Origin: Corynebacterium tuberculostearicum | GTDB taxonomy: Bacteria > Actinomycetota > Actinomycetes > Mycobacteriales > Mycobacteriaceae | Length of the DNA stretch: 64,000 bases | NCBI RefSeq assembly: GCF_016894265.1 | Contig: NZ_CP069791.1 | Coordinates: forward strand, 2,108,001-2,172,000 | Direction of reading: 5' to 3' | Translations under genes and position numbers: made by a program | Notes under the pieces: generated by a model | The model's database searches: none | What the model saw: only the letters and a program-made list of their open reading frames with translations | What the model was told of the DNA's origin: nothing | Part shown: in pieces, positions 1-64,000 of the stretch | Layout of the letters: each line of letters opens with the position of its first letter | Numbering within the stretch: the stretch's first letter is position 1

Positions 1-1669
1 CGGGTTGACCACGCTTGGAGGGCGCGTACTCGAGCACGATGTATTCGCGGCGGCTGGTTTCATCGCCGGACTGGATGGTGCGCTCGGCCATCTTGAGGAA
101 CTTGCCGATGCCGTGGGTCTCGTGCACCACAAAATCGCCCTGCTTGAGGGCCAGCGGGTCAACCTTATTGCGGCGTTTGGCGGGCCGGCGCTTTGCTTCG
201 GCGATATCGCCTACGCGGTTACCGGTCAGATCCGTCTCGGTGACAACGACCAGTGGGAGGGCCTCGGCGTCCTTGGGCTTTTTCACCTTGGGAAATACCA
301 GGCCGGCGTGGCTTAGTGCTTGGTAGAGGGTGACTTCACCGGCGGTGGGTTCCCAGCCAGGGGTAGCCACCTTGGTGCGGATGCCCTTTTCTGCAAAGCG
401 ATCCACCATACGCTTGATGGCACCTTGCGCCGGCGCGATGAAGGCTGCCCGGCCGCCGGCGTTGGTGTGCGCGAGGAGTTGGGCCATCATGGCATCGATT
501 TCTTCGATATTGCCGCGCGGGGTGGGCCCTGGTTCGAATTCGAGCGGGAGGGTCTCCTCTTCCGGGGCGGCGAGCATTCCCGGTGGGGAGAAAGTCCACA
601 GGGGCAGGCCGGCCTCGCTTATGGAGACCTCGAGGGATTCATAGGAGCGGTAGCTGGATGCCTCGGTATCGAGCCCTTCGGTTGCCAGCGGGCCATCGGC
701 ACCCATGGCCGCGGCTTCCCAACCGGCAGCGAGGAATTCCGCATCGGTCTTTTCTAGATCCGCCACGCGGCGGCGAATCTTTTCCGGGCCGACCATCACC
801 ACGTGGGTGGTGGGGCGCAGGAATTCGGGGAGGGTGATCATGGGGGCGTCGGAAAGCGCGGGCAGGAGCGCTTCCATACCTTCGGCCGGAATGTGCTCGC
901 TTACCTTGGTCAAAAGCTCCACCAAGGCGGGATTGCCGGGGTGCTTAACGGCGAGATCGGCCGCACGCTTGGCAATGGCGTCCGTAATAGGCAGCTCGCG
1001 GGCCGGGAAAATGTCTACGCGGCCCACCTCGATTTCAGGGATGGTGCGCTGGTCAGCTACGGAAAATTGGCGGATATCGGTAATCTCATCGCCCCAAAAC
1101 TCCACGCGGACCGGATAATCCAGCGTGGTGGGGAAAATATCGATGATGCCGCCGCGCGTAGCATACTCGCCGCGCTTAGCCACCATGTCTACGTGCTTAT
1201 AGGCGCGGAACTCGAGCTCGCGGACTACCTCATCAAAGTCATATTCATGATCCTCTTCAAGGTGGACGGGAGCACGGCCCTCCACCTCCTGCAGGATGGG
1301 CTGGGACAGGCCGCGGGCAGCCGTCACGATGACCTGCAGGCTATCGAGATTGTGCAGAACTTCAGCGCGGCGGCCGATGATGTCTACGCCGGGGCTCAGT
1401 CGCTCATGCGGCAAGGTCTCCCAGGCGGGGAACATGGCCACCTTCTGCCCCAGCATCGCCGTAAGCTCCGCCGTGAGGTCCTCGGCCTCGCGGCTCGTAG
1501 CGGTTACCACGAGCACTGGGGCATGATGAGCCAAGGTGCCCAAGGCCCACGGCCGGGACTGATCCAAGCCTGTGATGTGGAGGTCTTCGCCCACATGAGA
1601 AATCATGCCCTTGAGCTTGGGATCCGAGGCCGCTACCTTGAGCAGGCCGGCCAGCATTGGGGTCGCCAT
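1..1669 (-). CDS. mfd: Transcription-repair coupling factor Mfd (N-terminal part, runs off the window)
   Basis: ATP-dependent translocase that removes stalled RNA polymerase and recruits UvrA to lesions on the template strand. The window holds about the first 556 codons; the 3' end with the translocase motor lies beyond position 1. The start is ATG at 1669-1667 (MATPMLAGLLKVA). Visible in order are the UvrB-like N-terminal region (for example FPAWETLPHERLSPG and KRGEYATRGGIIDIFP, both typical of Mfd), a spacer, and near the cut edge the start of the RNA-polymerase-interacting domain (FVVHETHGIGKFLKMAERTI). The reading frame is open throughout. The start codon directly abuts the TAG stop of the upstream TetR gene, so the two are very probably cotranscribed and translationally coupled; the same tetR-mfd pairing is known in mycobacteria. 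Confidence 0.95.
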   Translation of the reverse strand, partial: MATPMLAGLLKVAASDPKLKGMISHVGEDLHITGLDQSRPWALGTLAHHAPVLVVTATSREAEDLTAELTAMLGQKVAMFPAWETLPHERLSPGVDIIGRRAEVLHNLDSLQVIVTAARGLSQPILQEVEGRAPVHLEEDHEYDFDEVVRELEFRAYKHVDMVAKRGEYATRGGIIDIFPTTLDYPVRVEFWGDEITDIRQFSVADQRTIPEIEVGRVDIFPARELPITDAIAKRAADLAVKHPGNPALVELLTKVSEHIPAEGMEALLPALSDAPMITLPEFLRPTTHVVMVGPEKIRRRVADLEKTDAEFLAAGWEAAAMGADGPLATEGLDTEASSYRSYESLEVSISEAGLPLWTFSPPGMLAAPEEETLPLEFEPGPTPRGNIEEIDAMMAQLLAHTNAGGRAAFIAPAQGAIKRMVDRFAEKGIRTKVATPGWEPTAGEVTLYQALSHAGLVFPKVKKPKDAEALPLVVVTETDLTGNRVGDIAEAKRRPAKRRNKVDPLALKQGDFVVHETHGIGKFLKMAERTIQSGDETSRREYIVLEYAPSKRGQP

Positions 1670-2275
1670 CTATTTGCCTCCTAGCTTGGGCTTTACTTCC
1701 ATACCGGACAAACCATTCCAGCATAGATTGACAATATGCGTGGCGACGACTTCCTTGTCCGGGTTGCGCTCATCCAGCCACCATTGCGCAGTGGTCGATA
1801 CCATTCCCACCAGCGCTTGACCGTAAATATCCGCCAAATCCGGGTCGATGCCACGGTGCTCAAATGCTTCGCTCAAAATATAGGAAACCTGGCCCACCGC
1901 GGAATTCAACAACGTGGAGAAGCTGCGCTCGTCACCGGGCTTGGCATCGCGCACCAGGATGAGAAAGCCATCAGTTTCTTCCTCAACATAGGTCAAAATG
2001 GCCATGACGGCCTGCTCGATGCGCTCGCGCCAGCTGCCGGTCTTCAAGGAATCAGTAATGACCTTTTCCAGGGCCAGCATCTCGCGGTCAACAACCACCG
2101 CATAAAGGCCTTCCTTGCCCCCGAAGTGCTCATAGACAACGGGTTTGGATACCCCGGCGCGTGCCGCGATCTCTTCGACGCTGGTTCCTTCAAAGCCTAG
2201 TTCCGCGAATGCGGCGCGTCCGATGGAAATGAGTTGTTCGCGGCGTTCCCGGCCGGTCATCCTTTGTCGAGCCAT
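1670..2275 (-). CDS. TetR/AcrR-family transcriptional regulator upstream of mfd
   Basis: A 201-residue one-component regulator. Residues 10-55 form the TetR helix-turn-helix (GRAAFAELGFEGTSVEEIAA followed by RAGVSKPVVYEHFGGKEGLY), and the rest is a helical ligand-binding domain of the usual length. It is the first gene of a likely tetR-mfd transcription unit, with no gap to mfd. Regulators in this position in mycobacteria are reported to control their own operon, so autoregulation is a reasonable inference. No clear palindromic operator was found in the roughly 80 bases between the start and tRNA-Gln. The ligand is unknown. Confidence 0.9.
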   Translation of the reverse strand: MARQRMTGRERREQLISIGRAAFAELGFEGTSVEEIAARAGVSKPVVYEHFGGKEGLYAVVVDREMLALEKVITDSLKTGSWRERIEQAVMAILTYVEEETDGFLILVRDAKPGDERSFSTLLNSAVGQVSYILSEAFEHRGIDPDLADIYGQALVGMVSTTAQWWLDERNPDKEVVATHIVNLCWNGLSGMEVKPKLGGK

Positions 2276-2357
2276 GCCCTCTACCCTATCCTTTGCCCCG
2301 CAATTTGTGATTTACCCGGGGGCGTCAGGTACGCTATGCCTACAGCTTTTGCTGTGT

Positions 2358-2429
2358 TTCCCCATGGTGTAATCGGCAACACTACGGTTTTTGGTACCGT
2401 CATTCTAGGTTCGAGTCCTGGTGGGGAAG
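2358..2429 (+). tRNA. tRNA-Gln (anticodon TTG)
   Basis: A 72-base cloverleaf can be drawn. The acceptor stem pairs TTCCCCA (2358-2364) with TGGGGAA (2422-2428), with discriminator G at 2429. The anticodon stem ACGGT/ACCGT encloses the loop TTTTGGT, giving anticodon TTG for Gln codons CAA/CAG. The T arm is CTAGG-TTCGAGT-CCTGG. CCA is not encoded. A run of T follows directly at 2431-2436. It lies in the divergent gap between the TetR gene and the convergent TRIC-like gene. Confidence 0.95.
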
Positions 2430-2434
2430 CTTTT

Positions 2435-3151
2435 TTAGTTTTTCTTCCTGCCGCGGCGAAAGCCTTTGAGCTCGGCTTTCTTCGCAATCGCCGCCACTTG
2501 GGCAGCGGTGTAGTTAACGGGGGCGACACCGGCGCGGGGCAGGACCCAGCCGCGCCAATAGGACACGATGGCCATGCCACTGCCGACGATCGGCGCGACC
2601 ACCATGCCGAGTGCAAACTGTCCATAATCGGCAAAGGTAACCATGACGATGCCGGTGAGGATAGAGGGCACGGCATACAGGGGGCTGCCGCCAAAGATGG
2701 ACGGGATTTCCCCCGAAGCTATATCGCGGACCATTCCTCCGCCCACCGCGGTAAGCACGCCCAGAAAGACACAGGGAATAAGTGGCATGCCGTGGGTGAG
2801 CGCTTTAACGCAGCCGGTGGTGGACCACACGCCGAGAATGATGGCATCGCCGTGTTCGCGGAAAAGCTCCCACTCCTTGCCCTTGAGATCGATAAGAAAC
2901 GCAATAAGCGCACCACAGCAAGCAAGGCCGAGGTACCACGGGTCTGAGATCGCTGCCGCTGCTCCATCCCCGATGAGCATGTCACGGATCATGCCACCGG
3001 CCAGCCCAGAAAAGAGGGCGAGGAACACGAAGCCCACGATGTCGAATTCACGGCGGCGGGCAAGGGCGCCGCCAATGATGCCGTTCAAAACCACGCCGAG
3101 AAGATCGAAGGCTTGGTACAGCGAATTGATGAGGGGATCGACATCGTGCAT
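2435..3151 (-). CDS. TRIC/YicG-family (UPF0126) membrane protein
   Basis: A 238-residue integral membrane protein with two copies of the UPF0126 repeat, each carrying the diagnostic Gly-Gly-x-x-Arg-Asp motif (GGMIRDML near residue 55, GGMVRDIA near residue 140), and about seven hydrophobic segments. The family resembles TRIC trimeric intracellular cation channels; bacterial members conduct monovalent cations, but the physiological role here is unknown. The ATG at 3151 is chosen because the family homology begins just after it (MHDVDPLINSLYQAFDLLG); the frame is open further upstream, but that stretch is Arg/Ser-rich and lies in the promoter region of the divergent MFS gene. The C-terminus is basic (FRRGRKKN). 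The stop lies 6 bases past the tRNA. Confidence 0.85.
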   Translation of the reverse strand: MHDVDPLINSLYQAFDLLGVVLNGIIGGALARRREFDIVGFVFLALFSGLAGGMIRDMLIGDGAAAAISDPWYLGLACCGALIAFLIDLKGKEWELFREHGDAIILGVWSTTGCVKALTHGMPLIPCVFLGVLTAVGGGMVRDIASGEIPSIFGGSPLYAVPSILTGIVMVTFADYGQFALGMVVAPIVGSGMAIVSYWRGWVLPRAGVAPVNYTAAQVAAIAKKAELKGFRRGRKKN

Positions 3152-3273
3152 GATTCTTAGGCCTCCTGCCGCGCGGGTAGAATTTCGGCGTGACTGCGGC
3201 CGTGTTTTACTCTCCGGCGTGTCAGCATGGCTCTTATTTAACCAACTCGTTTCTCTGAAAGATCGCATTTCTC

Positions 3274-4470
3274 ATGTCTAAATCCAATGCCCGGTATTTC
3301 ATCTGGTCCAACGGCCTGCAAAATTTGGGCGATCAGATTGTTGCCGCCAAGACGGTGCTGCCCGCGCTCTTTAGTGCGGCCGGAGTGCCTGCGTTCTTTA
3401 CCGGCCTACTCACCCCTATCCGCGAGTCCGGTTCGATGTTGCCGCAGGCGGCGCTGACTCCGTGGGTGACTACCTATAGGGCCCGCAAGCGCTTGTGGAT
3501 TATCGGCTCTTTGGGCCAAGCGGTATCCGCCGCGGTCATCGCGCTCGCGGCATTTTTTACCCGCGGGGCTGTATTGGGCGTGGTGGTGCTGGTGGCCTTG
3601 GCGTCACTTTCCCTCTTCCGCGCGCTGTGCTCGATTGCGGGCAAGGACGTGCAGGCGCGCACGATTTCTAAGGGCGCACGCGGCCGGGTGACCGGTAGCG
3701 CGGCAGCCCTCGGTGGCGGTGCTACTTTGCTGACCGGCATTATCCTCTACTTTTTGGGCGAGCTCAGCATTCCCATGATGGGCACGGTCCTCGCCATTGG
3801 TGCGTCCACCTGGGCCATTGCCGCGTGGGTCTTTTCGCACGTGGATGAGCCGGTGCCAGAGGAAGCCGAAGGGGGCATCGATAAGCGCTGGTGGCAAGAT
3901 ACCTGGCAGCTTTTTACCAGCGACGGCCAATTTCGTAACTTCGTCATCGTCCGCGCGCTCCTGCTCGTTTCGGCGCTATCGACCTCTTTTATTGTGCTGC
4001 TCAGCAGCAACCTTTCTGGGCTCTACGGATTCGTGCTAGCTTCCGGCCTAGCCTCTCTGGTGGGCGGGCGCATCTCCGGTGTGTATTCGGATAAGTCCTC
4101 TAAGAACACCATGGCCGTGGGCGCGGCCGTGGCCTCCGTCGTGCTGGTGCTTTTGGTCGCCAGCTCGCACTGGGCACCGGATGCGGTCAATGCCTGGGTC
4201 ATGCCGATTGGCTTCTTCGCCGTGAACCTGGCGCACACGGCCATTCGCGTGGCGCGTAAGACTTACGTGGTGGATATGGCCGGCGGCGATAAGCGCACCC
4301 AGTACGTAGGTGCGGCCAATACGATGATGGGCATTATCTTGCTTATCGTCGGTGGCATCTCCTCCGTGGTGGCACTGGCCGGACCTGAGGCGGCGCTGCT
4401 CTTCCTTGCCCTCATTGGTTTCCTCGGTGTGTGGCGCGCCCGCGGCCTGAAAGAGGTTTCTCACACATAA
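3274..4470 (+). CDS. Major facilitator superfamily transporter
   Basis: A 398-residue polytopic membrane protein with about 12 hydrophobic segments and a short cytoplasmic N-terminus (MSKSNARYFIWSNGLQNLGD). The central cytoplasmic loop around residues 190-215 is charged (EPVPEEAEGGIDKRWW), as in MFS carriers made of two six-helix halves. The substrate cannot be read from sequence. It is divergent from the TRIC-like gene with 122 bases between starts, and 67 bases upstream of glmU, which probably has its own promoter (a -10-like TATAGGAT at 4484-4491). Confidence 0.8.
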   Translation: MSKSNARYFIWSNGLQNLGDQIVAAKTVLPALFSAAGVPAFFTGLLTPIRESGSMLPQAALTPWVTTYRARKRLWIIGSLGQAVSAAVIALAAFFTRGAVLGVVVLVALASLSLFRALCSIAGKDVQARTISKGARGRVTGSAAALGGGATLLTGIILYFLGELSIPMMGTVLAIGASTWAIAAWVFSHVDEPVPEEAEGGIDKRWWQDTWQLFTSDGQFRNFVIVRALLLVSALSTSFIVLLSSNLSGLYGFVLASGLASLVGGRISGVYSDKSSKNTMAVGAAVASVVLVLLVASSHWAPDAVNAWVMPIGFFAVNLAHTAIRVARKTYVVDMAGGDKRTQYVGAANTMMGIILLIVGGISSVVALAGPEAALLFLALIGFLGVWRARGLKEVSHT

Positions 4471-4537
4471 ATCGCACTCGGGCTATAGGATGTAGTCCGG
4501 ATAAGAATCAGACTCGACCCCAGGAGTTCAATAACCC

Positions 4538-5983
4538 GTGGTAGCAACAACCTCGTGTGCTGTCGTCGTCCTTGCGGCTGGCGCCGGCACCCGCATGAAG
4601 TCCACCAAGCAGAAGACCTTGCATGAGATTGGCGGGCGCACTTTGCTCGGCCACGCTCTGCATGCTGCGGCCGGGATCAACCCGGAGCGCATCGTGACGG
4701 TGGTGGGCCACCAGCGCGATCAGGTCTCCCCCGCCGTGGATGCCATCGCCCAGGAGCTGGACTGCGAGGTACTGCAGGCGGTACAGGAAGAGCAGCTGGG
4801 CACCGGACATGCCGTGGCCTGCGGCTTGGAGCCGCTTCCGGACTTCGAGGGCACCGTCATTGTCACCAACGGCGATGTCCCTCTGCTGACCCCAGAGACC
4901 ATCGAGGGCCTGCGCGCCACCCACACCGAGCAGGGCAACGCGGTCACCGTGCTCTCGATGCGCCTCGATGACCCGACCGGTTACGGCCGCATCATTCGCG
5001 CTGAGGACGGCAGCGTGTCTGCCATCGTTGAGCAAAAGGATGCCACCGAAGAGCAGCGCCAGGTCGATGAGGTCAACTCCGGCGTCTTTGCCTTTGATGG
5101 GCGCGTGCTTGCCGACGCCCTCCAGAAGCTCGACTCCAATAACGCCCAAGGCGAGCTGTATATCACTGATGTGCTCGAGATTGCCCGCACCGCAGGACAC
5201 GGCGTCGGCGCGCACGTAGCAGCGGATCCGGCCGAACTCGCAGGCGTCAATGACCGCGTGCAGCTCGCCGCTGCCGGCCGTGAGCTCAACCGCCGCATGG
5301 TAGAAAAGGCGATGCGCGGCGGCGCCACCATCGTGGATCCGGAGACCACCTGGATTGGCGTCAACGTCACCGTGGGCTCCGATGTCATTATTCACCCGGG
5401 CACCCAGCTGTGGGGCGCTACCAGCATCGCCGATAACGCCGAGATTGGCCCCGACACCACCTTGACCAATATGCAGGTGGGCGAGGGCGCTTCCGTCGTG
5501 CGCACCCATGGCAGCGATTCCGTCATTGGTACCAACGCTAAGGTCGGCCCGTTTACCTATATCCGCCCGAAGACCGTGGTGGGCGAGGACGGAAAGCTCG
5601 GCGGCTTCGTAGAGGCAAAGAACGCCCAGATTGGCCGCGGCTCCAAGGTTCCGCACCTGACCTATATCGGCGATGCCACCGTGGGCGAGCAGTCCAACAT
5701 CGGCGCCTCCTCCGTCTTCGTGAATTACGACGGCGTGAACAAGCACCACACCACCATCGGCAGCCACGTGCGCACCGGTTCTGACACAATGTTTATCGCT
5801 CCGGTCAATGTCGGTGATGGCGCATACTCCGGTGCGGGTACAGTAATTAAAGACGATGTTCCTGCGGGAGCACTCGCAGTCTCCGGTGGCAAACAGCGCA
5901 ACATCGAGGGCTGGGTTCAAAAGAAGCGTCCGGGTACTCCCGCGGCTGAGGCCGCAGCCCGTGCGCAGGACAACGAAAAGTAA
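4538..5983 (+). CDS. glmU: Bifunctional UDP-GlcNAc pyrophosphorylase / glucosamine-1-phosphate acetyltransferase
   Basis: Makes UDP-N-acetylglucosamine for peptidoglycan: acetylates GlcN-1-P with acetyl-CoA, then adds UMP from UTP. The 481-residue protein has the normal length. The uridyltransferase domain opens with the nucleotide-binding [15 protein letters not shown] motif near residues 12-27. The C-terminal half is a left-handed beta helix of hexapeptide repeats ([20 protein letters not shown] region), including the [20 protein letters not shown] and [13 protein letters not shown] stretches of the acetyltransferase site. The start is GTG at 4538 with an AGGAG-like ribosome site about ten bases upstream. 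It is followed by prs after 15 bases, an order conserved in actinobacteria and likely one operon. Confidence 0.97.
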
Positions 5984-5998
5984 GGGGCATATTCTCCC

Positions 5999-6973
5999 AT
6001 GACTGGCAAGGTAACTGGTAGCAGCAAGAACATGAAGCTCTTCTCTGGGCGTGCACACCCAGAGTTGGCAGAGGCTGTGGCTAAGGAGCTCAAGACCGAT
6101 CTGGTTCCTACCACCGCCCGCGACTTCGCCAACGGCGAAATCTTCATCCGCTTTGAAGAGTCCGTGCGTGGTGCCGACTGCTTCGTAATGCAGTCTCATA
6201 CCCAGCCGCTCAATAAGTGGCTGGTAGAGCAGCTCATCATGATCGATGCTTTGAAGCGCGGCTCCGCTAAGCGCATCACCGCCATCCTGCCCTTCTACCC
6301 ATATGCACGCCAGGATAAGAAGCACCTGGGCCGCGAGCCGATTTCTGCCCGCCTGGTAGCAGACCTTCTGCAGGCTGCTGGTGCGGACCGCATCGTGTCC
6401 GTGGACCTGCACACCGATCAGATCCAGGGCTTCTTCGACGGCCCGGTCGATCACATGCACGCTCAGCCCATCCTGACCGATTACATCAAGTCCAAGTACG
6501 CCACCGATAACATCACCGTGGTTTCCCCGGACGCCGGCCGCGTGAAGGTTGCGGAAAAGTGGGCCCACGACTTGGGCGATGCCCCACTGGCCTTCGTACA
6601 CAAGACCCGCTCCAATACCGAGGCCAATAAGACGGTGTCCAACCGCGTGGTAGGCGATGTTGACGGCAAGGACTGCGTGCTTCTCGACGACATGATTGAC
6701 ACCGGTGGCACCATCGCCGGCGCCGTGCGCGTTCTGAAGGACGCCGGTGCGAAGAAGGTCATCATTGCCTGCACCCACGGCGTCTTCTCTGATCCAGCCC
6801 GCGAGCGCCTCTCCGAGTGCGGCGCGGAGGAAGTTATCACCACCGATACCCTGCCGCAGTCCACCGAGGGCTGGTCCAACCTCACGGTGCTGTCCATCGC
6901 TCCGCTGTTGGCACAGACCATCCACGAAATTTTTGAGAATGGTTCCGTAACCACCCTCTTCGATCGCGCCTAA
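5999..6973 (+). CDS. prs: Ribose-phosphate pyrophosphokinase (PRPP synthetase)
   Basis: Converts ribose-5-phosphate and ATP to PRPP, the precursor of purines, pyrimidines, histidine, tryptophan and, in this group, the decaprenyl-phosphoryl arabinose of the wall. The protein is 324 residues, normal for class I. Motifs include the ATP-binding region around RDFANGEIFIRFEESVRG, the flexible-loop region (PYARQDKKHLGREPISARL), the divalent-metal/pyrophosphate region VSVDLHTDQIQGFFDGPVDH, and the PRPP loop VLLDDMIDTGGTIAGA. It lies 15 bases downstream of glmU and is followed by a strong terminator at 6981-7008. Confidence 0.97.
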   Translation: MTGKVTGSSKNMKLFSGRAHPELAEAVAKELKTDLVPTTARDFANGEIFIRFEESVRGADCFVMQSHTQPLNKWLVEQLIMIDALKRGSAKRITAILPFYPYARQDKKHLGREPISARLVADLLQAAGADRIVSVDLHTDQIQGFFDGPVDHMHAQPILTDYIKSKYATDNITVVSPDAGRVKVAEKWAHDLGDAPLAFVHKTRSNTEANKTVSNRVVGDVDGKDCVLLDDMIDTGGTIAGAVRVLKDAGAKKVIIACTHGVFSDPARERLSECGAEEVITTDTLPQSTEGWSNLTVLSIAPLLAQTIHEIFENGSVTTLFDRA

Positions 6974-6980
6974 GCGCAGG

Positions 6981-7008
6981 GCCGCCGAGACTTACCTCGG
7001 CGGCTTTT
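6981..7008 (+). terminator. Rho-independent terminator after prs
   Basis: A perfect 9-bp stem, GCCGCCGAG (6981-6989) with CTCGGCGGC (6996-7004), closes a six-base loop and is followed by TTTT. It ends the glmU-prs unit. Confidence 0.85.
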
Positions 7009-7119
7009 GATTTGCTTCTGGTGCGCGTGCTAATCTAACTCAGTCTCGGCGAGGGCGACCTCAGGATGAGGAAGCCGTTATCGACGCGATTGAAGTTAGA
7101 GCATGTTGCTTTTATATAC

Positions 7120-7169
7120 GCCTGCGATGACTCGTCCAAGACGTCCATCGGCAGGCTTTCGTCGTTTTT
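7120..7169 (+). promoter_or_regulatory. Terminator-like hairpin in the rplY leader (possible attenuator)
   Basis: Inside the gene-free 206 bases between the prs terminator and rplY, GCCTGCGATG (7120-7129) pairs with CATCGGCAGGC (7146-7156) with one bulged base, and is followed by TTTCGTCGTTTTT ending at 7169. The rplY start is 46 bases further on. An extended -10-like TGCTAATCT at 7028-7036 would place the hairpin within a long 5' untranslated leader. It could be an attenuator or simply a structured leader; function is inferred only. Confidence 0.45.
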
Positions 7170-7214
7170 ATCGCGTTGGCCGCGCCGCACTACTTTAACT
7201 AAGGAGAATGAAGC

Positions 7215-7865
7215 ATGGCACAGCGCCCAGTAATCAAGGCTGAAGCACGTACCGAATTCGGCAAGGGTGTCGCACGCCGCCTGCGCCGCGAGTGGAAGGT
7301 TCCAGGCGTCATCTACGGTTCCCACCAGGAGCCGGTCCACTTCGCAGTTCCGCTGCTGGACATCCAGTCCCTCGTCCGCAACAACGGCGTCAACGCCGTT
7401 CTGGAGCTGGAGATCGACGGCGAGCAGTACCTGACCATGGTTAAGCACGTTGACCAGAACGTTCTGACCTTCGACATCGACCACGTTGACCTGCTGGCTA
7501 TTAAGCGCGGCGAGAAGGTTGAGGTTGAGGTTCCGGTTACCCTGACCGGCGAGCCGGCCCCAGGCACCATGCACATCCAGGATGCTGACGTACTGCTGGT
7601 TGAGGCAGACGTACTGAACATTCCGGAAGAGATCGAGGTTTCCATCGAAGGCCTCGAGGACGGCGCAGTTATCACCGCTGGCGACGTCACCATGCCGGAA
7701 GACACCACCCTGGTGGCAGAGGAAGACACCGTTATCGTCTCCATCTCCCTGCCTGAGGTTGATGAGGAGCTCGAGGAAGCAGCCGAGGCTGCTGAGGAAG
7801 GCGGCGCTGACGCTGGTGCCGAGTCCGTCGACGAGGGCGAAGAGTCCTCCGACTCCGAGGAGTAA
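7215..7865 (+). CDS. rplY: 50S ribosomal protein L25 (long Ctc/TL5 form)
   Basis: Binds 5S rRNA in the large ribosomal subunit. The 216-residue protein is the long form: an N-terminal L25 5S-binding domain (residues 1-95, with ARTEFGKGVARRLRREWKVP near the start), a TL5/Ctc C-terminal beta domain (about 100-185), and a very acidic Glu/Ala-rich tail (about 185-216). The ATG at 7215 follows a clear AAGGAG ribosome site; an ATG eight bases upstream is out of frame. It is flanked by terminators and preceded by a roughly 180-base leader with a hairpin. It lies next to pth, as in other actinobacteria. Confidence 0.95.
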   Translation: MAQRPVIKAEARTEFGKGVARRLRREWKVPGVIYGSHQEPVHFAVPLLDIQSLVRNNGVNAVLELEIDGEQYLTMVKHVDQNVLTFDIDHVDLLAIKRGEKVEVEVPVTLTGEPAPGTMHIQDADVLLVEADVLNIPEEIEVSIEGLEDGAVITAGDVTMPEDTTLVAEEDTVIVSISLPEVDEELEEAAEAAEEGGADAGAESVDEGEESSDSEE

Positions 7866-7885
7866 TCCCCTCCCCTTTACACGCA

Positions 7886-7921
7886 AAGGCCGCCGTGAGA
7901 ATCACTTCTCGCGGCGGCCTT
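7886..7921 (+). terminator. Rho-independent terminator after rplY
   Basis: AAGGCCGCCG followed by TGAGAA pairs with TTCTC-GCGGCGGCCTT across a short TCAC loop, with one mismatch region, and is followed within a few bases by TTTTT. It separates rplY from pth. Confidence 0.8.
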
Positions 7922-7957
7922 GCCGTTTTTCTCTCTGTCTATGAGACAATTGAGCGC

Positions 7958-8488
7958 GTGACTCCACTTCTCGTTGTAGGCCTTGGCAACCCCGGCCCCA
8001 AGTACGCAGGCACTCGGCACAATATCGGCTTCGATGTGGCAGATGAACTCGCAGGAGAGCTCATGAGCAGCTTTTCGGTACACAAAAAGACCAACACCGA
8101 AATCGCCGAGGGTATGGCTGGCGGCCGCAAGATTATCTGCGCAAAGCCACGGTCCTTTATGAACCTTTCCGGCGGGCCGATCAAAGCTTTGGCCCAATAC
8201 TTTCATCTCTCCGCCGCCGACATCATCGTTGTTCACGATGAGCTAGAACTCGATTTCGGCACTATAAAGCTCCGCACAGGCGGCGGCGACCATGGCCACA
8301 ATGGGTTGCGTTCAACCACAAAGTCCCTGGGCACCAAAGACTATCAGCGCCTTTCGGTAGGAATCGGGCGCCCACCGGGGCGCATGGATCCGGCGTCGTT
8401 TGTGCTCAAGCCTTGGGCAAAGCAAGAAAAGGCAGAAATCCCCATCCTTTGCGCCGACGCGGTCGAGGAAATCTTGCGCGTAGGATAG
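7958..8488 (+). CDS. pth: Peptidyl-tRNA hydrolase (copy 1)
   Basis: Hydrolyses the ester bond of peptidyl-tRNA released by ribosome drop-off. The 176-residue protein starts at GTG 7958 (MTPLLVVGLGNPGPKYAG); the open frame further upstream overlaps the rplY terminator and is not family sequence. Key features are the N-terminal GLGNPGPKY, the catalytic His in GTRHNIGF, NLSGGPIKAL and the catalytic-Asp region VVHDELELDFG, then GGGDHGHNGLRS. It is at the short end of the family. A second, longer Pth lies at 17137-17784. The next gene starts only five bases downstream, suggesting cotranscription. Confidence 0.93.
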   Translation: MTPLLVVGLGNPGPKYAGTRHNIGFDVADELAGELMSSFSVHKKTNTEIAEGMAGGRKIICAKPRSFMNLSGGPIKALAQYFHLSAADIIVVHDELELDFGTIKLRTGGGDHGHNGLRSTTKSLGTKDYQRLSVGIGRPPGRMDPASFVLKPWAKQEKAEIPILCADAVEEILRVG

Positions 8489-8493
8489 TCGCC

Positions 8494-9354
8494 ATGAAAT
8501 TGGCTACCCTACGCACTGGCTTTGGCACTTCCGCTATCCGAATCGACGGCGATAACGTGGGTGTTGAGTTGGATTATGAGGACGTGGGCCAGCTGCTGCG
8601 CAGCGAGGATTGGCGCAAGGCCGCCCAGCTTTCCGGCGAGCCCGTGGTCTTTGACCACGCTGATTTGGAAGCCGTCGTACCAACTCCCGGGAAGGTCATC
8701 TGCGTGGGGCTCAATTACGCCAAGCACATCCGCGAAATGGGACGCGATTTCCCCGAACATCCCACCTTGTTCATCAAGTTCGCCGACGCCCTCACCGGCC
8801 CTTATGATGATGTCTTCATTCCCGAATATGGCACACAGAAGCTGGATTATGAGGGAGAATTGGCGGTCATCATCGGCGAGCGCGCCCACCGTGTCAGCCG
8901 CGACGAGGCCCTAGATTATGTGGCCGGCTACGCCATCATGAATGACTACACGCTGCGTGACTTCCAGCGCCAAACTAGCCAGTTCCATGCCGGTAAATCC
9001 TTTTATCGCACCGCCGGCTTCGGTCCTTGGCTTACCACCGCGGATGAGTGGTCACCGGGGTCCGGAGCTGTCCTCACCACTACCGTAGACGGTGAGGAAA
9101 GGCAGCGCGATAATACCGATGACCTCAACTTTTCCGTAGCTGAGCTCATTGAGTTCTGCTCACAGCTCTATCCACTCAATCCGGGCGACGTCATCATTAC
9201 CGGCACACCGGAGGGCGTGGGTTTTGCCCGCACCCCGCAGCAATTTATCGAGGACGGCCAAAACGTCACCATCGCCATCGAAGGCTTGGGGCATATTTCC
9301 AATACCACCCGCTATGGCGAGCCCGGCTGCGGCCCCAGCTGTACCTGCTCCTAG
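8494..9354 (+). CDS. Fumarylacetoacetate hydrolase (FAH) family protein
   Basis: A 286-residue metal-dependent hydrolase or decarboxylase of the FAH fold. The N-terminal roughly 60 residues are a small cap-like segment, and the FAH core starts at VPTPGKVICVGLNYAKHI. Metal-binding acidic residues are visible in KLDYEGELAVIIGERAHRVS and NDYTLRDFQ, and the C-terminal ITGTPEGVGFARTPQQFIEDG loop is typical. The exact substrate is not readable; members handle acylpyruvates, oxaloacetate and 2-hydroxyhepta-2,4-diene-1,7-dioate-like acids. ATG 8494 is chosen five bases after the pth stop. The end ECGCGPSCTCS-like Cys-rich tail is not part of the core. Confidence 0.85.
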   Translation: MKLATLRTGFGTSAIRIDGDNVGVELDYEDVGQLLRSEDWRKAAQLSGEPVVFDHADLEAVVPTPGKVICVGLNYAKHIREMGRDFPEHPTLFIKFADALTGPYDDVFIPEYGTQKLDYEGELAVIIGERAHRVSRDEALDYVAGYAIMNDYTLRDFQRQTSQFHAGKSFYRTAGFGPWLTTADEWSPGSGAVLTTTVDGEERQRDNTDDLNFSVAELIEFCSQLYPLNPGDVIITGTPEGVGFARTPQQFIEDGQNVTIAIEGLGHISNTTRYGEPGCGPSCTCS

Positions 9355-9430
9355 GCTGTGCCCAGGTTCTCACTCCAAAGTGGGCGGTCCCGTTTTCATC
9401 CCAGCCGCTAGTGCCGGTTAAGCTGGACTA

Positions 9431-10318
9431 ATGAGCACAAAAAGCAGTAAAGCCCCTAAGAAACTCAACAAGAAGGCCTACGAAAAGGAGCTCGAACGCC
9501 TCCAGGCGGAGCTCGTGGACATGCAGCAATGGGTCGTTGAAACCGGCGCCCGCGTAGTCATCATCATGGAGGGCCGCGACGCCGCCGGCAAGGGCTCCGC
9601 GATCAAGCGCATCACCCAGTACCTCAACCCGCGCACCTGCCGCATCGAGGCACTGCCCGCACCGAACTCTCGCGAACAGGGCCAGTGGTACTTCCAGCGC
9701 TACGTGGAAAAGCTGCCCACCAAGGGCGAAATCGTCATCTTTGACCGCTCCTGGTACAACCGCGCCGGTGTCGAGCGCGTCATGGGCTTTTGTACCGATC
9801 AGGAATACGTCCGCTTCCTGCACCAAGCACCCACCTTTGAGCAGATGTTGGTCGAAGACGGCATCATGCTGCGCAAGTACTGGTTCTCTGTTTCTGATGA
9901 AGAGCAGATTAAGCGCTTTGAATCCCGCCGCAACGATCCGCTGCGCCGTTGGAAACTCTCCCCTATGGATCTGCAGTCCATTACCCGCTGGGAGGACTAC
10001 TCCCGTGCCAAGGATGCGATGTTCATCCACACCGATACCCCAACCGCGCCGTGGTACACCGTGGAATCAGAAGACAAGAAGCGCTCGCGCATCAATGTCA
10101 TTTCGCACCTTCTGAGCACCATTCCGTACGAGAAGCTCGAGCGCGAGATGCCGGAGATCCCGCAGCGCCCAGATTCCGATGGCGAAACCTATGAACGCCC
10201 TGCCCGCGAAGAGTTCCGCTACGTGCCGGACGTCGCCGCCAAGCTTGAGCGCAAGTCCGAGCAAAAGACAGCGAAGAAGACGTCCAAGAAGGGCAAGAAG
10301 AAGGATAAGAAGAAGTAG
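9431..10318 (+). CDS. ppk2: Polyphosphate kinase 2 (PPK2) family protein
   Basis: Transfers phosphate between inorganic polyphosphate and nucleotides. The 295-residue protein has one PPK2 domain (residues 20-250) with Walker A GRDAAGKGSAIKRI near residue 46 and the Walker B/lid region FDRSWYNRAGVERVMGFC near residue 100, followed by SPMDLQSITRWEDYSRAKD. One-domain length suggests class I (nucleoside diphosphate to triphosphate), but direction is not readable. The last 30 residues are almost only Lys/Thr/Ser (SEQKTAKKTSKKGKKKDKKK), a basic tail that could bind polyphosphate. The neighbours give no pathway hint. Confidence 0.92.
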   Translation: MSTKSSKAPKKLNKKAYEKELERLQAELVDMQQWVVETGARVVIIMEGRDAAGKGSAIKRITQYLNPRTCRIEALPAPNSREQGQWYFQRYVEKLPTKGEIVIFDRSWYNRAGVERVMGFCTDQEYVRFLHQAPTFEQMLVEDGIMLRKYWFSVSDEEQIKRFESRRNDPLRRWKLSPMDLQSITRWEDYSRAKDAMFIHTDTPTAPWYTVESEDKKRSRINVISHLLSTIPYEKLEREMPEIPQRPDSDGETYERPAREEFRYVPDVAAKLERKSEQKTAKKTSKKGKKKDKKK

Positions 10319-10347
10319 CACTCAGGGCTGTATTATTATCTTCCTTT

Positions 10348-11526
10348 ATGAGCACTGACACCGCCGCGCGAGCGCGTTTGGGAGATAAAATCCTCACCGC
10401 GGTGGCGGTGCTCATTGCGCTGTTTTATGTGATTTCTGCTGCGAAGAATCCCAGCATAATTGAGATTATTCAGGCAGGTCTATCGTTGCTATTCCTGCCA
10501 TTTATGTGGATCTGGCGGAGCCGTCCCGTGCTCAGCGCCACGGGCTTTATTGTGCTGCTCGCGGCATGGGCCGTGGCTTGGATGAGCCAGCTGCCCACCA
10601 ATCTAGGGCTTACCCCTTGGGCCCTGACTGCACCCATGGCGGTGTATGCCACCTCCCGCTATGTCACGCGCCGTGCCATTCCCCGCACGGTGCTGGCGCT
10701 GACGATTCTTGGCTCCTTCATCTCGCCCTTCATGTGGCGCATAGATCCGGAGTCATTCCTGCTGCACTACCAGTTAGACCTCCGTTATTTGGCCATGGTG
10801 GTGGTGCATTGGGCGGTTTTGGGCAGCACCTACTTCATCGCCGCACGCTACTTCGACCTGGCACGCCAGCGCGAGCGGCTAGCCCAGGAGCGTTTCCACC
10901 AAGCCCAAGAAGAAGAGCGCCTGCTCATTGCTAGGGAATTGCACGATGTACTCGCGCATTCCCTAACTTTGATCAAGGTTCAGGCGAATGCCGGGATCAT
11001 TGCCGGGCGTGTAAATAGTGACGCTGCCCAGGATGCTCTTGCCACTATTCGTGAGGGCGCGGATTCTGCGTTGGAAGAGGTCCGCGGCATTGTCACGGCA
11101 CTGCGGAGCACCGGTCCTTCCGCTCTCAAGCCGACAGAGCAGCTTGAGCACATCGAGGGCATCATCGACGGTTTCCGCGCGGCGGGCTTAGAAATTGCAG
11201 CGGACTTACCAGAGACCTATGAGGCGCCTGCACTTACGCAATTGGCCTTGGTACGCATCATTTCTGAAGGCCTGACCAATGCGCTGCGTCACCAGGGCCC
11301 TGGCACGCACGTAGAAGTAGAGCTCGCGCTTGCCGACGCCGCTCAGATCACCCTTACCTCTACCAATCCCTCCCCTACTCCCAGCGAAGTTACTGGCAGC
11401 GGAGTCGGCCTCATTGGCGTCGAAGAGCGTGCTCACACGTTAGGTGGAAAACTAGAGAGCTCGGGTGATGCAACAAAGTTCATACTGCGTGCCGAACTAC
11501 CGATGCAGAAGGAAAACCGTGCCTAA
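10348..11526 (+). CDS. Sensor histidine kinase (NarL/LuxR-partner type)
   Basis: A membrane sensor of 392 residues. Residues 15-170 hold about five to six hydrophobic segments with short loops, so sensing is probably within the membrane. A linker helix leads to a HisKA_3 dimerisation domain with the phospho-acceptor His199 in ARELHDVLAHSL, then a HATPase domain with N-box IISEGLTNALRHQG and G-box GSGVGLIGVEERAHTLGG. This intramembrane-sensing layout next to an ABC transporter is common in cell-envelope stress or peptide-antibiotic response systems. Its end overlaps the regulator start by 8 bases, so the two are coupled. Confidence 0.93.
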   Translation: MSTDTAARARLGDKILTAVAVLIALFYVISAAKNPSIIEIIQAGLSLLFLPFMWIWRSRPVLSATGFIVLLAAWAVAWMSQLPTNLGLTPWALTAPMAVYATSRYVTRRAIPRTVLALTILGSFISPFMWRIDPESFLLHYQLDLRYLAMVVVHWAVLGSTYFIAARYFDLARQRERLAQERFHQAQEEERLLIARELHDVLAHSLTLIKVQANAGIIAGRVNSDAAQDALATIREGADSALEEVRGIVTALRSTGPSALKPTEQLEHIEGIIDGFRAAGLEIAADLPETYEAPALTQLALVRIISEGLTNALRHQGPGTHVEVELALADAAQITLTSTNPSPTPSEVTGSGVGLIGVEERAHTLGGKLESSGDATKFILRAELPMQKENRA

Positions 11527-12178
11527 GATTCGTGTCCTACTCGCCGATGACCAAGCAATGCTTATTGCCGCATTGTCTACCATCCTTAACGCACAAGATG
11601 ATATTGAGGTCGTGGCCACCGCAAATACCGGCTCAGAGGCCGTCACCGCGGCATTGAGCCACCGCACTGACGTAGCCATCCTGGATATCCGAATGCCCGG
11701 CATGGATGGCATCGCTGCGGCCCAAGCAATTCTTTCCTGCGTCCCCGAATGCCGAATCATCATGCTCACCACGTTTAATGAAGAAGAATTGGTGGCTCAA
11801 TCTATCGCCGCCGGCGCGCATGGGTTCCTCCTCAAAGATGCGGATCCGGAGGTGTTAGTGGGGGCAGTCCGGGACGTCGCCAAGGGCGAATCGGTACTGG
11901 CCTCTCAGGTGACCGGACCGGTTCTGGAGGCCTATCGCACCGCCCTTACGCGAGGCGAGTTGAGCGCGCAGGAGCGCCAAGGGCTCAGCCTGGTGACCCG
12001 GCGCGAGATGGAGGTTCTTTCGCTCATTGCGCGCGGTGCCACAAATTCCGAGATCGCCGCCGAGATGGTCATTGCGGAAACGACGGTGAAGACGCACGTC
12101 TCTTCGCTCATGTCTAAGCTCGCGGCGCGCGACCGCGTGGCGATGGTCCTGGTGGCCCAGCGCGCTGGAATTGCCTAG
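11519..12178 (+). CDS. LuxR/NarL-family response regulator
   Basis: A 219-residue regulator with a receiver domain (residues 4-120; acidic pocket D10-D11, phospho-acceptor Asp56 in VAILDIRMPGMDG, conserved Lys in FLLKDADPEVL) and a C-terminal LuxR helix-turn-helix (VTRREMEVLSLIARGATNSE, then TTVKTHVSSLMSKL). The GTG at 11519 overlaps the kinase stop by 8 bases; the longer frame upstream lies inside the kinase gene. The stop codon overlaps the first base of a 22-base perfect palindrome, and the ABC transporter genes follow 86 bases later, making them the obvious candidate targets. Confidence 0.93.
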   Translation: MPKIRVLLADDQAMLIAALSTILNAQDDIEVVATANTGSEAVTAALSHRTDVAILDIRMPGMDGIAAAQAILSCVPECRIIMLTTFNEEELVAQSIAAGAHGFLLKDADPEVLVGAVRDVAKGESVLASQVTGPVLEAYRTALTRGELSAQERQGLSLVTRREMEVLSLIARGATNSEIAAEMVIAETTVKTHVSSLMSKLAARDRVAMVLVAQRAGIA

Positions 12179-12264
12179 TCTCCTACTGCAGTAGGAGACA
12201 TTCACTGCGAAGTCCGTCTTGCGGGCGGAAGATTTTCGCGCCCCAGCACGCGAGACTTCGCAGT
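12178..12264 (+). promoter_or_regulatory. Double inverted repeat between the response regulator and ABC transporter genes
   Basis: Two separate structures fill this 86-base gap. First, 12178-12199 is a perfect 22-base palindrome (GTCTCCTACTG followed by its exact reverse complement). Second, ACTGCGAAGTC at 12204-12214 is matched by its exact reverse complement at 12254-12264, directly touching the ATG of the ATPase gene, with 39 bases between. Neither is followed by a T-run. There is no visible Shine-Dalgarno sequence in front of the ATG. Candidate roles are operators for the upstream LuxR-type regulator or a structured leader hiding the start codon. Confidence 0.5.
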
Positions 12265-12978
12265 ATGAATTATGAAATCTCCTTTGAGCAGGTCTCAAAG
12301 TCTTTTGGCTCCCACACAGTTTTGAGGGATGTAGAATTTAGCATCACCCCTGGTCGCGTCCATGCTCTTTTAGGGCGTAACGGCGCCGGCAAATCTACGC
12401 TCTTTTCCATCTTTCTAGGCCTTCTTGCCGCCGATTCCGGGACTATTCGCGTGGCCGGTGCGCCCTGGTCACGCGAGGTTCTCGACCACGTGGGGGCTTC
12501 CGTTAACGGTCCAGCTTTTTATGGGCACCTTTCTGCAGCAGCCAATCTTCGCGTCCATACGCGGTTGCTTGGTCTACCAGAATCCGAGATAGAGCGAGTG
12601 CTTGCCATCGTGGGCCTCAACGGGGCTGGGAAGAAAAAGGCTAAGTCATTTTCTACTGGCATGAAGGCACGGCTCGCCCTAGGCCAAGCACTGCTTGGCG
12701 ATCCCGAAATCCTCGTTCTCGATGAACCCCAAAATGGCCTTGATCCGCAGGGCATCGTAGAGCTTCGTGAACTTCTGCAGAACCTGGCTGGCGCCGGTCA
12801 TACCGTCATCGTCAGCTCCCACCAGCTCGGTGAGATTGTCCACTTAGCCCAGGACATCACCATCCTTGCCGAGGGCACCATCCGCTATTCTGGTTCGCTT
12901 AAGAATTTGGCTCCCAGTGGTCAGCTGGCAGCCGAATTTTTCCGCCTGACCTCCCCGGATGGTGAGGCTCATGTTTAA
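12265..12978 (+). CDS. ABC transporter ATP-binding protein
   Basis: A 237-residue ATPase of the drug/lantibiotic (BcrA-like) export group. It has Walker A GRNGAGKS near residue 39, Q-loop region, signature FSTGMKARLALGQAL (an STGMK version of LSGGQ, usual for this group), and Walker B LVLDEPQNGLDPQG, then the H-loop VIVSSHQLGEIVHLA. The start ATG at 12265 lies against a perfect inverted-repeat arm with no obvious ribosome site. It overlaps the permease gene by 8 bases. Together with the kinase-regulator pair it looks like a self-contained sense-and-export module; substrate unknown. Confidence 0.93.
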   Translation: MNYEISFEQVSKSFGSHTVLRDVEFSITPGRVHALLGRNGAGKSTLFSIFLGLLAADSGTIRVAGAPWSREVLDHVGASVNGPAFYGHLSAAANLRVHTRLLGLPESEIERVLAIVGLNGAGKKKAKSFSTGMKARLALGQALLGDPEILVLDEPQNGLDPQGIVELRELLQNLAGAGHTVIVSSHQLGEIVHLAQDITILAEGTIRYSGSLKNLAPSGQLAAEFFRLTSPDGEAHV

Positions 12979-14461
12979 TCGCTACCTTTCCGCCGAGGTC
13001 CTTCGCAGCCGCGGGAGCGCGCTGCAATGGCTCCCTCTACTGGCCGTACCATTAGTGGTAATGACAGCGTTGTTTTCCGCGCTGGCTTCTCCCACGCAGG
13101 ACGCCACCGGCGTTTTGGGGTGGCAGTCCATGTTCATCACGGGGATGTATGCACCTCTCATTGCGCTTTTTGCCGCCATTCCCGAGCGCCGAGAAGTCCG
13201 TACTCGCGGCGGCGGTACGCTCTGGCGCCGGTTCAACGCCCACTATGAACAGACCTCGCGCTTTCTTGTCATACTTTCTAGCCTGGCGATCTTCCATGTC
13301 CTCAATTTCGGTCTTTCTTGGGCAATCGTGGCTCTTCAGGGCCGTGCCAACCATCAGCTATTAGTAGTGGCTGGGCTCTTTTCCTTCCTAGGGGCTATCG
13401 GGATCGCCGGGCTCGCTGCAGGGTGCGCGCGCCGCTGCGGCCTCGTCGCCGCGTTGGCTGGAAGCATTGTCTGGCAAGGAATTGGAATTCTACCGAGCAC
13501 TGTCGAGGGCAACGCGTGGCGGGCATTCCCACCTGTGTGGCCGATGAGATTATTGCTTTCTGCCCTGCGGATTCATCAGAACTCTGTTCCTCTCGATCCA
13601 GATGATCCGCTACTGCAAGAAGGTCCACTGCCCGCCGCACTGCTATGCCTAGTTCTTGCGGCTGTAGGTACGTGCGCGGCAATCTTTACTCCTCGCCGCA
13701 AACAACCTCTTAGATTGCGCCTGCCCCAGGGCGATACTCATAAAGATGCTGGCGCAATCACCACTGGTGGGGAGTGGACCCCTACTGCTACTCCGAGAGC
13801 TTCCGCTCGGTCCAAGCTATCTGGCGCGCTGATCGGGCTGCACCGTGCGGCGTTCAGTCCCTTGCTTATCGGGTGTCTAGTGCTGAGCATCGTGGCTTTA
13901 GCCGTCATTGCCCTCACCTACCCTGCCGATTATGTCCACGGCTTCTTCGTCTTTGCGCTCCTGCCTGTGGGCGCGGGAGTCCTCCCTTGCATAGTGTGGC
14001 CACTGCTAGAGGCGGCGTGGCCGCTGAGCTACAGCGAATCACGTCATAGCCCTAACGCCCTTCTCATCTGGATCTTTGGGGCAATAGTATTCGTGTGCAC
14101 GGCTGCTTCGCTCGCTTCAATCTGCGCCGGTACTTCTGCTCCTGCTGTATTGGGACGACTGCCGCTGGCCGTAGGTGTAGGTTTCAGTATTGCGGTGATT
14201 TCCCTGTGCATCGTGGTGCGCTTCGGGATTATTAGTGCACTCGCCCTCACCATCATGGGCACCATTGTTTCTGCAACTCTCGGCGGTGATGTCCTCGCCA
14301 AGACTTACCTGTGGCTAATTGCCTTTTCGGCGTGGCCGATAAATGCCAACACTCCTGCACGCTACGCTGTCGCGGCATTCTTAACATTGCTCATCGCCGC
14401 CGTTGGTTCATGGACCGCGAAACGGCTGCTGCAGACAAAAGCACTGCAGCCAATGGATTAA
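12971..14461 (+). CDS. ABC transporter permease (multi-pass membrane protein)
   Basis: A 496-residue membrane protein with about 12 hydrophobic segments in two groups (residues 15-240 and 280-490) separated by a polar cytoplasmic stretch around 240-275. No extracellular domain or signal peptide was seen. It is the partner of the ATPase just upstream: ATG at 12971 overlaps the ATPase stop by 8 bases with GTGAGG in front; an in-frame ATG at 12959 is less likely. Sequence is poorly conserved, as is common for such permeases, so the transport substrate cannot be stated. Confidence 0.8.
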   Translation: MFNRYLSAEVLRSRGSALQWLPLLAVPLVVMTALFSALASPTQDATGVLGWQSMFITGMYAPLIALFAAIPERREVRTRGGGTLWRRFNAHYEQTSRFLVILSSLAIFHVLNFGLSWAIVALQGRANHQLLVVAGLFSFLGAIGIAGLAAGCARRCGLVAALAGSIVWQGIGILPSTVEGNAWRAFPPVWPMRLLLSALRIHQNSVPLDPDDPLLQEGPLPAALLCLVLAAVGTCAAIFTPRRKQPLRLRLPQGDTHKDAGAITTGGEWTPTATPRASARSKLSGALIGLHRAAFSPLLIGCLVLSIVALAVIALTYPADYVHGFFVFALLPVGAGVLPCIVWPLLEAAWPLSYSESRHSPNALLIWIFGAIVFVCTAASLASICAGTSAPAVLGRLPLAVGVGFSIAVISLCIVVRFGIISALALTIMGTIVSATLGGDVLAKTYLWLIAFSAWPINANTPARYAVAAFLTLLIAAVGSWTAKRLLQTKALQPMD

Positions 14462-14560
14462 CCGCATAATGCAGACACGTTTCAAGTCCATTGGCGTGCT
14501 TCCAGGCCGATAGCGTGGCTGCTTTTCGGGGTGGGGTGGTTGGAGCCGGGAGAAAACGGC

Positions 14561-14583
14561 AAAAGCCCGCGGAAACCGCGGGC
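14561..14583 (-). terminator. Rho-independent terminator after gapB
   Basis: On the minus strand GCCCGCGG-TTT-CCGCGGGC is followed by TTTTGCCGTTTT. It is a perfect 8-bp GC stem located 16 bases beyond the gapB stop codon, and faces the end of the ABC permease gene. Confidence 0.85.
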
Positions 14584-14598
14584 TAGAGCTAGGTGAGC

Positions 14599-16062
14599 TT
14601 AAAGCTCAGAAGGAGATACGCGCTTCGGCAGAACAACCGGGCGGGTGTGTGCGAGCTCTTCTACGATGCGTACTACCTGGTTGGAGTAGCCATACTCGTT
14701 GTCGTACCACACGTACAGCACCAGGTGCTTGCCGGAGGCGATGGTAGCAACGCCGTCGACAATGCCGGCGTGGGTATTGCCGATGAAGTCAGAGGAAACA
14801 ACCTCTGGGGAGGCAATGTAGGAAATCTGCTGGCGCAGGTCGGAGTGCAAAGAGACATTGCGCAGGAAGTCGTTGACCTCATCGCGCTCTACTTCCTTGG
14901 ACAGCTCGAGGTTGAGCACAGCCATGGACACGTCCGGGGTAGGAACGCGGATGGCGTTGCCGGTGAGCTTGCCCTCAAATTCCGGCAGAGCCTTAGCAAC
15001 AGCCTTGGCTGCGCCGGTGGCGGTAAGCACCATGTTCAGGCCTGCGGCGCGGCCGCGGCGATCGCCCTTGTGGTAGTTATCGATGAGGTTCTGGTCATTG
15101 GTGAAGGAGTGCGCGGTCTCCACGTGGCCGTGGGTTACACCGTAGCGGTCATTGATGACCTTAAGAACCGGGGTAATGCCGTTGGTGGTGCAGGATGCAG
15201 CGGAGAGAATCTGATCCTCATCGCTGATGTTGTCGTTGTTGATGCCGTAGACGATGTTCTTGATATCGCCCTTGCCCGGTGCGGTCAGCAGCACGCGGGA
15301 GATGCCCTTGGCCTTGAGGTGCTGAGACAGGCCCTCGCGGTCGCGCCATGCGCCGGTGTTGTCCACCAAGATGGCGTTATTGATGCCATAAGAGGTGTAG
15401 TCAATCTCGGCGGGATCGTTGGCGTAGATCATCTGGATCTTGGTGCCGTTAGCCCAGATAACCTCGTTTTCCTCATCTACAGAGATGGTGCCGTTGAAAG
15501 CACCGTGGACGGAATCGCGGCGCAGCAAGGAAGCGCGCTTGAGGATGTCACCGTCGCCCTTCTTGCGCAGGACAATGCCACGCAGGCGAACGCCACCGTA
15601 AGCTGCCTCGCGGGCGACGAGCAGGCGGGCCAACAGGCGGCCGATGCGGCCGAAGCCGTAGAGGACGACGTCGGTGGTCTCTAGGTCAACGCCAGCACCG
15701 ACGATCTCGCACAGCTCGCCTTCCAAGTACATGCGGAGGTTTTCCTCGTTGGATTCCTCCCACCCGAGGACCAAGCGGCCGAGGTCGACGCTTGCGGCGC
15801 CCAGGTTCATGTCTGCCAATTCCACCAGGATAGGCAGGGTCTCCGCCGTGGACAGGTGGCGCTGCGCGATGCGGCGGCCATAGCGGTGAGACTTGATGAT
15901 GTCGATATCGGTCTGGCCCACCAGTGGGCGGCCGAAGATGGTGGTGACAACGTTATTGTTGCGGTGCAGCTGGTGGATGAGCGGAATCATCTGCTGCGCC
16001 AGCTCGAGGCGCTCGTTCCAATCATCATGGCCAACATGTGCGTTCGCAGTCACGTAATTCAT
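14599..16062 (-). CDS. gapB: Glyceraldehyde-3-phosphate dehydrogenase, long GapB type
   Basis: Interconverts glyceraldehyde-3-phosphate and 1,3-bisphosphoglycerate. At 487 residues it has an N-terminal extension of about 130 residues before the Rossmann motif VVLYGFGRIGRLLARLL, unlike the roughly 335-residue glycolytic enzyme. The catalytic Cys291 sits in SAASCTTNGITPVL, with the substrate-binding region SFTNDQNLIDNYHKGDRRGR and the C-terminal WYDNEYGYSNQVVRI. In C. glutamicum the long isozyme GapB works in the gluconeogenic direction with either cofactor; the same role is inferred here. The gene stands alone with its own terminator. Confidence 0.93.
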   Translation of the reverse strand: MNYVTANAHVGHDDWNERLELAQQMIPLIHQLHRNNNVVTTIFGRPLVGQTDIDIIKSHRYGRRIAQRHLSTAETLPILVELADMNLGAASVDLGRLVLGWEESNEENLRMYLEGELCEIVGAGVDLETTDVVLYGFGRIGRLLARLLVAREAAYGGVRLRGIVLRKKGDGDILKRASLLRRDSVHGAFNGTISVDEENEVIWANGTKIQMIYANDPAEIDYTSYGINNAILVDNTGAWRDREGLSQHLKAKGISRVLLTAPGKGDIKNIVYGINNDNISDEDQILSAASCTTNGITPVLKVINDRYGVTHGHVETAHSFTNDQNLIDNYHKGDRRGRAAGLNMVLTATGAAKAVAKALPEFEGKLTGNAIRVPTPDVSMAVLNLELSKEVERDEVNDFLRNVSLHSDLRQQISYIASPEVVSSDFIGNTHAGIVDGVATIASGKHLVLYVWYDNEYGYSNQVVRIVEELAHTRPVVLPKRVSPSEL

Positions 16063-16117
16063 TCCTTTTCTGTCACGGGGGTGGCATTAAATCTTCAACC
16101 ATAAATATTAGCGCCTA

Positions 16118-17101
16118 CTACTGTGGGTTTTGGCATAGTTGGTTCAGGATGTTGGCCACAGTACCCCCGTTTATTTTCTCCACTTCGGTTCCTACGAGGC
16201 AGTAGGCTACGGCATCATCGTGCTGCGCACGGCGTTCCTTAAGTACAGGGTTCAAGAGCGGATAAACCGGTGGAAGGTTGGGGTGGCTGCGGGTGTACTG
16301 AGTTTCTAGTCCACGGGCAAAGCGGCCCGAGAAAGCACGGGTAGACACGGTCTGCCCACCACGGCGCAGTAGCTGCCGGTTGTAGTCACTCGTTCCCGCC
16401 TCTTCGGTGAGCAAAAATGCGGAACCGCAGGAACATGCGGCGACGCCATCCCAGGACATAGCGGTGGCTATATCTTCTGCAGTGCGCAGGCCGCCAGCAG
16501 CGATCAGAGGCAGATCAGGGGCTGCGGTATGCACGTCGGACACTAGCTCTTCCAGATCCCGGGAATCGGGAGTCGCGGCTAAGTCCCAGGTTCCACGATG
16601 GCCGCCGGCGGCCGGGCCTTGGACGCAAAGCACGTCGACGCCCCGACGTGCGGCCACGGTTCCCTCCGCAGGGGTGGTGACGGTGGTCCAGGCCTCTGCG
16701 CCCGCGGCGTGGATTCGCTCTATCTGTTCGGGTGTGAAGGTTCCAAACATGGACCACACCACGCGGGCACCGCCGCGCAGTGCTAAATCCAGCTTCTCTT
16801 CGAAACCAAAAGAGTAATCGGGCTCAGGCAGTGGCCGGTTTTCTGCCTGCGCCAGCTCGCGTGCGGCGGCATGTTGCGCCCCGGAAAGCGGCTGTTGTGG
16901 GCAAAAGAGGTTTACTCCAAACGGAATGCCGGCACACTGGTCAATCTGTGTGCGGGCAGCGTCTAGGCTGGCAGAGCCCACACCTAAGGTGCCAAAAGAA
17001 CCGGCGGCATGAGCGGCACGCACTAGTTCCGGGGTCGTGGGACCGCCGGCCATGGGCGCGGGGATTACGCTACGGGAAAGGGAGCTTATAACCTGACTCA
17101 T
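16118..17101 (-). CDS. Nitronate monooxygenase-like FMN protein
   Basis: A 327-residue TIM-barrel flavoprotein of the nitronate monooxygenase / 2-nitropropane dioxygenase family. Visible motifs are the N-terminal VIPAPMAGGPTTPELVRAAH, FGVNLFCPQQP, the conserved VQGPAAGGHRGTW (catalytic-His region AGGHRG), and the phosphate-binding LIAAGGLRTAEDIATAMSWD. Family members oxidise alkyl nitronates such as propionate-3-nitronate, but many paralogues have unknown substrates. It is convergent with nothing and divergent from pth copy 2, with 35 bases between starts. Confidence 0.85.
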   Translation of the reverse strand: MSQVISSLSRSVIPAPMAGGPTTPELVRAAHAAGSFGTLGVGSASLDAARTQIDQCAGIPFGVNLFCPQQPLSGAQHAAARELAQAENRPLPEPDYSFGFEEKLDLALRGGARVVWSMFGTFTPEQIERIHAAGAEAWTTVTTPAEGTVAARRGVDVLCVQGPAAGGHRGTWDLAATPDSRDLEELVSDVHTAAPDLPLIAAGGLRTAEDIATAMSWDGVAACSCGSAFLLTEEAGTSDYNRQLLRRGGQTVSTRAFSGRFARGLETQYTRSHPNLPPVYPLLNPVLKERRAQHDDAVAYCLVGTEVEKINGGTVANILNQLCQNPQ

Positions 17102-17136
17102 AGCACCCCACCCTACCGAGAGAGGAAGCTAGTGCA

Positions 17137-17784
17137 GTGGCACCTTTAGGAGATTTTTTCGCGCGGTTCTTTGGCTCGAAGAATAAACCCACACCAGGCC
17201 TCAATCCGGACGAGCTAGAGGCGGAGTGGCTTATTGTGGGCTTGGGCAATCCCGGCGCGAAGTATGCCGCTACCCGCCACAATGTGGGCTATATGGCCAT
17301 CGATGATCTGTTAGCCGCAGGGGGAGACGTACTCGAGCCGGTACGCGGGATGGATGTGCAGGTGGCACCGCTTAGCTGGGCGGGACAGAAAGTACTTGCC
17401 GTGCGTTCGGGCACGTTTATGAACCTTTCTGGCGATCCAGTAGCGCCGCTGGCACAACAACTTGGCATCGCCGCGGATCACGTCATTGTTCTCCACGATG
17501 AGCTGGACCTTCCGGCCAATAGGATCCGGATCAAGCAGGGCGGAAATGAAAATGGGCATAACGGCCTCAAGTCGCTCACCGAGCGCTTGGGCACCCGCGA
17601 CTATCTGCGCGTGCGCATTGGTATTGCCCGGCCGCCCAAGGGTTCGTCCATTCCGGATTACGTATTGGGCCCCGTGGATGCGGGCGCTGGCTTTGATGAC
17701 GCCATCGCCACCGCGGCCGAGGCCGCCCGCCTCATCGTGGCGGACGGGCTAGGCAAGGCCCAGAACCAGATCCACTCTCGCTAG
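17137..17784 (+). CDS. pth2: Peptidyl-tRNA hydrolase (copy 2, N-terminally extended)
   Basis: A second Pth of 215 residues. The Pth core starts at residue 32 (WLIVGLGNPGAKYAATRHNVGY) after an extra N-terminal segment with GDFFARFFGSKNKP. All family landmarks are present: the catalytic His in ATRHNVGY, NLSGDPVAPLA, IVLHDELDLPANRIRI and GNENGHNGLKSL. The GTG at 17137 follows GAGAGGAAG. It is about half identical by eye to copy 1 at 7958-8488. Its stop overlaps by a few bases the end of the convergent TrkA-like gene. Having two Pth enzymes is recorded for corynebacteria; the division of labour is unknown. Confidence 0.92.
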   Translation: MAPLGDFFARFFGSKNKPTPGLNPDELEAEWLIVGLGNPGAKYAATRHNVGYMAIDDLLAAGGDVLEPVRGMDVQVAPLSWAGQKVLAVRSGTFMNLSGDPVAPLAQQLGIAADHVIVLHDELDLPANRIRIKQGGNENGHNGLKSLTERLGTRDYLRVRIGIARPPKGSSIPDYVLGPVDAGAGFDDAIATAAEAARLIVADGLGKAQNQIHSR

Positions 17785-18473
17785 CACTGGGAGAATTTTT
17801 CTAGGGCCTTGGGGCTGCCGGCGGCGACGATGAAATCGGTGGGGTTGAGCTCGGTGGCGTCGGCAAGCGGGGCCCACTCCCCTTCCGCGCGGCGCACGGA
17901 AACCAATTGCACGCGGTGCGTGCGCCAGATGGCAGAAAGGTCGAGCGGCCGGCCCACCAATGAACTAGGAACGGCCATTTGGGTCACGCCATAATCGGTG
18001 GCAATCTCTGCAAAATCACGGAAACGCCCGCCCAAAAGGTAAGCCACGCGGCGGCCGGTATCACGCTCTGGCCGGATGACATGGTGGGTACCAATCTGGC
18101 TGAGAATACGCGCGTGTGCCTCCGAGTCCGCCTTGGCCCAGATGTCTTTGACCCCCAACTCCACCAGATTGGACGCGGTGAGGATGGAATCTTCCAAATG
18201 GGAGCCGATGGCGACGATGACGCGCTCGACCTCCTCCACGCCCAGCTGGCGCAAAGCCTCTGGGTCGGTGGTATCTGCCGCAATAGACTCGGTAAGGTAC
18301 GGAGCTTCTTCGCGCACGCGCTTTTCGCTGGAATCAATGCCAAGGACCTCAACGCCATTGGCCATCAATTCATGGGCAAGCGAGGAGCCAAAGCGCCCCA
18401 GACCGATGACAACAACGGGAGGAATATCGATGCCGGCGCGGGTGCGGCCCAGCGCCTTGAGAATATTAGCCAA
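17781..18473 (-). CDS. TrkA/KtrA-type potassium uptake regulatory subunit
   Basis: A 230-residue cytoplasmic gating subunit. The RCK_N Rossmann domain (residues 18-140) has VVVIGLGRFGSSLAHEL and ends its second strand with GIDSSEKRV (acidic Asp for NAD(H)/ATP ribose), and a RCK_C domain follows (about 150-225). It starts with TTG at 18473, overlapping the stop of the upstream channel gene by 8 bases, so translation is coupled. It should form the regulatory ring of a K+ uptake system with the TrkH/KtrB-like protein. Confidence 0.9.
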   Translation of the reverse strand: MANILKALGRTRAGIDIPPVVVIGLGRFGSSLAHELMANGVEVLGIDSSEKRVREEAPYLTESIAADTTDPEALRQLGVEEVERVIVAIGSHLEDSILTASNLVELGVKDIWAKADSEAHARILSQIGTHHVIRPERDTGRRVAYLLGGRFRDFAEIATDYGVTQMAVPSSLVGRPLDLSAIWRTHRVQLVSVRRAEGEWAPLADATELNPTDFIVAAGSPKALEKFSQC

Positions 18474-19818
18474 GGAACGGCCTTTCTTCGGGATAGCTAA
18501 AACGCCGGCTGACGGTTTTTGCAGCCAGCGCCGCTACCAAGGTGGTTGGGCCAACACGACCCAGGTACATAATGAGGCACAGCACTATTTGCGAGGGCGC
18601 AGACAGGCTCGCGGTAATTCCGGTGGACAAGCCCACCGTAGCGAATGCGGAGAGCACTTCGAAAGAAACTTGGTCACCGCTGAATTCCGTATCGAAAAAG
18701 CGCAGGGCCGCAACGCCCAGCGTGACCACCATGACCCCGGCAAAGCTCAGGGCTAGGGCCTGGCGGGTCACCGAACGCGGAAGGCTGCGGTGGCCAATGG
18801 TGGTGGTTTCCCGGCCCGAAAACTCCGCGGCCATGGCAGCCAAGAGCACGCAGGCGGTGGTGACTTTAATACCGCCGGCCGTACCGGCCGAGCCACCACC
18901 GATAAACATCAAAATGTCGGTGCCCATCAGTGTAATGGGATGGGCCTGGCCATAATCAATGGCGTTAAAGCCCGCCGTGCGCGGGGACGCGCTGGCAAAG
19001 AAAGAGTTGAGCAGCTTATCCCCCAGCGACATGGAGGATAAAAGCCCAGTCCACTCCATGCACGCGAAAAAGACGCCACCGGCGAGCAAGAGCACGATTG
19101 TGGCCGCCAGCGTCATGCGCGCGGTAATGGAAATGCGATGAACCACGTGACGATCGCGGCGTACCAAGCGCACCAACTCCGCCCACACCGGAAAGCCCAA
19201 TCCGCCACCGATCAGCGCGGCGGCCGAGGGCAGCAAAATCCAGGCATCAGAAACAAAGGGCACCAGGTTATCGCTATTGGTGCTAAAGCCGGCATTGTTA
19301 AACGCAGATACCGCATGGAAAATGCCCTCCCACACCGCGCGCGGAAAGGAGTGCCCATAGCCAATCATCAAGCGTGCGGCCACAATGACAGCGATGATGG
19401 TCTCAGCCACCGCGGTAAATGCGAAGGTAAAAATCAGCGTCTTGCGGATACCACCAAGGGCAATGGGGCGCCCCTCATAGGCACCGGTTTTGCGCGCCTT
19501 GAAGCTAATCCGGCCGGTAAATAGCAGGCCGGATAGCGAAGCGAGCGACATGATGCCCAGGCCGCCTAGTTGGATCAGCGCCAGGATGATGACCTGGCCG
19601 GCCGGGCTCCAAAAGCTGCCGGTATCCACCACGATAAGCCCAGTGAGCGAGACCGCGGACGTAGCGGTAAACAGGGCAGACAGGAAGGAAGCGCGGGCGG
19701 TGCCGGCCTCGGCAAACGGCAGCATGAGCAAAACCGTTCCCACCAGAATCAGCACGAGGAAGCCAGCCGCGGTCAATCGCGCCGGGCCCCACTGCCGTAT
19801 GGAAAGCAGGTGTTTCAC
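18466..19818 (-). CDS. TrkH/KtrB-type potassium channel subunit
   Basis: A 450-residue K+-translocating membrane protein. Four pore loops, each with the filter glycine, can be seen: AVSLTGLIVVD, AFNNAGFSTNSD, SPRTAGFNAID and VGLSTGITASL, separated by paired hydrophobic helices. Length fits KtrB better than the longer TrkH of enterobacteria. The GTG at 19818 (MKHLLSIRQWGPARL) is chosen because the frame upstream runs through non-homologous sequence toward the divergent SDR gene. With the overlapping TrkA-like gene it forms a two-gene Ktr operon. Confidence 0.88.
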   Translation of the reverse strand: MKHLLSIRQWGPARLTAAGFLVLILVGTVLLMLPFAEAGTARASFLSALFTATSAVSLTGLIVVDTGSFWSPAGQVIILALIQLGGLGIMSLASLSGLLFTGRISFKARKTGAYEGRPIALGGIRKTLIFTFAFTAVAETIIAVIVAARLMIGYGHSFPRAVWEGIFHAVSAFNNAGFSTNSDNLVPFVSDAWILLPSAAALIGGGLGFPVWAELVRLVRRDRHVVHRISITARMTLAATIVLLLAGGVFFACMEWTGLLSSMSLGDKLLNSFFASASPRTAGFNAIDYGQAHPITLMGTDILMFIGGGSAGTAGGIKVTTACVLLAAMAAEFSGRETTTIGHRSLPRSVTRQALALSFAGVMVVTLGVAALRFFDTEFSGDQVSFEVLSAFATVGLSTGITASLSAPSQIVLCLIMYLGRVGPTTLVAALAAKTVSRRFSYPEERPFLG

Positions 19819-19899
19819 CAGCGGAAGTATAGACCTGTTTTCAGCGCAAGGAAACTGCTGGCCGGCGCCACCCCTCCATGGGAGGTTAGGATTGGTGCT

Positions 19900-20736
19900 A
19901 TGACTCCGCCAAATACCACTGCCAAGACCATTGTGATTACCGGCGCATCCGGCGGGTTGGGCGCCGCGGCTGCTCGTCAGTTGCACCGCACCCGGCCACA
20001 AGACAACCTGGTTATCATCGGCCGCAATCCGGAAAAGACCCGCGCGGTGGCCGAGGAAGTCGAAGGCCAGTACTTCCTAGCGGACTTCGAATCCCTGGGC
20101 CAGGTACGCCGCTTGGCACAGGATTTGGAAGGCTTAGAGCACATCCACGCCCTGGGCAATAATGCCGGCGGCATTTTTGACGGCCCGTCCACCACCGCCG
20201 ATGGATTTGAGCGCACCTGGCAGGTCAACGTGGTCGCGCCTTTCCTGTTGACCTCGCTGCTACGCGACAAGCTGCGCGCGGATAACGCGAACGTGGTGCA
20301 AACGGCTTCCCTAGCTAATTTCCTTATGTCTAAGTTCGACCTCAGTGATCCCACTACGCTGGAGCACTTCAGCCCCGAGCGCGCCTACGGCAACGCCAAG
20401 CTGGGCGATATCCTGCTCACCCGTTATTTTGATGCCCACGGGATTAACGCGGTGTCCTTCCACCCTGGCGTGCTTGCCACGGATTTTTCCAAGTCTTCTA
20501 CTGGCCTAATGTCCAAGATGTATTCCGGGCTGATTGGCAAGACCTTTGGCAAGCCTGCCGACGGCGGCGATAACCTCGCCTACTTTTTGACGGGCACCGA
20601 GGGAATCCACTTTGAATCCGGCGAATACTACAACGACAAGCGCAAACCTGGCCTGCAGCGCCCCATTGCGAAGAAGCTGTCGGTGGCTCGCCGCGTCTTT
20701 GATGATTTGGGGCGCCGCCTCAATGTGGAGTGGTAG
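19900..20736 (+). CDS. Short-chain dehydrogenase/reductase
   Basis: A 278-residue classical SDR-like oxidoreductase. The cofactor motif TIVITGASGGLGAAAAR is at residues 9-25, NNAGG at about 86, and the active-site pair YGNAK near residue 165; FHPGVLATDF follows. The arrangement resembles retinol dehydrogenase/WW-domain-oxidoreductase-like SDRs. The ATG at 19900 follows GGAGG-like sequence about 15 bases upstream; a longer upstream frame overlaps the divergent K+ channel gene. Substrate unknown. It precedes prfC by 24 bases. Confidence 0.85.
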   Translation: MTPPNTTAKTIVITGASGGLGAAAARQLHRTRPQDNLVIIGRNPEKTRAVAEEVEGQYFLADFESLGQVRRLAQDLEGLEHIHALGNNAGGIFDGPSTTADGFERTWQVNVVAPFLLTSLLRDKLRADNANVVQTASLANFLMSKFDLSDPTTLEHFSPERAYGNAKLGDILLTRYFDAHGINAVSFHPGVLATDFSKSSTGLMSKMYSGLIGKTFGKPADGGDNLAYFLTGTEGIHFESGEYYNDKRKPGLQRPIAKKLSVARRVFDDLGRRLNVEW

Positions 20737-20760
20737 CGCGAAACCACTAGACTATGGCGC

Positions 20761-22395
20761 ATGAGTTCTGTCGTTTCTGAGGCCTCGCGCCGCCGCACGT
20801 TTGCCGTTATCGCCCATCCGGATGCTGGTAAGTCCACGCTGACGGAGGCGCTGGCGCTGCACGCACACGTTATTAATGAGGCCGGCGCGGTCCACGGCAA
20901 GGGCAACCGCAAGTCCACCGTGTCTGACTGGATGGATATGGAAAAGGACCGCGGCATTTCCGTGGCTTCCTCGGCGCTGCAGTTCGAGTATGCGCCGGAG
21001 GGCCACGAGGGCGAACCCTACATGATTAACCTGGTCGATACCCCGGGCCACGCGGACTTCTCAGAGGATACCTACCGCGTGCTCACCGCGGTGGATGCGG
21101 CAGTCATGCTTATCGACGCCGCCAAGGGCCTCGAGCCCCAGACCCTCAAGCTCTTCCGCGTGTGCAAGGCCCGCGGCCTGCCTATCGTTACCGTCATCAA
21201 TAAATGGGACCGCGTGGGCCGCGAGCCCTTGGAGCTTGTCGATGAAATCGTCAACGAAATTCAGCTGCAGCCCACGCCCCTGTACTGGCCGGTAGGCATT
21301 GCCGGTGACTTCCGCGGCCTGGCACATATCAACGATGATGGCGAGGCCGATGAGTACATTCACTTCATCCGCACCGCTGGTGGTTCCACTATCGCCCCGG
21401 AAGAACACTTCGATCCGGATGCCGCCGGTGAGAAGGAAGAAGACGTGTGGGAGACCGCTGTCGAGGAAGCCGAGTTGCTTGCCGCCGATGGTGCCCTGCA
21501 TGACCAGGAGCTCTTTGAGCAGTGCGTGACCTCCCCACTCATCTTCGCTTCCGCCATGCTGAACTTTGGTGTGCACCAGATTTTGGACACCCTGTGCGCC
21601 ATTGCCCCGGCTCCGCACTCGCGCGAATCCGATCCCAAGGCAGTTGAGGCAGCCACCAGCGCCATTGATGAGGTCCGCGAGGTTAGCGATGACTTCTCGG
21701 GAGTCGTCTTCAAGGTCCAGGCAGGCATGGACCAAAAGCACCGCGATAACCTGGCCTTTATGCGCGTGGTCTCCGGTGAATTCGAGCGCGGCATGCAGGT
21801 CAACCACGCCCAATCTGGCCGCAGCTTTTCCACCAAGTACGCCCTGACTGTCTTTGGCCGCACGCGCGATACCGTGGACACCGCCTATCCGGGCGATATT
21901 GTGGGTTTGGTCAACGCTGGCTCGCTTGCCCCTGGTGACACCATCTATTCCGGTAAGAAGGTGCAATTTAAGCCCATGCCACAGTTCGCACCGGAAGCCT
22001 TCCGCATTCTGCGCGCGAAGTCGCTGGGCAAGTACAAGGCCTTCCGCAAGGGTCTGGAGCAGCTGGCGGCCGAGGGCGTGGTCCAGATTCTCAAGAACGA
22101 GGCGCGTGGCGATGCCTCCCCGGTCATGGCGGCGGTGGGCCCCATGCAGTTCGAGGTCATGCAGGCCCGCATGGAGTTCGAATACAACGTGGAAACCGTC
22201 ACCGAGCCTATCCCCTATTCCGTGGCTCGCCGCACCGATGCCGAATCCGCCCCAGAGCTCGGCCGTCAGCGCGGCGTGGAAATCTTTACCCGCCAAGATG
22301 GCGAGCTCATCGCGCTCTTTGGTGATAAGTGGAAGCTCGCCTTCATTGAGAAGGAACACCCAGAGCTCACCATGGAAACCCTCGTGGCGGATTAG
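20761..22395 (+). CDS. prfC: Peptide chain release factor 3
   Basis: A GTPase that recycles RF1/RF2 from the ribosome after termination. The 544-residue protein has the normal length. GTPase motifs are G1 AHPDAGKSTLTEAL, G2/G3 with DTPGHADFSEDTYR, and G4 TVINKWDR; RF3 features include the RGISVASSALQF switch and domains II-III to the end (LFGDKWKLAFIEKEHPELTM). It is followed by a bidirectional terminator facing the convergent transporter gene. Confidence 0.95.
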   Translation: MSSVVSEASRRRTFAVIAHPDAGKSTLTEALALHAHVINEAGAVHGKGNRKSTVSDWMDMEKDRGISVASSALQFEYAPEGHEGEPYMINLVDTPGHADFSEDTYRVLTAVDAAVMLIDAAKGLEPQTLKLFRVCKARGLPIVTVINKWDRVGREPLELVDEIVNEIQLQPTPLYWPVGIAGDFRGLAHINDDGEADEYIHFIRTAGGSTIAPEEHFDPDAAGEKEEDVWETAVEEAELLAADGALHDQELFEQCVTSPLIFASAMLNFGVHQILDTLCAIAPAPHSRESDPKAVEAATSAIDEVREVSDDFSGVVFKVQAGMDQKHRDNLAFMRVVSGEFERGMQVNHAQSGRSFSTKYALTVFGRTRDTVDTAYPGDIVGLVNAGSLAPGDTIYSGKKVQFKPMPQFAPEAFRILRAKSLGKYKAFRKGLEQLAAEGVVQILKNEARGDASPVMAAVGPMQFEVMQARMEFEYNVETVTEPIPYSVARRTDAESAPELGRQRGVEIFTRQDGELIALFGDKWKLAFIEKEHPELTMETLVAD

Positions 22396-22422
22396 AAACC
22401 ACACAGCTTCACACGGCAGAGA

Positions 22423-22457
22423 AAAAGGCCGCTTCCCAGAACGGGAAGCGGCCTTTT
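22423..22457. terminator. Bidirectional terminator between prfC and the AspT-type transporter gene
   Basis: AAAAGGCCGCTTCCC (22423-22437) is perfectly complementary to GGGAAGCGGCCTTTT (22443-22457) across a 5-base loop. A/T runs on both sides let it serve both convergent genes. Confidence 0.9.
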
Positions 22458-22467
22458 CAGTTGCGTG

Positions 22468-24033
22468 TTAAACCATCAACATCACAGGGACAACGGCAAT
22501 TTTGACCACCTGCGCCACCACAATGGTGGCCGCATAACCGGTCATGATGCGCGAGTCGGAGCTCAGCCCCGTGGCGTAATTGACCACGGCCGGCTGAGCA
22601 AAGATGCCAGAGTGTCCGCCGGCGGTACGAGTTTCGGACTGACCCATGAAGCGATTCGCTACAGCGAATAGGACCGCAACCACCACGGTAACAATGGCGG
22701 CGAGGATCATGCACTTCAGGCCCATCCAGGAGAAGGCGGTGGACAGGAATGCCTCGCCGGACGAGAGGCCCACAGAGGCCAAGAAGATGACGAGGCCCCA
22801 CTGCTGGAAGGCAGTATTAATGGAGGCCGGCACCTGCCACGGAATGCGGCGGGTCCGGTGCAGCGCACCGAGGATAAGGCCGGTAATCAGCGGGCCGAGC
22901 GCGAAGCCCAGCTCGAAAGAAGCGCCACCCGGCATCGGTACCACGACCTGGCCCAGCAGGTAACCCAGGAACAGGCCACCACCCAAGGCCACCCAGTTCA
23001 GCTCGGAGTAGGACTTAATTGAGTCACCGAAGTAATCCTTGATGTCGCCCAAGCGGTCAAACTTCACGATGAGCTCCAGCATATCGCCAGAAGCCAAGTG
23101 GGTTTCATTATTGGCCAAGAATTCCTCATCGCCGCGCTGCACGCGCACGATGCGACCACCATAGCGGGAGAACAGGTTGAGCTCCTCAACGGTGCGGCCG
23201 GCGATATCTTGGTTAGAAATAGCCACGTTTTCGATGACCAGGCGTTTATCCACGAACGGAGTTTGCGGCTGACGCTTGCCCAGCATTTGGGTCAGTTCAC
23301 GGGCCTTAGCCTTGGTGACCATAACGCGCAGGATATCGCCCTTGTGCAATTCGGGGCGATCGCCGGCAACCCGGACCTTATTACCGCGGCGAATGGTAGC
23401 GATAACAAAGTGATCCTTGAACTGTTCTTCCAAGTCGTCGTAGTTCACGTCTTTGGTAACGCGAATGGTGCGGGAGCGGAAGATCTTGGAGGCCGAATTG
23501 TCCTTATCGTGCTTGGCGGGCCAATTCTGCTTAAGCAGGAATGCCACGACCAAAATGGCCACCGCCACACCCACGGGATAGCCCAGCGAGTAGCCCACAG
23601 CCGGTAGCTCTTCACCGGTTTGCTGTTGGGCAACTGCCAGCGACGGCGTCGAGGTCGTGGCGCCGGCGAATACACCAACGGAAGCCAGGGTATCCAGCCC
23701 CAGCATGCCGCCAAAGAGGAGGGCTGCGCCCGCGGCCACCACAATCGCAATGGCCGCCGTGAGCATGTGCTTCATCTGCTTGGAAAAGCCCTTGAAGAAG
23801 CGCTCACCGGCGGACAGGCCCTGCATATAAATAAAGAGTCCCAATCCCAGCTCTTGCAGGGAGCTTAAGATGTCTTTATCCAGATCAATAGACGAGCCGA
23901 AGGCCAAGCCCATAAACAGCGTGCCCGCCGCGCCAAAGCGCAGCGGACCGAAGGGGATCATGCCAAATAGCGTGCCGAGCAGCACTATGAAAAAGATGCT
24001 CAGCCATATATTTCCATCAAAAATTGCTAACAC
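22468..24033 (-). CDS. AspT/YidE-type transporter with two TrkA_C domains (SucE-like)
   Basis: A membrane transporter of 521 residues from the chosen GTG. Two five-to-six-helix halves flank a cytoplasmic region (about residues 190-360) with two TrkA_C domains (for example RVAGDRPELHKGDILRVMV and LASGDMLELIVKF). The half with GVFAGATTSTPSLAVAQQ and the second with GHSGIFAQPAVVNYATG are AspT-Ant duplication signatures. In C. glutamicum the related SucE1 exports succinate; the substrate here is not known. An ATG at 24105 adds 24 residues. The GTG at 24033 is preferred because the hydrophobic start follows and a -10-like TAAACTAT lies about six bases upstream, suggesting a leaderless transcript. 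Confidence 0.82.
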   Translation of the reverse strand: MLAIFDGNIWLSIFFIVLLGTLFGMIPFGPLRFGAAGTLFMGLAFGSSIDLDKDILSSLQELGLGLFIYMQGLSAGERFFKGFSKQMKHMLTAAIAIVVAAGAALLFGGMLGLDTLASVGVFAGATTSTPSLAVAQQQTGEELPAVGYSLGYPVGVAVAILVVAFLLKQNWPAKHDKDNSASKIFRSRTIRVTKDVNYDDLEEQFKDHFVIATIRRGNKVRVAGDRPELHKGDILRVMVTKAKARELTQMLGKRQPQTPFVDKRLVIENVAISNQDIAGRTVEELNLFSRYGGRIVRVQRGDEEFLANNETHLASGDMLELIVKFDRLGDIKDYFGDSIKSYSELNWVALGGGLFLGYLLGQVVVPMPGGASFELGFALGPLITGLILGALHRTRRIPWQVPASINTAFQQWGLVIFLASVGLSSGEAFLSTAFSWMGLKCMILAAIVTVVVAVLFAVANRFMGQSETRTAGGHSGIFAQPAVVNYATGLSSDSRIMTGYAATIVVAQVVKIAVVPVMLMV

Positions 24034-24184
24034 GCTGGAATAGTTTAGGCATTTCTCAAGAAAGCGCCACGTGAAAGGCTTTTCCAAGCCCTGGCCTTCT
24101 GGCATTTACACTGGGCACACCACTTTCCCAGCCGAGACCCCACCCCCAGCGGCGGTACATCTCACAGGAAACGCCCATAGTGAA

Positions 24185-25054
24185 CTAATCGAGGAGGAAT
24201 TCCTTCCACCGTGGCCACTCCGTATAGGTCTGGGCTTTACCCGCCTGATAGTTTGCCCGCAGCTTGTGTACGTTGCGTTCGGTAGAGGCCACCTGCATAT
24301 CTTCCGGAAAAAATAATTGCGCTTTGCCTTGGCGCTCCAACTCCAAAAGCCGGTCTTTGGCCGCGTTATAGAGGGCGGGGCGGGCTATGAGGGCGTCGGC
24401 AATAGCGGGGTACCTGCGGAAGACGCGGCGGACAAAGGCTGGGCGCGCAACCGCAGGGCGCACGTACCCGCGCGGCTTAGTCCCGATAAACAGGAACTTC
24501 TCGTATCCAGCCTCTTCTGCTTGCGCAATGGTAATGCCACCGGAAGAGCCCAAAGCGCCGTCCACGTACGGCGCGCCGTCGATAAATCGCATCGGCATTA
24601 TCAGCGGCAGCGTGGAGGAAGCGCGCACGCGCACGAAGAGATCTTCCGGGGTGTGGATGTCCTCGCGCGTCCAATAAACAGACTCGCCGGTATCGGCGCG
24701 CGCTGCAGCGAGCACCATATCGGCAGGATGCTCGCGGTAAGCCTGCCAATCAAAGGGCAGATCCTTGTCCGCGGCGCGCTCATAGATGTACTCGGCATTG
24801 AAATACCCGGTACCCCGCACCAGCGAACCCACTCCGCCGAAGCTGGGGCTTTGAGCAAAGTCCGTAAAAGACTCTTCTGCGCGCCGGGCATCGCGCGACA
24901 AGTAATTAACGGTATGCGATGCCCCGGCGGAGACGCCGCCTACCCAGCCAAAGTCCACGCCCTCTTCGATGAGCTTGACCATGCAGGCGGCCGTATAGGA
25001 ATTGCGCATGCCGCCGCCTTCAATAACGAGTGCGGTGTTGCTGGCGTCAATCAT
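24185..25054 (-). CDS. Patatin-like phospholipase
   Basis: A 289-residue lipid acyl hydrolase of the patatin/RssA type. All landmarks are present: the glycine-rich oxyanion loop EGGGMRNSY (residues 11-19), the nucleophile elbow GGVSAGASH with Ser near residue 43, and the catalytic Asp in YVDGALGSSGG. No signal peptide, so it is probably cytoplasmic or peripheral. The ATG at 25054 begins the homologous sequence; the frame extends upstream into the divergent gene. Starts are 25 bases apart from the divergent gene at 25080. Confidence 0.9.
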   Translation of the reverse strand: MIDASNTALVIEGGGMRNSYTAACMVKLIEEGVDFGWVGGVSAGASHTVNYLSRDARRAEESFTDFAQSPSFGGVGSLVRGTGYFNAEYIYERAADKDLPFDWQAYREHPADMVLAAARADTGESVYWTREDIHTPEDLFVRVRASSTLPLIMPMRFIDGAPYVDGALGSSGGITIAQAEEAGYEKFLFIGTKPRGYVRPAVARPAFVRRVFRRYPAIADALIARPALYNAAKDRLLELERQGKAQLFFPEDMQVASTERNVHKLRANYQAGKAQTYTEWPRWKEFLLD

Positions 25055-25079
25055 GGTGCCCCATACTACGCTGGGCCCA

Positions 25080-25421
25080 ATGAAGCGTATTTTCCGGCAA
25101 TTACTCGCGGACGAAGAAGGCACCTTCGATATCGAAACCGGCCAGCAGCCCCGCACCGGGTTTGCCTATAACCCCACCGGGAAAGCGCTGCTGCGGGTGA
25201 CGGAGCCTACCCCAGCCGCGGTGAGCAAGGCCTTGGCCTTAGCCAAGGAACACGGCGCGCGGTATCTCGGCACATGGCGCCAGCCGGATGGTCCGCTCGT
25301 CTTCCTCGCTACGGCCGTAACCCACGATGAGTCCGTGGCCCGCGCACGCGTTGCCGCCACCGGCCAACGTGCCTATTTCGACCTGGAGCGCTGCCGCACC
25401 ATCACTGTGAGCGCTCACTAG
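25080..25421 (+). CDS. Small conserved-looking protein of unknown function
   Basis: A 113-residue soluble protein (MKRIFRQLLADEEGTFDIE...). No recognised motif; it appears mixed alpha/beta, with an Ala-rich helix at residues 45-60 (AAVSKALALAKEHGARYLG) and no signal peptide or membrane segment. It starts 25 bases from the divergent patatin gene. Directly after its stop the sequence TAGACT-GGGCTCCC-ATGGGATC resembles the upstream region of the gene at 27902, so the two were probably neighbours before the block at 25433-27901 was introduced. Confidence 0.6.
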   Translation: MKRIFRQLLADEEGTFDIETGQQPRTGFAYNPTGKALLRVTEPTPAAVSKALALAKEHGARYLGTWRQPDGPLVFLATAVTHDESVARARVAATGQRAYFDLERCRTITVSAH

Positions 25422-25432
25422 ACTGGGCTCCC

Positions 25433-25507
25433 ATGGGATCAAAAGATGCACTTGCCCGGCTAACCGGCACGCAGTCCCCGCGCTTAGCGCGCCCCGATTC
25501 CACCTGA
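25433..25507 (+). pseudogene. Truncated duplicate of the 5' end of the gene at 27902
   Basis: The first 24 codons (MGSKDALARLTGTQSPRLAR...) match the first 24 codons of the intact gene at 27902-28279 at about 61 of 72 bases by eye; similarity starts a few bases upstream (TAGACT). The copy stops at TGA supplied by the first bases of the MITE-like element. The differences include several silent changes, so the two copies are diverged and this is not a fresh target-site duplication. Confidence 0.75.
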
Positions 25508-25609
25508 CTTAGGCCACTTTAGTGCGGAACAATCCCACCCCACCGCCAAATACCACCAGGTAGCAGTGTCGAGAGAAACGTTTCTCACCCACACATGACC
25601 TAAGTCGGG
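25503..25609. mobile_element. MITE-like element with IS-type terminal inverted repeats
   Basis: The 107-base segment begins CCTGACTTAGGCCA (25503-25516) and ends TGACCTAAGTCGGG (25596-25609), which are inverse complements apart from two positions. Its inner 25519-25609 part closely matches 27798-27886, the upstream end of the decayed IS, in the same orientation. It thus looks like an internally deleted IS derivative: one short end joined to about 90 bases of the other end. No coding capacity. Confidence 0.65.
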
Positions 25610-25618
25610 AAGCGCCAG

Positions 25619-26096
25619 CTAACCCCGTAAGTATTCGGCCGCCGCGGCGGCAAGTTCCTCTGGGACCTCGCTGAAATCCAGCACGATGCCCGCTTCCCCC
25701 GGCTGCAGTTCCTCGAGTGTCTCGAATTGCGAGTCCAGAAGGACGACCGGCATGAAGTTGCCCAGAGCGCTGACTCATGCGCTCCTTGAGCAGCTCATAA
25801 GAGCCGTGCAGGCCTACAAAGATCGTATCGATGATGTCGCGGTGGGAGCGCTTGAGCGCGGAGCAGCCCACAATGGCACCGGCGTCCTGGTCCGCAAGAA
25901 AGCGGCCTAAGGACTCGAGCCAGGGCTTGCGGTCGGCGTCGTCAAGGGCCTGCCCCGAGGCCATCTGCTAGATGTTCGCCGCCGGATGCATATCGTCCCC
26001 ATCCCGAAAAGGCAGGCCGGTGCGCTGCGCCAGCAACTCCCCGACCGTGGACTTACCGCAGCTCGAGACTCCCTTGATCACCACGTGCTTGCGCAT
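25619..26096 (-). pseudogene. gntK: Gluconate kinase, broken by a stop and frameshifts
   Basis: Remnant of gluconokinase (gluconate to 6-phosphogluconate). Recognisable pieces in order: P-loop GVSSCGKSTVGELLAQ, RDGDDMHPAANI, an in-frame TAG (about 25968-25970), MASGQALDDADRKPWLESLG, GAIVGCSALKRSHRDIIDTI, GLHGSYELLKERMSQRSG, then after a frame change NFMPVVLLDSQFETLEELQP and the normal end AAAAEYLRG. The order is complete, so the gene decayed in place by point changes rather than truncation. The P-loop CGK in place of the usual GSGK is also unusual. Confidence 0.8.
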
Positions 26097-26204
26097 CATC
26101 CCTCCTTGCAGCATTCCACCAAATCGAACGCGCTGCGCACTGCCTGACGCAGCGCGATTCAACGCAACATGACGCAACCACCGTGCGGCTCGATAAAGCG
26201 CGGT

Positions 26205-26591
26205 TTAACCCAGCGGCGCGTACATGAGGTTCGCGCGCTGCACCTCGCCACGTGTGGTCGGGTCAAAGGTCGCGCACAGGGCGGCCGCCACGTAGCGCAC
26301 GCCACCCTCCGGAGCAGAGGAGCCGACCCGCTCGGCGCAGTTCTGCAGGGCCGGCAGGCCGATGTCGTCGCCCGGCGAAGTCATGGAGAAGAAGGACGCG
26401 GCCATCATGGTGTCACCATCGGCACGCACATACTCGGAAGAGCCCTTGATGGCCTGCCAGGCAATCGCGCCAACGGGGTCGGTACGGAATTGGTCCCGCT
26501 CAGTCTGGGTCAACTCGGCGTTGGCGGCGGGTACGGACAGAGAGGCGACGAGGAACGCAGCGCATGCTGCGAGGAAAGAAGACTTTTTCAT
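26205..26591 (-). CDS. Small secreted protein of unknown function
   Basis: A 128-residue protein with a clear Sec signal peptide (MKKSSFLAACAAFLVASLSV, cleavage probably after AANA) and a mature part of about 105 residues with two Cys (positions near 84 and 107) that could form a disulfide. No catalytic motif recognised. It lies in the scarred IS-containing block between a broken gntK and a decayed transposase, alone on its strand; whether it is expressed is unknown. Signal peptide and intact frame argue for a real gene. Confidence 0.6.
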   Translation of the reverse strand: MKKSSFLAACAAFLVASLSVPAANAELTQTERDQFRTDPVGAIAWQAIKGSSEYVRADGDTMMAASFFSMTSPGDDIGLPALQNCAERVGSSAPEGGVRYVAAALCATFDPTTRGEVQRANLMYAPLG

Positions 26592-26839
26592 AGCAATATT
26601 GTATCCCCGTGCATTGGAGTTGTCCTGGTATTCCTTCGCTATTGTCCAGAGGACCCGCTTGTTGCGCGAAGGATGGAAGCGCGCAGCTGGCGTATCTCAG
26701 TGGCCCCACGCGGCAGCACCCACCCAGCAGGCTAGCACCGGCAGCCACGAGATCCGTTACGGCCTCAGCCAGGCTCGCCGCGCCAACGGAGGCTGGCCGC
26801 CAATCATGGGCGCCGTTGTCCCAGCCGAGGCTTGTGTCC
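26592..26839. other. Non-coding remnant between the secreted-protein gene and the transposase remnant
   Basis: About 250 bases with no supported gene on either strand. The transposase frame is not recognisable here and the other IS end was not found. Part of it must carry the promoter of the secreted-protein gene. Confidence 0.4.
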
Positions 26840-27761
26840 AGATCTGGCCGTGGGCGTAGTCTTCACCGGGGTTTTCCCGCCGCCAGGTTTCAATCACCTC
26901 AGGCACGGTGGAGGTTTCACCGACAAAATGTAGTGCAGACCTGCATCGATGAGTGCTTGCTTGTTCGCCGCTGAAACCATGCCCGCATCAGCAACGACGG
27001 TAACCTCGTCGAGCTGGTAGGCATCTTAGAACCGTGTGATCATCGGTAGCATCGTGTGGGTTTATACCGAGTTGCCAGCAAACGCGCCCACATGCAGTGG
27101 AAACCCGGTGGCATCAGTAAGCAGCCCGACAAGGTTTTGTGGCTCCACACGGCGTTCTTTGGAAACTAGGGAGTTGCGAAGCTCATCAGGAGTATCGGCT
27201 TCAAAGTACAAGATGGTCACGTCGTACAAGTTAAATGCGCCTGGCCCAATACCTGCATGATGGGCCAACGCTTGGGTTTGTATCTCCCCGAACGATTCGG
27301 TGGCGAAGGAGGAAAGACGCCTCTGGATGGTGCGGTAGCTTGCGCTGGTGATGCCAACCTCAGCAAGAGTCTCGATGAAATCCAGCTTTAAGCTGGGATG
27401 GATGATCCGGGCACGCACCAGAACACGAAGCACCGGATCATCGCCGCTTGCTGCAGCAAGGCCTAACTCGTTGAAACACGCATCAATACAGTCCAGCAAG
27501 TATCCAGCCCGCTGACCGGCTACCGGCAGCGGGTTGGAAACGCTGCCTGTTGCCGGTGGGGTGTGTAACCTCGCCGAAGTCCATTGCGAGTTGGTCACCA
27601 TCGACGATGCGTTGAGCCTCAGCCCGCAAAAGCGCAAGCTCAGACTCTGAATGCGCTGAGCCGATATGCTTCATTCTTTTCGCACTTTTGCGTTCAGAGA
27701 ACACCACGTGCACCGCTATCGCTCCTGAGTCGGTCTTGACGGTGCGAATATAAGGACTCAC
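26840..27761 (-). pseudogene. IS1634-like transposase remnant
   Basis: Decayed transposase. From GTG 27761 the frame reads SPYIRTVKTDSGAIAVHVVF, then KHIGSAHSESELALLRAEAQ, as in IS1634/IS1549-type proteins. After a frameshift near 27520 comes NLYDVTILYFEADTPDELRN (first catalytic Asp) and KERRVEPQNLVGLLTDATGF; then two stops and VVADAGMVSAANKQALIDAG (second Asp region) and, after another frameshift, GETSTVPEVIETWRRENPG. Recognisable sequence ends near 26840, before the C-terminal part with the catalytic Glu. The element cannot move on its own. Confidence 0.8.
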
Positions 27762-27797
27762 CAAAATCAGACTACTGAACACCCCGGAACTACCCAC

Positions 27798-27886
27798 TTA
27801 GTGCGGAAAAATCCCACCCGCAAACAAAACCACCAGGTAACAGTGTCAAGAGTGACGTTACTCACCTGCCCATGACCTAAGTCAGG
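27798..27886. repeat. IS right end with terminal inverted repeat, second copy of the 25519-25609 sequence
   Basis: This 89-base segment upstream of the transposase start aligns with 25519-25609 (shared TTAGTGCGGAA.AATCCCAC, CACCAGGTA.CAGTGTC, ATGACCTAAGTC). It ends in TGACCTAAGTCAGG (27873-27886), the inverse complement of the MITE left end. The pair forms a 2.3-kb direct repeat. Confidence 0.7.
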
Positions 27887-27901
27887 TTAGACTAAGGGCT
27901 T

Positions 27902-28279
27902 ATGGGATTAAAAGACGCCCTCGCCCGACTTACCGGCGCGCAGCCCCCGCGCTTAGCTCACCCCGATTTCACCGCCCCCACCGCACGGGTAGAAAAACTG
28001 GAAATCCACACCGCTGGCCCGCTTATCATTGTGGTCACTAATCAGCCCGGCGCGGAAGTGCTCTGCGAGTTAGCCCGCGCCCGTGAATCCGCTACCTTGG
28101 TCTCTCCCGCTGCCACGGTTCATTTTGCCGCCACAAACAAGGAAGCCCTTCCCATCAAAGATCCCCGGCGCGGCTGGGTCATTCCGCTTACGCCCGCGCT
28201 TGCCGACGCCCTCGTAGACCACCTCCCCTACCCCGGCGACTATGAACTTTCCCCCGCCGTCGCCGTGGTGGTGGAATAG
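27902..28279 (+). CDS. Conserved-looking protein of unknown function (intact copy)
   Basis: A 125-residue soluble protein (MGLKDALARLTGAQPPRLAH...). No signal peptide, membrane helix or known motif. A strand-rich core is suggested by LEIHTAGPLIIVVTNQPGAE and the Pro-rich ending AVAVVVE. Its first 24 codons also occur, diverged, at 25433-25507, on the other side of the IS-containing block. The gamma-carbonic anhydrase gene starts 20 bases after its stop, so they may be cotranscribed. The right IS end lies only 15 bases before its start codon, so its native promoter may have been replaced. Confidence 0.65.
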   Translation: MGLKDALARLTGAQPPRLAHPDFTAPTARVEKLEIHTAGPLIIVVTNQPGAEVLCELARARESATLVSPAATVHFAATNKEALPIKDPRRGWVIPLTPALADALVDHLPYPGDYELSPAVAVVVE

Positions 28280-28298
28280 TTTCCTAGAAAGGACTGAC

Positions 28299-28838
28299 AT
28301 GCTGCTTTTGCCTTGTGCTGGGAAGAAGCCGCGCATCCACCGCAGTGCGTGGATTGCGCCCAATGCCACCATCATTGGTGATGTAGAAATCGGCCCGGAT
28401 TCCTCCGTCTTTTATGGCGCCGTACTGCGCGGCGACGTGGGCGCAATTCACATTGGCTCTAGGTGCAATATTCAGGACAATTGCGTCTTCCACGTAGAAG
28501 AGGACACGCCGTGCGTACTAGAAGATGATGTCACGGTGGGACACATGGCGATGGTTCATGCCGCGCATGTGGAGGCCGGTTCCCTGGTGGGTATGTCCTC
28601 TTCGCTGCTCTCGCGCTGCACTATTGGCACCGGCTCGCTCATCGCGGCAGGCGCCGTGGTACTGGAAGGAACCACCATTGCGCCGCGGAGCCTTGCCGCC
28701 GGCGTGCCGGCCAAGGTGCGCCGCGAGCTCAGCCAGGAAGAGTCACAGGCCTTCATTGCGCATGCTGCCCGCTACGTGGACTGCGCGCGCAGCCAATCCG
28801 ATGTGGCTTTGAGTCTGGAGGAGGTCACCTTTGATTAA
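28299..28838 (+). CDS. Gamma-class carbonic anhydrase family protein
   Basis: A 179-residue left-handed beta-helix protein. Hexapeptide repeats run through residues 20-150 (IHRSAWIAPNATIIGDVEIG). The three zinc-type histidines are in CVFHVEED and GHMAMVHAAHVEAG, as in the gamma-CA/YrdA family. Members hydrate CO2 or serve as ferripyochelin-binding-like proteins of unclear activity. The ATG at 28299 follows AGAAAGGA. Its stop overlaps the stop of the convergent membrane-protein gene by 4 bases. Confidence 0.88.
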   Translation: MLLLPCAGKKPRIHRSAWIAPNATIIGDVEIGPDSSVFYGAVLRGDVGAIHIGSRCNIQDNCVFHVEEDTPCVLEDDVTVGHMAMVHAAHVEAGSLVGMSSSLLSRCTIGTGSLIAAGAVVLEGTTIAPRSLAAGVPAKVRRELSQEESQAFIAHAARYVDCARSQSDVALSLEEVTFD

Positions 28839-29488
28839 AGGGAAAGCACGCCCATGAGGATGAGGAAGACCGCCACGAGGTAGCCGCCGAAGAGCGCCAC
28901 CTGGGTGCTATTGGCGCGCGCCGCGGCAAAAAGACGGCCGGCGGCCGATTCCGGATGGGCGCGCACCACCGCAATAAAAAGGCCACAGATAGTGGGCAGG
29001 GACAAAGCCAGGCTGGCGTACCACACCAAGCCGCCGTACTGAGCGGCCGGAGCGATGTCTTCGGTAGCCAGGTGCATGAGCCCGTAATAAAACGGCACCG
29101 AGGTCAGCGATTGCACCACGCCCATAATGAAACCGATAATCGCGGTAAGCAGCGATGGAGTACGCAACGGCTCGAGCAGCCGATTTACCAAGGCATTGGG
29201 CTGGCCTTGAGAGCGCCACGAGCCAAACCCCACCGCGATGCCGACTGCGACAAGTACCCAGCCGGCAACGGGCGAGCTCAAAATGGCCTCGATCTGGTCT
29301 TTTACTCCCAGCAGCACAAACATCACCACGGCCGCCGCGGCGAGGACTCCCATCCAGTCTCCTATCACCACTAAGGAGGCAATGCGCCGGTACTTGCCGC
29401 GGGGCAAGATGATGCCAATGGCCACGAGGATTCCGATGAGTAAGGCATTGACGGAATCCAGGAGGGCAAAACTAACGGCGTGGAGCAT
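28835..29488 (-). CDS. Six-helix membrane protein of unknown function
   Basis: A 217-residue membrane protein with about six hydrophobic segments. The N-terminus (MLHAVSFALLDSVNALLIGI) and two similar halves resemble GAP/LysE-like small transporters, but this is a weak impression. The middle (SWRSQGQPNALVNRLLEPLR) is polar and cytoplasmic. The ATG at 29488 is chosen because hydrophobic sequence follows; an ATG at 29539 adds 17 Gly/Ala-rich residues. It reads away from the mmpL gene and converges with the carbonic-anhydrase gene. Confidence 0.6.
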   Translation of the reverse strand: MLHAVSFALLDSVNALLIGILVAIGIILPRGKYRRIASLVVIGDWMGVLAAAAVVMFVLLGVKDQIEAILSSPVAGWVLVAVGIAVGFGSWRSQGQPNALVNRLLEPLRTPSLLTAIIGFIMGVVQSLTSVPFYYGLMHLATEDIAPAAQYGGLVWYASLALSLPTICGLFIAVVRAHPESAAGRLFAAARANSTQVALFGGYLVAVFLILMGVLSL

Positions 29489-29587
29489 GCCGGTCAGTCT
29501 ACCGCCCCATGCCGCCATCGCCGATACGCCTGAGGGCACAAGACCTATATCTCACGAGCAGCTTCCTATGGTCCACCACACAGTTCT

Positions 29588-29623
29588 TTGCGCACATTCC
29601 GCAATTTTGCGTACACTATGCAA
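29588..29623. promoter_or_regulatory. Tandem candidate TetR operators upstream of the mmpL-tetR operon
   Basis: Two related 17-base dyads stand 19 bases apart start to start: TTGCGCACATTCCGCAA (29588-29604) and TTGCGTACACTATGCAA (29607-29623). They share 13 of 17 positions, and both are TTGCG...GCAA palindromes. They lie about 100 bases before the mmpL start codon, in an otherwise A/T-richer gap; the downstream TetR is the obvious ligand. A third dyad, GCGCGC-AGAATT-GCGCGC, lies near 29681-29700. Confidence 0.5.
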
Positions 29624-29719
29624 TGTTTCGCGTGGGGTGCACATTCCTCTTCCCCACGGATTCCTTATACATCTTCGCGCGCGCAGAATTGCGCGCATAC
29701 TGCACAAGAAAGCATATTT

Positions 29720-32098
29720 ATGTCTAAATTCCTCTACCGGCTAGGTAGCTGGTCCTACCGCAAGGTGTGGCCCTTCCTAGCCTTTTGGCTCATCGTCTTG
29801 GTGGCCATGGCGGGACTTACCGCCGGCTTTGCCAAGGCCCCCAACCCTAATTTCTCCATGCCGGAGATGGACTCCACCACCACCCAAGACAAGATGATGG
29901 AGCGCTTCGGCCAAGATACCGATGCCATGAGTGCACCCGAAGGCAGCGTGGTCATCCAAGCTCCAGAGGGGAAGAACCTCACCGATAAGCAGGTAGCCGG
30001 CGAGGTAGATGATCTCCTTGGCGAGCTCAAGGACACTGGCGCGCTCAAGGGCCAGGACAAGCTGGTCAGCCCGGTGATGGCTGCAGCCGGCATGGAAAAG
30101 CAAATGGGCGAAAAGATGAAGGCCCAGCACATGCCAGACGAGCAGATTCAAAAGAACCTGCAGCAGCTCTCCCCCCTGAGCGAGGATAAGTCCACCGGCA
30201 CCGTCACCATCACCTTTGATGCGGAAACCGTCATGGACATCCCAGAAGAGGACATGACCAAGGTCACGGACGTACTCAATAAGTACGACGAGGGCGACCT
30301 CACCGTGAAGTACCAGGGCAATGCCTTTAGCTCCGCTGGCCAAGAGATGGGTGGCAGCGCCGAGATTATCGGCCTCATCGTCGCCGCGATCGTGCTGCTG
30401 ATTACCTTCGGTTCCTTCGTGGCCGCTGGCATGCCGCTAATCTCCGCCATCATCGGTGTGGGCATTGGCATCCTCGGCGTGCAGGTATCCACGGTCTTTA
30501 CGGATACCATCTCCGATATGACCCCGACGTTGGCCTCCATGATTGGCCTGGCCGTCGGCATCGATTACGCGCTGTTTATTGTCAACCGCTTCCGCAACGA
30601 GCTCATCACCTCCTCTGGCCTCAACGATCTTTCGCCAAAGGAACTGGCCCAAGAGCTCAAGAAGATGGATAAGGCCACCCGTGCCCACGCCATGGGCATG
30701 GCGCTGGGCACCGCGGGCGGTTCCGTTGTCTTCGCCGGCACCACCGTGGTCATCGCCTTGGCCGCGCTGACCATTATCGGCATCCCGTTCCTGGGCACCA
30801 TGGCCATCGCCGCCGCAGCTACGGTCATCATCGCCGTATTGGTTGCCAATACCTTCATCCCCGCCCTGCTGGGACTCTTGGGCACCAAGATCTTCGCCGG
30901 CCGCGTACCTGGCCCCAAGGTTCCAGACCCAGAGGACGAAAAGCCCACCATGGGCCTGCGCTGGGTACGCCGCGTGCGTGCCCACCCGTGGCTGCACCTT
31001 GTCGCGGCCGTCGTTTTGCTGGGCACCCTGGCCGTACCATTTGCCCAGCTGCGCCTGGCCATGCCTACCGATGGCACCGCAAAGCCCGGCACCCCGCAGC
31101 GCGAGGCCTATGAGATCACGGCAGACGCCTTTGGCCCTGGCCGCAATGCCCCGATGATCGCGTTCGTTGATGTGGCCGATGTCCCTGAGCAGGACCGCAT
31201 GCCGGCCTTCCAGGACCTCCTGCAGGAGATCAATGGCAACGACGGCGTAGAAAACGCCCAGATCGTGCAGACCACGGACAACGGTGATGCTGCGCAGATC
31301 ATGATCACGCCTACCACCGGTGCAACCGATGAGGAAACCACCGAAACCCTTAACCACCTGCGCGATTACCAGGGTGAGTTTGAAAAGACCGGCGGTTCCT
31401 ACGGCATTACCGGTATCACCCCGATCTTCGATGACATTTCTGAGCGCCTCAATAACGTGCTCATCCCATACGTAGCCATCGTGCTGGGCCTGGCCTTCAT
31501 CGTCTTGATGCTGGTCTTCCGCTCCATCTGGGTACCGCTCATCGCCGCAGCCGGCTTCGCTTTGTCGATGGCCGCGACCTTCGGCATCACCGTGGCCATT
31601 TGGCAAGAAGGCATGTTCGGCATCGTCGACGACCCACAGCCGCTGCTTTCCTTCCTGCCCATCATGCTCATCGGCCTTACCTTCGGCCTGGCCATGGACT
31701 ACCAAGTCTTCTTGGTTACCCGCATGCGTGAGGGATTTGTCAATGGCAAGACGGCTGGCAACGCTACCTCGAATGGCTTCAAGCACGGCGCCCGCGTGGT
31801 CACGGCCGCAGCCCTCATTATGGTTTCCGTCTTTGCCGCCTTCATCTTGATGGACGAGCCGTTCATTAAGACCATGGGCTTTGCCCTGGCTGCGGGCGTG
31901 CTTATTGACGCCTTCGTGGTCCGCATGATGATCATCCCCGCTACCATGTTTGTGCTGGATAAGAAGGCATGGTGGTTCCCGCGCTGGTTGGATAAGATCA
32001 CGCCAAACATGGATATCGAAGGCGAGGCCTTGCACTCCGACCGCGAGGAACTCCTGCGCACCCAACGAGAGAAGGTAGGCGAAGCACACCGTGACTAG
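29720..32098 (+). CDS. MMPL-family RND transporter
   Basis: A 792-residue membrane exporter of the actinobacterial MMPL type. Helix 1 is at residues 15-38, followed by a large extracytoplasmic loop (about 40-200), a cluster of helices 2-6 (about 205-380) with the MMPL motif GLAVGIDYALFIVNRFRNEL, a second loop (about 420-570), and helices 8-12 including FGLAMDYQVFLVTRMREGFV. The two GxxxDY motifs are the proton-relay features of RND carriers. Exported cargo is unknown: lipids, siderophores or drugs are all possible. ATG 29720; the TetR gene overlaps its stop by 8 bases. Confidence 0.9.
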   Translation: MSKFLYRLGSWSYRKVWPFLAFWLIVLVAMAGLTAGFAKAPNPNFSMPEMDSTTTQDKMMERFGQDTDAMSAPEGSVVIQAPEGKNLTDKQVAGEVDDLLGELKDTGALKGQDKLVSPVMAAAGMEKQMGEKMKAQHMPDEQIQKNLQQLSPLSEDKSTGTVTITFDAETVMDIPEEDMTKVTDVLNKYDEGDLTVKYQGNAFSSAGQEMGGSAEIIGLIVAAIVLLITFGSFVAAGMPLISAIIGVGIGILGVQVSTVFTDTISDMTPTLASMIGLAVGIDYALFIVNRFRNELITSSGLNDLSPKELAQELKKMDKATRAHAMGMALGTAGGSVVFAGTTVVIALAALTIIGIPFLGTMAIAAAATVIIAVLVANTFIPALLGLLGTKIFAGRVPGPKVPDPEDEKPTMGLRWVRRVRAHPWLHLVAAVVLLGTLAVPFAQLRLAMPTDGTAKPGTPQREAYEITADAFGPGRNAPMIAFVDVADVPEQDRMPAFQDLLQEINGNDGVENAQIVQTTDNGDAAQIMITPTTGATDEETTETLNHLRDYQGEFEKTGGSYGITGITPIFDDISERLNNVLIPYVAIVLGLAFIVLMLVFRSIWVPLIAAAGFALSMAATFGITVAIWQEGMFGIVDDPQPLLSFLPIMLIGLTFGLAMDYQVFLVTRMREGFVNGKTAGNATSNGFKHGARVVTAAALIMVSVFAAFILMDEPFIKTMGFALAAGVLIDAFVVRMMIIPATMFVLDKKAWWFPRWLDKITPNMDIEGEALHSDREELLRTQREKVGEAHRD

Positions 32099-32690
32099 TC
32101 TGCGCGAAGAAAAGAAGCGAGCTACGCGTCAGGCCATGGCCGATGCGGCAGCGCGCCTCGTCCTCGACGGCGGCGCCGAAGCCGCCACGATCTCCGGCAT
32201 CACCGCGGCCGTCGGGGTCTCCTCGCGCACCTTTCACAACTACTTCTCCTCGGTGGCCGATGCCCTGCTGTACTTCACGGCAGACGTGTTGGAATCCTTC
32301 GCCGCGGATATCCCCTCCGTGTGCCCTGGTAAAAGCGTTACCGCCGTCTTAGAGGCAGCGCTGCTCGAGTCCTTGGAAGACGAAGAAAAGGAGCTGCGGT
32401 CCCTCCATACGCTCTACCGCATTGGTGAGGCCCTGGATAACCTCAGCCACACCTCCGAAGAGAGGAAGCGCTTCGAGCGCGTATCTGACACCATCATTTC
32501 CGCCTTCCAGCAGCGCGGAACTGATTACACGGACTATGAGCTAGGCGTCGTCCTCAATGCGTGCGCCGGCGGCAGCGTTGCATTCCGGCAGGAGCTGGAC
32601 CGGCGCCAAGCGGCGGGAGAAAGTATCAGCCTGGCTGATAAGAAGAAGCTGGTAAAGGACACTTTTTCCGTCCTGCGCACCCTCGACTAG
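32091..32690 (+). CDS. TetR-family regulator coupled to the MMPL transporter
   Basis: A 199-residue regulator. The N-terminal HTH (residues 10-55) reads KRATRQAMADAAARLVLDGG, then ISGITAAVGVSSRTFHNYFS. The remainder is helical ligand-binding domain of normal length. It starts with GTG at 32091, overlapping the mmpL stop by 8 bases. Being the second gene of the operon it presumably represses the operon through the two dyads at 29588-29623, with an MMPL substrate or related compound as inducer (inference). Followed by a terminator. Confidence 0.9.
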   Translation: MTSLREEKKRATRQAMADAAARLVLDGGAEAATISGITAAVGVSSRTFHNYFSSVADALLYFTADVLESFAADIPSVCPGKSVTAVLEAALLESLEDEEKELRSLHTLYRIGEALDNLSHTSEERKRFERVSDTIISAFQQRGTDYTDYELGVVLNACAGGSVAFRQELDRRQAAGESISLADKKKLVKDTFSVLRTLD

Positions 32691-32724
32691 TCGCTAGCGC
32701 GCTACACCATAGGTTCATTCACTG

Positions 32725-32772
32725 TTAACCCTGCATGGCCCAAATATACGGGCTATGCAGGGTAAAATTTTC
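32725..32772 (+). terminator. Terminator after the mmpL-tetR operon
   Basis: TTAACCCTGCATGGCCC (32725-32741) pairs with GGGCTATGCAGGGTAA (32750-32765) with one mismatch and one extra base, then AAATTTT. The TAAAAT within the distal side could also serve as a -10 for the next operon. Confidence 0.75.
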
Positions 32773-32813
32773 CCTTAGCCTCAGCACGACAACTAGCTCT
32801 GGAGAATGACACA

Positions 32814-34016
32814 GTGAAGATAGCGATTCTTGGTGGCGATGGCTTTTGTGGATGGCCCGCTTCCCTATTCCTTTCGGATCAAGGCCACGAGGTCGCTATC
32901 GTTGATAACCTCTCCCGGCGCGCCATCGATGCGGAACTAGGCGCCGAATCCCTCACGCCCATCGCTTCCATTGAGGAACGCTTGGCGGCGTGGAAAGAGG
33001 TCAGTGGGAAAGATATTTCCTTCGCCAACATCGATATCGCCAAGGATTACGCCGGGTTCGTGGAGTTCCTCCGTTCCTTCGCTCCGGATGCCGTCGTGCA
33101 TTTCGCGGAGCAGCGCGCCGCGCCTTACTCCATGAAAAATCCCACCACCAAGCGCTACACGGTGGATAACAACATCAATGCCACCCATAACCTTTTAGCC
33201 GCAGTTGTAGAAACCGGCCTCGATATTCACGTCGTTCACCTCGGAACCATGGGAGTCTACGGTTACGGCACCGCCGGTATGCAGATCCCTGAGGGCTACC
33301 TGGATATCAAGGTGGCCGTACCGGAACAGGGTGAGGTGGAAAAATCTATCCTCTACCCTTCCAATCCGGGTTCGATTTACCATATGACGAAGGTCCTGGA
33401 TCAGCATCTTTTTGCCTACTACGCCAAGAATGATGAGCTGCGCATTACCGACCTGCACCAGGGCATTGTCTGGGGCACCCACACCGCCCAGACCCAGAAG
33501 GATGAACGCCTAATTAACCGCTTTGATTATGACGGCGACTACGGAACGGTATTGAACCGCTTCCTCGTGCAGGCCGGCATCGGCTATCCGCTGACGGTAC
33601 ATGGAACCGGTGGCCAAACCCGCGCCTTCATCCACATTCAAGACATGGTGCGCTGCATCGAGCTCGCTCTGGAAAATCCACCATCGCGCGGTGACCGCGT
33701 AAAAATCCTTAACCAAATGACGCAAACCCACCGCGTGCGAGACTTAGCAGAACTCATCGCTGACATCTCTGGCGCCGAGGTGGCTTATGTTCCTAATCCG
33801 CGCAAAGAGTCGGCTGAGAACGAGTTGCACGTATCCAATGACACCTTCCTGGGGCTCGGCCTTAACCCCACCACGCTTTCTGAAGGCCTACTCCACGAGG
33901 TCGAAGAGGTTGCTAAGAAATACGCGGACCGCGTTGACCGCAGCAAGATTCCGGCCCAGTCTTTGTGGACCGCACAGCAGGCAGCGGGCGTTCCACACAC
34001 CGCGCAGCAGAAATAA
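32814..34016 (+). CDS. sqd1: UDP-sulfoquinovose synthase (SQD1-type)
   Basis: Makes UDP-6-sulfoquinovose from UDP-glucose and sulfite, the head-group donor of sulfolipid SQDG. The 400-residue extended SDR has the NAD motif GGDGFCGWPASLFL at residues 7-20 (the GDGxCGW form is characteristic of SQD1), VDNLSRR and ESLTPIASIEERLAAWKE, VVHFAEQRAAPYSM, the catalytic Thr145 in HLGTMGVYG, and Tyr189/Lys193 in YHMTK. LTVHGTGGQTRAFIHIQDMV and VPNPRKESAENE also match the family. By eye it follows plant SQD1 along its whole length. It starts with GTG at 32814 after GGAGAATGAC. A GT4 gene follows after 17 bases. Confidence 0.88.
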   Translation: MKIAILGGDGFCGWPASLFLSDQGHEVAIVDNLSRRAIDAELGAESLTPIASIEERLAAWKEVSGKDISFANIDIAKDYAGFVEFLRSFAPDAVVHFAEQRAAPYSMKNPTTKRYTVDNNINATHNLLAAVVETGLDIHVVHLGTMGVYGYGTAGMQIPEGYLDIKVAVPEQGEVEKSILYPSNPGSIYHMTKVLDQHLFAYYAKNDELRITDLHQGIVWGTHTAQTQKDERLINRFDYDGDYGTVLNRFLVQAGIGYPLTVHGTGGQTRAFIHIQDMVRCIELALENPPSRGDRVKILNQMTQTHRVRDLAELIADISGAEVAYVPNPRKESAENELHVSNDTFLGLGLNPTTLSEGLLHEVEEVAKKYADRVDRSKIPAQSLWTAQQAAGVPHTAQQK

Positions 34017-34033
34017 GCAGCGACTTTCCTACC

Positions 34034-35182
34034 ATGCGCATTGCTATTGTCACCGAAGTTTTCTTGCCCAAGATTGATGGGGTGGTCACCCGCCTGACAA
34101 ATACGCTGGACCAGCTCGCGGAGCTCGGCCATGAGGTGCACATTTTTGCCACCGGCACTCCACCAGAAACCTATGCGGGCTTTCCGGTTACCCGCATCCC
34201 CAGCCGCTCACTGTGGGTCTATCCGGAAATTCACTTTGGATTACCTAGCCTCCGGTTCTTCCGCGCCATCCGCGACTTTGATCCGGATGTCATTCATGCC
34301 GTCAATCCCATTTGGACCGCGGCTCTTGGCGTCTTTGCCGCCGAGCGCGATGCTGTACCGCTAGTTGCTAGCTTCCACACCAATGTGCCGGAATATACCG
34401 AGGCCCTGGGCATTGGTTGGCTGCGGCCGATTACGCAGAAGGCCATTACATTCCTCCATAATCGGGCTGCGATCAATCTCTGCACCTCTGGCCCCATGGT
34501 GGAAAAGGCACACGACATGGGCATTCATACCGTACGACTGTGGCCTAAGGCCGTTGATACGCAGGCCTATCGTCCCGACAATTATGACCCCCAGATGCGA
34601 TCGCGGTTGACTGGAGGGCACCCAGAGGCGCCGTTGATTACCTATATCGGCCGAATTTCGCACGAAAAGGACCTGGCGCGGCTCAACGAGGTCATGCGCC
34701 AGGTGCGCACGCGTGTGCCGGCCGCGCGCCTCGCCCTTATCGGCGCCGGTCCCGCACTAGAGGAGTTGCGCGCCCAGTTTGATTCCGCCACCACCGTGTT
34801 TACCGGCTATCTTTCTGGAGCCGAGCTGCAGGCAGCCTTCGCAGCAGGCGATGTATTCGCCTTCCCCTCCGCCACGGAAACGCTGGGTTTGGTTGCTCTA
34901 GAGTCCTTTGCTTCCGGGGTGCCGGTGGTCGGCACCAATGCCGGCGGCATCCCCTTTGTTATCGAGCATGAAAAGACCGGGCTGCTGGTAGATGAGGACG
35001 CCACGGATGAGCAGTGGGCTAGCGCTCTGTGCTCATTGTTGGAGGATCCGCAGGCGCGCCAACGCATGGGGCGCGCCGCGCGCGAAGAAGCGGAGCGCTA
35101 CTCCTGGCGGGAATCGACCAAGGCTTTGGTAGCCGCCTATGAGTACGCCTGCCGGCACCCGTATCATCATGAGCAACCATGA
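34034..35182 (+). CDS. GT4-family glycosyltransferase, probable sulfoquinovosyltransferase (SQD2-like)
   Basis: A 382-residue GT-B glycosyltransferase. The N-terminal Rossmann domain starts MRIAIVTEVFLPKIDGVVTR and includes VNPIWTAALGVFAAERDAVP and SFHTNVPEYTE. The linker WPKAVDTQAYRP and the donor-binding YIGRISHEKDL follow, with the E-x7-E motif in TETLGLVALESFASGVP. All these are typical of the SQD2/PimB-like GT4 group. The donor is inferred to be UDP-sulfoquinovose because it lies 17 bases after sqd1; an alternative is a mannosyl or glucosyl transferase for mycobacterial-type phosphoinositides or lipoglycans. The stop overlaps the next start by 4 bases. Confidence 0.82.
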   Translation: MRIAIVTEVFLPKIDGVVTRLTNTLDQLAELGHEVHIFATGTPPETYAGFPVTRIPSRSLWVYPEIHFGLPSLRFFRAIRDFDPDVIHAVNPIWTAALGVFAAERDAVPLVASFHTNVPEYTEALGIGWLRPITQKAITFLHNRAAINLCTSGPMVEKAHDMGIHTVRLWPKAVDTQAYRPDNYDPQMRSRLTGGHPEAPLITYIGRISHEKDLARLNEVMRQVRTRVPAARLALIGAGPALEELRAQFDSATTVFTGYLSGAELQAAFAAGDVFAFPSATETLGLVALESFASGVPVVGTNAGGIPFVIEHEKTGLLVDEDATDEQWASALCSLLEDPQARQRMGRAAREEAERYSWRESTKALVAAYEYACRHPYHHEQP

Positions 35183-36357
35183 ATGCTTACCACTCCATTG
35201 AACGCACCGCGGCCGATGCCCGCTTTATCCGTGCCGGAATTAACGCTGCCTTTCGCGAACGCATCGGGAAGGCGACCGACGTGGAATTCAATTTCCTCGG
35301 GCCCTCGGCTGGCGATAGCGAAGGAAGCTATGCCACCGACCAGCTCGTGGAGGTACGGGTAAGCTCCGCGCAACACGTGGCGGATTTTCGTGGCGTGCGC
35401 CTGGCCGTCATCGCCGCAGGCACCTGGCACTGGACTACCGCTGCGACCGAGCATTGTGCTGACCTTCCGCAGTCAGGTACGGCCAGCACAGACGTCGACC
35501 GAATGGTTGCTTATGCCTCCCTTATCGTGGGCAACATGCCGGTGCTGCGCGCCCAGCAGGGCGAGCACGTGGCCATTGTTGCGGTAGATTTCCACCCCTA
35601 CCTGGACTTTCGCCAGACCTTGCTGCGTGGTCTCCAGCACAGCAGCACGGAAGCGGACGAGAAGGGACCGGCCCTCGCACTTGCCCGCTACCTAGACATG
35701 GAGTCCACCGAGGAAGAGCCCTACCTGCATTTTTCTGATGGCACCACGGTGCGTTTTGAACAGCCAAGCCCCGAGGTACACAAGATTTCCGGCATCACCC
35801 CGGGCTTGGCGGCCGCTCGCGTCTTGGAGGACGCCTTTTACTTAAGCACCGAAAGCCAGATGTTTTTCCAAGGCAACTTCCCAGATGCCACGGTAGAACT
35901 CGATGTGGAAAAAGCCACTGCCACGGTGTCCTACAGCGGCGGGCAGATGACGGCCAATGCGGTGCTTATCGCGACCATTTCGGACGAGGAATTCACGTGG
36001 GCCTGGGCGGATCCGCAGCTCAAGGACACCGCGGCGGCGCGGTTGGCAGGAAACCTAGCGCGCTTTGGTATCGACGAGGCCGTGCCTGAATTGGTACGCC
36101 CGCACCTTCCGCTTGAGCTGGCGCGCGGGCACCAGCTGCCGCACCTAGCCTTGCCCATTTTGGGGATCTGGACGCTGGCGGGCACTACGCTTGCCGACGC
36201 CCGCGTGGGCCTCGTCCTGCTCGACGCCCTACAGCTGCACCTCCCGGAGCCGACGCCAGCCGCCACCGAAGCGACGCTGGCGGTGGCCCCTCCCTCATGG
36301 ATCAACGCCGATCGCGCCCGCGCCGCCTATGGATCATTTCGCGGGGTGGAGGTGTAG
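35179..36357 (+). CDS. Protein of unknown function, third gene of the sqd1-GT4 operon
   Basis: A 392-residue soluble protein without signal peptide or membrane segment. Two similar halves carry an aromatic motif: VIAAGTWHWTTAATEHC (residues about 72-88) and DEEFTWAWADPQLKD (about 270-285), each followed by a helix. This WxW arrangement resembles the DUF6882-type proteins, but I am not certain. Its ATG overlaps the GT stop by 4 bases (ATGA), so it is translated with the pathway, though no enzymatic motif can be named. Its 3' end overlaps the convergent hydrolase gene by about 24 bases. Confidence 0.6.
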   Translation: MNAYHSIERTAADARFIRAGINAAFRERIGKATDVEFNFLGPSAGDSEGSYATDQLVEVRVSSAQHVADFRGVRLAVIAAGTWHWTTAATEHCADLPQSGTASTDVDRMVAYASLIVGNMPVLRAQQGEHVAIVAVDFHPYLDFRQTLLRGLQHSSTEADEKGPALALARYLDMESTEEEPYLHFSDGTTVRFEQPSPEVHKISGITPGLAAARVLEDAFYLSTESQMFFQGNFPDATVELDVEKATATVSYSGGQMTANAVLIATISDEEFTWAWADPQLKDTAAARLAGNLARFGIDEAVPELVRPHLPLELARGHQLPHLALPILGIWTLAGTTLADARVGLVLLDALQLHLPEPTPAATEATLAVAPPSWINADRARAAYGSFRGVEV

Positions 36358-37377
36358 GGCGCTGCGGAGGGCGTCCACGTCGACGTCGGCAAGCGCGGCA
36401 GGCTCAAATGCCGCATCGTTGGTTTTATCCACCAAGACCGCTCGCACGCCCTCGGCAAAGTCCCCACGTCGGTACATATAAGCGCCCAGGTTGGTCTCCA
36501 TATCTAGCGCTTCGCGGATACTGCTGCACTCCTGCTCGGCGCGGAAGAGCTCCATGGCCGCCACGATGGAGGTCGGGCACGCTTGCGCGGTCAGCTTGTC
36601 TACCTGTTGTTTAAGCTCTGGGTATTTTTCCAGGGCCGCGGTGATTTCTTGCCAGGTGTCGTGGGAAAAGGCGTCCTCGATGGCGTCGATAAGCTCGGCC
36701 AAGGGGGCCTCGCCGCTAGGTGCGGTGGCGTGTTGGGCTAGCGCCGTGTCTAGTCCATGCTCGATCACCGCACTTGCAAAGGCTTCGCCGTCCGCCACAT
36801 AGTGGGTGGCCAGCCCGCTCCATACAAGGTCTGCGGCATACATGCGGTAGCCGGTGATCCCCCAGAACTTCGCCAACTCGGCCGAGGCCTTCCCGCGCGT
36901 TCCCACCGCCCGCTGGGCGGCATAGGCCATGCCTACGTCGGTGACATAGCCAATATTCATCTCTGGCATGGAGGCAAAGGTTTTCTCCGTAACCACGCGG
37001 TGGGACCCGTGGGCGGAAATGCCCAGACCGCCGCCCATAGCAATCCCATCGATGAGCGCCACGATGGGCTTGGGATACTCCGCAATATCACCGTTTAACG
37101 TGTATTCGGTGGCGAAGAAGGCATCGACCTCATCCGCCTTGCCCTCCTTGACCCCTTCGCGGGCGTAGCGGACATCGCCGCCGGCGCAATATGCCTTGGG
37201 ACTAGTCGAGGTAAACAGCACCTGTTCCACCTCATCAGTGTCGCGCCACTGCGCCAGCGACTCCGCAATGAGGTCTATCATTTCCGGGGTGAGGGAATTG
37301 AGAGCCTTGGGGCGGTTGAGCTCAATGACTCCGGTATGGTTACGGATTGAGGAAATGATAGGTGCAGTATTTGTCAT
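36334..37377 (-). CDS. Enoyl-CoA hydratase/isomerase family, 3-hydroxyisobutyryl-CoA hydrolase-like
   Basis: A 347-residue crotonase-fold enzyme. The oxyanion loops are visible in STSPKAYCAGGDVRYAREG and DGIAMGGGLGISAHGSHRVV, and the acidic pair of the hydrolase subgroup in SMPEMNIGYVTDVG (Glu and Asp). The length and the C-terminal helical extension fit 3-hydroxyisobutyryl-CoA hydrolase of valine breakdown rather than a 260-residue hydratase. Partial support only. The ATG at 37377 is chosen over an upstream one. It overlaps the 3' end of the previous convergent gene by 24 bases. Confidence 0.8.
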   Translation of the reverse strand: MTNTAPIISSIRNHTGVIELNRPKALNSLTPEMIDLIAESLAQWRDTDEVEQVLFTSTSPKAYCAGGDVRYAREGVKEGKADEVDAFFATEYTLNGDIAEYPKPIVALIDGIAMGGGLGISAHGSHRVVTEKTFASMPEMNIGYVTDVGMAYAAQRAVGTRGKASAELAKFWGITGYRMYAADLVWSGLATHYVADGEAFASAVIEHGLDTALAQHATAPSGEAPLAELIDAIEDAFSHDTWQEITAALEKYPELKQQVDKLTAQACPTSIVAAMELFRAEQECSSIREALDMETNLGAYMYRRGDFAEGVRAVLVDKTNDAAFEPAALADVDVDALRSALHLHPAK

Positions 37378-37446
37378 AACCCCTAGTGTGACACAAAACG
37401 CATGCACCTATCCACCATCAGCTAATTCACAGTTAGGTTCGGAATT

Positions 37447-38244
37447 TTGCTCCCACAGCTCATCGCCCTGGATATGGACGGCACCCTACTGGACGGCAAC
37501 GGCCAGCTTCCACCAGATTTCGCCGCGATCAGCACCCGTGCCCATCAGCTCGGCGTCACCCTAGTACCCGCCTCAGGCCGCCAGCTCGCCACCCTGCAAG
37601 AGATGTTTCCGCACGAGGACACCTTCATCGCAGAAAATGGCTCCGTGGTCGTCCATGATAATCGCGTCATCAGCGCCACTACCCTGCCCGGCACAGCCGT
37701 GCGCGCCGCCGTGGCCGCGCTCCAGTCTGTCGAAACCCCGCATACCGTAGTGCTGTGCACGCCGGATACCGCCTATGTACACAAAGGCGCCGACGAGCAG
37801 TCCCGCGCTGAGATTGCCAAGTACTACAGGTCAGTGGAATGGGTAGATGGCCTCGATGCGCTACTGGATGCGGACATCATCAAAATCGCCGCTTACTGCG
37901 CCGACGGCAGCGAAAAGCACCTACACCAGCCCCTCCTTGCGGCCGTACCGGAACACAATATCGCCATCTCTGGCGCCGTATGGCTCGATGTCATGGCCGC
38001 TGGCGTCAATAAGGGCGTAGCGCTACAGACCATGGCCGAGCTTCTCTCGGTTCCCATGTCCCGCACCGCCGCTTTTGGTGATTTCCTCAATGACTACGAG
38101 CTCCTCCGCGAGGCAGGCACCGCGATCGCAATGGACAATGCACACCCAAAGTTGAAGGAAATCGCCGATCGCATTGCCCCACCCAATACCGAATATGGTG
38201 TCATGACAGTTCTGCGTCAGCTTTTTGACAGCGAAGAGTCTTAG
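37447..38244 (+). CDS. HAD-superfamily phosphatase, Cof type
   Basis: A 265-residue hydrolase. Motif I is LIALDMDGTLLDGNGQLPPD at residues 5-24 (nucleophile Asp), motif II SGRQLATLQEMF, motif III Lys at NKGVALQT and motif IV AFGDFLNDYELLREAG, with a C2-type cap between. Family members dephosphorylate sugar phosphates, FMN or pyridoxal phosphate. It starts with TTG at 37447. It is divergent from the hydrolase gene with about 70 bases between starts. Specific substrate unknown. Confidence 0.88.
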   Translation: MLPQLIALDMDGTLLDGNGQLPPDFAAISTRAHQLGVTLVPASGRQLATLQEMFPHEDTFIAENGSVVVHDNRVISATTLPGTAVRAAVAALQSVETPHTVVLCTPDTAYVHKGADEQSRAEIAKYYRSVEWVDGLDALLDADIIKIAAYCADGSEKHLHQPLLAAVPEHNIAISGAVWLDVMAAGVNKGVALQTMAELLSVPMSRTAAFGDFLNDYELLREAGTAIAMDNAHPKLKEIADRIAPPNTEYGVMTVLRQLFDSEES

Positions 38245-38364
38245 ACTCGAATTTTCGCCTCCGCCCCGCGCGCCGCACCGTTACTCCCCCGCATGGGGAG
38301 AAGTGCTGGTGCGCAGGCTAAAATAGTCCGCTTAGAAAATATACGTAGTGCTTTGGGAGTTTTT

Positions 38365-41300
38365 GTGAAGCAAATTTTGCGCTCACTGCTGGGGAAGAAG
38401 AAACCTGGGCGTTCGAACGAACCACGCACACCGGTCTATCAGCCAGTACAGCCCAAAGCTGGCTCTACCAGTGCGCCCCAAACCCCTACTAAAAAGGATT
38501 CTGCGCCCCAGAAATCGGCCAACACCGAATCCACCACGGGTGCACAATCCACCGAGCCGAAGGGCAAGCCCCAGGACCGTCCCGCTAAGGACGGCGAGTC
38601 CAAGAACCAGGCTAAGCAGGCACCCGCGCGCAAGCCCACTCCGACGAAGCCTGCACAGGCTTCCAAATCCAAGCCTGCTGCTGCGAAGCCGAAGGATGCA
38701 AAGCCTGCCGCCAAGCCCGCAGCTAAAGGCACTACTCGGCCCAGCACCGAAAAATCCCAGGCAAGCAAGACCACTTCCGCAAAACAGCAGCAGGCTAAGT
38801 CCACCTCGCCATCTCCTGCAGCCAAGGCGCCAAAGGCCAAGCCTGCAGCCCAAGGTTTTGCCGCCAAGCCATCCGCCGCACAACAAAACAAGGCAGAATC
38901 CTCCCCCAAAGCAGCTGTTAAAAAGCAACAAAACTCCCCCGCTCAAGACAAGAAGCCACAGCGCAAAGCGCACGAACCGGTTCAGCGACCACGCCGCGGC
39001 GCAAGCTTTAGCACCACCCCGTCTAAGAACTCCCCAAAGACTCCTTCTGCCCGCAGTAATTCCCCGAAGCTGGCCGCGAAGCCTGTCACCCAACCCTCCC
39101 AAAAAGGCGCGGTAAAACCCGCACCTCAGGCTCAACCCTCTACCCAGAAGCCGAAGCAGGCACCCAAGCCATCCTCTTCTTCCAGCGCGAAGAAGGCTTC
39201 CCCACAACCGGCAAAGCCGCAGAAATCCCAGCCCGCTAATGCCAAGCCGGCCACCGCCCAGCAGCAAGCGCAAAAGCCACGCTCCCCCAAGCGCATGCCG
39301 GCAAACTCGGCAAAGCAGCAACCACAGCCGCAACCAACGCCAAAGAAGAATGCGCAGCCGTCGAAGCCCTCGCGACCGTCCAAGGGCCAAGGACCAGCGC
39401 GTACTCCCGGCACTGCAAAGCAAAAGGCTACCCCACAGGCCTCAGCCCCTAGCACTCCAGCGCCAAAGAAAGGCACCACTGCCCCCAAGCCGAAGGTAGC
39501 TGCGCCAAAGACTGCAGCCGATGCATCCCAGCAGAAAGCTGGGGCGGTGCAGAACAAGACTGCCGACAATGGAGACAAGGTAGTCCAGCCGAAATCGCAG
39601 CAAGGCGCACCCTCTAAGGGCAACCTGCCCAGGCAAGAGGCGAAGAAACAACAGCCGCAGCCGAAGGCAAAGGAGGCGACGCCTCAGAACGAGGCCAAAA
39701 AAGTAAGCAAGCGACGCCCGCAGGTTAAGCCTTCCGATATCAGTCGCGGATTGGCTCGCAAATCGCAGCAGGTGGGCACTCCTACCCCGGCTCAGCAAAA
39801 GCCGTCGCGAGCTGCCCAGAAGCCTAAGGCAAAGCAACAGCCTGCTCCGTCCCAGCCGAAGAAGGCCGAGCCTCAAGCCACTCCGAAGATGAAGCCTGCA
39901 AAGGCAGGCAAGTCCGCTGTAGCGGGCGCTGTAGCTGGTGCAGGTGCGGCCGCCGCCGCTGCTGAAAAGAAACGGAAAAAGGCACAACCGTCGAAGGCGC
40001 AACAGCCAGCTCCTAAAAAGCCACAAGCAAAGGCGGCACCGCGCCAGCCACAACAAGCTGCGCAGAAGCCAGCCTCACCGAAAGCCTCGAGCACGCAGGT
40101 AGATACTAAGTCTAAGTATCCGCTACAAAAGCAGGCCGAGGATCCTGAAGCGCTGGCTACGCCGCCGGAGAGCAAAGTAGTTAAGAAGAAGCGCCACGCC
40201 CGTCTGCGCCAAGTCAAGGGACTGGATGGACTGCGCGGCCTCGCAGTTATTGCCGTGGTGCTGTACCACTTCTTCCCTTCTCTGCTTCCCGGTGGTTACT
40301 TGGGCGTTGACCTCTTCTTCGTCCTCTCTGGATTCCTCATCACATCGTTGCTGGTGCGCGAATTCCGTACCTCCGGTACCATCAGCTTGAAGGACTTCTG
40401 GGTGCGCCGATTCCGACGCATCCTCCCGGCCGCAGTATCCGTCCTGGTCATGTGTACGGCTTTGGTGGCATGGATAGGCGGGGACCTCGCGGTCGGCTTG
40501 CGCCAGCAGTTCTTGGGAACTCTATTCTTTGTCAATAACTGGACCCAGATCGCCACCTCCCAGTCCTACTTTGCGGACAATGAGATTCAGGTCTTTGCTC
40601 ACTATTGGTCGTTGGCCGTAGAGGAGCAGTTCTATGTCATCTGGCCGCTTCTTATCACCGGCGTTTTCCTGATTTCTCGCCGCAAGCCGCGCCGGCTTCC
40701 CATCCTCGTAGCCGCAGTCTTAGCTATAGGTTCCGCCGTGGCCATGGCGCTCCTTTACGTGCCGGGCGAAGACCCAACGCGCGTTTATTACGGCACTGAT
40801 ACCCATGCTTTCGGCCTGCTCACTGGCGCCGTGCTGTCTTTGCTGATGACCTCTACCAAGTCCGACCCACAGGCGGATTCGTGGGCAGCGACAGGCAAAG
40901 CCGAATCGCGCATCGCCGGAATCATCGGCACTGTGGCGCTCATCGGCTACGGTGCCCAGCTATTCCTCATGCCGGATGATGCAGAGATCACCTACCGGGG
41001 TGGACTCTTCCTCACTAGCGTGCTTGGTGTCCTAATGGTGTGGGGCGTGGTTCGCGAATACGGCCCGATGACCCCGCTCTTTCGGACCAAGGTCATGCGC
41101 TGGTTTGGCCAGCGTTCCTTCTCGCTATATCTCTGGCACTGGCCGGTCATCATGATGCTCAAGGCGCTTTTCGAGGGCAACCAAAACTCCGATAAATCGT
41201 GGATCCTAGGCCTTGTAGCCGTGCCGATTTCGCTGCTTCTGTCCGAGATTTCCTATCAGTTCATTGAGAATCCGTTCCGCCGCGGCGGCTATAAGAAGAC

Positions 41301-42108
41301 ATGGAAGACCTACTGGTCCTCCCGCCCAGGATTTAGCGAATTGCGCGATGGCTTTGGCAAGACCATGTGGCCGGTAGTCCCATTCCTAGTCATTGCCTCT
41401 GTAGCCGGCGTAGTCTACGGCGTTATTAATTCCAGCGATAAGACCGAGCTGGAGCAGCAACTGGAGCAGCTTCAGCAGCAGAACCAGAGCAGCAACAATG
41501 CCCCGGCGCAGCCGAATGATGCTGCGCCACAGCCGCCTGCTGAGGACAACGACGATAAGGCTGCCGCGAAGGATAAGAAGACCCGCCCGATGCCGCAGGG
41601 CAAAGACATCACCGCTGTCGGCGACTCGGTGATGCTGGCTTCTAGTGGCGCCCTCAAGCAGCGCTTCCCGCAGATTTACGTCGATGCAGACGTATCCCGC
41701 CACTACACCGCGGGTATCCAGATTCTGCAGCAGCTCAAGGATTCCGGCCAGCTGCGCGACACCGTCTTCCTCGGGTTTGGTACTAACGGCCCTGCCTTCC
41801 CGGACCAGATCAAGGAAGCGCTAGACATCATCGGCGAAGACCACACTATTGTCATGGCTGTTCCCTATGGTGACCGCGAATGGATGGCCCAATCCCAACA
41901 GGATGTCCTCGACGCAGCCAAGGAATACGACAACGTATATGTCGCAGACTGGTGCGGACACGCACAGAGCGACCCCGCAATCCTCTATTCCGATGGTGTT
42001 CACCCGATGCCGGAACGCACCGGCGAGTACTCGGATGCCTTCTACGACGCTCTAAAGCAGTACTCGAATGGCGATAAGACCGTGTCCTCTCAGTGCGTGC
42101 CGCAGTAA
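38365..42108 (+). CDS. Membrane O-acyltransferase (OafA/YrhL type) with giant basic N-terminal tail and SGNH-like C-terminus
   Basis: A 1247-residue protein. Residues 1-605 are almost purely Lys/Pro/Ala/Gln/Ser (for example PQPQPTPKKNAQPSKPSR), have no signal peptide and few hydrophobics; one AlaGly run (AVAGAVAGAGAAAAAA) is near residue 515. Residues about 612-990 are an acyltransferase-3 domain with about ten helices: LDGLRGLAVIAVVLYHFF, GVDLFFVLSGFLITSLL, WSLAVEEQFYVIWPLL. After a Gln-rich coiled stretch (ELEQQLEQLQQQNQ) comes an SGNH-hydrolase-like domain with GDSVMLASSGA (Ser near 1088), GFGTNG and DGVHPMPE. It should O-acylate envelope glycans or lipids. GTG 38365 follows GGGAG; an ATG at 38293 is the alternative. 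Confidence 0.85.
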   Translation: MKQILRSLLGKKKPGRSNEPRTPVYQPVQPKAGSTSAPQTPTKKDSAPQKSANTESTTGAQSTEPKGKPQDRPAKDGESKNQAKQAPARKPTPTKPAQASKSKPAAAKPKDAKPAAKPAAKGTTRPSTEKSQASKTTSAKQQQAKSTSPSPAAKAPKAKPAAQGFAAKPSAAQQNKAESSPKAAVKKQQNSPAQDKKPQRKAHEPVQRPRRGASFSTTPSKNSPKTPSARSNSPKLAAKPVTQPSQKGAVKPAPQAQPSTQKPKQAPKPSSSSSAKKASPQPAKPQKSQPANAKPATAQQQAQKPRSPKRMPANSAKQQPQPQPTPKKNAQPSKPSRPSKGQGPARTPGTAKQKATPQASAPSTPAPKKGTTAPKPKVAAPKTAADASQQKAGAVQNKTADNGDKVVQPKSQQGAPSKGNLPRQEAKKQQPQPKAKEATPQNEAKKVSKRRPQVKPSDISRGLARKSQQVGTPTPAQQKPSRAAQKPKAKQQPAPSQPKKAEPQATPKMKPAKAGKSAVAGAVAGAGAAAAAAEKKRKKAQPSKAQQPAPKKPQAKAAPRQPQQAAQKPASPKASSTQVDTKSKYPLQKQAEDPEALATPPESKVVKKKRHARLRQVKGLDGLRGLAVIAVVLYHFFPSLLPGGYLGVDLFFVLSGFLITSLLVREFRTSGTISLKDFWVRRFRRILPAAVSVLVMCTALVAWIGGDLAVGLRQQFLGTLFFVNNWTQIATSQSYFADNEIQVFAHYWSLAVEEQFYVIWPLLITGVFLISRRKPRRLPILVAAVLAIGSAVAMALLYVPGEDPTRVYYGTDTHAFGLLTGAVLSLLMTSTKSDPQADSWAATGKAESRIAGIIGTVALIGYGAQLFLMPDDAEITYRGGLFLTSVLGVLMVWGVVREYGPMTPLFRTKVMRWFGQRSFSLYLWHWPVIMMLKALFEGNQNSDKSWILGLVAVPISLLLSEISYQFIENPFRRGGYKKTWKTYWSSRPGFSELRDGFGKTMWPVVPFLVIASVAGVVYGVINSSDKTELEQQLEQLQQQNQSSNNAPAQPNDAAPQPPAEDNDDKAAAKDKKTRPMPQGKDITAVGDSVMLASSGALKQRFPQIYVDADVSRHYTAGIQILQQLKDSGQLRDTVFLGFGTNGPAFPDQIKEALDIIGEDHTIVMAVPYGDREWMAQSQQDVLDAAKEYDNVYVADWCGHAQSDPAILYSDGVHPMPERTGEYSDAFYDALKQYSNGDKTVSSQCVPQ

Positions 42109-42161
42109 AGCAATGGAAGGCGCGAGGAGGGGCGTCGGAAAGCGCCTAGCTTCCTCCCCGC

Positions 42162-42221
42162 CCTTCGCGCTCACTGCGGATGCTGCTACTAGCGGAGCAA
42201 ACTTTCCGGTGAGCGCGAAGG
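42162..42221. repeat. Long inverted repeat in the gap after the acyltransferase gene
   Basis: CCTTCGCGCTCAC (42162-42174) and GTGAGCGCGAAGG (42209-42221) are perfectly complementary 13-base arms with 34 bases between. No T-run follows. The gap 42109-42294 otherwise contains only the terminator at 42246-42283. Confidence 0.55.
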
Positions 42222-42245
42222 ATGCTGGTGCGCTTAGGCATAGAA

Positions 42246-42283
42246 AAAGCTCGCCTTCTACATTGCGGTAGAGGGCGAGCTTT
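42246..42283. terminator. Bidirectional terminator between the acyltransferase and the monooxygenase-like genes
   Basis: AAAGCTCGCC followed by TTCTAC pairs with GTAGAGGGCGAGCTTT across ATTGCG; one mismatch. A- and T-runs at both sides fit convergent genes. Confidence 0.85.
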
Positions 42284-42294
42284 ATTCGCTGGGA

Positions 42295-42618
42295 TTAGTC
42301 GACGGAGAATTCGCCCATCTTGTCCCAGCCGGTGCGGCCTTCGATGTGAACGTTAATGATGTCCGGGGTTTCTACGAGGTACTTCGGGAATTCCTCGCAG
42401 GAGCGCTGGAAGTGCTCGCTCTGGACGTGCTCTACGTCCTTGCCGTCTGCGTAAGACTCCAGCAGCAGGAAGCGCTGGCGGTCTTCTGGATCGCGGAACC
42501 ACTTGAAGTCGATGCAGCCCGGTTCTGCATTGCAGGCCTCGGTGTACCAATTGATTTCATCGAGGAAGGTCTCTGCGTATTCGGGCTTGACGTGGAACTG
42601 TACGTTGATCAAAATCAT
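42295..42618 (-). CDS. Antibiotic-biosynthesis-monooxygenase (ABM) domain protein, quinol monooxygenase-like
   Basis: A 107-residue dimeric alpha+beta barrel (ferredoxin-like) protein: MILINVQFHVKPEYAETFLD, NAEPGCIDFKWFRDPEDRQRFLLLESY and HVQSEHFQRSCEEF. The conserved Asn/Trp/His pattern suggests the YgiN-type cofactor-free monooxygenases or related heme-degrading folds; substrate unknown. It stands alone and is followed by a terminator. Confidence 0.8.
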   Translation of the reverse strand: MILINVQFHVKPEYAETFLDEINWYTEACNAEPGCIDFKWFRDPEDRQRFLLLESYADGKDVEHVQSEHFQRSCEEFPKYLVETPDIINVHIEGRTGWDKMGEFSVD

Positions 42619-42706
42619 GCCCCGATTCTACCGGCACCGTGCGGCTTCATCATCGTTGCAGATGAAGGCCACGAATGCAGTGAAATCGGGGCTAGTGGAA
42701 TGCGGT

Positions 42707-43297
42707 TTAGTTGAGGAAGAACTCCGCAACGTAGATGTAGGTTCCGTCATAAGCAGTTGCTACGCCAAAGCCGTATGGGGAACCAGCATTGACTGGAACA
42801 TCGCGGTTGAACCAGTTCAGGCGGTCTTGTGCCTGCTGCTCGGTGAGGCGGTGAACAGAACCTTGTCCTTCGTCCTTGTGATTCAGGCCGTGGGCTACCC
42901 CGCCCTTGTAGTCGAGCTTGCCGGCGGCCCCCTGGTTGGCCCATTCCTGGGCGATGGCGGTGGCGTGGGCGTCCTTGCGGTGCCCAGCCTTCTCGAGGTG
43001 GGCGGTGGTGGCGGCCCCCAACTCGCCAGCGACCTTGGGCGCGTGGCCCGCCGGCTTGGCCAGGAATTCTGGCAGCGAGATATTGTACTTCTCGGCCAGC
43101 TCATAGGCCTGCGGTGGCAAGGTGAGGCGGAAATCCTGCACAGCGGCGAAAGGATCAGAAGAAAGCTGCTGAGCCTGAGAAGAAGCCTGCTGAATCTGCG
43201 GAGGCAAGGCCGGCTGAGCAGAGGCCACGGTGGAAGTACCAGTAATAACAAGAGCAGTGGACAGGGCGGCTACGGTTGCACGGTGAGAAAGCTTCAT
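42707..43297 (-). CDS. Secreted protein with CAP-like features
   Basis: A 196-residue protein. A signal peptide is evident (MKLSHRATVAALSTALVITG, cleavage near ASA-QPA). The mature part has a Gln-rich stretch (residues 32-45) and then a domain with LEKAGHRKDAHATAIAQEWA, RLNWFNRDVPVNAG and YGFGVATAYDGTYIYVAEFF. This looks like a short member of the corynebacterial CAP/PR-1-like secreted proteins, though the usual His/Glu cluster is not obvious. The ATG at 43297 fits the signal peptide; upstream codons are non-coding. Confidence 0.65.
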   Translation of the reverse strand: MKLSHRATVAALSTALVITGTSTVASAQPALPPQIQQASSQAQQLSSDPFAAVQDFRLTLPPQAYELAEKYNISLPEFLAKPAGHAPKVAGELGAATTAHLEKAGHRKDAHATAIAQEWANQGAAGKLDYKGGVAHGLNHKDEGQGSVHRLTEQQAQDRLNWFNRDVPVNAGSPYGFGVATAYDGTYIYVAEFFLN

Positions 43298-43462
43298 GCC
43301 CTCCACCGTGCCATAAGTGGCCGGCAGTTCGGAAGGAGTTTCCGGGCTGCGCAGGCAATTCGATACAACTTTGTTATGGTCCCTGTGTTCTTGAGCAAAT
43401 ACGGATGGTGGGACAATATCCTCACCGCGCATTTTTGGAGTACTGCGAAAGGTTGTTGACTG

Positions 43463-44377
43463 TTGCTGGACGTATTGACCGGGTTTGCGATTATTTTCGT
43501 AGTCATCGGCGTCGGGTTTGTGCTAGCCCACAGGGGTGTTATTGGCAAGGGCGAGGCGCGCTTGCAATTCAATCGCACGGCCTTCTGGGCGGCCACGCCG
43601 GCACTTATCTTCTCCAGCGTGGCTACATCCGATACCTCCGCGTTTGCGTCCCCAGTGGTGGCCGTGATCGCCGCTGCGTCCGTCGCCACCATGCTGTTGT
43701 ATTGGCTGTGCAGCCGGCTACTCTTTCCACGCAGCGGCGCCGAAACCATGGCGGGTGCCGCGGCGGCGAGCTATTACAACTCGGTCAATATTGGCCTGCC
43801 CATTGCCACCTATGTCATTGGTGATGCCACCTACGTCATCCCGGCATTGGTTCTCCAGATGGCGGTGCTCTCCCCGTTTATCATTGCGGGGCTTAATGCG
43901 CAGGGGACGAGCCTGCGATCGATTTGGAGTTCCGTGGTCTCGGGGGTTACCGCGCCGGTGGTGTTGGCTGCGGTGGCCGGATTTATTGTCTCCGCGGCGC
44001 AGTGGCAAGTACCGGATGTGGTGATGAAGCCGCTGGAGATTTTGGGTGGCGCCTCTATTCCTATGATCCTGATGAGCTTTGGTGCCTCGTTAAAGGGCGA
44101 CGGGCTATTGGAAGAAGACCGTCTGGCCACCATTACCGCGACGGTGTTGAAGTTGGTGGGCATGCCCGCTTTTGCGCTGGCCGTGGGCGCAGCGCTGGGC
44201 CTCGACGGCGCGGAGCTATACGCGGCGTTGATTTTGGCGGCGTTGCCCACGGCGCAGAATGTGTATAACTATACCGCCACCTATGAGGTAGGAGAAACCG
44301 TGGCCCGAGATACGGTCTTTCTCACTACCTTCCTGTCGCTGCCTGCGATGCTGGTCATCGCTGCCTTATTTGGCTAA
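43463..44377 (+). CDS. AEC-family transporter (auxin efflux carrier type)
   Basis: A 304-residue membrane protein with about ten hydrophobic segments, in two five-helix halves, as in the AEC/BASS-type carriers. Conserved pieces include ASYYNSVNIGLPIATYVIG (helix-break Asn/Gly) and the second half GGASIPMILMSFGASLKGDG, both typical of AEC proteins (malonate or malate carriers and auxin exporters). Starts with TTG at 43463; an upstream in-frame TGA at 43457-43459 excludes a longer form, and GAAAGG lies just upstream. Substrate unknown. Confidence 0.83.
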   Translation: MLDVLTGFAIIFVVIGVGFVLAHRGVIGKGEARLQFNRTAFWAATPALIFSSVATSDTSAFASPVVAVIAAASVATMLLYWLCSRLLFPRSGAETMAGAAAASYYNSVNIGLPIATYVIGDATYVIPALVLQMAVLSPFIIAGLNAQGTSLRSIWSSVVSGVTAPVVLAAVAGFIVSAAQWQVPDVVMKPLEILGGASIPMILMSFGASLKGDGLLEEDRLATITATVLKLVGMPAFALAVGAALGLDGAELYAALILAALPTAQNVYNYTATYEVGETVARDTVFLTTFLSLPAMLVIAALFG

Positions 44378-44381
44378 ACAC

Positions 44382-46115
44382 CTAGTAGATGCCGACGTCG
44401 AGCGCGGCAAATTCGCGCTGCAGCTCATCGGGGTCAATGGCTCCCGCCACGTCCGGACCAGCGATGGCGGCAAAGCCGTCGAGCACAGATGCCCCGTAGT
44501 TATGACCGCGACCATCGGGTACGTCCTTTGCGCCGGGCAGATCGGCGGCTACTTGGAGGGACGAGATGATGGGCATCCACTGCATCACGCGCTCGGCAGA
44601 GTACGGGGTCCGCTCGCGCATCCAATCCGGCTCCTTAAAAGCCATCTGTGGCGACCACCAGGCCACCGGGTCCGAGGGGTGTTGGATATAAAGCATGCGG
44701 GTGCGCCCCCACTCCTCTTCTGGCACCGTGCCCCATTGGCGCACCTGCGCGTCATCGTTGGCAAAGCGCACGACGAGGCCGCCGGCGTATTCAGGGGAAA
44801 TTTCAGAAGAGCCAGGGTCGCGGCGCTCCACAAACTGAGTGCGCAAGCGATTAAAGTGCGGCGGCCCAGTCAATAGGATGCCGTCGACGGAATTGGCGAT
44901 ATCGCGCACCCCGGAAAAGGCCGCTTCAATGCCCGTGGTGCCTAAGGATTCGCCGTACAGGTAGAGCTTCGGGCGCTTGTCCTCCGGCAGGCCGTTCCAC
45001 CAGTCCACGATGGGGTTGATGAACTCCTGCCCGGCGCGTTCTACCTGACCACCGCCGGACAGGAAATGCAGGGCCGAGGGCATGGCGGAGTATTGGGCGG
45101 CCGCGATGGCGGTGTCGCCGCCGTAGAGCAGCTCGAAGGCCTGGGCGGAATAGGACGACACCCATCCCGTTCCGGTAGTCATAATGAGAAGCAGGGCCTT
45201 GCGGTCTTGGGCGTGGGTGCGCTCGAGTTCGTCGATAAGCAGCTGCGCTCGCTCCTCATTGGAGGCGCGATTGCCCAGGCCGGCATAGGCGCGAATGGGT
45301 TCTTTAGCGGGCTTTCCGGTAACCTCTTCCAATTCCGCGCGGTGCGCACCGGAGGAGAGGAAACGCGAGCCTTGCAGTCCCACCCCATTCCAGTCCACGC
45401 GGGAGTCTGGGGAGCCACTGCGCTCAGCAGACGTGGGACGCTGCGTTGCGGGATCGGGTTCGGCGTTTTGGGCGGTAAAGATCCTCTCGCCCACGCCCAC
45501 AATGGCGCCGGGGATGAGGTTTTCCACGGTATACGTGCCCACCAAGGCCACGATGAGTACCGCACCCACAACGCGGTAGGCGGCGCGGAAGCGCTGGGGG
45601 AAGTGGCTGGAAAGCCAGCGCACGCAAAAGCGCAGCACGCGCAGGATGAAAAGGAAGGCGGTAAATACCGCAAGTGCCAACGGAACCACCAGCACATAGC
45701 TGGCAATGGTGGGCGCCGGTGCGGACAGGGCATCTGCGAGTTGGCGTTGCCACCGCACGGCAAAGACCGCAAAACCTATCATCCACACCACAAAAGCGGC
45801 GGTGGCGATGCGGGAGACGAGGCGGTAGCGCCGAGCTGGCCACGTGGTGGCATCGAGCCAGGCATGCCGGGGCGCCACATAGCGCACCACCAGCCGGTAC
45901 CACACGAGCTTGAGGGCGATGCCCAGCGTATAGCCAAGCCCAGCGGCGATGCCGGAGACGAGCCCTTGGTAGAGCCAATCGCGCGGCAGAATGGATGGGG
46001 TAAGCCCCAGGGTAAAAAGCGCTGCGGCGCCGATAATGCCCCACAGGTCAAGGTGGCTGACAATATCGGCGATGCGGGCTTCTACCCTTCGAGCTTCTCC
46101 CCCAACTCCAGCCAT
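44382..46115 (-). CDS. Membrane-anchored alpha/beta hydrolase (DUF2319-like)
   Basis: A 577-residue protein. The N-terminal half (residues 20-210) has about four to five transmembrane segments (WGIIGAAALFTLGLTPSILP and others) with the arginine-rich loop RYVAPRHAW. The C-terminal half is an alpha/beta hydrolase domain with the nucleophile elbow KLYLYGESLGTTGIE and later DDAQVRQWGTVPEEE and the catalytic-His part GRGHNYGASV. Such proteins are common in mycolata but their substrates are unknown; an envelope lipid or mycolate is inferred. It overlaps the end of the ABC-F gene by 34 bases, starting ATG 46115. Confidence 0.8.
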   Translation of the reverse strand: MAGVGGEARRVEARIADIVSHLDLWGIIGAAALFTLGLTPSILPRDWLYQGLVSGIAAGLGYTLGIALKLVWYRLVVRYVAPRHAWLDATTWPARRYRLVSRIATAAFVVWMIGFAVFAVRWQRQLADALSAPAPTIASYVLVVPLALAVFTAFLFILRVLRFCVRWLSSHFPQRFRAAYRVVGAVLIVALVGTYTVENLIPGAIVGVGERIFTAQNAEPDPATQRPTSAERSGSPDSRVDWNGVGLQGSRFLSSGAHRAELEEVTGKPAKEPIRAYAGLGNRASNEERAQLLIDELERTHAQDRKALLLIMTTGTGWVSSYSAQAFELLYGGDTAIAAAQYSAMPSALHFLSGGGQVERAGQEFINPIVDWWNGLPEDKRPKLYLYGESLGTTGIEAAFSGVRDIANSVDGILLTGPPHFNRLRTQFVERRDPGSSEISPEYAGGLVVRFANDDAQVRQWGTVPEEEWGRTRMLYIQHPSDPVAWWSPQMAFKEPDWMRERTPYSAERVMQWMPIISSLQVAADLPGAKDVPDGRGHNYGASVLDGFAAIAGPDVAGAIDPDELQREFAALDVGIY

Positions 46116-47890
46116 TCCATCTCCAATTCCTCGTAGGCGCTGCGGTTTTCCTTTAGCTCTCCATCCAATTCGGTCAAGGCCTGGGTATCAACCTTTTCCG
46201 CAGCGGTGGCCATCTTCTCATTGATCTGCGCGGCCGCCTTTTCCAGCTTCTGCATCTTGCGCTCGAGCGCGTTCATCCTCTTGGTGATTTCGCGCTCTTG
46301 CTGGGACGAGAGCTTCTTTTCTGGCTTCGGTGCAGCGCTATCTGCCTTCTTTTCTCCCAGGTTGAGCACACCGGAGCTCTGCTGGGCCTCAAGTGCGGCG
46401 CGCTTGCGCAGGTACTCGTCGATGCCGCCAGGAAGGTTGGTGAGCTTGCCATCGCCAAAGAGCGCGTAAGTGTTATCCGCGATTCGCTCAATGAGGTAGC
46501 GATCGTGGGAAATGACCACTAGGGTGCCCGGCCAAGAGTCCAGGAGGGACTCCAGCTCCTGCAGGGTGTCGATGTCGAGATCGTTGGTGGGCTCGTCCAG
46601 CAGCAACACATTGGGCTCGGCCATCAGTACGCGGGTGAGCTGCAAGCGGCGGCGCTCGCCGCCGGAAAGGTCGCCTACCGGGGTGCGCTGACGCTTGGCG
46701 GAAAATCCTAGGCGTTCGGCCAGCTGGGAGGCGGAAAGCTCCTTTTTGCCGAGCTGAACGTAGGTGGCGACATCCTCAACGGCGTCGATAAGCCGACGCT
46801 GCGGATCCAAATCATCGAGCTCTTGGCGCAACCAGCCAAGGCGCACGGTTTGACCCTCGATGCGCTTGCCGGCCGCCAGCTCGTATTCGCCGGCTAGGGT
46901 GCGCAGGAGCGTAGTTTTGCCGGAACCATTAACACCTACTAAACCAATGCGCTCGCCGGGGGCTAGGCGCCAGGTGAGGTGATCCACCAAGGTGCGGCCG
47001 TCTGGGGACTTCACGGTGGCATCCTCAAGTTCGATGACCACGCGGCCTTGGCGCTGCTTAGAAAAGGCCATGAGCTCGACCTTATTGCGCGGCTCCGGGA
47101 CGTCAGAGATCAGCGCCTCGGCAGCCTCGATGCGGTAGCGCGGCTTAGAGGTACGCGCCGGAGCGCCGCGGCGCAGCCAGGCCAGCTCCTTGCGGGCGAG
47201 GTTCTTGCGGCGCTGTTCCATGGCATCGGCCTGGCGGGCACGCTCGGCGCGGGCAAAGGTCCAATCGTTGTAGCCGCCCTCGTAGGTATCGACTACGCCA
47301 TCGTGCACCTCCCAGGTCCACGTAGCCACGGTATCGAGGAACCAGCGATCGTGAGTAACCACGACCACGGCCAGGTTGCGCTTGAGCAGGTGGTCTGCGA
47401 GCCACTGCACGCCTTCCACGTCGAGGTGGTTGGTTGGCTCATCGAGCACCACGAGGTCCAAATCTTGCACCAGCGCGGCGGCCAGGTTCACGCGGCGGCG
47501 CTCGCCACCGGAGAGCGAACCCACCGGAGTATCGAGCCCAAGATCTACGATGCCCAGTCCGCCCAAGACATCGCGCACCTTGGCATTGGAGGCCCACTCA
47601 TAGGTCTCCAATTCCAGCGGCTCGATGATCACTTGCGCGATGGTCAGCTCATCGGGCAGGTCAAAGCGCTGCGTAACCACAGCCATGCGCAAATCAGAGG
47701 TATGGGATACACGGCCGGCGTCGGGTGGCTCGATGCCGGTGAGCACCTCCAGCAGGGTGGTTTTGCCACCGCCATTAACGCCGACGATGCCGATGCGATC
47801 GCCGCTTTGCACACCTAGGGATACCCCGTCTAGGAGGGTTTTTAATCCATAAGTTTTGCTGACTTGCTCGAGGTTAATCAGGTTTGCCAT
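46082..47890 (-). CDS. ABC-F ATPase (Uup/EttA-like)
   Basis: A 602-residue soluble ATPase with two ABC domains and no membrane part. Walker A boxes: GVNGGGKTTLLEVL (near residue 37) and GVNGSGKTTLLRTL (near 350). Signatures LSGGERRRVNLAAAL and LSGGERRRLQLTRVL, Walker B LVVLDEPTNHLD and LLLDEPTNDLD. The C-terminal 80 residues form a coiled coil (REITKRMNALERKMQKLEKA), as in Uup. ABC-F proteins bind ribosomes to relieve stalls; some give antibiotic resistance. The start is ATG 47890, preceded by the divergent zinc lipoprotein gene. The final 34 bases overlap the membrane hydrolase gene. Confidence 0.9.
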   Translation of the reverse strand: MANLINLEQVSKTYGLKTLLDGVSLGVQSGDRIGIVGVNGGGKTTLLEVLTGIEPPDAGRVSHTSDLRMAVVTQRFDLPDELTIAQVIIEPLELETYEWASNAKVRDVLGGLGIVDLGLDTPVGSLSGGERRRVNLAAALVQDLDLVVLDEPTNHLDVEGVQWLADHLLKRNLAVVVVTHDRWFLDTVATWTWEVHDGVVDTYEGGYNDWTFARAERARQADAMEQRRKNLARKELAWLRRGAPARTSKPRYRIEAAEALISDVPEPRNKVELMAFSKQRQGRVVIELEDATVKSPDGRTLVDHLTWRLAPGERIGLVGVNGSGKTTLLRTLAGEYELAAGKRIEGQTVRLGWLRQELDDLDPQRRLIDAVEDVATYVQLGKKELSASQLAERLGFSAKRQRTPVGDLSGGERRRLQLTRVLMAEPNVLLLDEPTNDLDIDTLQELESLLDSWPGTLVVISHDRYLIERIADNTYALFGDGKLTNLPGGIDEYLRKRAALEAQQSSGVLNLGEKKADSAAPKPEKKLSSQQEREITKRMNALERKMQKLEKAAAQINEKMATAAEKVDTQALTELDGELKENRSAYEELEMEWLELGEKLEG

Positions 47891-47946
47891 AACGAGTGTC
47901 CATCTTAATACCTCCCTGCACATACCCCCGCATTTCTCCAAACTAT

Positions 47947-47961
47947 TGCTATTGATTTTCA
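47947..47961. promoter_or_regulatory. Candidate Zur box before the AztD-like gene
   Basis: TGCTATTGATTTTCA matches 12 of 15 positions of the actinobacterial Zur dyad TGAAAATGATTTTCA; the right half is perfect and the left is degenerate. It sits 22 bases before the start codon at 47983, between the divergent ABC-F gene and the zinc-binding lipoprotein gene. Confidence 0.4.
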
Positions 47962-47982
47962 CGTCCAATAGTGTGCCTATGT

Positions 47983-49326
47983 ATGAAGCATTACACACTT
48001 TCCCTCTGCGCGGTGCTCTCTGCCGCGGCAGTAGCCATTGCCTCCTGTTCCGCCCCCACCGAAGAGGAAAAGGATTCCCTGCACTCCCACGACCACGCGC
48101 ACAGCGAGGAGGACCACGCTCACGAGCACGCCCATGAGCATGAGCATGAGCACGGCCATGACCACGCCGGGCACTCGCACGAAGGTTTCGAAGCCGAGGA
48201 GGGCGAGACCGAGGTAGCCCAGCTGCCCACCCGCATTGTCATTTCCCACGCGGACGGACTGCGTACTTATGACGCCAAGACCGGCAAGGTAATCGGCGAG
48301 GACAAAATGAATGCCTTCCTGCGCTTGAGCGATGCCGGCGATGACCGCCACGTCGTGGTCACCAAAGGCGATAGCTTCCTTACCTACGACACCGGGCGCA
48401 TCACCAAGGGCCACGGCGATCACAACCACTACTACACCGCTGAGCCTTCGCTTGGCGACGCCCCTATCAAGGCCCCGCACGCCGGCCATGTGGTCCACCA
48501 CGACGGCTTTACCGCACTGTTTTCTGATGGCGATGGCGTAGCGAAAATTTACAAGACCGAAGACATGGGCAAAGACGATGCCCAGCCGGTCAATACCGTA
48601 GAGACGGGGGCTGCACACCACGGCGTGGCCGTACCGCTGAAGGATGGCTCGGTAGTTATCACCAAGGGAACCGAGGACGAGCGCCACACCATCCAGCACC
48701 TGGACAAGGAGGGCAAGGTCCTTACTGAAACCACCGAGTGCCCTGGCGTACACGGCGAGGCCGCCGCTGGTAACGGCAATATCTTCTTCGGCTGCGAGGA
48801 CGGCCCTGTAGTCTTCGACGGCACCAAGTTCCACAAGGTAGATGCCTCCGCCTATGCCGGTGCAGGCGGCTACCAGCGCTCGGGCAATGCTGCCGGTTCG
48901 GAGGAATCCGATGTCATCTTGGCCGATAATAAGATCGACAAGGTTGCAGAGCTCGAACGCCCCACCTCCGTAACCCTGGTGAATACCAAGGACTTTTCCG
49001 CGAAGAAGGTTGACCTCGATGCTTCCTATTGGTTCCGTTCCCTGGCCCGCGGCCCGCTAGGCGAGGCACTGGTGCTCACTACCGACGGCAAACTCAACAT
49101 CATCGACCCAGATTCCGGCGAAATCACCTCGCAGATCGATGCCATCTCCAAGTGGAAGGAAAATAAGGAATGGCAGCAGCCGGGGCCAATCCTGCAAGCT
49201 GCCGATGGCTACGCCTTTATTACCGACGCCCAAAAGAAGCAGCTCGTGGTCATCGACCTCCTCCAAGAAAAGGAAGTCAACCGCTTCGACCTCGACATCG
49301 AGCCCACCGAGATGACGGTGCTCTAG
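47983..49326 (+). CDS. aztD: AztD-like zinc-binding lipoprotein with His-rich loop
   Basis: A 447-residue lipoprotein: signal peptide MKHYTLSLCAVLSAAAVAIA with lipobox Cys near 22 (ASCSAP). Residues 30-65 are a His/Glu/Asp-rich metal loop (AHEHAHEHEHEHGHDH), then a beta-propeller-like core with repeated GD.H.V/DG..K units (AHVV and HHGVAVPLKDGSVVITKG) ending EMTVL. This matches AztD, a periplasmic zinc metallochaperone of the AztABC importer in other bacteria; no AztABC genes lie nearby. A Zur-like box is just upstream. Role in zinc capture at the cell surface is inferred. Confidence 0.7.
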   Translation: MKHYTLSLCAVLSAAAVAIASCSAPTEEEKDSLHSHDHAHSEEDHAHEHAHEHEHEHGHDHAGHSHEGFEAEEGETEVAQLPTRIVISHADGLRTYDAKTGKVIGEDKMNAFLRLSDAGDDRHVVVTKGDSFLTYDTGRITKGHGDHNHYYTAEPSLGDAPIKAPHAGHVVHHDGFTALFSDGDGVAKIYKTEDMGKDDAQPVNTVETGAAHHGVAVPLKDGSVVITKGTEDERHTIQHLDKEGKVLTETTECPGVHGEAAAGNGNIFFGCEDGPVVFDGTKFHKVDASAYAGAGGYQRSGNAAGSEESDVILADNKIDKVAELERPTSVTLVNTKDFSAKKVDLDASYWFRSLARGPLGEALVLTTDGKLNIIDPDSGEITSQIDAISKWKENKEWQQPGPILQAADGYAFITDAQKKQLVVIDLLQEKEVNRFDLDIEPTEMTVL

Positions 49327-50307
49327 CTACAGCACCACGGCGCCGCTAGCGGGTCCATGGGTAGCCACACCCTTGGTTCCGGGAATCTCCACCGTCACTT
49401 GGGAGACCACTTCCCTAGCCTCCTCTGCCCCAGCGCAGAGGAAGGCGCAGGTCGGACCGCTGCCGGAGACGATGCCCGCGAGGGCTCCGGCGGCCACACC
49501 CGCCTCCAGCGTCTTGCGCAGGTCCGGGCGCAGGGAAAGCGCCGCCGGCTGCAGGTCATTATGCAAGTGCTCTGCCACCCGGTGCGGGTCGCCCGAGATA
49601 AGCGCCTGCGATACTGCCGCAGTATCCATGTGCGGCGCGCCGCCGCGACCCTTTTCTCGCATCTCATCCAGCTTGTGAAAGACCTGCGGGGTAGATAGCC
49701 CGCGGTCCGAGGCGATAAGCGCCCAATGGTAGGTACCGCGCGCCATCATCGGGGTAAGCTGCTCGCCGCGCCCCGTACCGAGCGCGGTGCCGCCCAACAG
49801 GGTAAAGGGAACATCCGAGCCTAGCGCCGCGCCTAGCGCGTCCAGAATCGGCTCGCCCACCGAGTCGATGTTGTAGTAGCCGCCATAGCAGCGCTCGGCT
49901 AAGCGCAACGCGGCGGCCGCATCAGCAGAGCCGCCCGCCATGCCACCGGCGGTAGGGATGGCTTTGTGGATTTCCAGCGCTACCTCCGGCAGCGCCTTCG
50001 GCCCATGGGTGGTGTATAGGTACTGCATGATGCGGTTAACCGCGGTCCACGCCAAGTTTGTATAGTCCTCTGGCACGCCCTGTGCATGAGGGCCCGTGAC
50101 CTTTAAGCCTTGAATGCGCGGCTTATCCACCTCGGGATTACCCAAGTCCGTGAGCGTCACGGTGTCATGCAATTCCAAAGACTGAAAGACGCTGGCAAGC
50201 TCATGGAACCCATCCTCGCGCGGTTCCTCCACACCGAGGTGAATATTGACCTTGGAGTGAGCGCGCGCGGTATAGACGAACGGTTCGTTATCTAGCGGTG
50301 CACTCAT
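49327..50307 (-). CDS. ispE: 4-diphosphocytidyl-2-C-methyl-D-erythritol kinase
   Basis: GHMP kinase of the MEP isoprenoid pathway: phosphorylates CDP-methylerythritol. 326 residues; N-terminal substrate region TARAHSKVNIHLGVEEPRED, ATP loop PTAGGMAGGSADAAAALR (GHMP motif 2), and C-terminal GIVSGSGPTCAFLCAGAEEA (motif 3). The C-terminus extends beyond the usual by about 10 residues. The ATG abuts the rsmA stop exactly (TAA-ATG), the conserved rsmA-ispE order. It ends one base after the divergent AztD-like gene. Confidence 0.95.
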   Translation of the reverse strand: MSAPLDNEPFVYTARAHSKVNIHLGVEEPREDGFHELASVFQSLELHDTVTLTDLGNPEVDKPRIQGLKVTGPHAQGVPEDYTNLAWTAVNRIMQYLYTTHGPKALPEVALEIHKAIPTAGGMAGGSADAAAALRLAERCYGGYYNIDSVGEPILDALGAALGSDVPFTLLGGTALGTGRGEQLTPMMARGTYHWALIASDRGLSTPQVFHKLDEMREKGRGGAPHMDTAAVSQALISGDPHRVAEHLHNDLQPAALSLRPDLRKTLEAGVAAGALAGIVSGSGPTCAFLCAGAEEAREVVSQVTVEIPGTKGVATHGPASGAVVL

Positions 50308-51168
50308 TTAGATTCCCGCCAATCGTACGAAGTCTTCTACGGCGAGCTTCTCGCCGCGCTGCTTCGGATCGATATCCGCTGCGCGCAAAGCTTCCTCGGC
50401 GGCGGCACCCGAGCCAAAGTGTCCAGATAATGCCGCGCGCAGGGTCTTGCGGCGTTGGGCAAAGGCGGCGTCGATAACCGGCCACACCTTAGCCCGCGAC
50501 TCATCGGTGACCGGCCAGGGGGCGTCTGCAAAGACGTCTATGCGCACCAGCCCGGATTCAATATTGGGCGCGGGCCAAAAGACGTTCTTGCCAATCGTGC
50601 CAGCCTTGGAGACCTTGCCATAGAAGCCCGCCTTGACCGAGGGCACCCCATAAACCTTGCTGCCGGGCTGGGCAGCGAGACGGTCCGCCACCTCCAGCTG
50701 AACCATCACCAGCACGCGGCGAATGGAGGAAAAAGTCTCCAACAAATGCAGTAGAACCGGCACTGCGACGTTATACGGCAGGTTGGCCACGAGGGCAGTC
50801 GGCTCCGTGACGTCAGAATCTGTCACGCGCAACGCGTCCTTTTCCACTACGCGCAGGCGCGGCGCATACTCAGGGGCACGCTCGGCCACGGTATCGGGCA
50901 GCTGCGCCGCCAGGCGGGAATCGATCTCTACCGCGGTCACATCCCCCACGGCCTCAACCAAGCCAAGGGTCAGCGATCCCAATCCGGGGCCTACCTCGAG
51001 GACGCGGTCTGTGGGGTCCAGCTCCGCCGCGGCGACGATGCGCCGGATGGTATTCGGGTCATGCAGAAAGTTCTGCCCCAGCTTCTTGGTGGGCACGATG
51101 TCGAGCTTCTCCGCGAGGGCGCGGATCTCTACGGGACCCAAAAGCGCGGCGCCGGTGGAATCAGTCAT
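50308..51168 (-). CDS. rsmA: 16S rRNA (adenine 1518/1519-N6) dimethyltransferase
   Basis: KsgA-type enzyme that dimethylates two adenines near the 3' end of 16S rRNA. 286 residues. SAM-binding [20 protein letters not shown] and [17 protein letters not shown], the N-terminal [17 protein letters not shown], and the catalytic motif [20 protein letters not shown] are all present. ATG 51168 is chosen; the longer frame overlaps the rpf2 terminator. It abuts ispE. Confidence 0.96.
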
Positions 51169-51192
51169 GCCTTCTAACTTAGTAGAAGAGAC

Positions 51193-51224
51193 AAAAAAGC
51201 CGCACACCACAGTGGGTGTGCGGC
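51193..51224 (-). terminator. Rho-independent terminator after rpf2
   Basis: On the minus strand GCCGCACACC pairs with GGTGTGCGGC across CACTGT, followed by TTTTTT. A perfect 10-bp stem. It separates rpf2 from the rsmA-ispE pair. Confidence 0.9.
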
Positions 51225-51240
51225 CAAGAAGCGCTGCGGT

Positions 51241-52467
<1,227 letters not shown>

Positions 52468-52650
52468 TTAGGTCAGCAAAGAAATCCACGCAGGCAATTC
52501 CCTTGCTCAGATCCGCTGCTGCCGCACCGAGAGCGGCGCTGCAAGACCCTAGACCTAAACGAACGATTAATAACGATACGATAACAGCACCACAAAGTCG
52601 AGGACTAATCCACCACACGCCTCACTGGACACACAATCGCCACACCAAAC

Positions 52651-52700
52651 ACCCCCGCCACCCCTGACCAGCGGGTTTTATTTTTGTGAAAACCGTCACC
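52651..52700. promoter_or_regulatory. Candidate RamA and GlxR sites between rpf2 and tatD
   Basis: TGTGAAAACCGTCACC at 52685-52700 matches the GlxR (CRP-like) dyad TGTGA-N6-TCACA at 15 of 16 positions. Two RamA-type runs, ACCCCCG (52651-52657) and ACCCCT (52660-52665), stand close by. C. glutamicum rpf2 is known to be controlled by GlxR, RamA and RamB, so the pattern is expected. The remaining rpf2 leader (52423-52650) shows a GC-rich hairpin (GCCGCTCTCGGTGCGGC on the minus strand) and an A/T-rich promoter-like TATCGTTATTAAT. Confidence 0.5.
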
Positions 52701-52706
52701 TAGGCG

Positions 52707-53534
52707 TTAGCGCAGGCCGTAAACGCGATCAAAAGTGTCGTTTACCTCCGCCGCTAACGCCTGCACCGTCTGATGGCGCACGCGAGCGATGCATTCATAT
52801 GTGTGCCCGATAAGAGCCGGTTCATTGCGCTGGCCCCGGTAGGGCTCTGGCGTCATATATGGCGCATCGGTTTCCACCAGAAGCTGACCAGCCGGTGCCT
52901 TCGCCGCCGCCTGCCGCAGCTCGGCGTTGCGCTTGAAGGTGACGTTGCCAGCAAAGGACAATACGTAGCCGCGCTCCAAGGCTTCCTCGGCCACCTTCAG
53001 CGGCGAGGAAAAGCAGTGCAGCATGACAGTGTCGGGTGAGGGGGCGTCGGCAAGAATGCGCATTAAGTCCGCATCCGCCTCGCGGTTGTGAATCATCAGC
53101 GTCTTGCCATGGCGTACCGCAAGGTCAATATGCCAGCGCAGGGATTCCTCCTGCTGAGCCATAGTCGCGGTGGTCTCCGGCTCGTGCTGCACCCAGTAGG
53201 CATCGAGGCCAGTCTCTCCCACCGCTACGCAGCGCGGATCCACCACCATCTCCTCCAGCGCCACCTTGGTTGGCGCATCCAACTCATTGGCGCACACCGG
53301 GTGGATGGCACAGGCGGCATAGACATCCGGAAAGGAATGTGCAGTAGCCAGCGCCGCGGCCGATTCACGGCGGTCATCGCCCACCGTCACCATACGGCTA
53401 ATACCGGCGGTGCGCGCGCGATTGACCAGCACCTCATCGGTGTCCTTGTGGGAAAACAGATGCGTGTGAGCATCGATGAGGCCGCTTAGGCCCGGTGCCG
53501 GAACGGGAGTGGGACGTCGCTTCTTTTTAGCCAT
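52707..53534 (-). CDS. tatD: TatD-family metal-dependent deoxyribonuclease
   Basis: A 275-residue TIM-barrel hydrolase: metal motif IDAHTHLFSHKDTDE near residue 20, AVGETGLDAYW, MIHNREADADLMRILAD, MLHCFSSPLKVAEEALERG and the final ETDAPYMTPEPYRGQRNEPA, all typical of TatD/YcfH enzymes acting on DNA. ATG 53534 is chosen; the longer frame overlaps the divergent GNAT gene start. It lies upstream of rpf2, the usual order. Confidence 0.92.
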   Translation of the reverse strand: MAKKKRRPTPVPAPGLSGLIDAHTHLFSHKDTDEVLVNRARTAGISRMVTVGDDRRESAAALATAHSFPDVYAACAIHPVCANELDAPTKVALEEMVVDPRCVAVGETGLDAYWVQHEPETTATMAQQEESLRWHIDLAVRHGKTLMIHNREADADLMRILADAPSPDTVMLHCFSSPLKVAEEALERGYVLSFAGNVTFKRNAELRQAAAKAPAGQLLVETDAPYMTPEPYRGQRNEPALIGHTYECIARVRHQTVQALAAEVNDTFDRVYGLR

Positions 53535-53559
53535 ACGGGCAATTGTAATATTGGCTGCC

Positions 53560-54054
53560 ATGTTGATCAGACCCGCTGGCCTTGCGGATGTGCCCGCCAT
53601 GACCGAGACCCTCAACTGGGCCATCGAGCACACCGACGTCATCTTCCGCACTACCCCGGCTAGCATCGCAGAGCGCGAGGACTACCTGTGCCACATCTGG
53701 GAAGAGGGCTGCCCGTGCCTCATCGCGGAGTCCGATTCTGGTGCCTACCTGGGGTGGGCGCTCTACCATCCTTACCGCGATCCGCAGGTGTGGACGGGCT
53801 GTTATGAGACCACCATCTATCTCTCCCCCGCCGCTCAGGGCCAGGGCGTAGGCACCACGTTGCTTGGCGCCTTGGTGGATGCGGCCCGCGCCGATGATAA
53901 GGTCCATTCCCTGCTCGCGCTCATCGTTTCCACCAATGTTGCATCGCTAAAGTTGCATGAAAAGTTCGGGTTTGAAAACGTGGGTACTCTTAAAGAGGTT
54001 TGCTACAAGTTCGATCACTGGTTGAGCCTCACCCACCTACAACTTCTGGTGTAA
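53560..54054 (+). CDS. GNAT N-acetyltransferase (tandem copy 1)
   Basis: A 164-residue GNAT protein of the phosphinothricin-acetyltransferase-like type: MLIRPAGLADVPAMTETLN, the acetyl-CoA loop LSPAAQGQGVGTTLLGALVD, and VSTNVASLKLHEKFGFENVG near the end. Substrate unknown. It is followed ten bases later by a paralogue and starts only 25 bases from tatD on the other strand. Confidence 0.82.
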   Translation: MLIRPAGLADVPAMTETLNWAIEHTDVIFRTTPASIAEREDYLCHIWEEGCPCLIAESDSGAYLGWALYHPYRDPQVWTGCYETTIYLSPAAQGQGVGTTLLGALVDAARADDKVHSLLALIVSTNVASLKLHEKFGFENVGTLKEVCYKFDHWLSLTHLQLLV

Positions 54055-54064
54055 AGGAATTTCT

Positions 54065-54565
54065 ATGCATATCCGTCCTGCCGAGCTTGCCGACGCCCCC
54101 GCGCTCACCGCCATCTACAACGCCGGCTCCGCAGCGAAACCCGCCGCTAACCTGGTCACGTGGCAAGAAGATGTCTCTGACCGCGAAGAGTGGCTCAAGG
54201 AAATGTTTAAGGTCGGCTCCCCGGTCTTTGTAGCCGTGGACGATGATGAGGTCATTGGCTGGGCGGCCTACTTCCAGTTCGTAACCCCCGCCATCTATTA
54301 CGGCACCGTGGAAGACTCCGTCTACATTGCCCCCTCCGCTCAGGGCAAGGGCGTGGGCTCCGAGCTTCTCGACGCCCTCATGGACGTCGCCGCCGACGAC
54401 ACCTACGTACAGACGATTATTACCTATATCGTCGATACCAACGAGGGTTCCATCGCCCTACACAAGAAGTTCGGCTTTACCGAGACCGGCCGCATGCCGA
54501 ATATCCATACCAAGGATGGCGTCCGCCTCGGCTTGGTACACCTCCAGCGCGATTTCGAGCGCTAA
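54065..54565 (+). CDS. GNAT N-acetyltransferase (tandem copy 2)
   Basis: A 166-residue paralogue of the gene just upstream (shared starts IRPAxLADxPA, acetyl-CoA loop IAPSAQGKGVGSELLDALMD, and NEGSIALHKKFGFTETGRMP). Similar to PAT/MddA-type acetyltransferases that act on phosphinothricin-like amino acids; the true substrate is unknown. Ten bases from copy 1, probably cotranscribed, and followed by a bidirectional terminator. Confidence 0.82.
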   Translation: MHIRPAELADAPALTAIYNAGSAAKPAANLVTWQEDVSDREEWLKEMFKVGSPVFVAVDDDEVIGWAAYFQFVTPAIYYGTVEDSVYIAPSAQGKGVGSELLDALMDVAADDTYVQTIITYIVDTNEGSIALHKKFGFTETGRMPNIHTKDGVRLGLVHLQRDFER

Positions 54566-54625
54566 ACCACCCTTCCGGGCAAGGATTCGGTATTTCGAAC
54601 TCCTTCCTTCCACACCGGAATATAG

Positions 54626-54682
54626 AAACGGCCGCGTTACGCCCTCTTCTTTGTTGGAAAAGAGCAATAACGCGGCCGTTTT
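54626..54682. terminator. Bidirectional terminator between the GNAT genes and metG
   Basis: AAACGGCCGCGTTA (54626-54639) and TAACGCGGCCGTTT (54668-54681) pair perfectly; the inner sequence adds CTCTT/AAGAG pairing. It serves the convergent GNAT and metG units. Confidence 0.85.
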
Positions 54683-54690
54683 AGGTGCTA

Positions 54691-56523
54691 TTACTTAGTA
54701 ACAGGCGCCCACTCCGGGCCAGTCTCGCCCAGCTCCGGGTCGAGCTTAGAGATGAGCGGCTTCGGCTTGGCCAAGGCGGTGCCCGGCTCTACCTGGATGC
54801 GCTCCCACTTTGCCTGCTGCTGGGTGTAGTCACCCATGATGACCGGATACTCGTGGCCCTCTGGCGGCAAGCCAGCACCGACGAGCTCTACCGGGATATC
54901 GTCCTTGACATCATGGACCTCTGGCTGGACCGCCCACACGCCCTCGCGGCCCAAGGTTTCATGAACCTTCTGTGCGGTAAACGGCAGGTACGGCGTGAGC
55001 ATGACATTGCAGTCAGAGACCACCTGAAGAGCAGTCCACAGCACGGTGGCTAGACGCTCGCGCTGGGTCTCATCCTTGGCCAACTTCCATGGCTCTTGGT
55101 CTGCGATATAAGCGTTGGCTTCGCCGACGACGTGCATGATGGCGGTAATCGCCTGCTTGAACTTGGACTGTTCCAGCAAAGAACCGGCGGTCTCGAAGGT
55201 CTCTTCCGCCAGCTGCAGGATTTCCTTATCCTTTTCTTCCAGCGCTGCTGGTGCCGGAACCTCACCGAAGTTCTTAAACGCCATAGAAACGGTGCGGTTG
55301 ACCAAGTTGCCCCAGCCATTGGCGAGTTCATTATTGATGCGGCGGACAAATTCATCCCAGGTGAAGTCCGTGTCGTTGTTTTCCGGACCGGCCACGGCGA
55401 TGAAGTAGCGCAGGGCATCTGGGCCAAACTCCGCCAAGAAATCCTTGACATAGATGACAACGCCCTTGGAGGAGGAGAACTTAGAACCAGACATGGTCAA
55501 GTACTCAGAGGAGACAATTTCCGTAGGCAAATTCAGCTCGCCGTACTGGTGAAGCTCACCGCCCTTGTTGCCCTTGCCGGCATAGCCCAAAAGCTCGGCC
55601 GGCCAGATCTGGGAGTGGAAGGTGATGTTGTCCTTGCCTTGGAAGTAATAGTGGCGGGCCTCCGGGTTCTGCCAGAAGTCCTTCCAGGCTTCAGGCTGAC
55701 CAGTGCGGTATGCCCACTCGATAGAGGAAGACAGGTAACCGATGACCGCATCGAACCACACGTAGAGTTTCTTGGCGTTATTGTCCTGCCAGCCCTCAAC
55801 GGGGATGGGAATGCCCCAGTCAATATCGCGCGTCATGGTGCGCGGGCGCATATCCTCTAGCAAGTTCAGGGAGAACTTCAGGACGTTTGGGCGCCAGTCC
55901 TCACGGGTGGAAAGCCACTTTTGCAGCTCCTCCTTGATGGCGGGCAGATCCAGCAGGAAGTGCTCAGTTTCAATGAACTTCGGGGTCTCGCCGTTGATCT
56001 TGGAGACCGGGTTAATCAGGTCCACCGGGTCGAGCTGGTTGCCACACTCATCACACTGGTCACCGCGGGCCCCATCCGCACCGCAGATGGGGCAGGTGCC
56101 CTCAATATAGCGGTCCGGCAGGGTGCGTCCGGTAGACGGCGAAATAGCGCCCTGGGTGGTCTCTTTGAGCATGTAGCCATTGGCATACAGACCCTTGAAG
56201 AGTTCCTGTACCACGGAGTAGTGGTTACGGGTGGTGGTACGAGTAAAGAGATCGTAGGACAGGCCGAGGTTGGCTAGGTCAGTGACGATCTGGCGGTTGT
56301 AGCGGTCTGCGAGCTCGCGAACGGATACGCCTTCTTTGTCCGCTTGAACCAATAGCGGAGTGCCGTGCTCGTCCGTACCGGAGACCATGAGTACGTTGCG
56401 GCCACGCATTCGCTGGAAACGTGCAAAGACGTCAGAAGGAACACCAAAGCCGGCCACATGGCCGATGTGGCGCGGGCCGTTGGCATAGGGCCAGGCAACA
56501 TTTACTACTACAGACTCAGTCAT
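54691..56523 (-). CDS. metG: Methionyl-tRNA synthetase
   Basis: Charges tRNA-Met. 610 residues. Class I features: HIGH-type [18 protein letters not shown] at residues 12-29, the four-Cys zinc knuckle [18 protein letters not shown] (around 145-160), the KMSKS-type [17 protein letters not shown], and an anticodon-binding helical domain to the end. The ATG 56523 ([17 protein letters not shown]) begins the conserved part. No C-terminal EMAP domain. Confidence 0.95.
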
Positions 56524-56607
56524 GGGTTCTACTGTATCGAAGCCGGCTCTTGTCCACACGATCAGGGCAGACATTTACTTCGCAGGTGAACCGCTTTTTC
56601 AGAACAA

Positions 56608-56649
56608 AGCGCCCACCGCTTCCCCATTGCTGAGGAAACGATGGGCGCT
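56608..56649 (-). terminator. Possible terminator after betP
   Basis: On the minus strand AGCGCCCA pairs with TGGGCGCT with partially paired inner sequence, followed only by TTTGTT. Weaker than the others in this window. Confidence 0.45.
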
Positions 56650-56675
56650 ATGAAAGCAACCGCAAAGGGTGCGAA

Positions 56676-58532
56676 TTACTTGCGCTTCATTGGGTGCTTG
56701 AGGCGCTCGTTGCGGCGCTTCTTAAGTACCTGCGTGCGCTGGTACTCACGGTGCAAGCGGCGCTCGCGGGCCATCTTGCGCTGGAACTGCTGTGCCTCGC
56801 GGTACTCGAGGTAAATGACATCCTCGCTCAGCGCCTTGTAGATGGCGAACATCAGGCCAACGACAATGAACAAGAATGGCAGTGCAGCAACGATGGTGAC
56901 GTTCTGCAGGTTAGACAGTGCGTCCTCATTAGCCAGAAGCAGGGTCAGGCCTACCAAGGCAGTCAGTGCGCCCCATGCCGCGGATAGCCACGGCTTAGCG
57001 GTAGAAGCACCGTTTTGAGACATGGAGCCCATCACCGTGGATGCGGAGTCCGCAGAGGTGACGAAGAAGGTAGCCAGAAGGACCGCTGCAACAATACCGG
57101 CAACGAAGCCGCCCGGCATGGACTGCAGGAGGTTGAACAGCTCTTCCTCAGCAGACTCGCCGGTAATGGATTCGCCGTTTTGCTCCATGTGGATAGCGGT
57201 GCCGCCGAAGATAGCGAACCACAGGGTGGATACGCCGGCTGGAATAAGCAGGACACCCAGGCAGAACTCGCGGACGGAACGGCCACGGGAGATGCGTGCC
57301 AAGAACATGCCCACGAATGGGGACCAAGAAACCCACCATGCCCAGTAGAAGATGGTGTAGCCAGACAGCCACTCACCGGCGGCGCCGTTTTCGGACTCGG
57401 CCGTGCGGCCGATCATCTCGGTGAAGTAGTTGAGGTAGTTACCGATGGAGCCAGGAATCTGGTTCAGGATGGTAACGGTCGGACCCAAGATGAACACGAA
57501 GATGGCCAGCACTGCGGCGAGGACCATATTCGCATTGGAAATGTACTGAATGCCCTTGCCCACGCCGGACATCGCAGACAGGAGGAATGCGAGGGTAAGG
57601 ACCAGAACGATGCCAATAACCACGGAATTGGTGGGGTTATCGATGATTCCGGATGCCTTCAAGCCGGCCTGAATCTGCAGGGCGCCCAGGCCCAGGGAGC
57701 AGGCGGTACCGAAGACGGTGGCGAAGATGGACAGGACATCGATGAACTTGCCCACCGCACCGTTGGCGTTACGCTCGCCGATAAGCGGCACGAAGGCCTG
57801 GCTTAATAGCTGCTTGCGGCCAATGCGGAAGGTGGAGTACGCGATGGCCAAGCCAACGATGGCGTAGACCGCCCAGGGATGCAGCGTCCAGTGGAACATG
57901 GCATAGGCCATGGACGAACCCACGTTGCCAGTGCCCTGGCCTGGGGTGCCGTCACGGTAGTTAGCCAGCGGCTCGGAAGCGCCGTAGAACATCAGGCCAA
58001 TGCCCATACCGGCGGCGAACATCATGGCAATCCACGATGGCGTGGAAAATTCCGGCTCCTCATTAATGTGGCCCAACTTGATGGAGCCGAACTTGGAGGC
58101 GGCAATAAAGACAACGAACACCACGAAGACGGTGCCGAAGAGGATATAGGCCCAACCGAAGTTGTCCACGACCCAGGTCAGGGCCGAAGAGGAGAAGTTG
58201 GCAAAGTTATCCGGGGCGGCCAGGCCCCACACAACGATCGCGGCAATCAGCACGCCGGCAATGCCGACGATGGACCAATCGATTGGCATATTGTCACGAT
58301 CGGCCGCGATTTCCACCTCAGGATCGTCATAGCGCTCCGGGTGGAAACCATCGGAGTGAATCATATCCTGAAGCTGGCCGGTGGCAGATTGTGCGTCCAG
58401 CTGTTCGTCTACAGTCTGATAATTCTCAATAGGCTGCCCGCTCGAAGAAGCAGAAGCCGGCTGCGCCTGTGCGCCGACCGGTTCCTTTCCTTCTTCTGGC
58501 ACGCCTGTGCCCATATTTTCCGAGTTTGTCAT
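56676..58532 (-). CDS. betP: BCCT-family compatible-solute carrier, BetP-like
   Basis: Na+-coupled glycine betaine uptake under osmotic stress. 618 residues, 12 helices. Family signature [35 protein letters not shown] and the Na+-site region [20 protein letters not shown] are present. The N-terminal tail is about 80 residues and acidic ([15 protein letters not shown]), and the C-terminal tail (about 50 residues) is highly basic ([20 protein letters not shown]), the osmosensing arrangement of C. glutamicum BetP, to which the sequence is clearly closest by eye. It lies between rsmI and metG, as betP does in C. glutamicum. Confidence 0.85.
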
Positions 58533-58779
58533 GAGCTATACAGTGGTGCGGAACTACTCAATTATCAAACGAAGCACAGAGAAACCTCGCTGCTCAACGC
58601 CGTTTCCCAGGGATTTTCCACGATAATTTGAAAGGTTTTTACGCTTCATTTCCCCATGTAAATACCGCTTTAAGCCGCCCACACGCCCGAACACTATAAC
58701 AATTCAATTACAAAGACCCCGTTAGTGAAACCGTCTAGGAACGATGCGGGGTGTGACGTAATCGAAACAACCGGTGAGG

Positions 58780-59634
58780 CTAGGACTTGCGTGCATCCAA
58801 GGCGGCATCGTAAAGCTCGCGGTTGGAAACCTCAGTACCTTTGGCTACCTGCTTGCACGCGTCCTTCAGCCGCATCCCCGCCTCCGCTAGCTCGAGCGCC
58901 TTGGGCACCAAGTCTGCGGCGGTAGCGGCAGCGGCTGTACCGCCCTCGATCACCACGGTGATCTCTCCCCGAGCACCGTCTACTGCCCACTCGGCAAGCT
59001 CACCCAAATTGCCGCGGCGGATTTCCTCATAGGTCTTGGTCAGCTCCCGGCACACCGCGGCCGGGCGGTCGGCGCCGAGAATTTCCGCTGCCTCGGCCAG
59101 GGTTTCGGCCACGCGGTGAGGAGATTCGAAGAAGACGATGGCTCGCTTTTCGTTGCGCAGTGACTCCAGCCACGCCTTGCGGGGACCGGGCTTGCGAGGA
59201 GGAAAGGCGTCGAAAAGGAAGTGCCCCACGCCCAGGCCCGAAAGCGCCAGGGCCGTCGGCACTGCGGAGGGGCCGGGAAAACAGGTCACGGGAATATCGC
59301 GCTCGGCCGCCGCGGCCACCAAGGACAGGCCCGGATCAGAAATAATCGGCATGCCGGCATCGGTAACGACGAGGACGGTGCCCGACGCGGCGGCATCGAT
59401 AAGCTGCTGGGCCCGGTCCTTTTCATTGTGATCAAAATTGGACACCACCCGTCCAGAAATCTCGATCCCCAAGGCCTGGGCCAGATTGCGCACGCGCCGC
59501 GTATCTTCGGCCGCGATGACGTCCGCATACTGCAAGGCATGCATTAAACGCGCGGAGGCATCTCCTACGTTTCCCAGCGGAGTGGCGGCGAGGATTACCC
59601 CGCGCGGTAGTGGATCCAGACCTAAAACAGACAT
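58780..59634 (-). CDS. rsmI: 16S rRNA (cytidine 1402-2'-O)-methyltransferase
   Basis: Methylates C1402 in the ribosomal decoding centre. 284 residues of the tetrapyrrole-methylase fold: ILAATPLGNVGDASARLMHA, ADVIAAEDTRRVRNLAQALG, TDAGMPIISDPGLSLV, CFPGPSAVPTALALSGLG and the FFESPHRVAETLAEAAEILG segment, all RsmI-specific. Divergent from pmt with about 60 bases between starts. Confidence 0.95.
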   Translation of the reverse strand: MSVLGLDPLPRGVILAATPLGNVGDASARLMHALQYADVIAAEDTRRVRNLAQALGIEISGRVVSNFDHNEKDRAQQLIDAAASGTVLVVTDAGMPIISDPGLSLVAAAAERDIPVTCFPGPSAVPTALALSGLGVGHFLFDAFPPRKPGPRKAWLESLRNEKRAIVFFESPHRVAETLAEAAEILGADRPAAVCRELTKTYEEIRRGNLGELAEWAVDGARGEITVVIEGGTAAAATAADLVPKALELAEAGMRLKDACKQVAKGTEVSNRELYDAALDARKS

Positions 59635-59697
59635 GCCTCTAGCATTCCATACTCTCTAATGCGCGGTTGCGCTACGTTGTCGCCTAGACTCAACCAA

Positions 59698-61278
59698 GTG
59701 ACTATTGCTACCGCTGCCCCATCGCGCACCACGCACGACACCGTGGCTCCGCCAGCACCCCGCGCCTATCAGTGGGGCAAGGCTGACTGGATAAGCACTA
59801 GCGTCGTCGGCGTCCTTGCACTCATTACCCGCTTTGTCGGCCTTACCGCGCCCGTTTCCAAGGGCACGCCCGTCTTTGATGAAAAGCACTACGTTCCCCA
59901 AGCCTGGGACATGGTGCGAAGCTGGGATAACCTTTTTATCGGCGGTATTGAAACCAACCCCGGCTATGGGCTGGTGGTACACCCACCGCTGGGCAAGCAG
60001 ATCGTGGCACTTGCCGAATGGGTCTTTGGTTATTCCCCTCTGGGCTGGCGTTTTATGACGGCGCTTTTCGGAGCAGCCACCGTGCTCTTGACGATGTCCC
60101 TGGCCCGCCGGGTCTCTTCATCCTGGCAGGTAGCAACCCTAGCTGGCCTCATCGCCGTATTTGATGGCGTGCTCTTGGTCTCCTCCAAGTTCGGCATGCT
60201 GGATATCTTCCAAGTCTTCTTCGTGGTAGCCGCCGCCTGGGCGCTCGCCCGCGATCATAATCAGATGCGCGAGCGCCTCCACAACGCGTTTGTGAAGGAC
60301 CGGATGGGCTCTTCCGCCTTCGGACCGCGCTTTGGATTCCGCTGGTGGCGCCTCCTTGCAGGTGTCTGCCTGGGACTTTCCCTGGGCGTCAAGTGGTCCG
60401 GCCTGTACTTCATCATGTTCTTTGGCCTGATGTCCGTCTTTAGCGACCTTGCCTTGCGCAAGCGCTATGGGGTACGCCGCTATATCCTCGGCACCCTGGT
60501 GCGCGATACCCCTGCTGCCCTGGCCTCCCTTGTGCTCGTGCCGGTACTGCTCTACGCCTGGACCTGGCGGGCTTGGTTCTCGTCAGAAACCGCCGTGTAC
60601 CGCCATGCCAAGGTGGATGGCACCATCGAGGATGGATCGTGGCTGCTGAACCTGCCCGATTCCTTAGCCGGCTGGTTCTACTACCACTCCTCTGTCCTGG
60701 AATTCCACGCCAGCCTGACCTCCTCCGGCGGTCATCATCACCCGTGGGATTCCAAGCCCTGGGCCTGGCTCGTTGCCGCCCGCCCCATCTTGTACTACTC
60801 CTCCACCGACCTGCAGTGCGGTGATGGCAGTAACGAATGCCGCAAGATGCTCTACCTCTTTGGCACCCCGGCCATCTGGTGGCTGGTCATCCCGGCCGTG
60901 CTGTGGGGACTGTGGTCGCTCGTTATTCGCCGCAACCGCGCCTTCCTTATCCCCCTGGTGGGCTTTGCGGCAGGCTTCTTGCCCTGGCTCGCGGCCTTTG
61001 ACCGCCAGATGTATTTCTTCTACGCCACGGCTTTCATCCCCTTTGTCATCGTGCTTATTGCGTTAGCTTTAGGCCAGCTCATCGGGCATGGCAGGCCTGT
61101 GCGGTGGGGATGGCTAAAGAGCTTGGCCGGCGGCCCCGTACGCTGGGGAACCATCGCCGCCGTGTTCTACCTAGCCCTGGTAGTGGCGATGTTCTTCTAT
61201 TTCTCCCCCATTTTGTATGGCTACAAGATTCCAGATTCCTGGTACCACTCCATGATGTGGCTGCCGAGCTGGACCTAA
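59698..61278 (+). CDS. pmt: Polyprenol-phosphate mannose-protein O-mannosyltransferase
   Basis: Transfers mannose from polyprenyl-phosphate-mannose to secreted proteins during Sec export. 526 residues from GTG 59698 with about ten helices. The conserved Asp-Glu is in TPVFDEKHYVPQAWD (first extracytoplasmic loop); GGIETNPGYGLVVHPPLGKQ and FSLGVKWSGLYF-like regions match actinobacterial Pmt. An ATG at 59659 adds 13 residues but has no ribosome site; the GTG has a -10-like TAGACT six to seven bases upstream and may be leaderless. Confidence 0.93.
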   Translation: MTIATAAPSRTTHDTVAPPAPRAYQWGKADWISTSVVGVLALITRFVGLTAPVSKGTPVFDEKHYVPQAWDMVRSWDNLFIGGIETNPGYGLVVHPPLGKQIVALAEWVFGYSPLGWRFMTALFGAATVLLTMSLARRVSSSWQVATLAGLIAVFDGVLLVSSKFGMLDIFQVFFVVAAAWALARDHNQMRERLHNAFVKDRMGSSAFGPRFGFRWWRLLAGVCLGLSLGVKWSGLYFIMFFGLMSVFSDLALRKRYGVRRYILGTLVRDTPAALASLVLVPVLLYAWTWRAWFSSETAVYRHAKVDGTIEDGSWLLNLPDSLAGWFYYHSSVLEFHASLTSSGGHHHPWDSKPWAWLVAARPILYYSSTDLQCGDGSNECRKMLYLFGTPAIWWLVIPAVLWGLWSLVIRRNRAFLIPLVGFAAGFLPWLAAFDRQMYFFYATAFIPFVIVLIALALGQLIGHGRPVRWGWLKSLAGGPVRWGTIAAVFYLALVVAMFFYFSPILYGYKIPDSWYHSMMWLPSWT

Positions 61279-61297
61279 TTCGGCCAGAGTGGAGTGA

Positions 61298-61999
61298 TTA
61301 TTGCGGCTGCGCGTTGAGGGACTTCCACCACGCGCGCACCAGGTAGCCCTTTTCCGCCGCCCAGGCCCACGCCAGGCTCAGAGTCGCCAGCGCGGTGGCG
61401 ATAAGGAAATACACCTGCTCAATGGTTACGGTACCCAGCGCTATATCGCGCATGCCAAAGCCGAAGAGGAAGGCAAACATCGTGGCCGATACCGGAAGTA
61501 GTCCGGTGACCGCTGCGGGGCGCCAGGCGCTGAAGAATAGGCCACAGGCCATGCCAAAGCGCACTGCCGCGCCCTCCATCAGCAGGTTGGCTCGCTCCGG
61601 ATCCGCAGTGGGATCCAAAATCTTTCCTTCCTCGCCCAACGGTACGAGCCCGGAGGCGTGCACGATGAGCACCACTGCCCAGATTGCAAAGATTGCACCC
61701 ATAAGAACCATGGCGGCACGCGCGACCGTGAGGTTGGCTTGGCGCGCGCTCGCGGTACGCCGCCATTCCGGCTCCACGCCGGCCAAGATGACATCAGAAA
61801 GATCCGTAGGCGGCGCCATTCCGGAATCCGCAGGCTCCACAAAGCTCAGTGAACGCGATAGCGCGGCCGCCTTGTCGCGAAAAGCGCGGCATTCGGCGCA
61901 GCTTTCCAGATGAGTATCAATGACGTCCTGGGACAGATCGGAGTGCTCTCCATCCATGTGCGCGGAGATAGCCGCTTGGACCTGACTATGCGTCAACAT
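61298..61999 (-). CDS. Zinc-finger anti-sigma-like membrane protein
   Basis: A 233-residue protein. The N-terminal domain (1-50) carries the anti-sigma zinc finger HxxxCxxC (VIDTHLESCAECRAFRDKAA) with an upstream His (HMDGE). A linker leads to about four to five transmembrane helices (from residue 93). No sigma-factor gene is nearby; the gene follows and overlaps the DoxX gene by 14 bases. It may sequester an ECF sigma factor encoded elsewhere, or act as a zinc- or redox-responsive membrane protein. Confidence 0.75.
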   Translation of the reverse strand: MLTHSQVQAAISAHMDGEHSDLSQDVIDTHLESCAECRAFRDKAAALSRSLSFVEPADSGMAPPTDLSDVILAGVEPEWRRTASARQANLTVARAAMVLMGAIFAIWAVVLIVHASGLVPLGEEGKILDPTADPERANLLMEGAAVRFGMACGLFFSAWRPAAVTGLLPVSATMFAFLFGFGMRDIALGTVTIEQVYFLIATALATLSLAWAWAAEKGYLVRAWWKSLNAQPQ

Positions 62000-62399
62000 T
62001 GCTGAGCACCCCGTCCATGCTGGCTCTGCCGGAGCCAAAAATTACGATCATCAGCAGGGACAACAGCAATACCAGTGGGTATTCGATTCCCCCATCGGCA
62101 GCAAAAAGCCCGTGGCCCAGATGCACGAAATACAGGGCACACCCCATAAGCAAAGCCAGCGCCCCAGCGACAAAAGTGGTGAGCAGACCAACGACGAGGA
62201 ATGCACCGCCGGCCATCTCTCCTATGGCGGCGATATAGCCGGAAAGCTGTGGCTGCGGCACCCCCAGGGCGGAAAATTGCCCCACGGTTTCATCCATGCC
62301 GGTCATAAACATCTTGTCCACGCCGTGTGCGATAAAGATTAATCCGAGGACCGCTCGAAAAATAAGCAGTGCGGCATCGCGTACGGCAGGTCTATTCAT
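61986..62399 (-). CDS. DoxX-family membrane protein
   Basis: A 137-residue four-helix membrane protein. DoxX features: RAVLGLIFIAHGVDKMFMTG, GYIAAIGEMAGGAFLVVGLL and the ALYFVHLGHGLFAADGGIEY region. DoxX proteins associate with redox or thiosulfate-related oxidases or help sense envelope stress in mycobacteria. It is the first gene of a pair with the zinc-finger membrane protein, overlapping by 14 bases. Confidence 0.85.
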   Translation of the reverse strand: MNRPAVRDAALLIFRAVLGLIFIAHGVDKMFMTGMDETVGQFSALGVPQPQLSGYIAAIGEMAGGAFLVVGLLTTFVAGALALLMGCALYFVHLGHGLFAADGGIEYPLVLLLSLLMIVIFGSGRASMDGVLSNVDA

Positions 62400-62557
62400 G
62401 CTGAACAGATTACCCTGAACCCCTCACCCGATGCGAAGGCAATGGACTACACCCATACTCCTGGGAAATTCGCCCTTTGGCGGGGGAAGGAAAAGAACAC
62501 AGCGGCGCGGGCTGTTTCAATGGGAACCACGCACAAAAGATAAAAGGAGAACACACC

Positions 62558-63274
62558 ATGAGCGAACCAACCACGCAGTCCGAAGAGCGCACCACCTTGG
62601 TCTATGACGATGATGGCCTAGGCCGCCCGCCTTGGGCGATGTCCTCGCCGATGCTGAAGGAGTATTACGACACCGAATGGGGCCTGCCCATTTTCGATGA
62701 AGCTGGACTCTACGAGCGCTTGAGCCTCGAGTCTTTCCAGTCCGGCCTGTCCTGGGCAGTGGTGCTCAAGAAGCGCGAGGCCTTCCGTGCGGCCTTTTGC
62801 AACTTCGATCCGGACAAGGTCGCCCAATTCGATGAGACGGACGTGGAGCGTTTGCTTGGCGACGCCTCTATTATCCGCAACGAAACCAAAATCCGCGCCG
62901 CGATTAATAACGCCAAGGCGACCATCGCTCTGCGCGAAGAAGGTGGGCTGGCGGAGTTCATTTGGGCCTACCAGCCTCCGGAGAACCTCTACCCCACCGT
63001 GATGGAAGATATTCCGAAAAAGAGCTACGAGTCCAAGCTCATGTCCCGCGAACTCAAGAAGAAGGGCTTTCGCTTCGTTGGACCGGTTACCTGTTTCGCC
63101 CTCATGGAGGCCATCGGCATGATTGACACCCACCTTATCGGCTCCCATCGCCGCGGTACCTCCGGGGTGTGGTTGGAGAGCGGCGTGCCGAATTATGGCC
63201 TAGCGCAGGAGTACAACGCGCTCGCGAACTCGCAGACAGCGGGCACCGACGAGCTCCACGGCGCTGCTAGCTAG
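62558..63274 (+). CDS. tag: DNA-3-methyladenine glycosylase I family (Tag-like), zinc ligands mostly replaced
   Basis: Excises 3-methyladenine from DNA. 238 residues. The HhH-type Tag core is clear: WAMSSPMLKEYYDTEWGLPI, the catalytic Glu region LSLESFQSGLSWAVVLKKRE (Glu38 in E. coli), FRFVGPVTCFALMEAIGMID and DTHLIGSHRRG. However of the E. coli zinc ligands Cys4, His17, His175 and Cys179 only the third His is kept; they are replaced by Pro, Tyr, His (kept) and Ser. The C-terminus has an extra 40 residues. ATG 62558 follows AAAGGAGAA. Confidence 0.85.
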   Translation: MSEPTTQSEERTTLVYDDDGLGRPPWAMSSPMLKEYYDTEWGLPIFDEAGLYERLSLESFQSGLSWAVVLKKREAFRAAFCNFDPDKVAQFDETDVERLLGDASIIRNETKIRAAINNAKATIALREEGGLAEFIWAYQPPENLYPTVMEDIPKKSYESKLMSRELKKKGFRFVGPVTCFALMEAIGMIDTHLIGSHRRGTSGVWLESGVPNYGLAQEYNALANSQTAGTDELHGAAS

Positions 63275-63288
63275 TCCGCCACGCGCGC

Positions 63289-64000
63289 TTATCCAGCGCG
63301 GCGGGCCGCTAGGTCATCGCGACGGCCATAACCATCGGGCCCGGCGTGCGGGCCGTCAAAGTCGCCGTCCTCACCATCGCTAAAGCTCAGCGGAAGGTGC
63401 ACGAAGTCCGGGCTCTCATCGTCGATTTCCACAACCACGGCGCCTGGGCGGCGCAGATTGCGCGGAATCTTTAGCTCTTCGTCCTCGGCGTTGCGCACGC
63501 CCAAACGGGCGCGGCGCAGGTGGCGCACACGGCGGCGCATCAGTGCCTGTTCCTGGCGTACCTGAGAGCGAAGGGCGATCAAGTAAGCCACGGTGAGCAC
63601 GCCGGCGACGGCAGCCAACCACCACGTCCAACCACCGACCACGATTCCGAGGGCTACCGTGAGCACCACGGTCACGGCAAGCCCCAGCAGGGTGCGCTGA
63701 CGTCGCTGGTATCGCGTTGCAGACTTTTCCTTTTCCGCAACCGGGTCCCAGCCACCGCGGCCCAAACGACGCTGGGCGAATTCAACCTCGTCCTCGGACA
63801 GGTCGGTATCCATGCCGGTTTCGTCTGCTTCGGCGGTCGCCGCGAGCTCCTCGGATCCCTCGGCCTCGTCTACCTCGTCCGCGCTGGCAGGATCTACGGA
63901 GTCATCCTCATTGACCTCGGCCTTGTCAACGGCTCCCGGATACATGAGGTCTACCGGCGAGGTAAAGGTTTCGTCGTAGGCATAGGCATCGTTCGCCACG
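63289..64000 (-). CDS. GlpR/SepX-like divisome membrane protein (5' end beyond the window)
   Basis: About 236 residues are visible. An acidic N-terminal stretch (about 20-75; DEVDEAEGSEELAATAEADE) leads to DLSEDEVEFAQRRLGRGGWD, two adjacent hydrophobic helices (TLLGLAVTVVLTVALGIVVG and WTWWLAAVAGVLTVAYLIAL), and a basic, then Asp/Glu/Gly-rich C-terminus. The two-helix layout, basic VRHLRRARLG part and the locus (beside pmt-rsmI) fit the actinobacterial gephyrin-like-protein receptor GlpR/SepX, whose first helix would lie beyond position 64000. A GTG at 63999-63997 is available but is probably not the real start. Confidence 0.7.
   Translation of the reverse strand, partial: VANDAYAYDETFTSPVDLMYPGAVDKAEVNEDDSVDPASADEVDEAEGSEELAATAEADETGMDTDLSEDEVEFAQRRLGRGGWDPVAEKEKSATRYQRRQRTLLGLAVTVVLTVALGIVVGGWTWWLAAVAGVLTVAYLIALRSQVRQEQALMRRRVRHLRRARLGVRNAEDEELKIPRNLRRPGAVVVEIDDESPDFVHLPLSFSDGEDGDFDGPHAGPDGYGRRDDLAARRAG

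Follow-up and report, generated by a model that had tools for sequence, protein, structure and literature searches.

A probable two-gene operon for sulfoquinovosyl diacylglycerol synthesis in Corynebacterium

Known sulfolipid genes and the corynebacterial locus

Sulfoquinovosyl diacylglycerol (SQDG) is a sulfur-containing membrane lipid known mainly from photosynthetic membranes, and sqdB/SQD1 and sqdX/SQD2 are the genes by which cyanobacteria and plants make it. SqdD belongs to GT8. According to PMC11346425, deletion of sqdB, part of the sqdBDC operon of Rhodobacter sphaeroides, abolished SQDG.

The window analysed here, a 64,000-nucleotide stretch of the Corynebacterium tuberculostearicum genome, encodes the same two enzyme families as the cyanobacterial SqdB-SqdX and plant SQD1-SQD2 systems. 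The original prediction of three successive genes, with a 17-base gap and an overlapping third gene, is borne out in order and position; all three reading frames are on the plus strand. The first, sqdB (32814-34016; 400 aa, GTG start), is predicted to encode a UDP-sulfoquinovose synthase of the SDR family. Its stop codon lies 17 bases from the ATG of an sqdX-like GT4 gene (34034-35182; 382 aa from that ATG), a predicted sulfoquinovosyltransferase whose acceptor is most likely diacylglycerol; the longest reading frame of the GT4 gene opens at a GTG at 33965, within sqdB. The third gene (35179-36357; 392 aa), overlapping the GT4 gene by 4 bases, encodes a DUF6882 protein and is a neighbour that is possibly co-transcribed. 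Judged from their sequences, sqdB and the GT4 gene probably form a compact two-gene SQDG operon. The pathway is an established one, and only its host is new.

Identity of the two enzymes

The first protein had been described as a nearly full-length SQD1-type synthase, and each element of that description was confirmed. A phmmer alignment spanning residues 2-385 with the Arabidopsis SQD1 structures (1QRR/1I24) scores 333 bits (E ~1e-98), whereas the best other solved SDR reaches 48 bits. Enzymes of the SQD1 type have a glycine-rich GGDGxCGW start and a catalytic Thr/Tyr/Lys set; SqdB keeps GGDGFCGW, Thr145, Tyr189 and Lys193, all near-invariant across 93 aligned sequences (L001 and L013 were left out of this alignment, and L022, L012, L008 and L025 as well from the SqdB tree). 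Arabidopsis SQD1 agrees at 108 of the 156 near-invariant positions. The match had been called plant/bacterial, which holds for the SQD1 family, although the protein is closer to the alphaproteobacterial and cyanobacterial copies (67-71% identity) than to the plant enzyme (45%). Across 80 named loci the identity is 67-86% (best segment). When sqdB is compared with that of C. minutissimum, 7% of the second codon positions and 46% of the third are different, a pattern expected under purifying selection. Together, the assignment as a putative UDP-sulfoquinovose synthase is well supported.

SqdB is not filed under the NCBIfam equivalog model for UDP-sulfoquinovose synthase, NF041015, scoring 343 bits under a curated cut-off of 575. 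In a control set, 13 of 14 genomes match the model and one passes the cut-off; the matches include ordinary related SDR genes, so the control does not explain the low SqdB score. This score, together with the readiness of SDR enzymes to change function, would fit a first enzyme that is a sulfite-independent sugar-nucleotide dehydratase or epimerase, the pair then making a non-sulfonated glycolipid such as glucuronosyl-diacylglycerol, in whose synthesis plant SQD2 also takes part according to PMC5897459. We consider this very unlikely, given the gap between SQD1 and every other solved SDR, the retained active-site stretches, the 69% identity to a Rhodovulum SqdB that has a GT8 gene behind it, and the fact that the GT4 gene was never seen apart from sqdB among 201 genomes.

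The second protein carries Pfam domains PF00534 and PF13439, and its E282/E290 form the E-x7-E pair, the motif of GT4 two-domain enzymes. Searches of six cyanobacterial genomes returned one GT4 match each, at 42-43% identity; these are taken as SqdX from their family, their uniqueness and one adjacency to sqdB (in Leptothoe), and not from a named reference sequence. In the reverse search with one of these putative SqdX proteins, the GT4 protein is the best match in its own genome, at 315 bits versus 226 for the runner-up. Its next relative there (33% identity; G000:C1:205644-206747) is a GT4 protein that we take to be MgtA-like, MgtA acting in lipid glycosylation; it also ranks second in the reverse search. 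It shares the GT4 domains, lies elsewhere in the genome and lacks the FPSxTETLGLV and DGxVTR signatures of the SqdX-like group, which 17 alignment positions set apart from three MgtA-like rows. A quickly built tree, in which long branches were flagged, places the GT4 proteins of the sqd pairs together with the inferred cyanobacterial SqdX and apart from the MgtA-like protein. The branch joining this SqdX-like group is supported at an SH-aLRT of 88, short of 95; the nearest relatives outside Corynebacterium come from sqdB-GT4 pairs of Micrococcales. Duplicates, partial copies and distant relatives were dropped from this tree (L116, L001, L013, L103, L106, L012, L022, L025, L008, L097, L015 and L016), and the signature alignment omits these and L017, L109, L110 and L111. 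In agreement with the original prediction of an SQD2-like enzyme, its GT4 domains, its grouping with the inferred cyanobacterial SqdX and its constant link to sqdB make it a well-supported SqdX/SQD2-type partner of SqdB and a candidate SqdX orthologue.

Neighbouring genes

Upstream on the same strand lie an MMPL-family exporter gene (29588-32098; Pfam MMPL, 269 bits) and a TetR-family regulator gene (32091-32690; Pfam TetR_N). A weak match to an SfLAP-type membrane protein was also noted upstream of the pair. Between the TetR gene and sqdB, the segment 32691-32813 folds at -40.3 kcal/mol (z -4.03), with none of 200 shuffled sequences equally stable, and includes a predicted plus-strand hairpin of 14 base pairs (32728-32763). 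The hairpin, absent from the terminator scan list, may mark where an MMPL-TetR transcript ends, or may serve as an operator. Across 28000-42500 all Rfam families stayed below their gathering scores, and promoter- and terminator-like sites at 32000-37500 are about as numerous as in shuffled sequence. By eye, TTWACCC- or GGTAAC-like words occur in several of the sqdB upstream regions of 18 carriers.

The acceptor of a GT4 enzyme can not be read from sequence. UDP-sulfoquinovose might be made and its sulfoquinovose placed on an envelope glycan, a trehalose lipid or some other glycolipid of corynebacteria, with MMPL as a possible exporter, a reading to which the MgtA-like relative of the GT4 enzyme and the upstream exporter and SfLAP-type genes lend some weight. 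It seems unlikely, as the GT4 protein clusters with the inferred SqdX and not with the MgtA-like protein, and as MMPL-TetR and sqd are separable: two relatives without sqd (G005 and G006) have the MMPL gene with the TetR gene adjoining it, and in L020, L121 and L126 no MMPL gene was seen next to the pair. A dedicated exporter and regulator role of MMPL-TetR for sqd was rejected on the same distribution, and we read the two genes as neighbours of the locus, not parts of the pathway. Sulfoquinovose in an envelope lipid of mycolate bacteria, for example an outer-membrane sulfoquinovosyl glycolipid exported by the MMPL and SfLAP-type neighbours as a counterpart of the mycobacterial sulfolipid systems, is quite unlikely.

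The DUF6882 protein matches Pfam PF21813 at 77.1 bits (cut-off 23.9), over residues 214-349 only. The original prediction of a sulfoquinovose operon stands for SqdB and its putative SqdX/SQD2-type partner, with SQDG as the most likely product, and is not supported for the third protein. The DUF6882 gene occupies an identical chromosomal slot in G005 and G006, and in a close relative that has only fragments of sqd (G004); since these three relatives have no complete sqd pair, it probably stands outside the sulfolipid pathway. It evolves much faster than both enzymes (42% identity to C. minutissimum, versus 86% for SqdB and 73% for GT4), lies near ECH/HAD about 6 kb off the pair in C. lubricantis (L027), and was detected in only 4 of the 80 named loci, adjoining the pair in 3; 10 of the 80 are Corynebacterium loci with GT4 directly 3' of sqdB. 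These observations make it extremely improbable that all three genes form one operon with the DUF6882 protein as an accessory factor in sulfolipid assembly, a reading consistent with the 4-base overlap and with DUF6882 genes adjoining the pair also in L020, L021 (a partial match), L022, L121, L122, L123 and L126.

Distribution, predicted product and comparison with known systems

Matches to sqdB occur in 72 of 201 Corynebacterium genomes and matches to GT4 (E<=1e-80) in 70; in all 70 GT4 lies immediately 3' of sqdB, the gap between the two matches having a median of 17.5 bases and a range of -1 to 104. None of the 129 genomes without an sqdB match has the GT4 gene. The same order is found in 30 of the 80 named loci (31 with L031): in Citricoccus, Kocuria, Brevibacterium, Gulosibacter, Zimmermannella, Ornithinimicrobium and Propionibacterium besides Corynebacterium, as well as in Trueperaceae, in two Bacillota and in Leptothoe, a cyanobacterium. 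In 47 of the 80 no GT4 relative was found in the locus DNA examined, suggesting that this SqdB branch works with other partners too. The pair was probably gained sideways from Micrococcales-like bacteria; the best reading of its absences is loss in some Corynebacterium species, with the relic in G004 as a remnant.

The genome encodes sulfate assimilation through sulfite (CysD, CysN and CysH). In the proposed pathway, CysD/CysN and CysH would supply sulfite, SqdB would combine it with UDP-glucose to give UDP-sulfoquinovose, and the SqdX-type GT4, presumably co-transcribed with it, would transfer sulfoquinovose to diacylglycerol. SQDG is the most likely product of the pair; as an anionic, phosphorus-free membrane lipid, it may substitute for acidic phospholipids. 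Since Corynebacterium holds both genes of the plant and cyanobacterial route, many corynebacteria probably make SQDG. PMC9963754 describes only "uncharacterized glycolipids" for the C. marquesiae type strain and glycolipids in all eight of its species, so that this record is neutral on SQDG. Proteins filed as C. marquesiae share 98-99% identity with the SqdB described here. Among the literature matches listed (titles and abstract starts, mostly of non-subscription literature), none reports SQDG or sqdB in corynebacteria, nor by title SQDG in the Micrococcales genera Citricoccus, Kocuria, Brevibacterium and Ornithinimicrobium.

The host is a relative of Corynebacterium species from human skin and urine. 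PMC11278827 describes SQDG as a lipid marker for chloroplasts and cyanobacteria; if the carriers make it, this marker would come from human-associated corynebacteria too, which would affect the interpretation of lipidomes at human-associated sites, give sulfoquinovose-eating bacteria a local source and provide part of the genus with a phosphorus-free acidic lipid. The patchy presence of the pair and the relic in G004 offer a ready comparison of carrier and non-carrier species.

Compared with the described systems, the locus shares its enzyme families with cyanobacteria and plants at 42-43% (GT4, cyanobacteria) and 45% (SqdB, Arabidopsis) identity, but its host is a non-photosynthetic corynebacterium. 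In Leptothoe kymatousa (L079) sqdB and GT4 are adjacent in the order found here. The Rhodovulum SqdB (L081) is 69% identical; a GT8-domain gene lies directly behind it, as expected of an sqdBDC operon (PMC11346425), where the present locus has GT4 and then DUF6882. The Micrococcales pairs of Citricoccus, Kocuria, Brevibacterium and Ornithinimicrobium keep the sqdB-GT4 order; apart from HAD, matched weakly in L029 and L030, the other neighbours in the window were not found beside them.

A predicted sulfolipid gene pair

The genome of Corynebacterium tuberculostearicum is a single contig of 2.43 Mb, and the proteins of the window have their nearest relatives in the Corynebacterium tuberculostearicum/marquesiae group. 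Judged by sequence, we regard sqdB (32814-34016) and the GT4 gene (34034-35182) as genuine and conserved, and as together encoding a sulfolipid pathway of a known type in an unexpected host; SQDG is its likely product. Residues 2-385 of SqdB match the Arabidopsis SQD1 crystal structures (E ~1e-98); the next-best SDR structure scores 48 bits. When 93 sequences are aligned, 156 positions of the window protein are near-invariant, including GGDGFCGW, Thr145, Tyr189 and Lys193, and Arabidopsis is identical at 108 of them. With this structure match and these residues kept, the assignment of the first gene as an SQD1-type synthase, as originally predicted, is strong. Proteins labelled C. marquesiae share 98-99% identity with SqdB. 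On the NCBIfam UDP-sulfoquinovose synthase model NF041015 it scores 343 bits, below the curated cut-off of 575; this cut-off is reached by one of 14 control genomes.

The evidence that the GT4 is SqdX is good, and agrees with the SQD2-type transferase first proposed. Six cyanobacterial genomes with a window-type SqdB each have one GT4 match (E<=1e-25; 42-43% identity), which in Leptothoe adjoins sqdB. In a tree of 52 GT4 proteins, those of the pair group with the cyanobacterial and Bacillota proteins (SH-aLRT 88), the cyanobacterial references being putative rather than named SqdX, and the MgtA-like GT4 encoded elsewhere in the genome falls outside. With support below 95 and long branches flagged, the exact branching is provisional. 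A search of the C. tuberculostearicum genome with one cyanobacterial candidate scores the window GT4 highest (315 bits), the runner-up being the MgtA-like gene (226 bits). The SqdX-like group has 17 near-invariant positions that are missing from three MgtA-like rows; the window GT4 carries the E-x7-E motif as E282/E290.

The two genes are tightly coupled. Of 201 Corynebacterium genomes, 72 have sqdB matches (E<=1e-30; only partial in G004, G116 and G154) and 70 have GT4 matches (E<=1e-80). Each of the 70 GT4 copies sits immediately downstream of sqdB and on the same strand; gaps between the two matches run from -1 to 104 bases, with a median of 17.5. A GT4 lacking an accompanying sqdB occurs in none of the 201 genomes. 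Two genomes match sqdB but add nothing to the GT4 count: G004 has only fragments of both genes, and in G102 the GT4 match falls into two frames. One genome with a full-length pair, G166, also has a second, partial sqdB elsewhere (L125, G166:C1:1968000-1984000, at 7689-8201; residues 1-171, 81% identical). Among 80 named loci outside the C. tuberculostearicum genome, the GT4 is directly behind sqdB in 30, or 31 with L031, counted separately because its GT4 open frame extends back into sqdB. It lies farther away in two and was not found in the locus DNA searched of the other 47, which include the alphaproteobacterial loci and some short contigs. Seven loci from Prauserella, Saccharomonospora and Nocardioidaceae (L045, L050, L051, L055, L062, L065, L088) carry an SqdB of another tree branch, and no SqdX-like GT4 was found beside it.

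Neighbouring genes

Upstream of the pair are genes for a gamma carbonic anhydrase-like protein (28242-28838), an SfLAP-like membrane protein (28835-29539, minus strand), an MMPL exporter (29588-32098) and a TetR regulator (32091-32690); downstream are a DUF6882 gene (35179-36357), an enoyl-CoA hydratase/isomerase family gene (36334-37407, minus strand), a HAD hydrolase (37447-38244) and a 1271-aa acyltransferase (38293-42108, plus strand; Acyl_transf_3), whose very long N-terminal half is of low complexity and rich in Pro, Lys, Ala and Gln. Relatives G005 and G006 have these eight genes in the same order without the sqd pair, whose missing place is between TetR and DUF6882. The close relative G004, whose hydratase is 96% identical to that of the window, has lost the pathway: fragments of sqdB and a GT4 tail remain at about 8859-9465 of L118 (G004:C1:108000-126000), and no MMPL or TetR matches were found at the locus. 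The pair occurs without MMPL-TetR in L020, L121 and L126, and with it in L021, L122 and L123. Judging by these orders, the distribution of the pair follows neither DUF6882 nor MMPL-TetR. The three-gene unit of the original prediction is thus reduced to two genes: the pair recurs across the genus, and DUF6882, present in G005 and G006 without sqd genes, should be left out. Identity between the DUF6882 protein and C. tuberculostearicum proteins reaches 91%.

SfLAP and MMPL pairs serve lipid export in mycobacteria. The gene adjoining the MMPL exporter matches Pfam SfLAP ('sulfolipid-1-addressing protein') at 25.5 bits, below the cut-off of 35. Because it is also found in G005, G006 and the relic-bearing G004, it is not tied to sulfoquinovose.

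The region between TetR and sqdB folds with a z of -4.03 and contains a strong 14-bp hairpin (32728-32763). This may be the terminator of the TetR transcript, or an operator; it has no long T run and is absent from the terminator scan's list. TTWACCC or GGTAAC words, possibly a regulator site, were seen by eye before sqdB in several loci.

Sulfite supply and lipid reports

The genome has adjacent CysH, CysD and CysN genes, which pass the cut-offs of NF002537, NF003587 and TIGR02034, respectively. It also encodes a member of the nitrite/sulfite reductase family, which falls short of the cut-off of every model listed for it. Genes resembling uroporphyrinogen methyltransferase and ferredoxin reductase, both named by eye from sequence, are nearby. 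Sulfite made by CysH would reach SqdB whether the reductase takes nitrite or sulfite.

SQDG is described as the product of SQD1/SqdB and SQD2/SqdX (PMC5897459, PMC8227023), and some non-photosynthetic bacteria are described as making it (PMC12133307). As originally stated, no sulfoquinovosyl glycolipid appears to be known from corynebacteria: among the matches listed, titles and abstract beginnings gave no report of SQDG or sqdB in them, and no biochemical or lipid report on their sulfolipid genes was found. The main text of a corynebacterial envelope review has no word starting with 'sulfo' (PMC3658426, term search). The C. marquesiae description mentions uncharacterized glycolipids (PMC9963754), which neither show nor exclude SQDG. 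A C. minutissimum protein (P0282) is named 'sulfolipid biosynthesis protein' in one source, so a sulfolipid annotation already exists in corynebacteria.

History and known relatives

Corynebacterium sequences form one group in both the GT4 and SqdB trees (SH-aLRT 99 each). In the GT4 tree the first to join this group is Citricoccus (SH-aLRT 96), followed by Kocuria (83). The SqdB tree places the group within the same actinobacterial cluster, whose internal order is unresolved. Eleven of 296 sampled genomes of the class, including that of C. tuberculostearicum, have an sqdB match (E<=1e-100); the 20 genomes listed for other genera within the family all lack one. The simplest account is one gain from a Micrococcales-like source, followed by vertical spread and repeated loss.

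Two large SQD1/SqdB clades have been described (PMC8227023): the first holds plants and some cyanobacteria, and in the second further cyanobacteria stand together with alphaproteobacteria and red algae. For the sqdBDC operon, deletion of sqdB is reported to have abolished SQDG synthesis (PMC11346425). Arabidopsis SQD1 is 45% identical to the window SqdB, whereas the proteobacterial, cyanobacterial, Bacillota and Trueperaceae copies among the 80 named loci are 67-71% identical. From these identities and the SqdB tree, the window protein looks like a member of the second clade. In a Rhodovulum locus (L081), sqdB is followed by a GT8-domain gene, an order that agrees with the known sqdBDC operon, whose SqdD we take to be a GT8.
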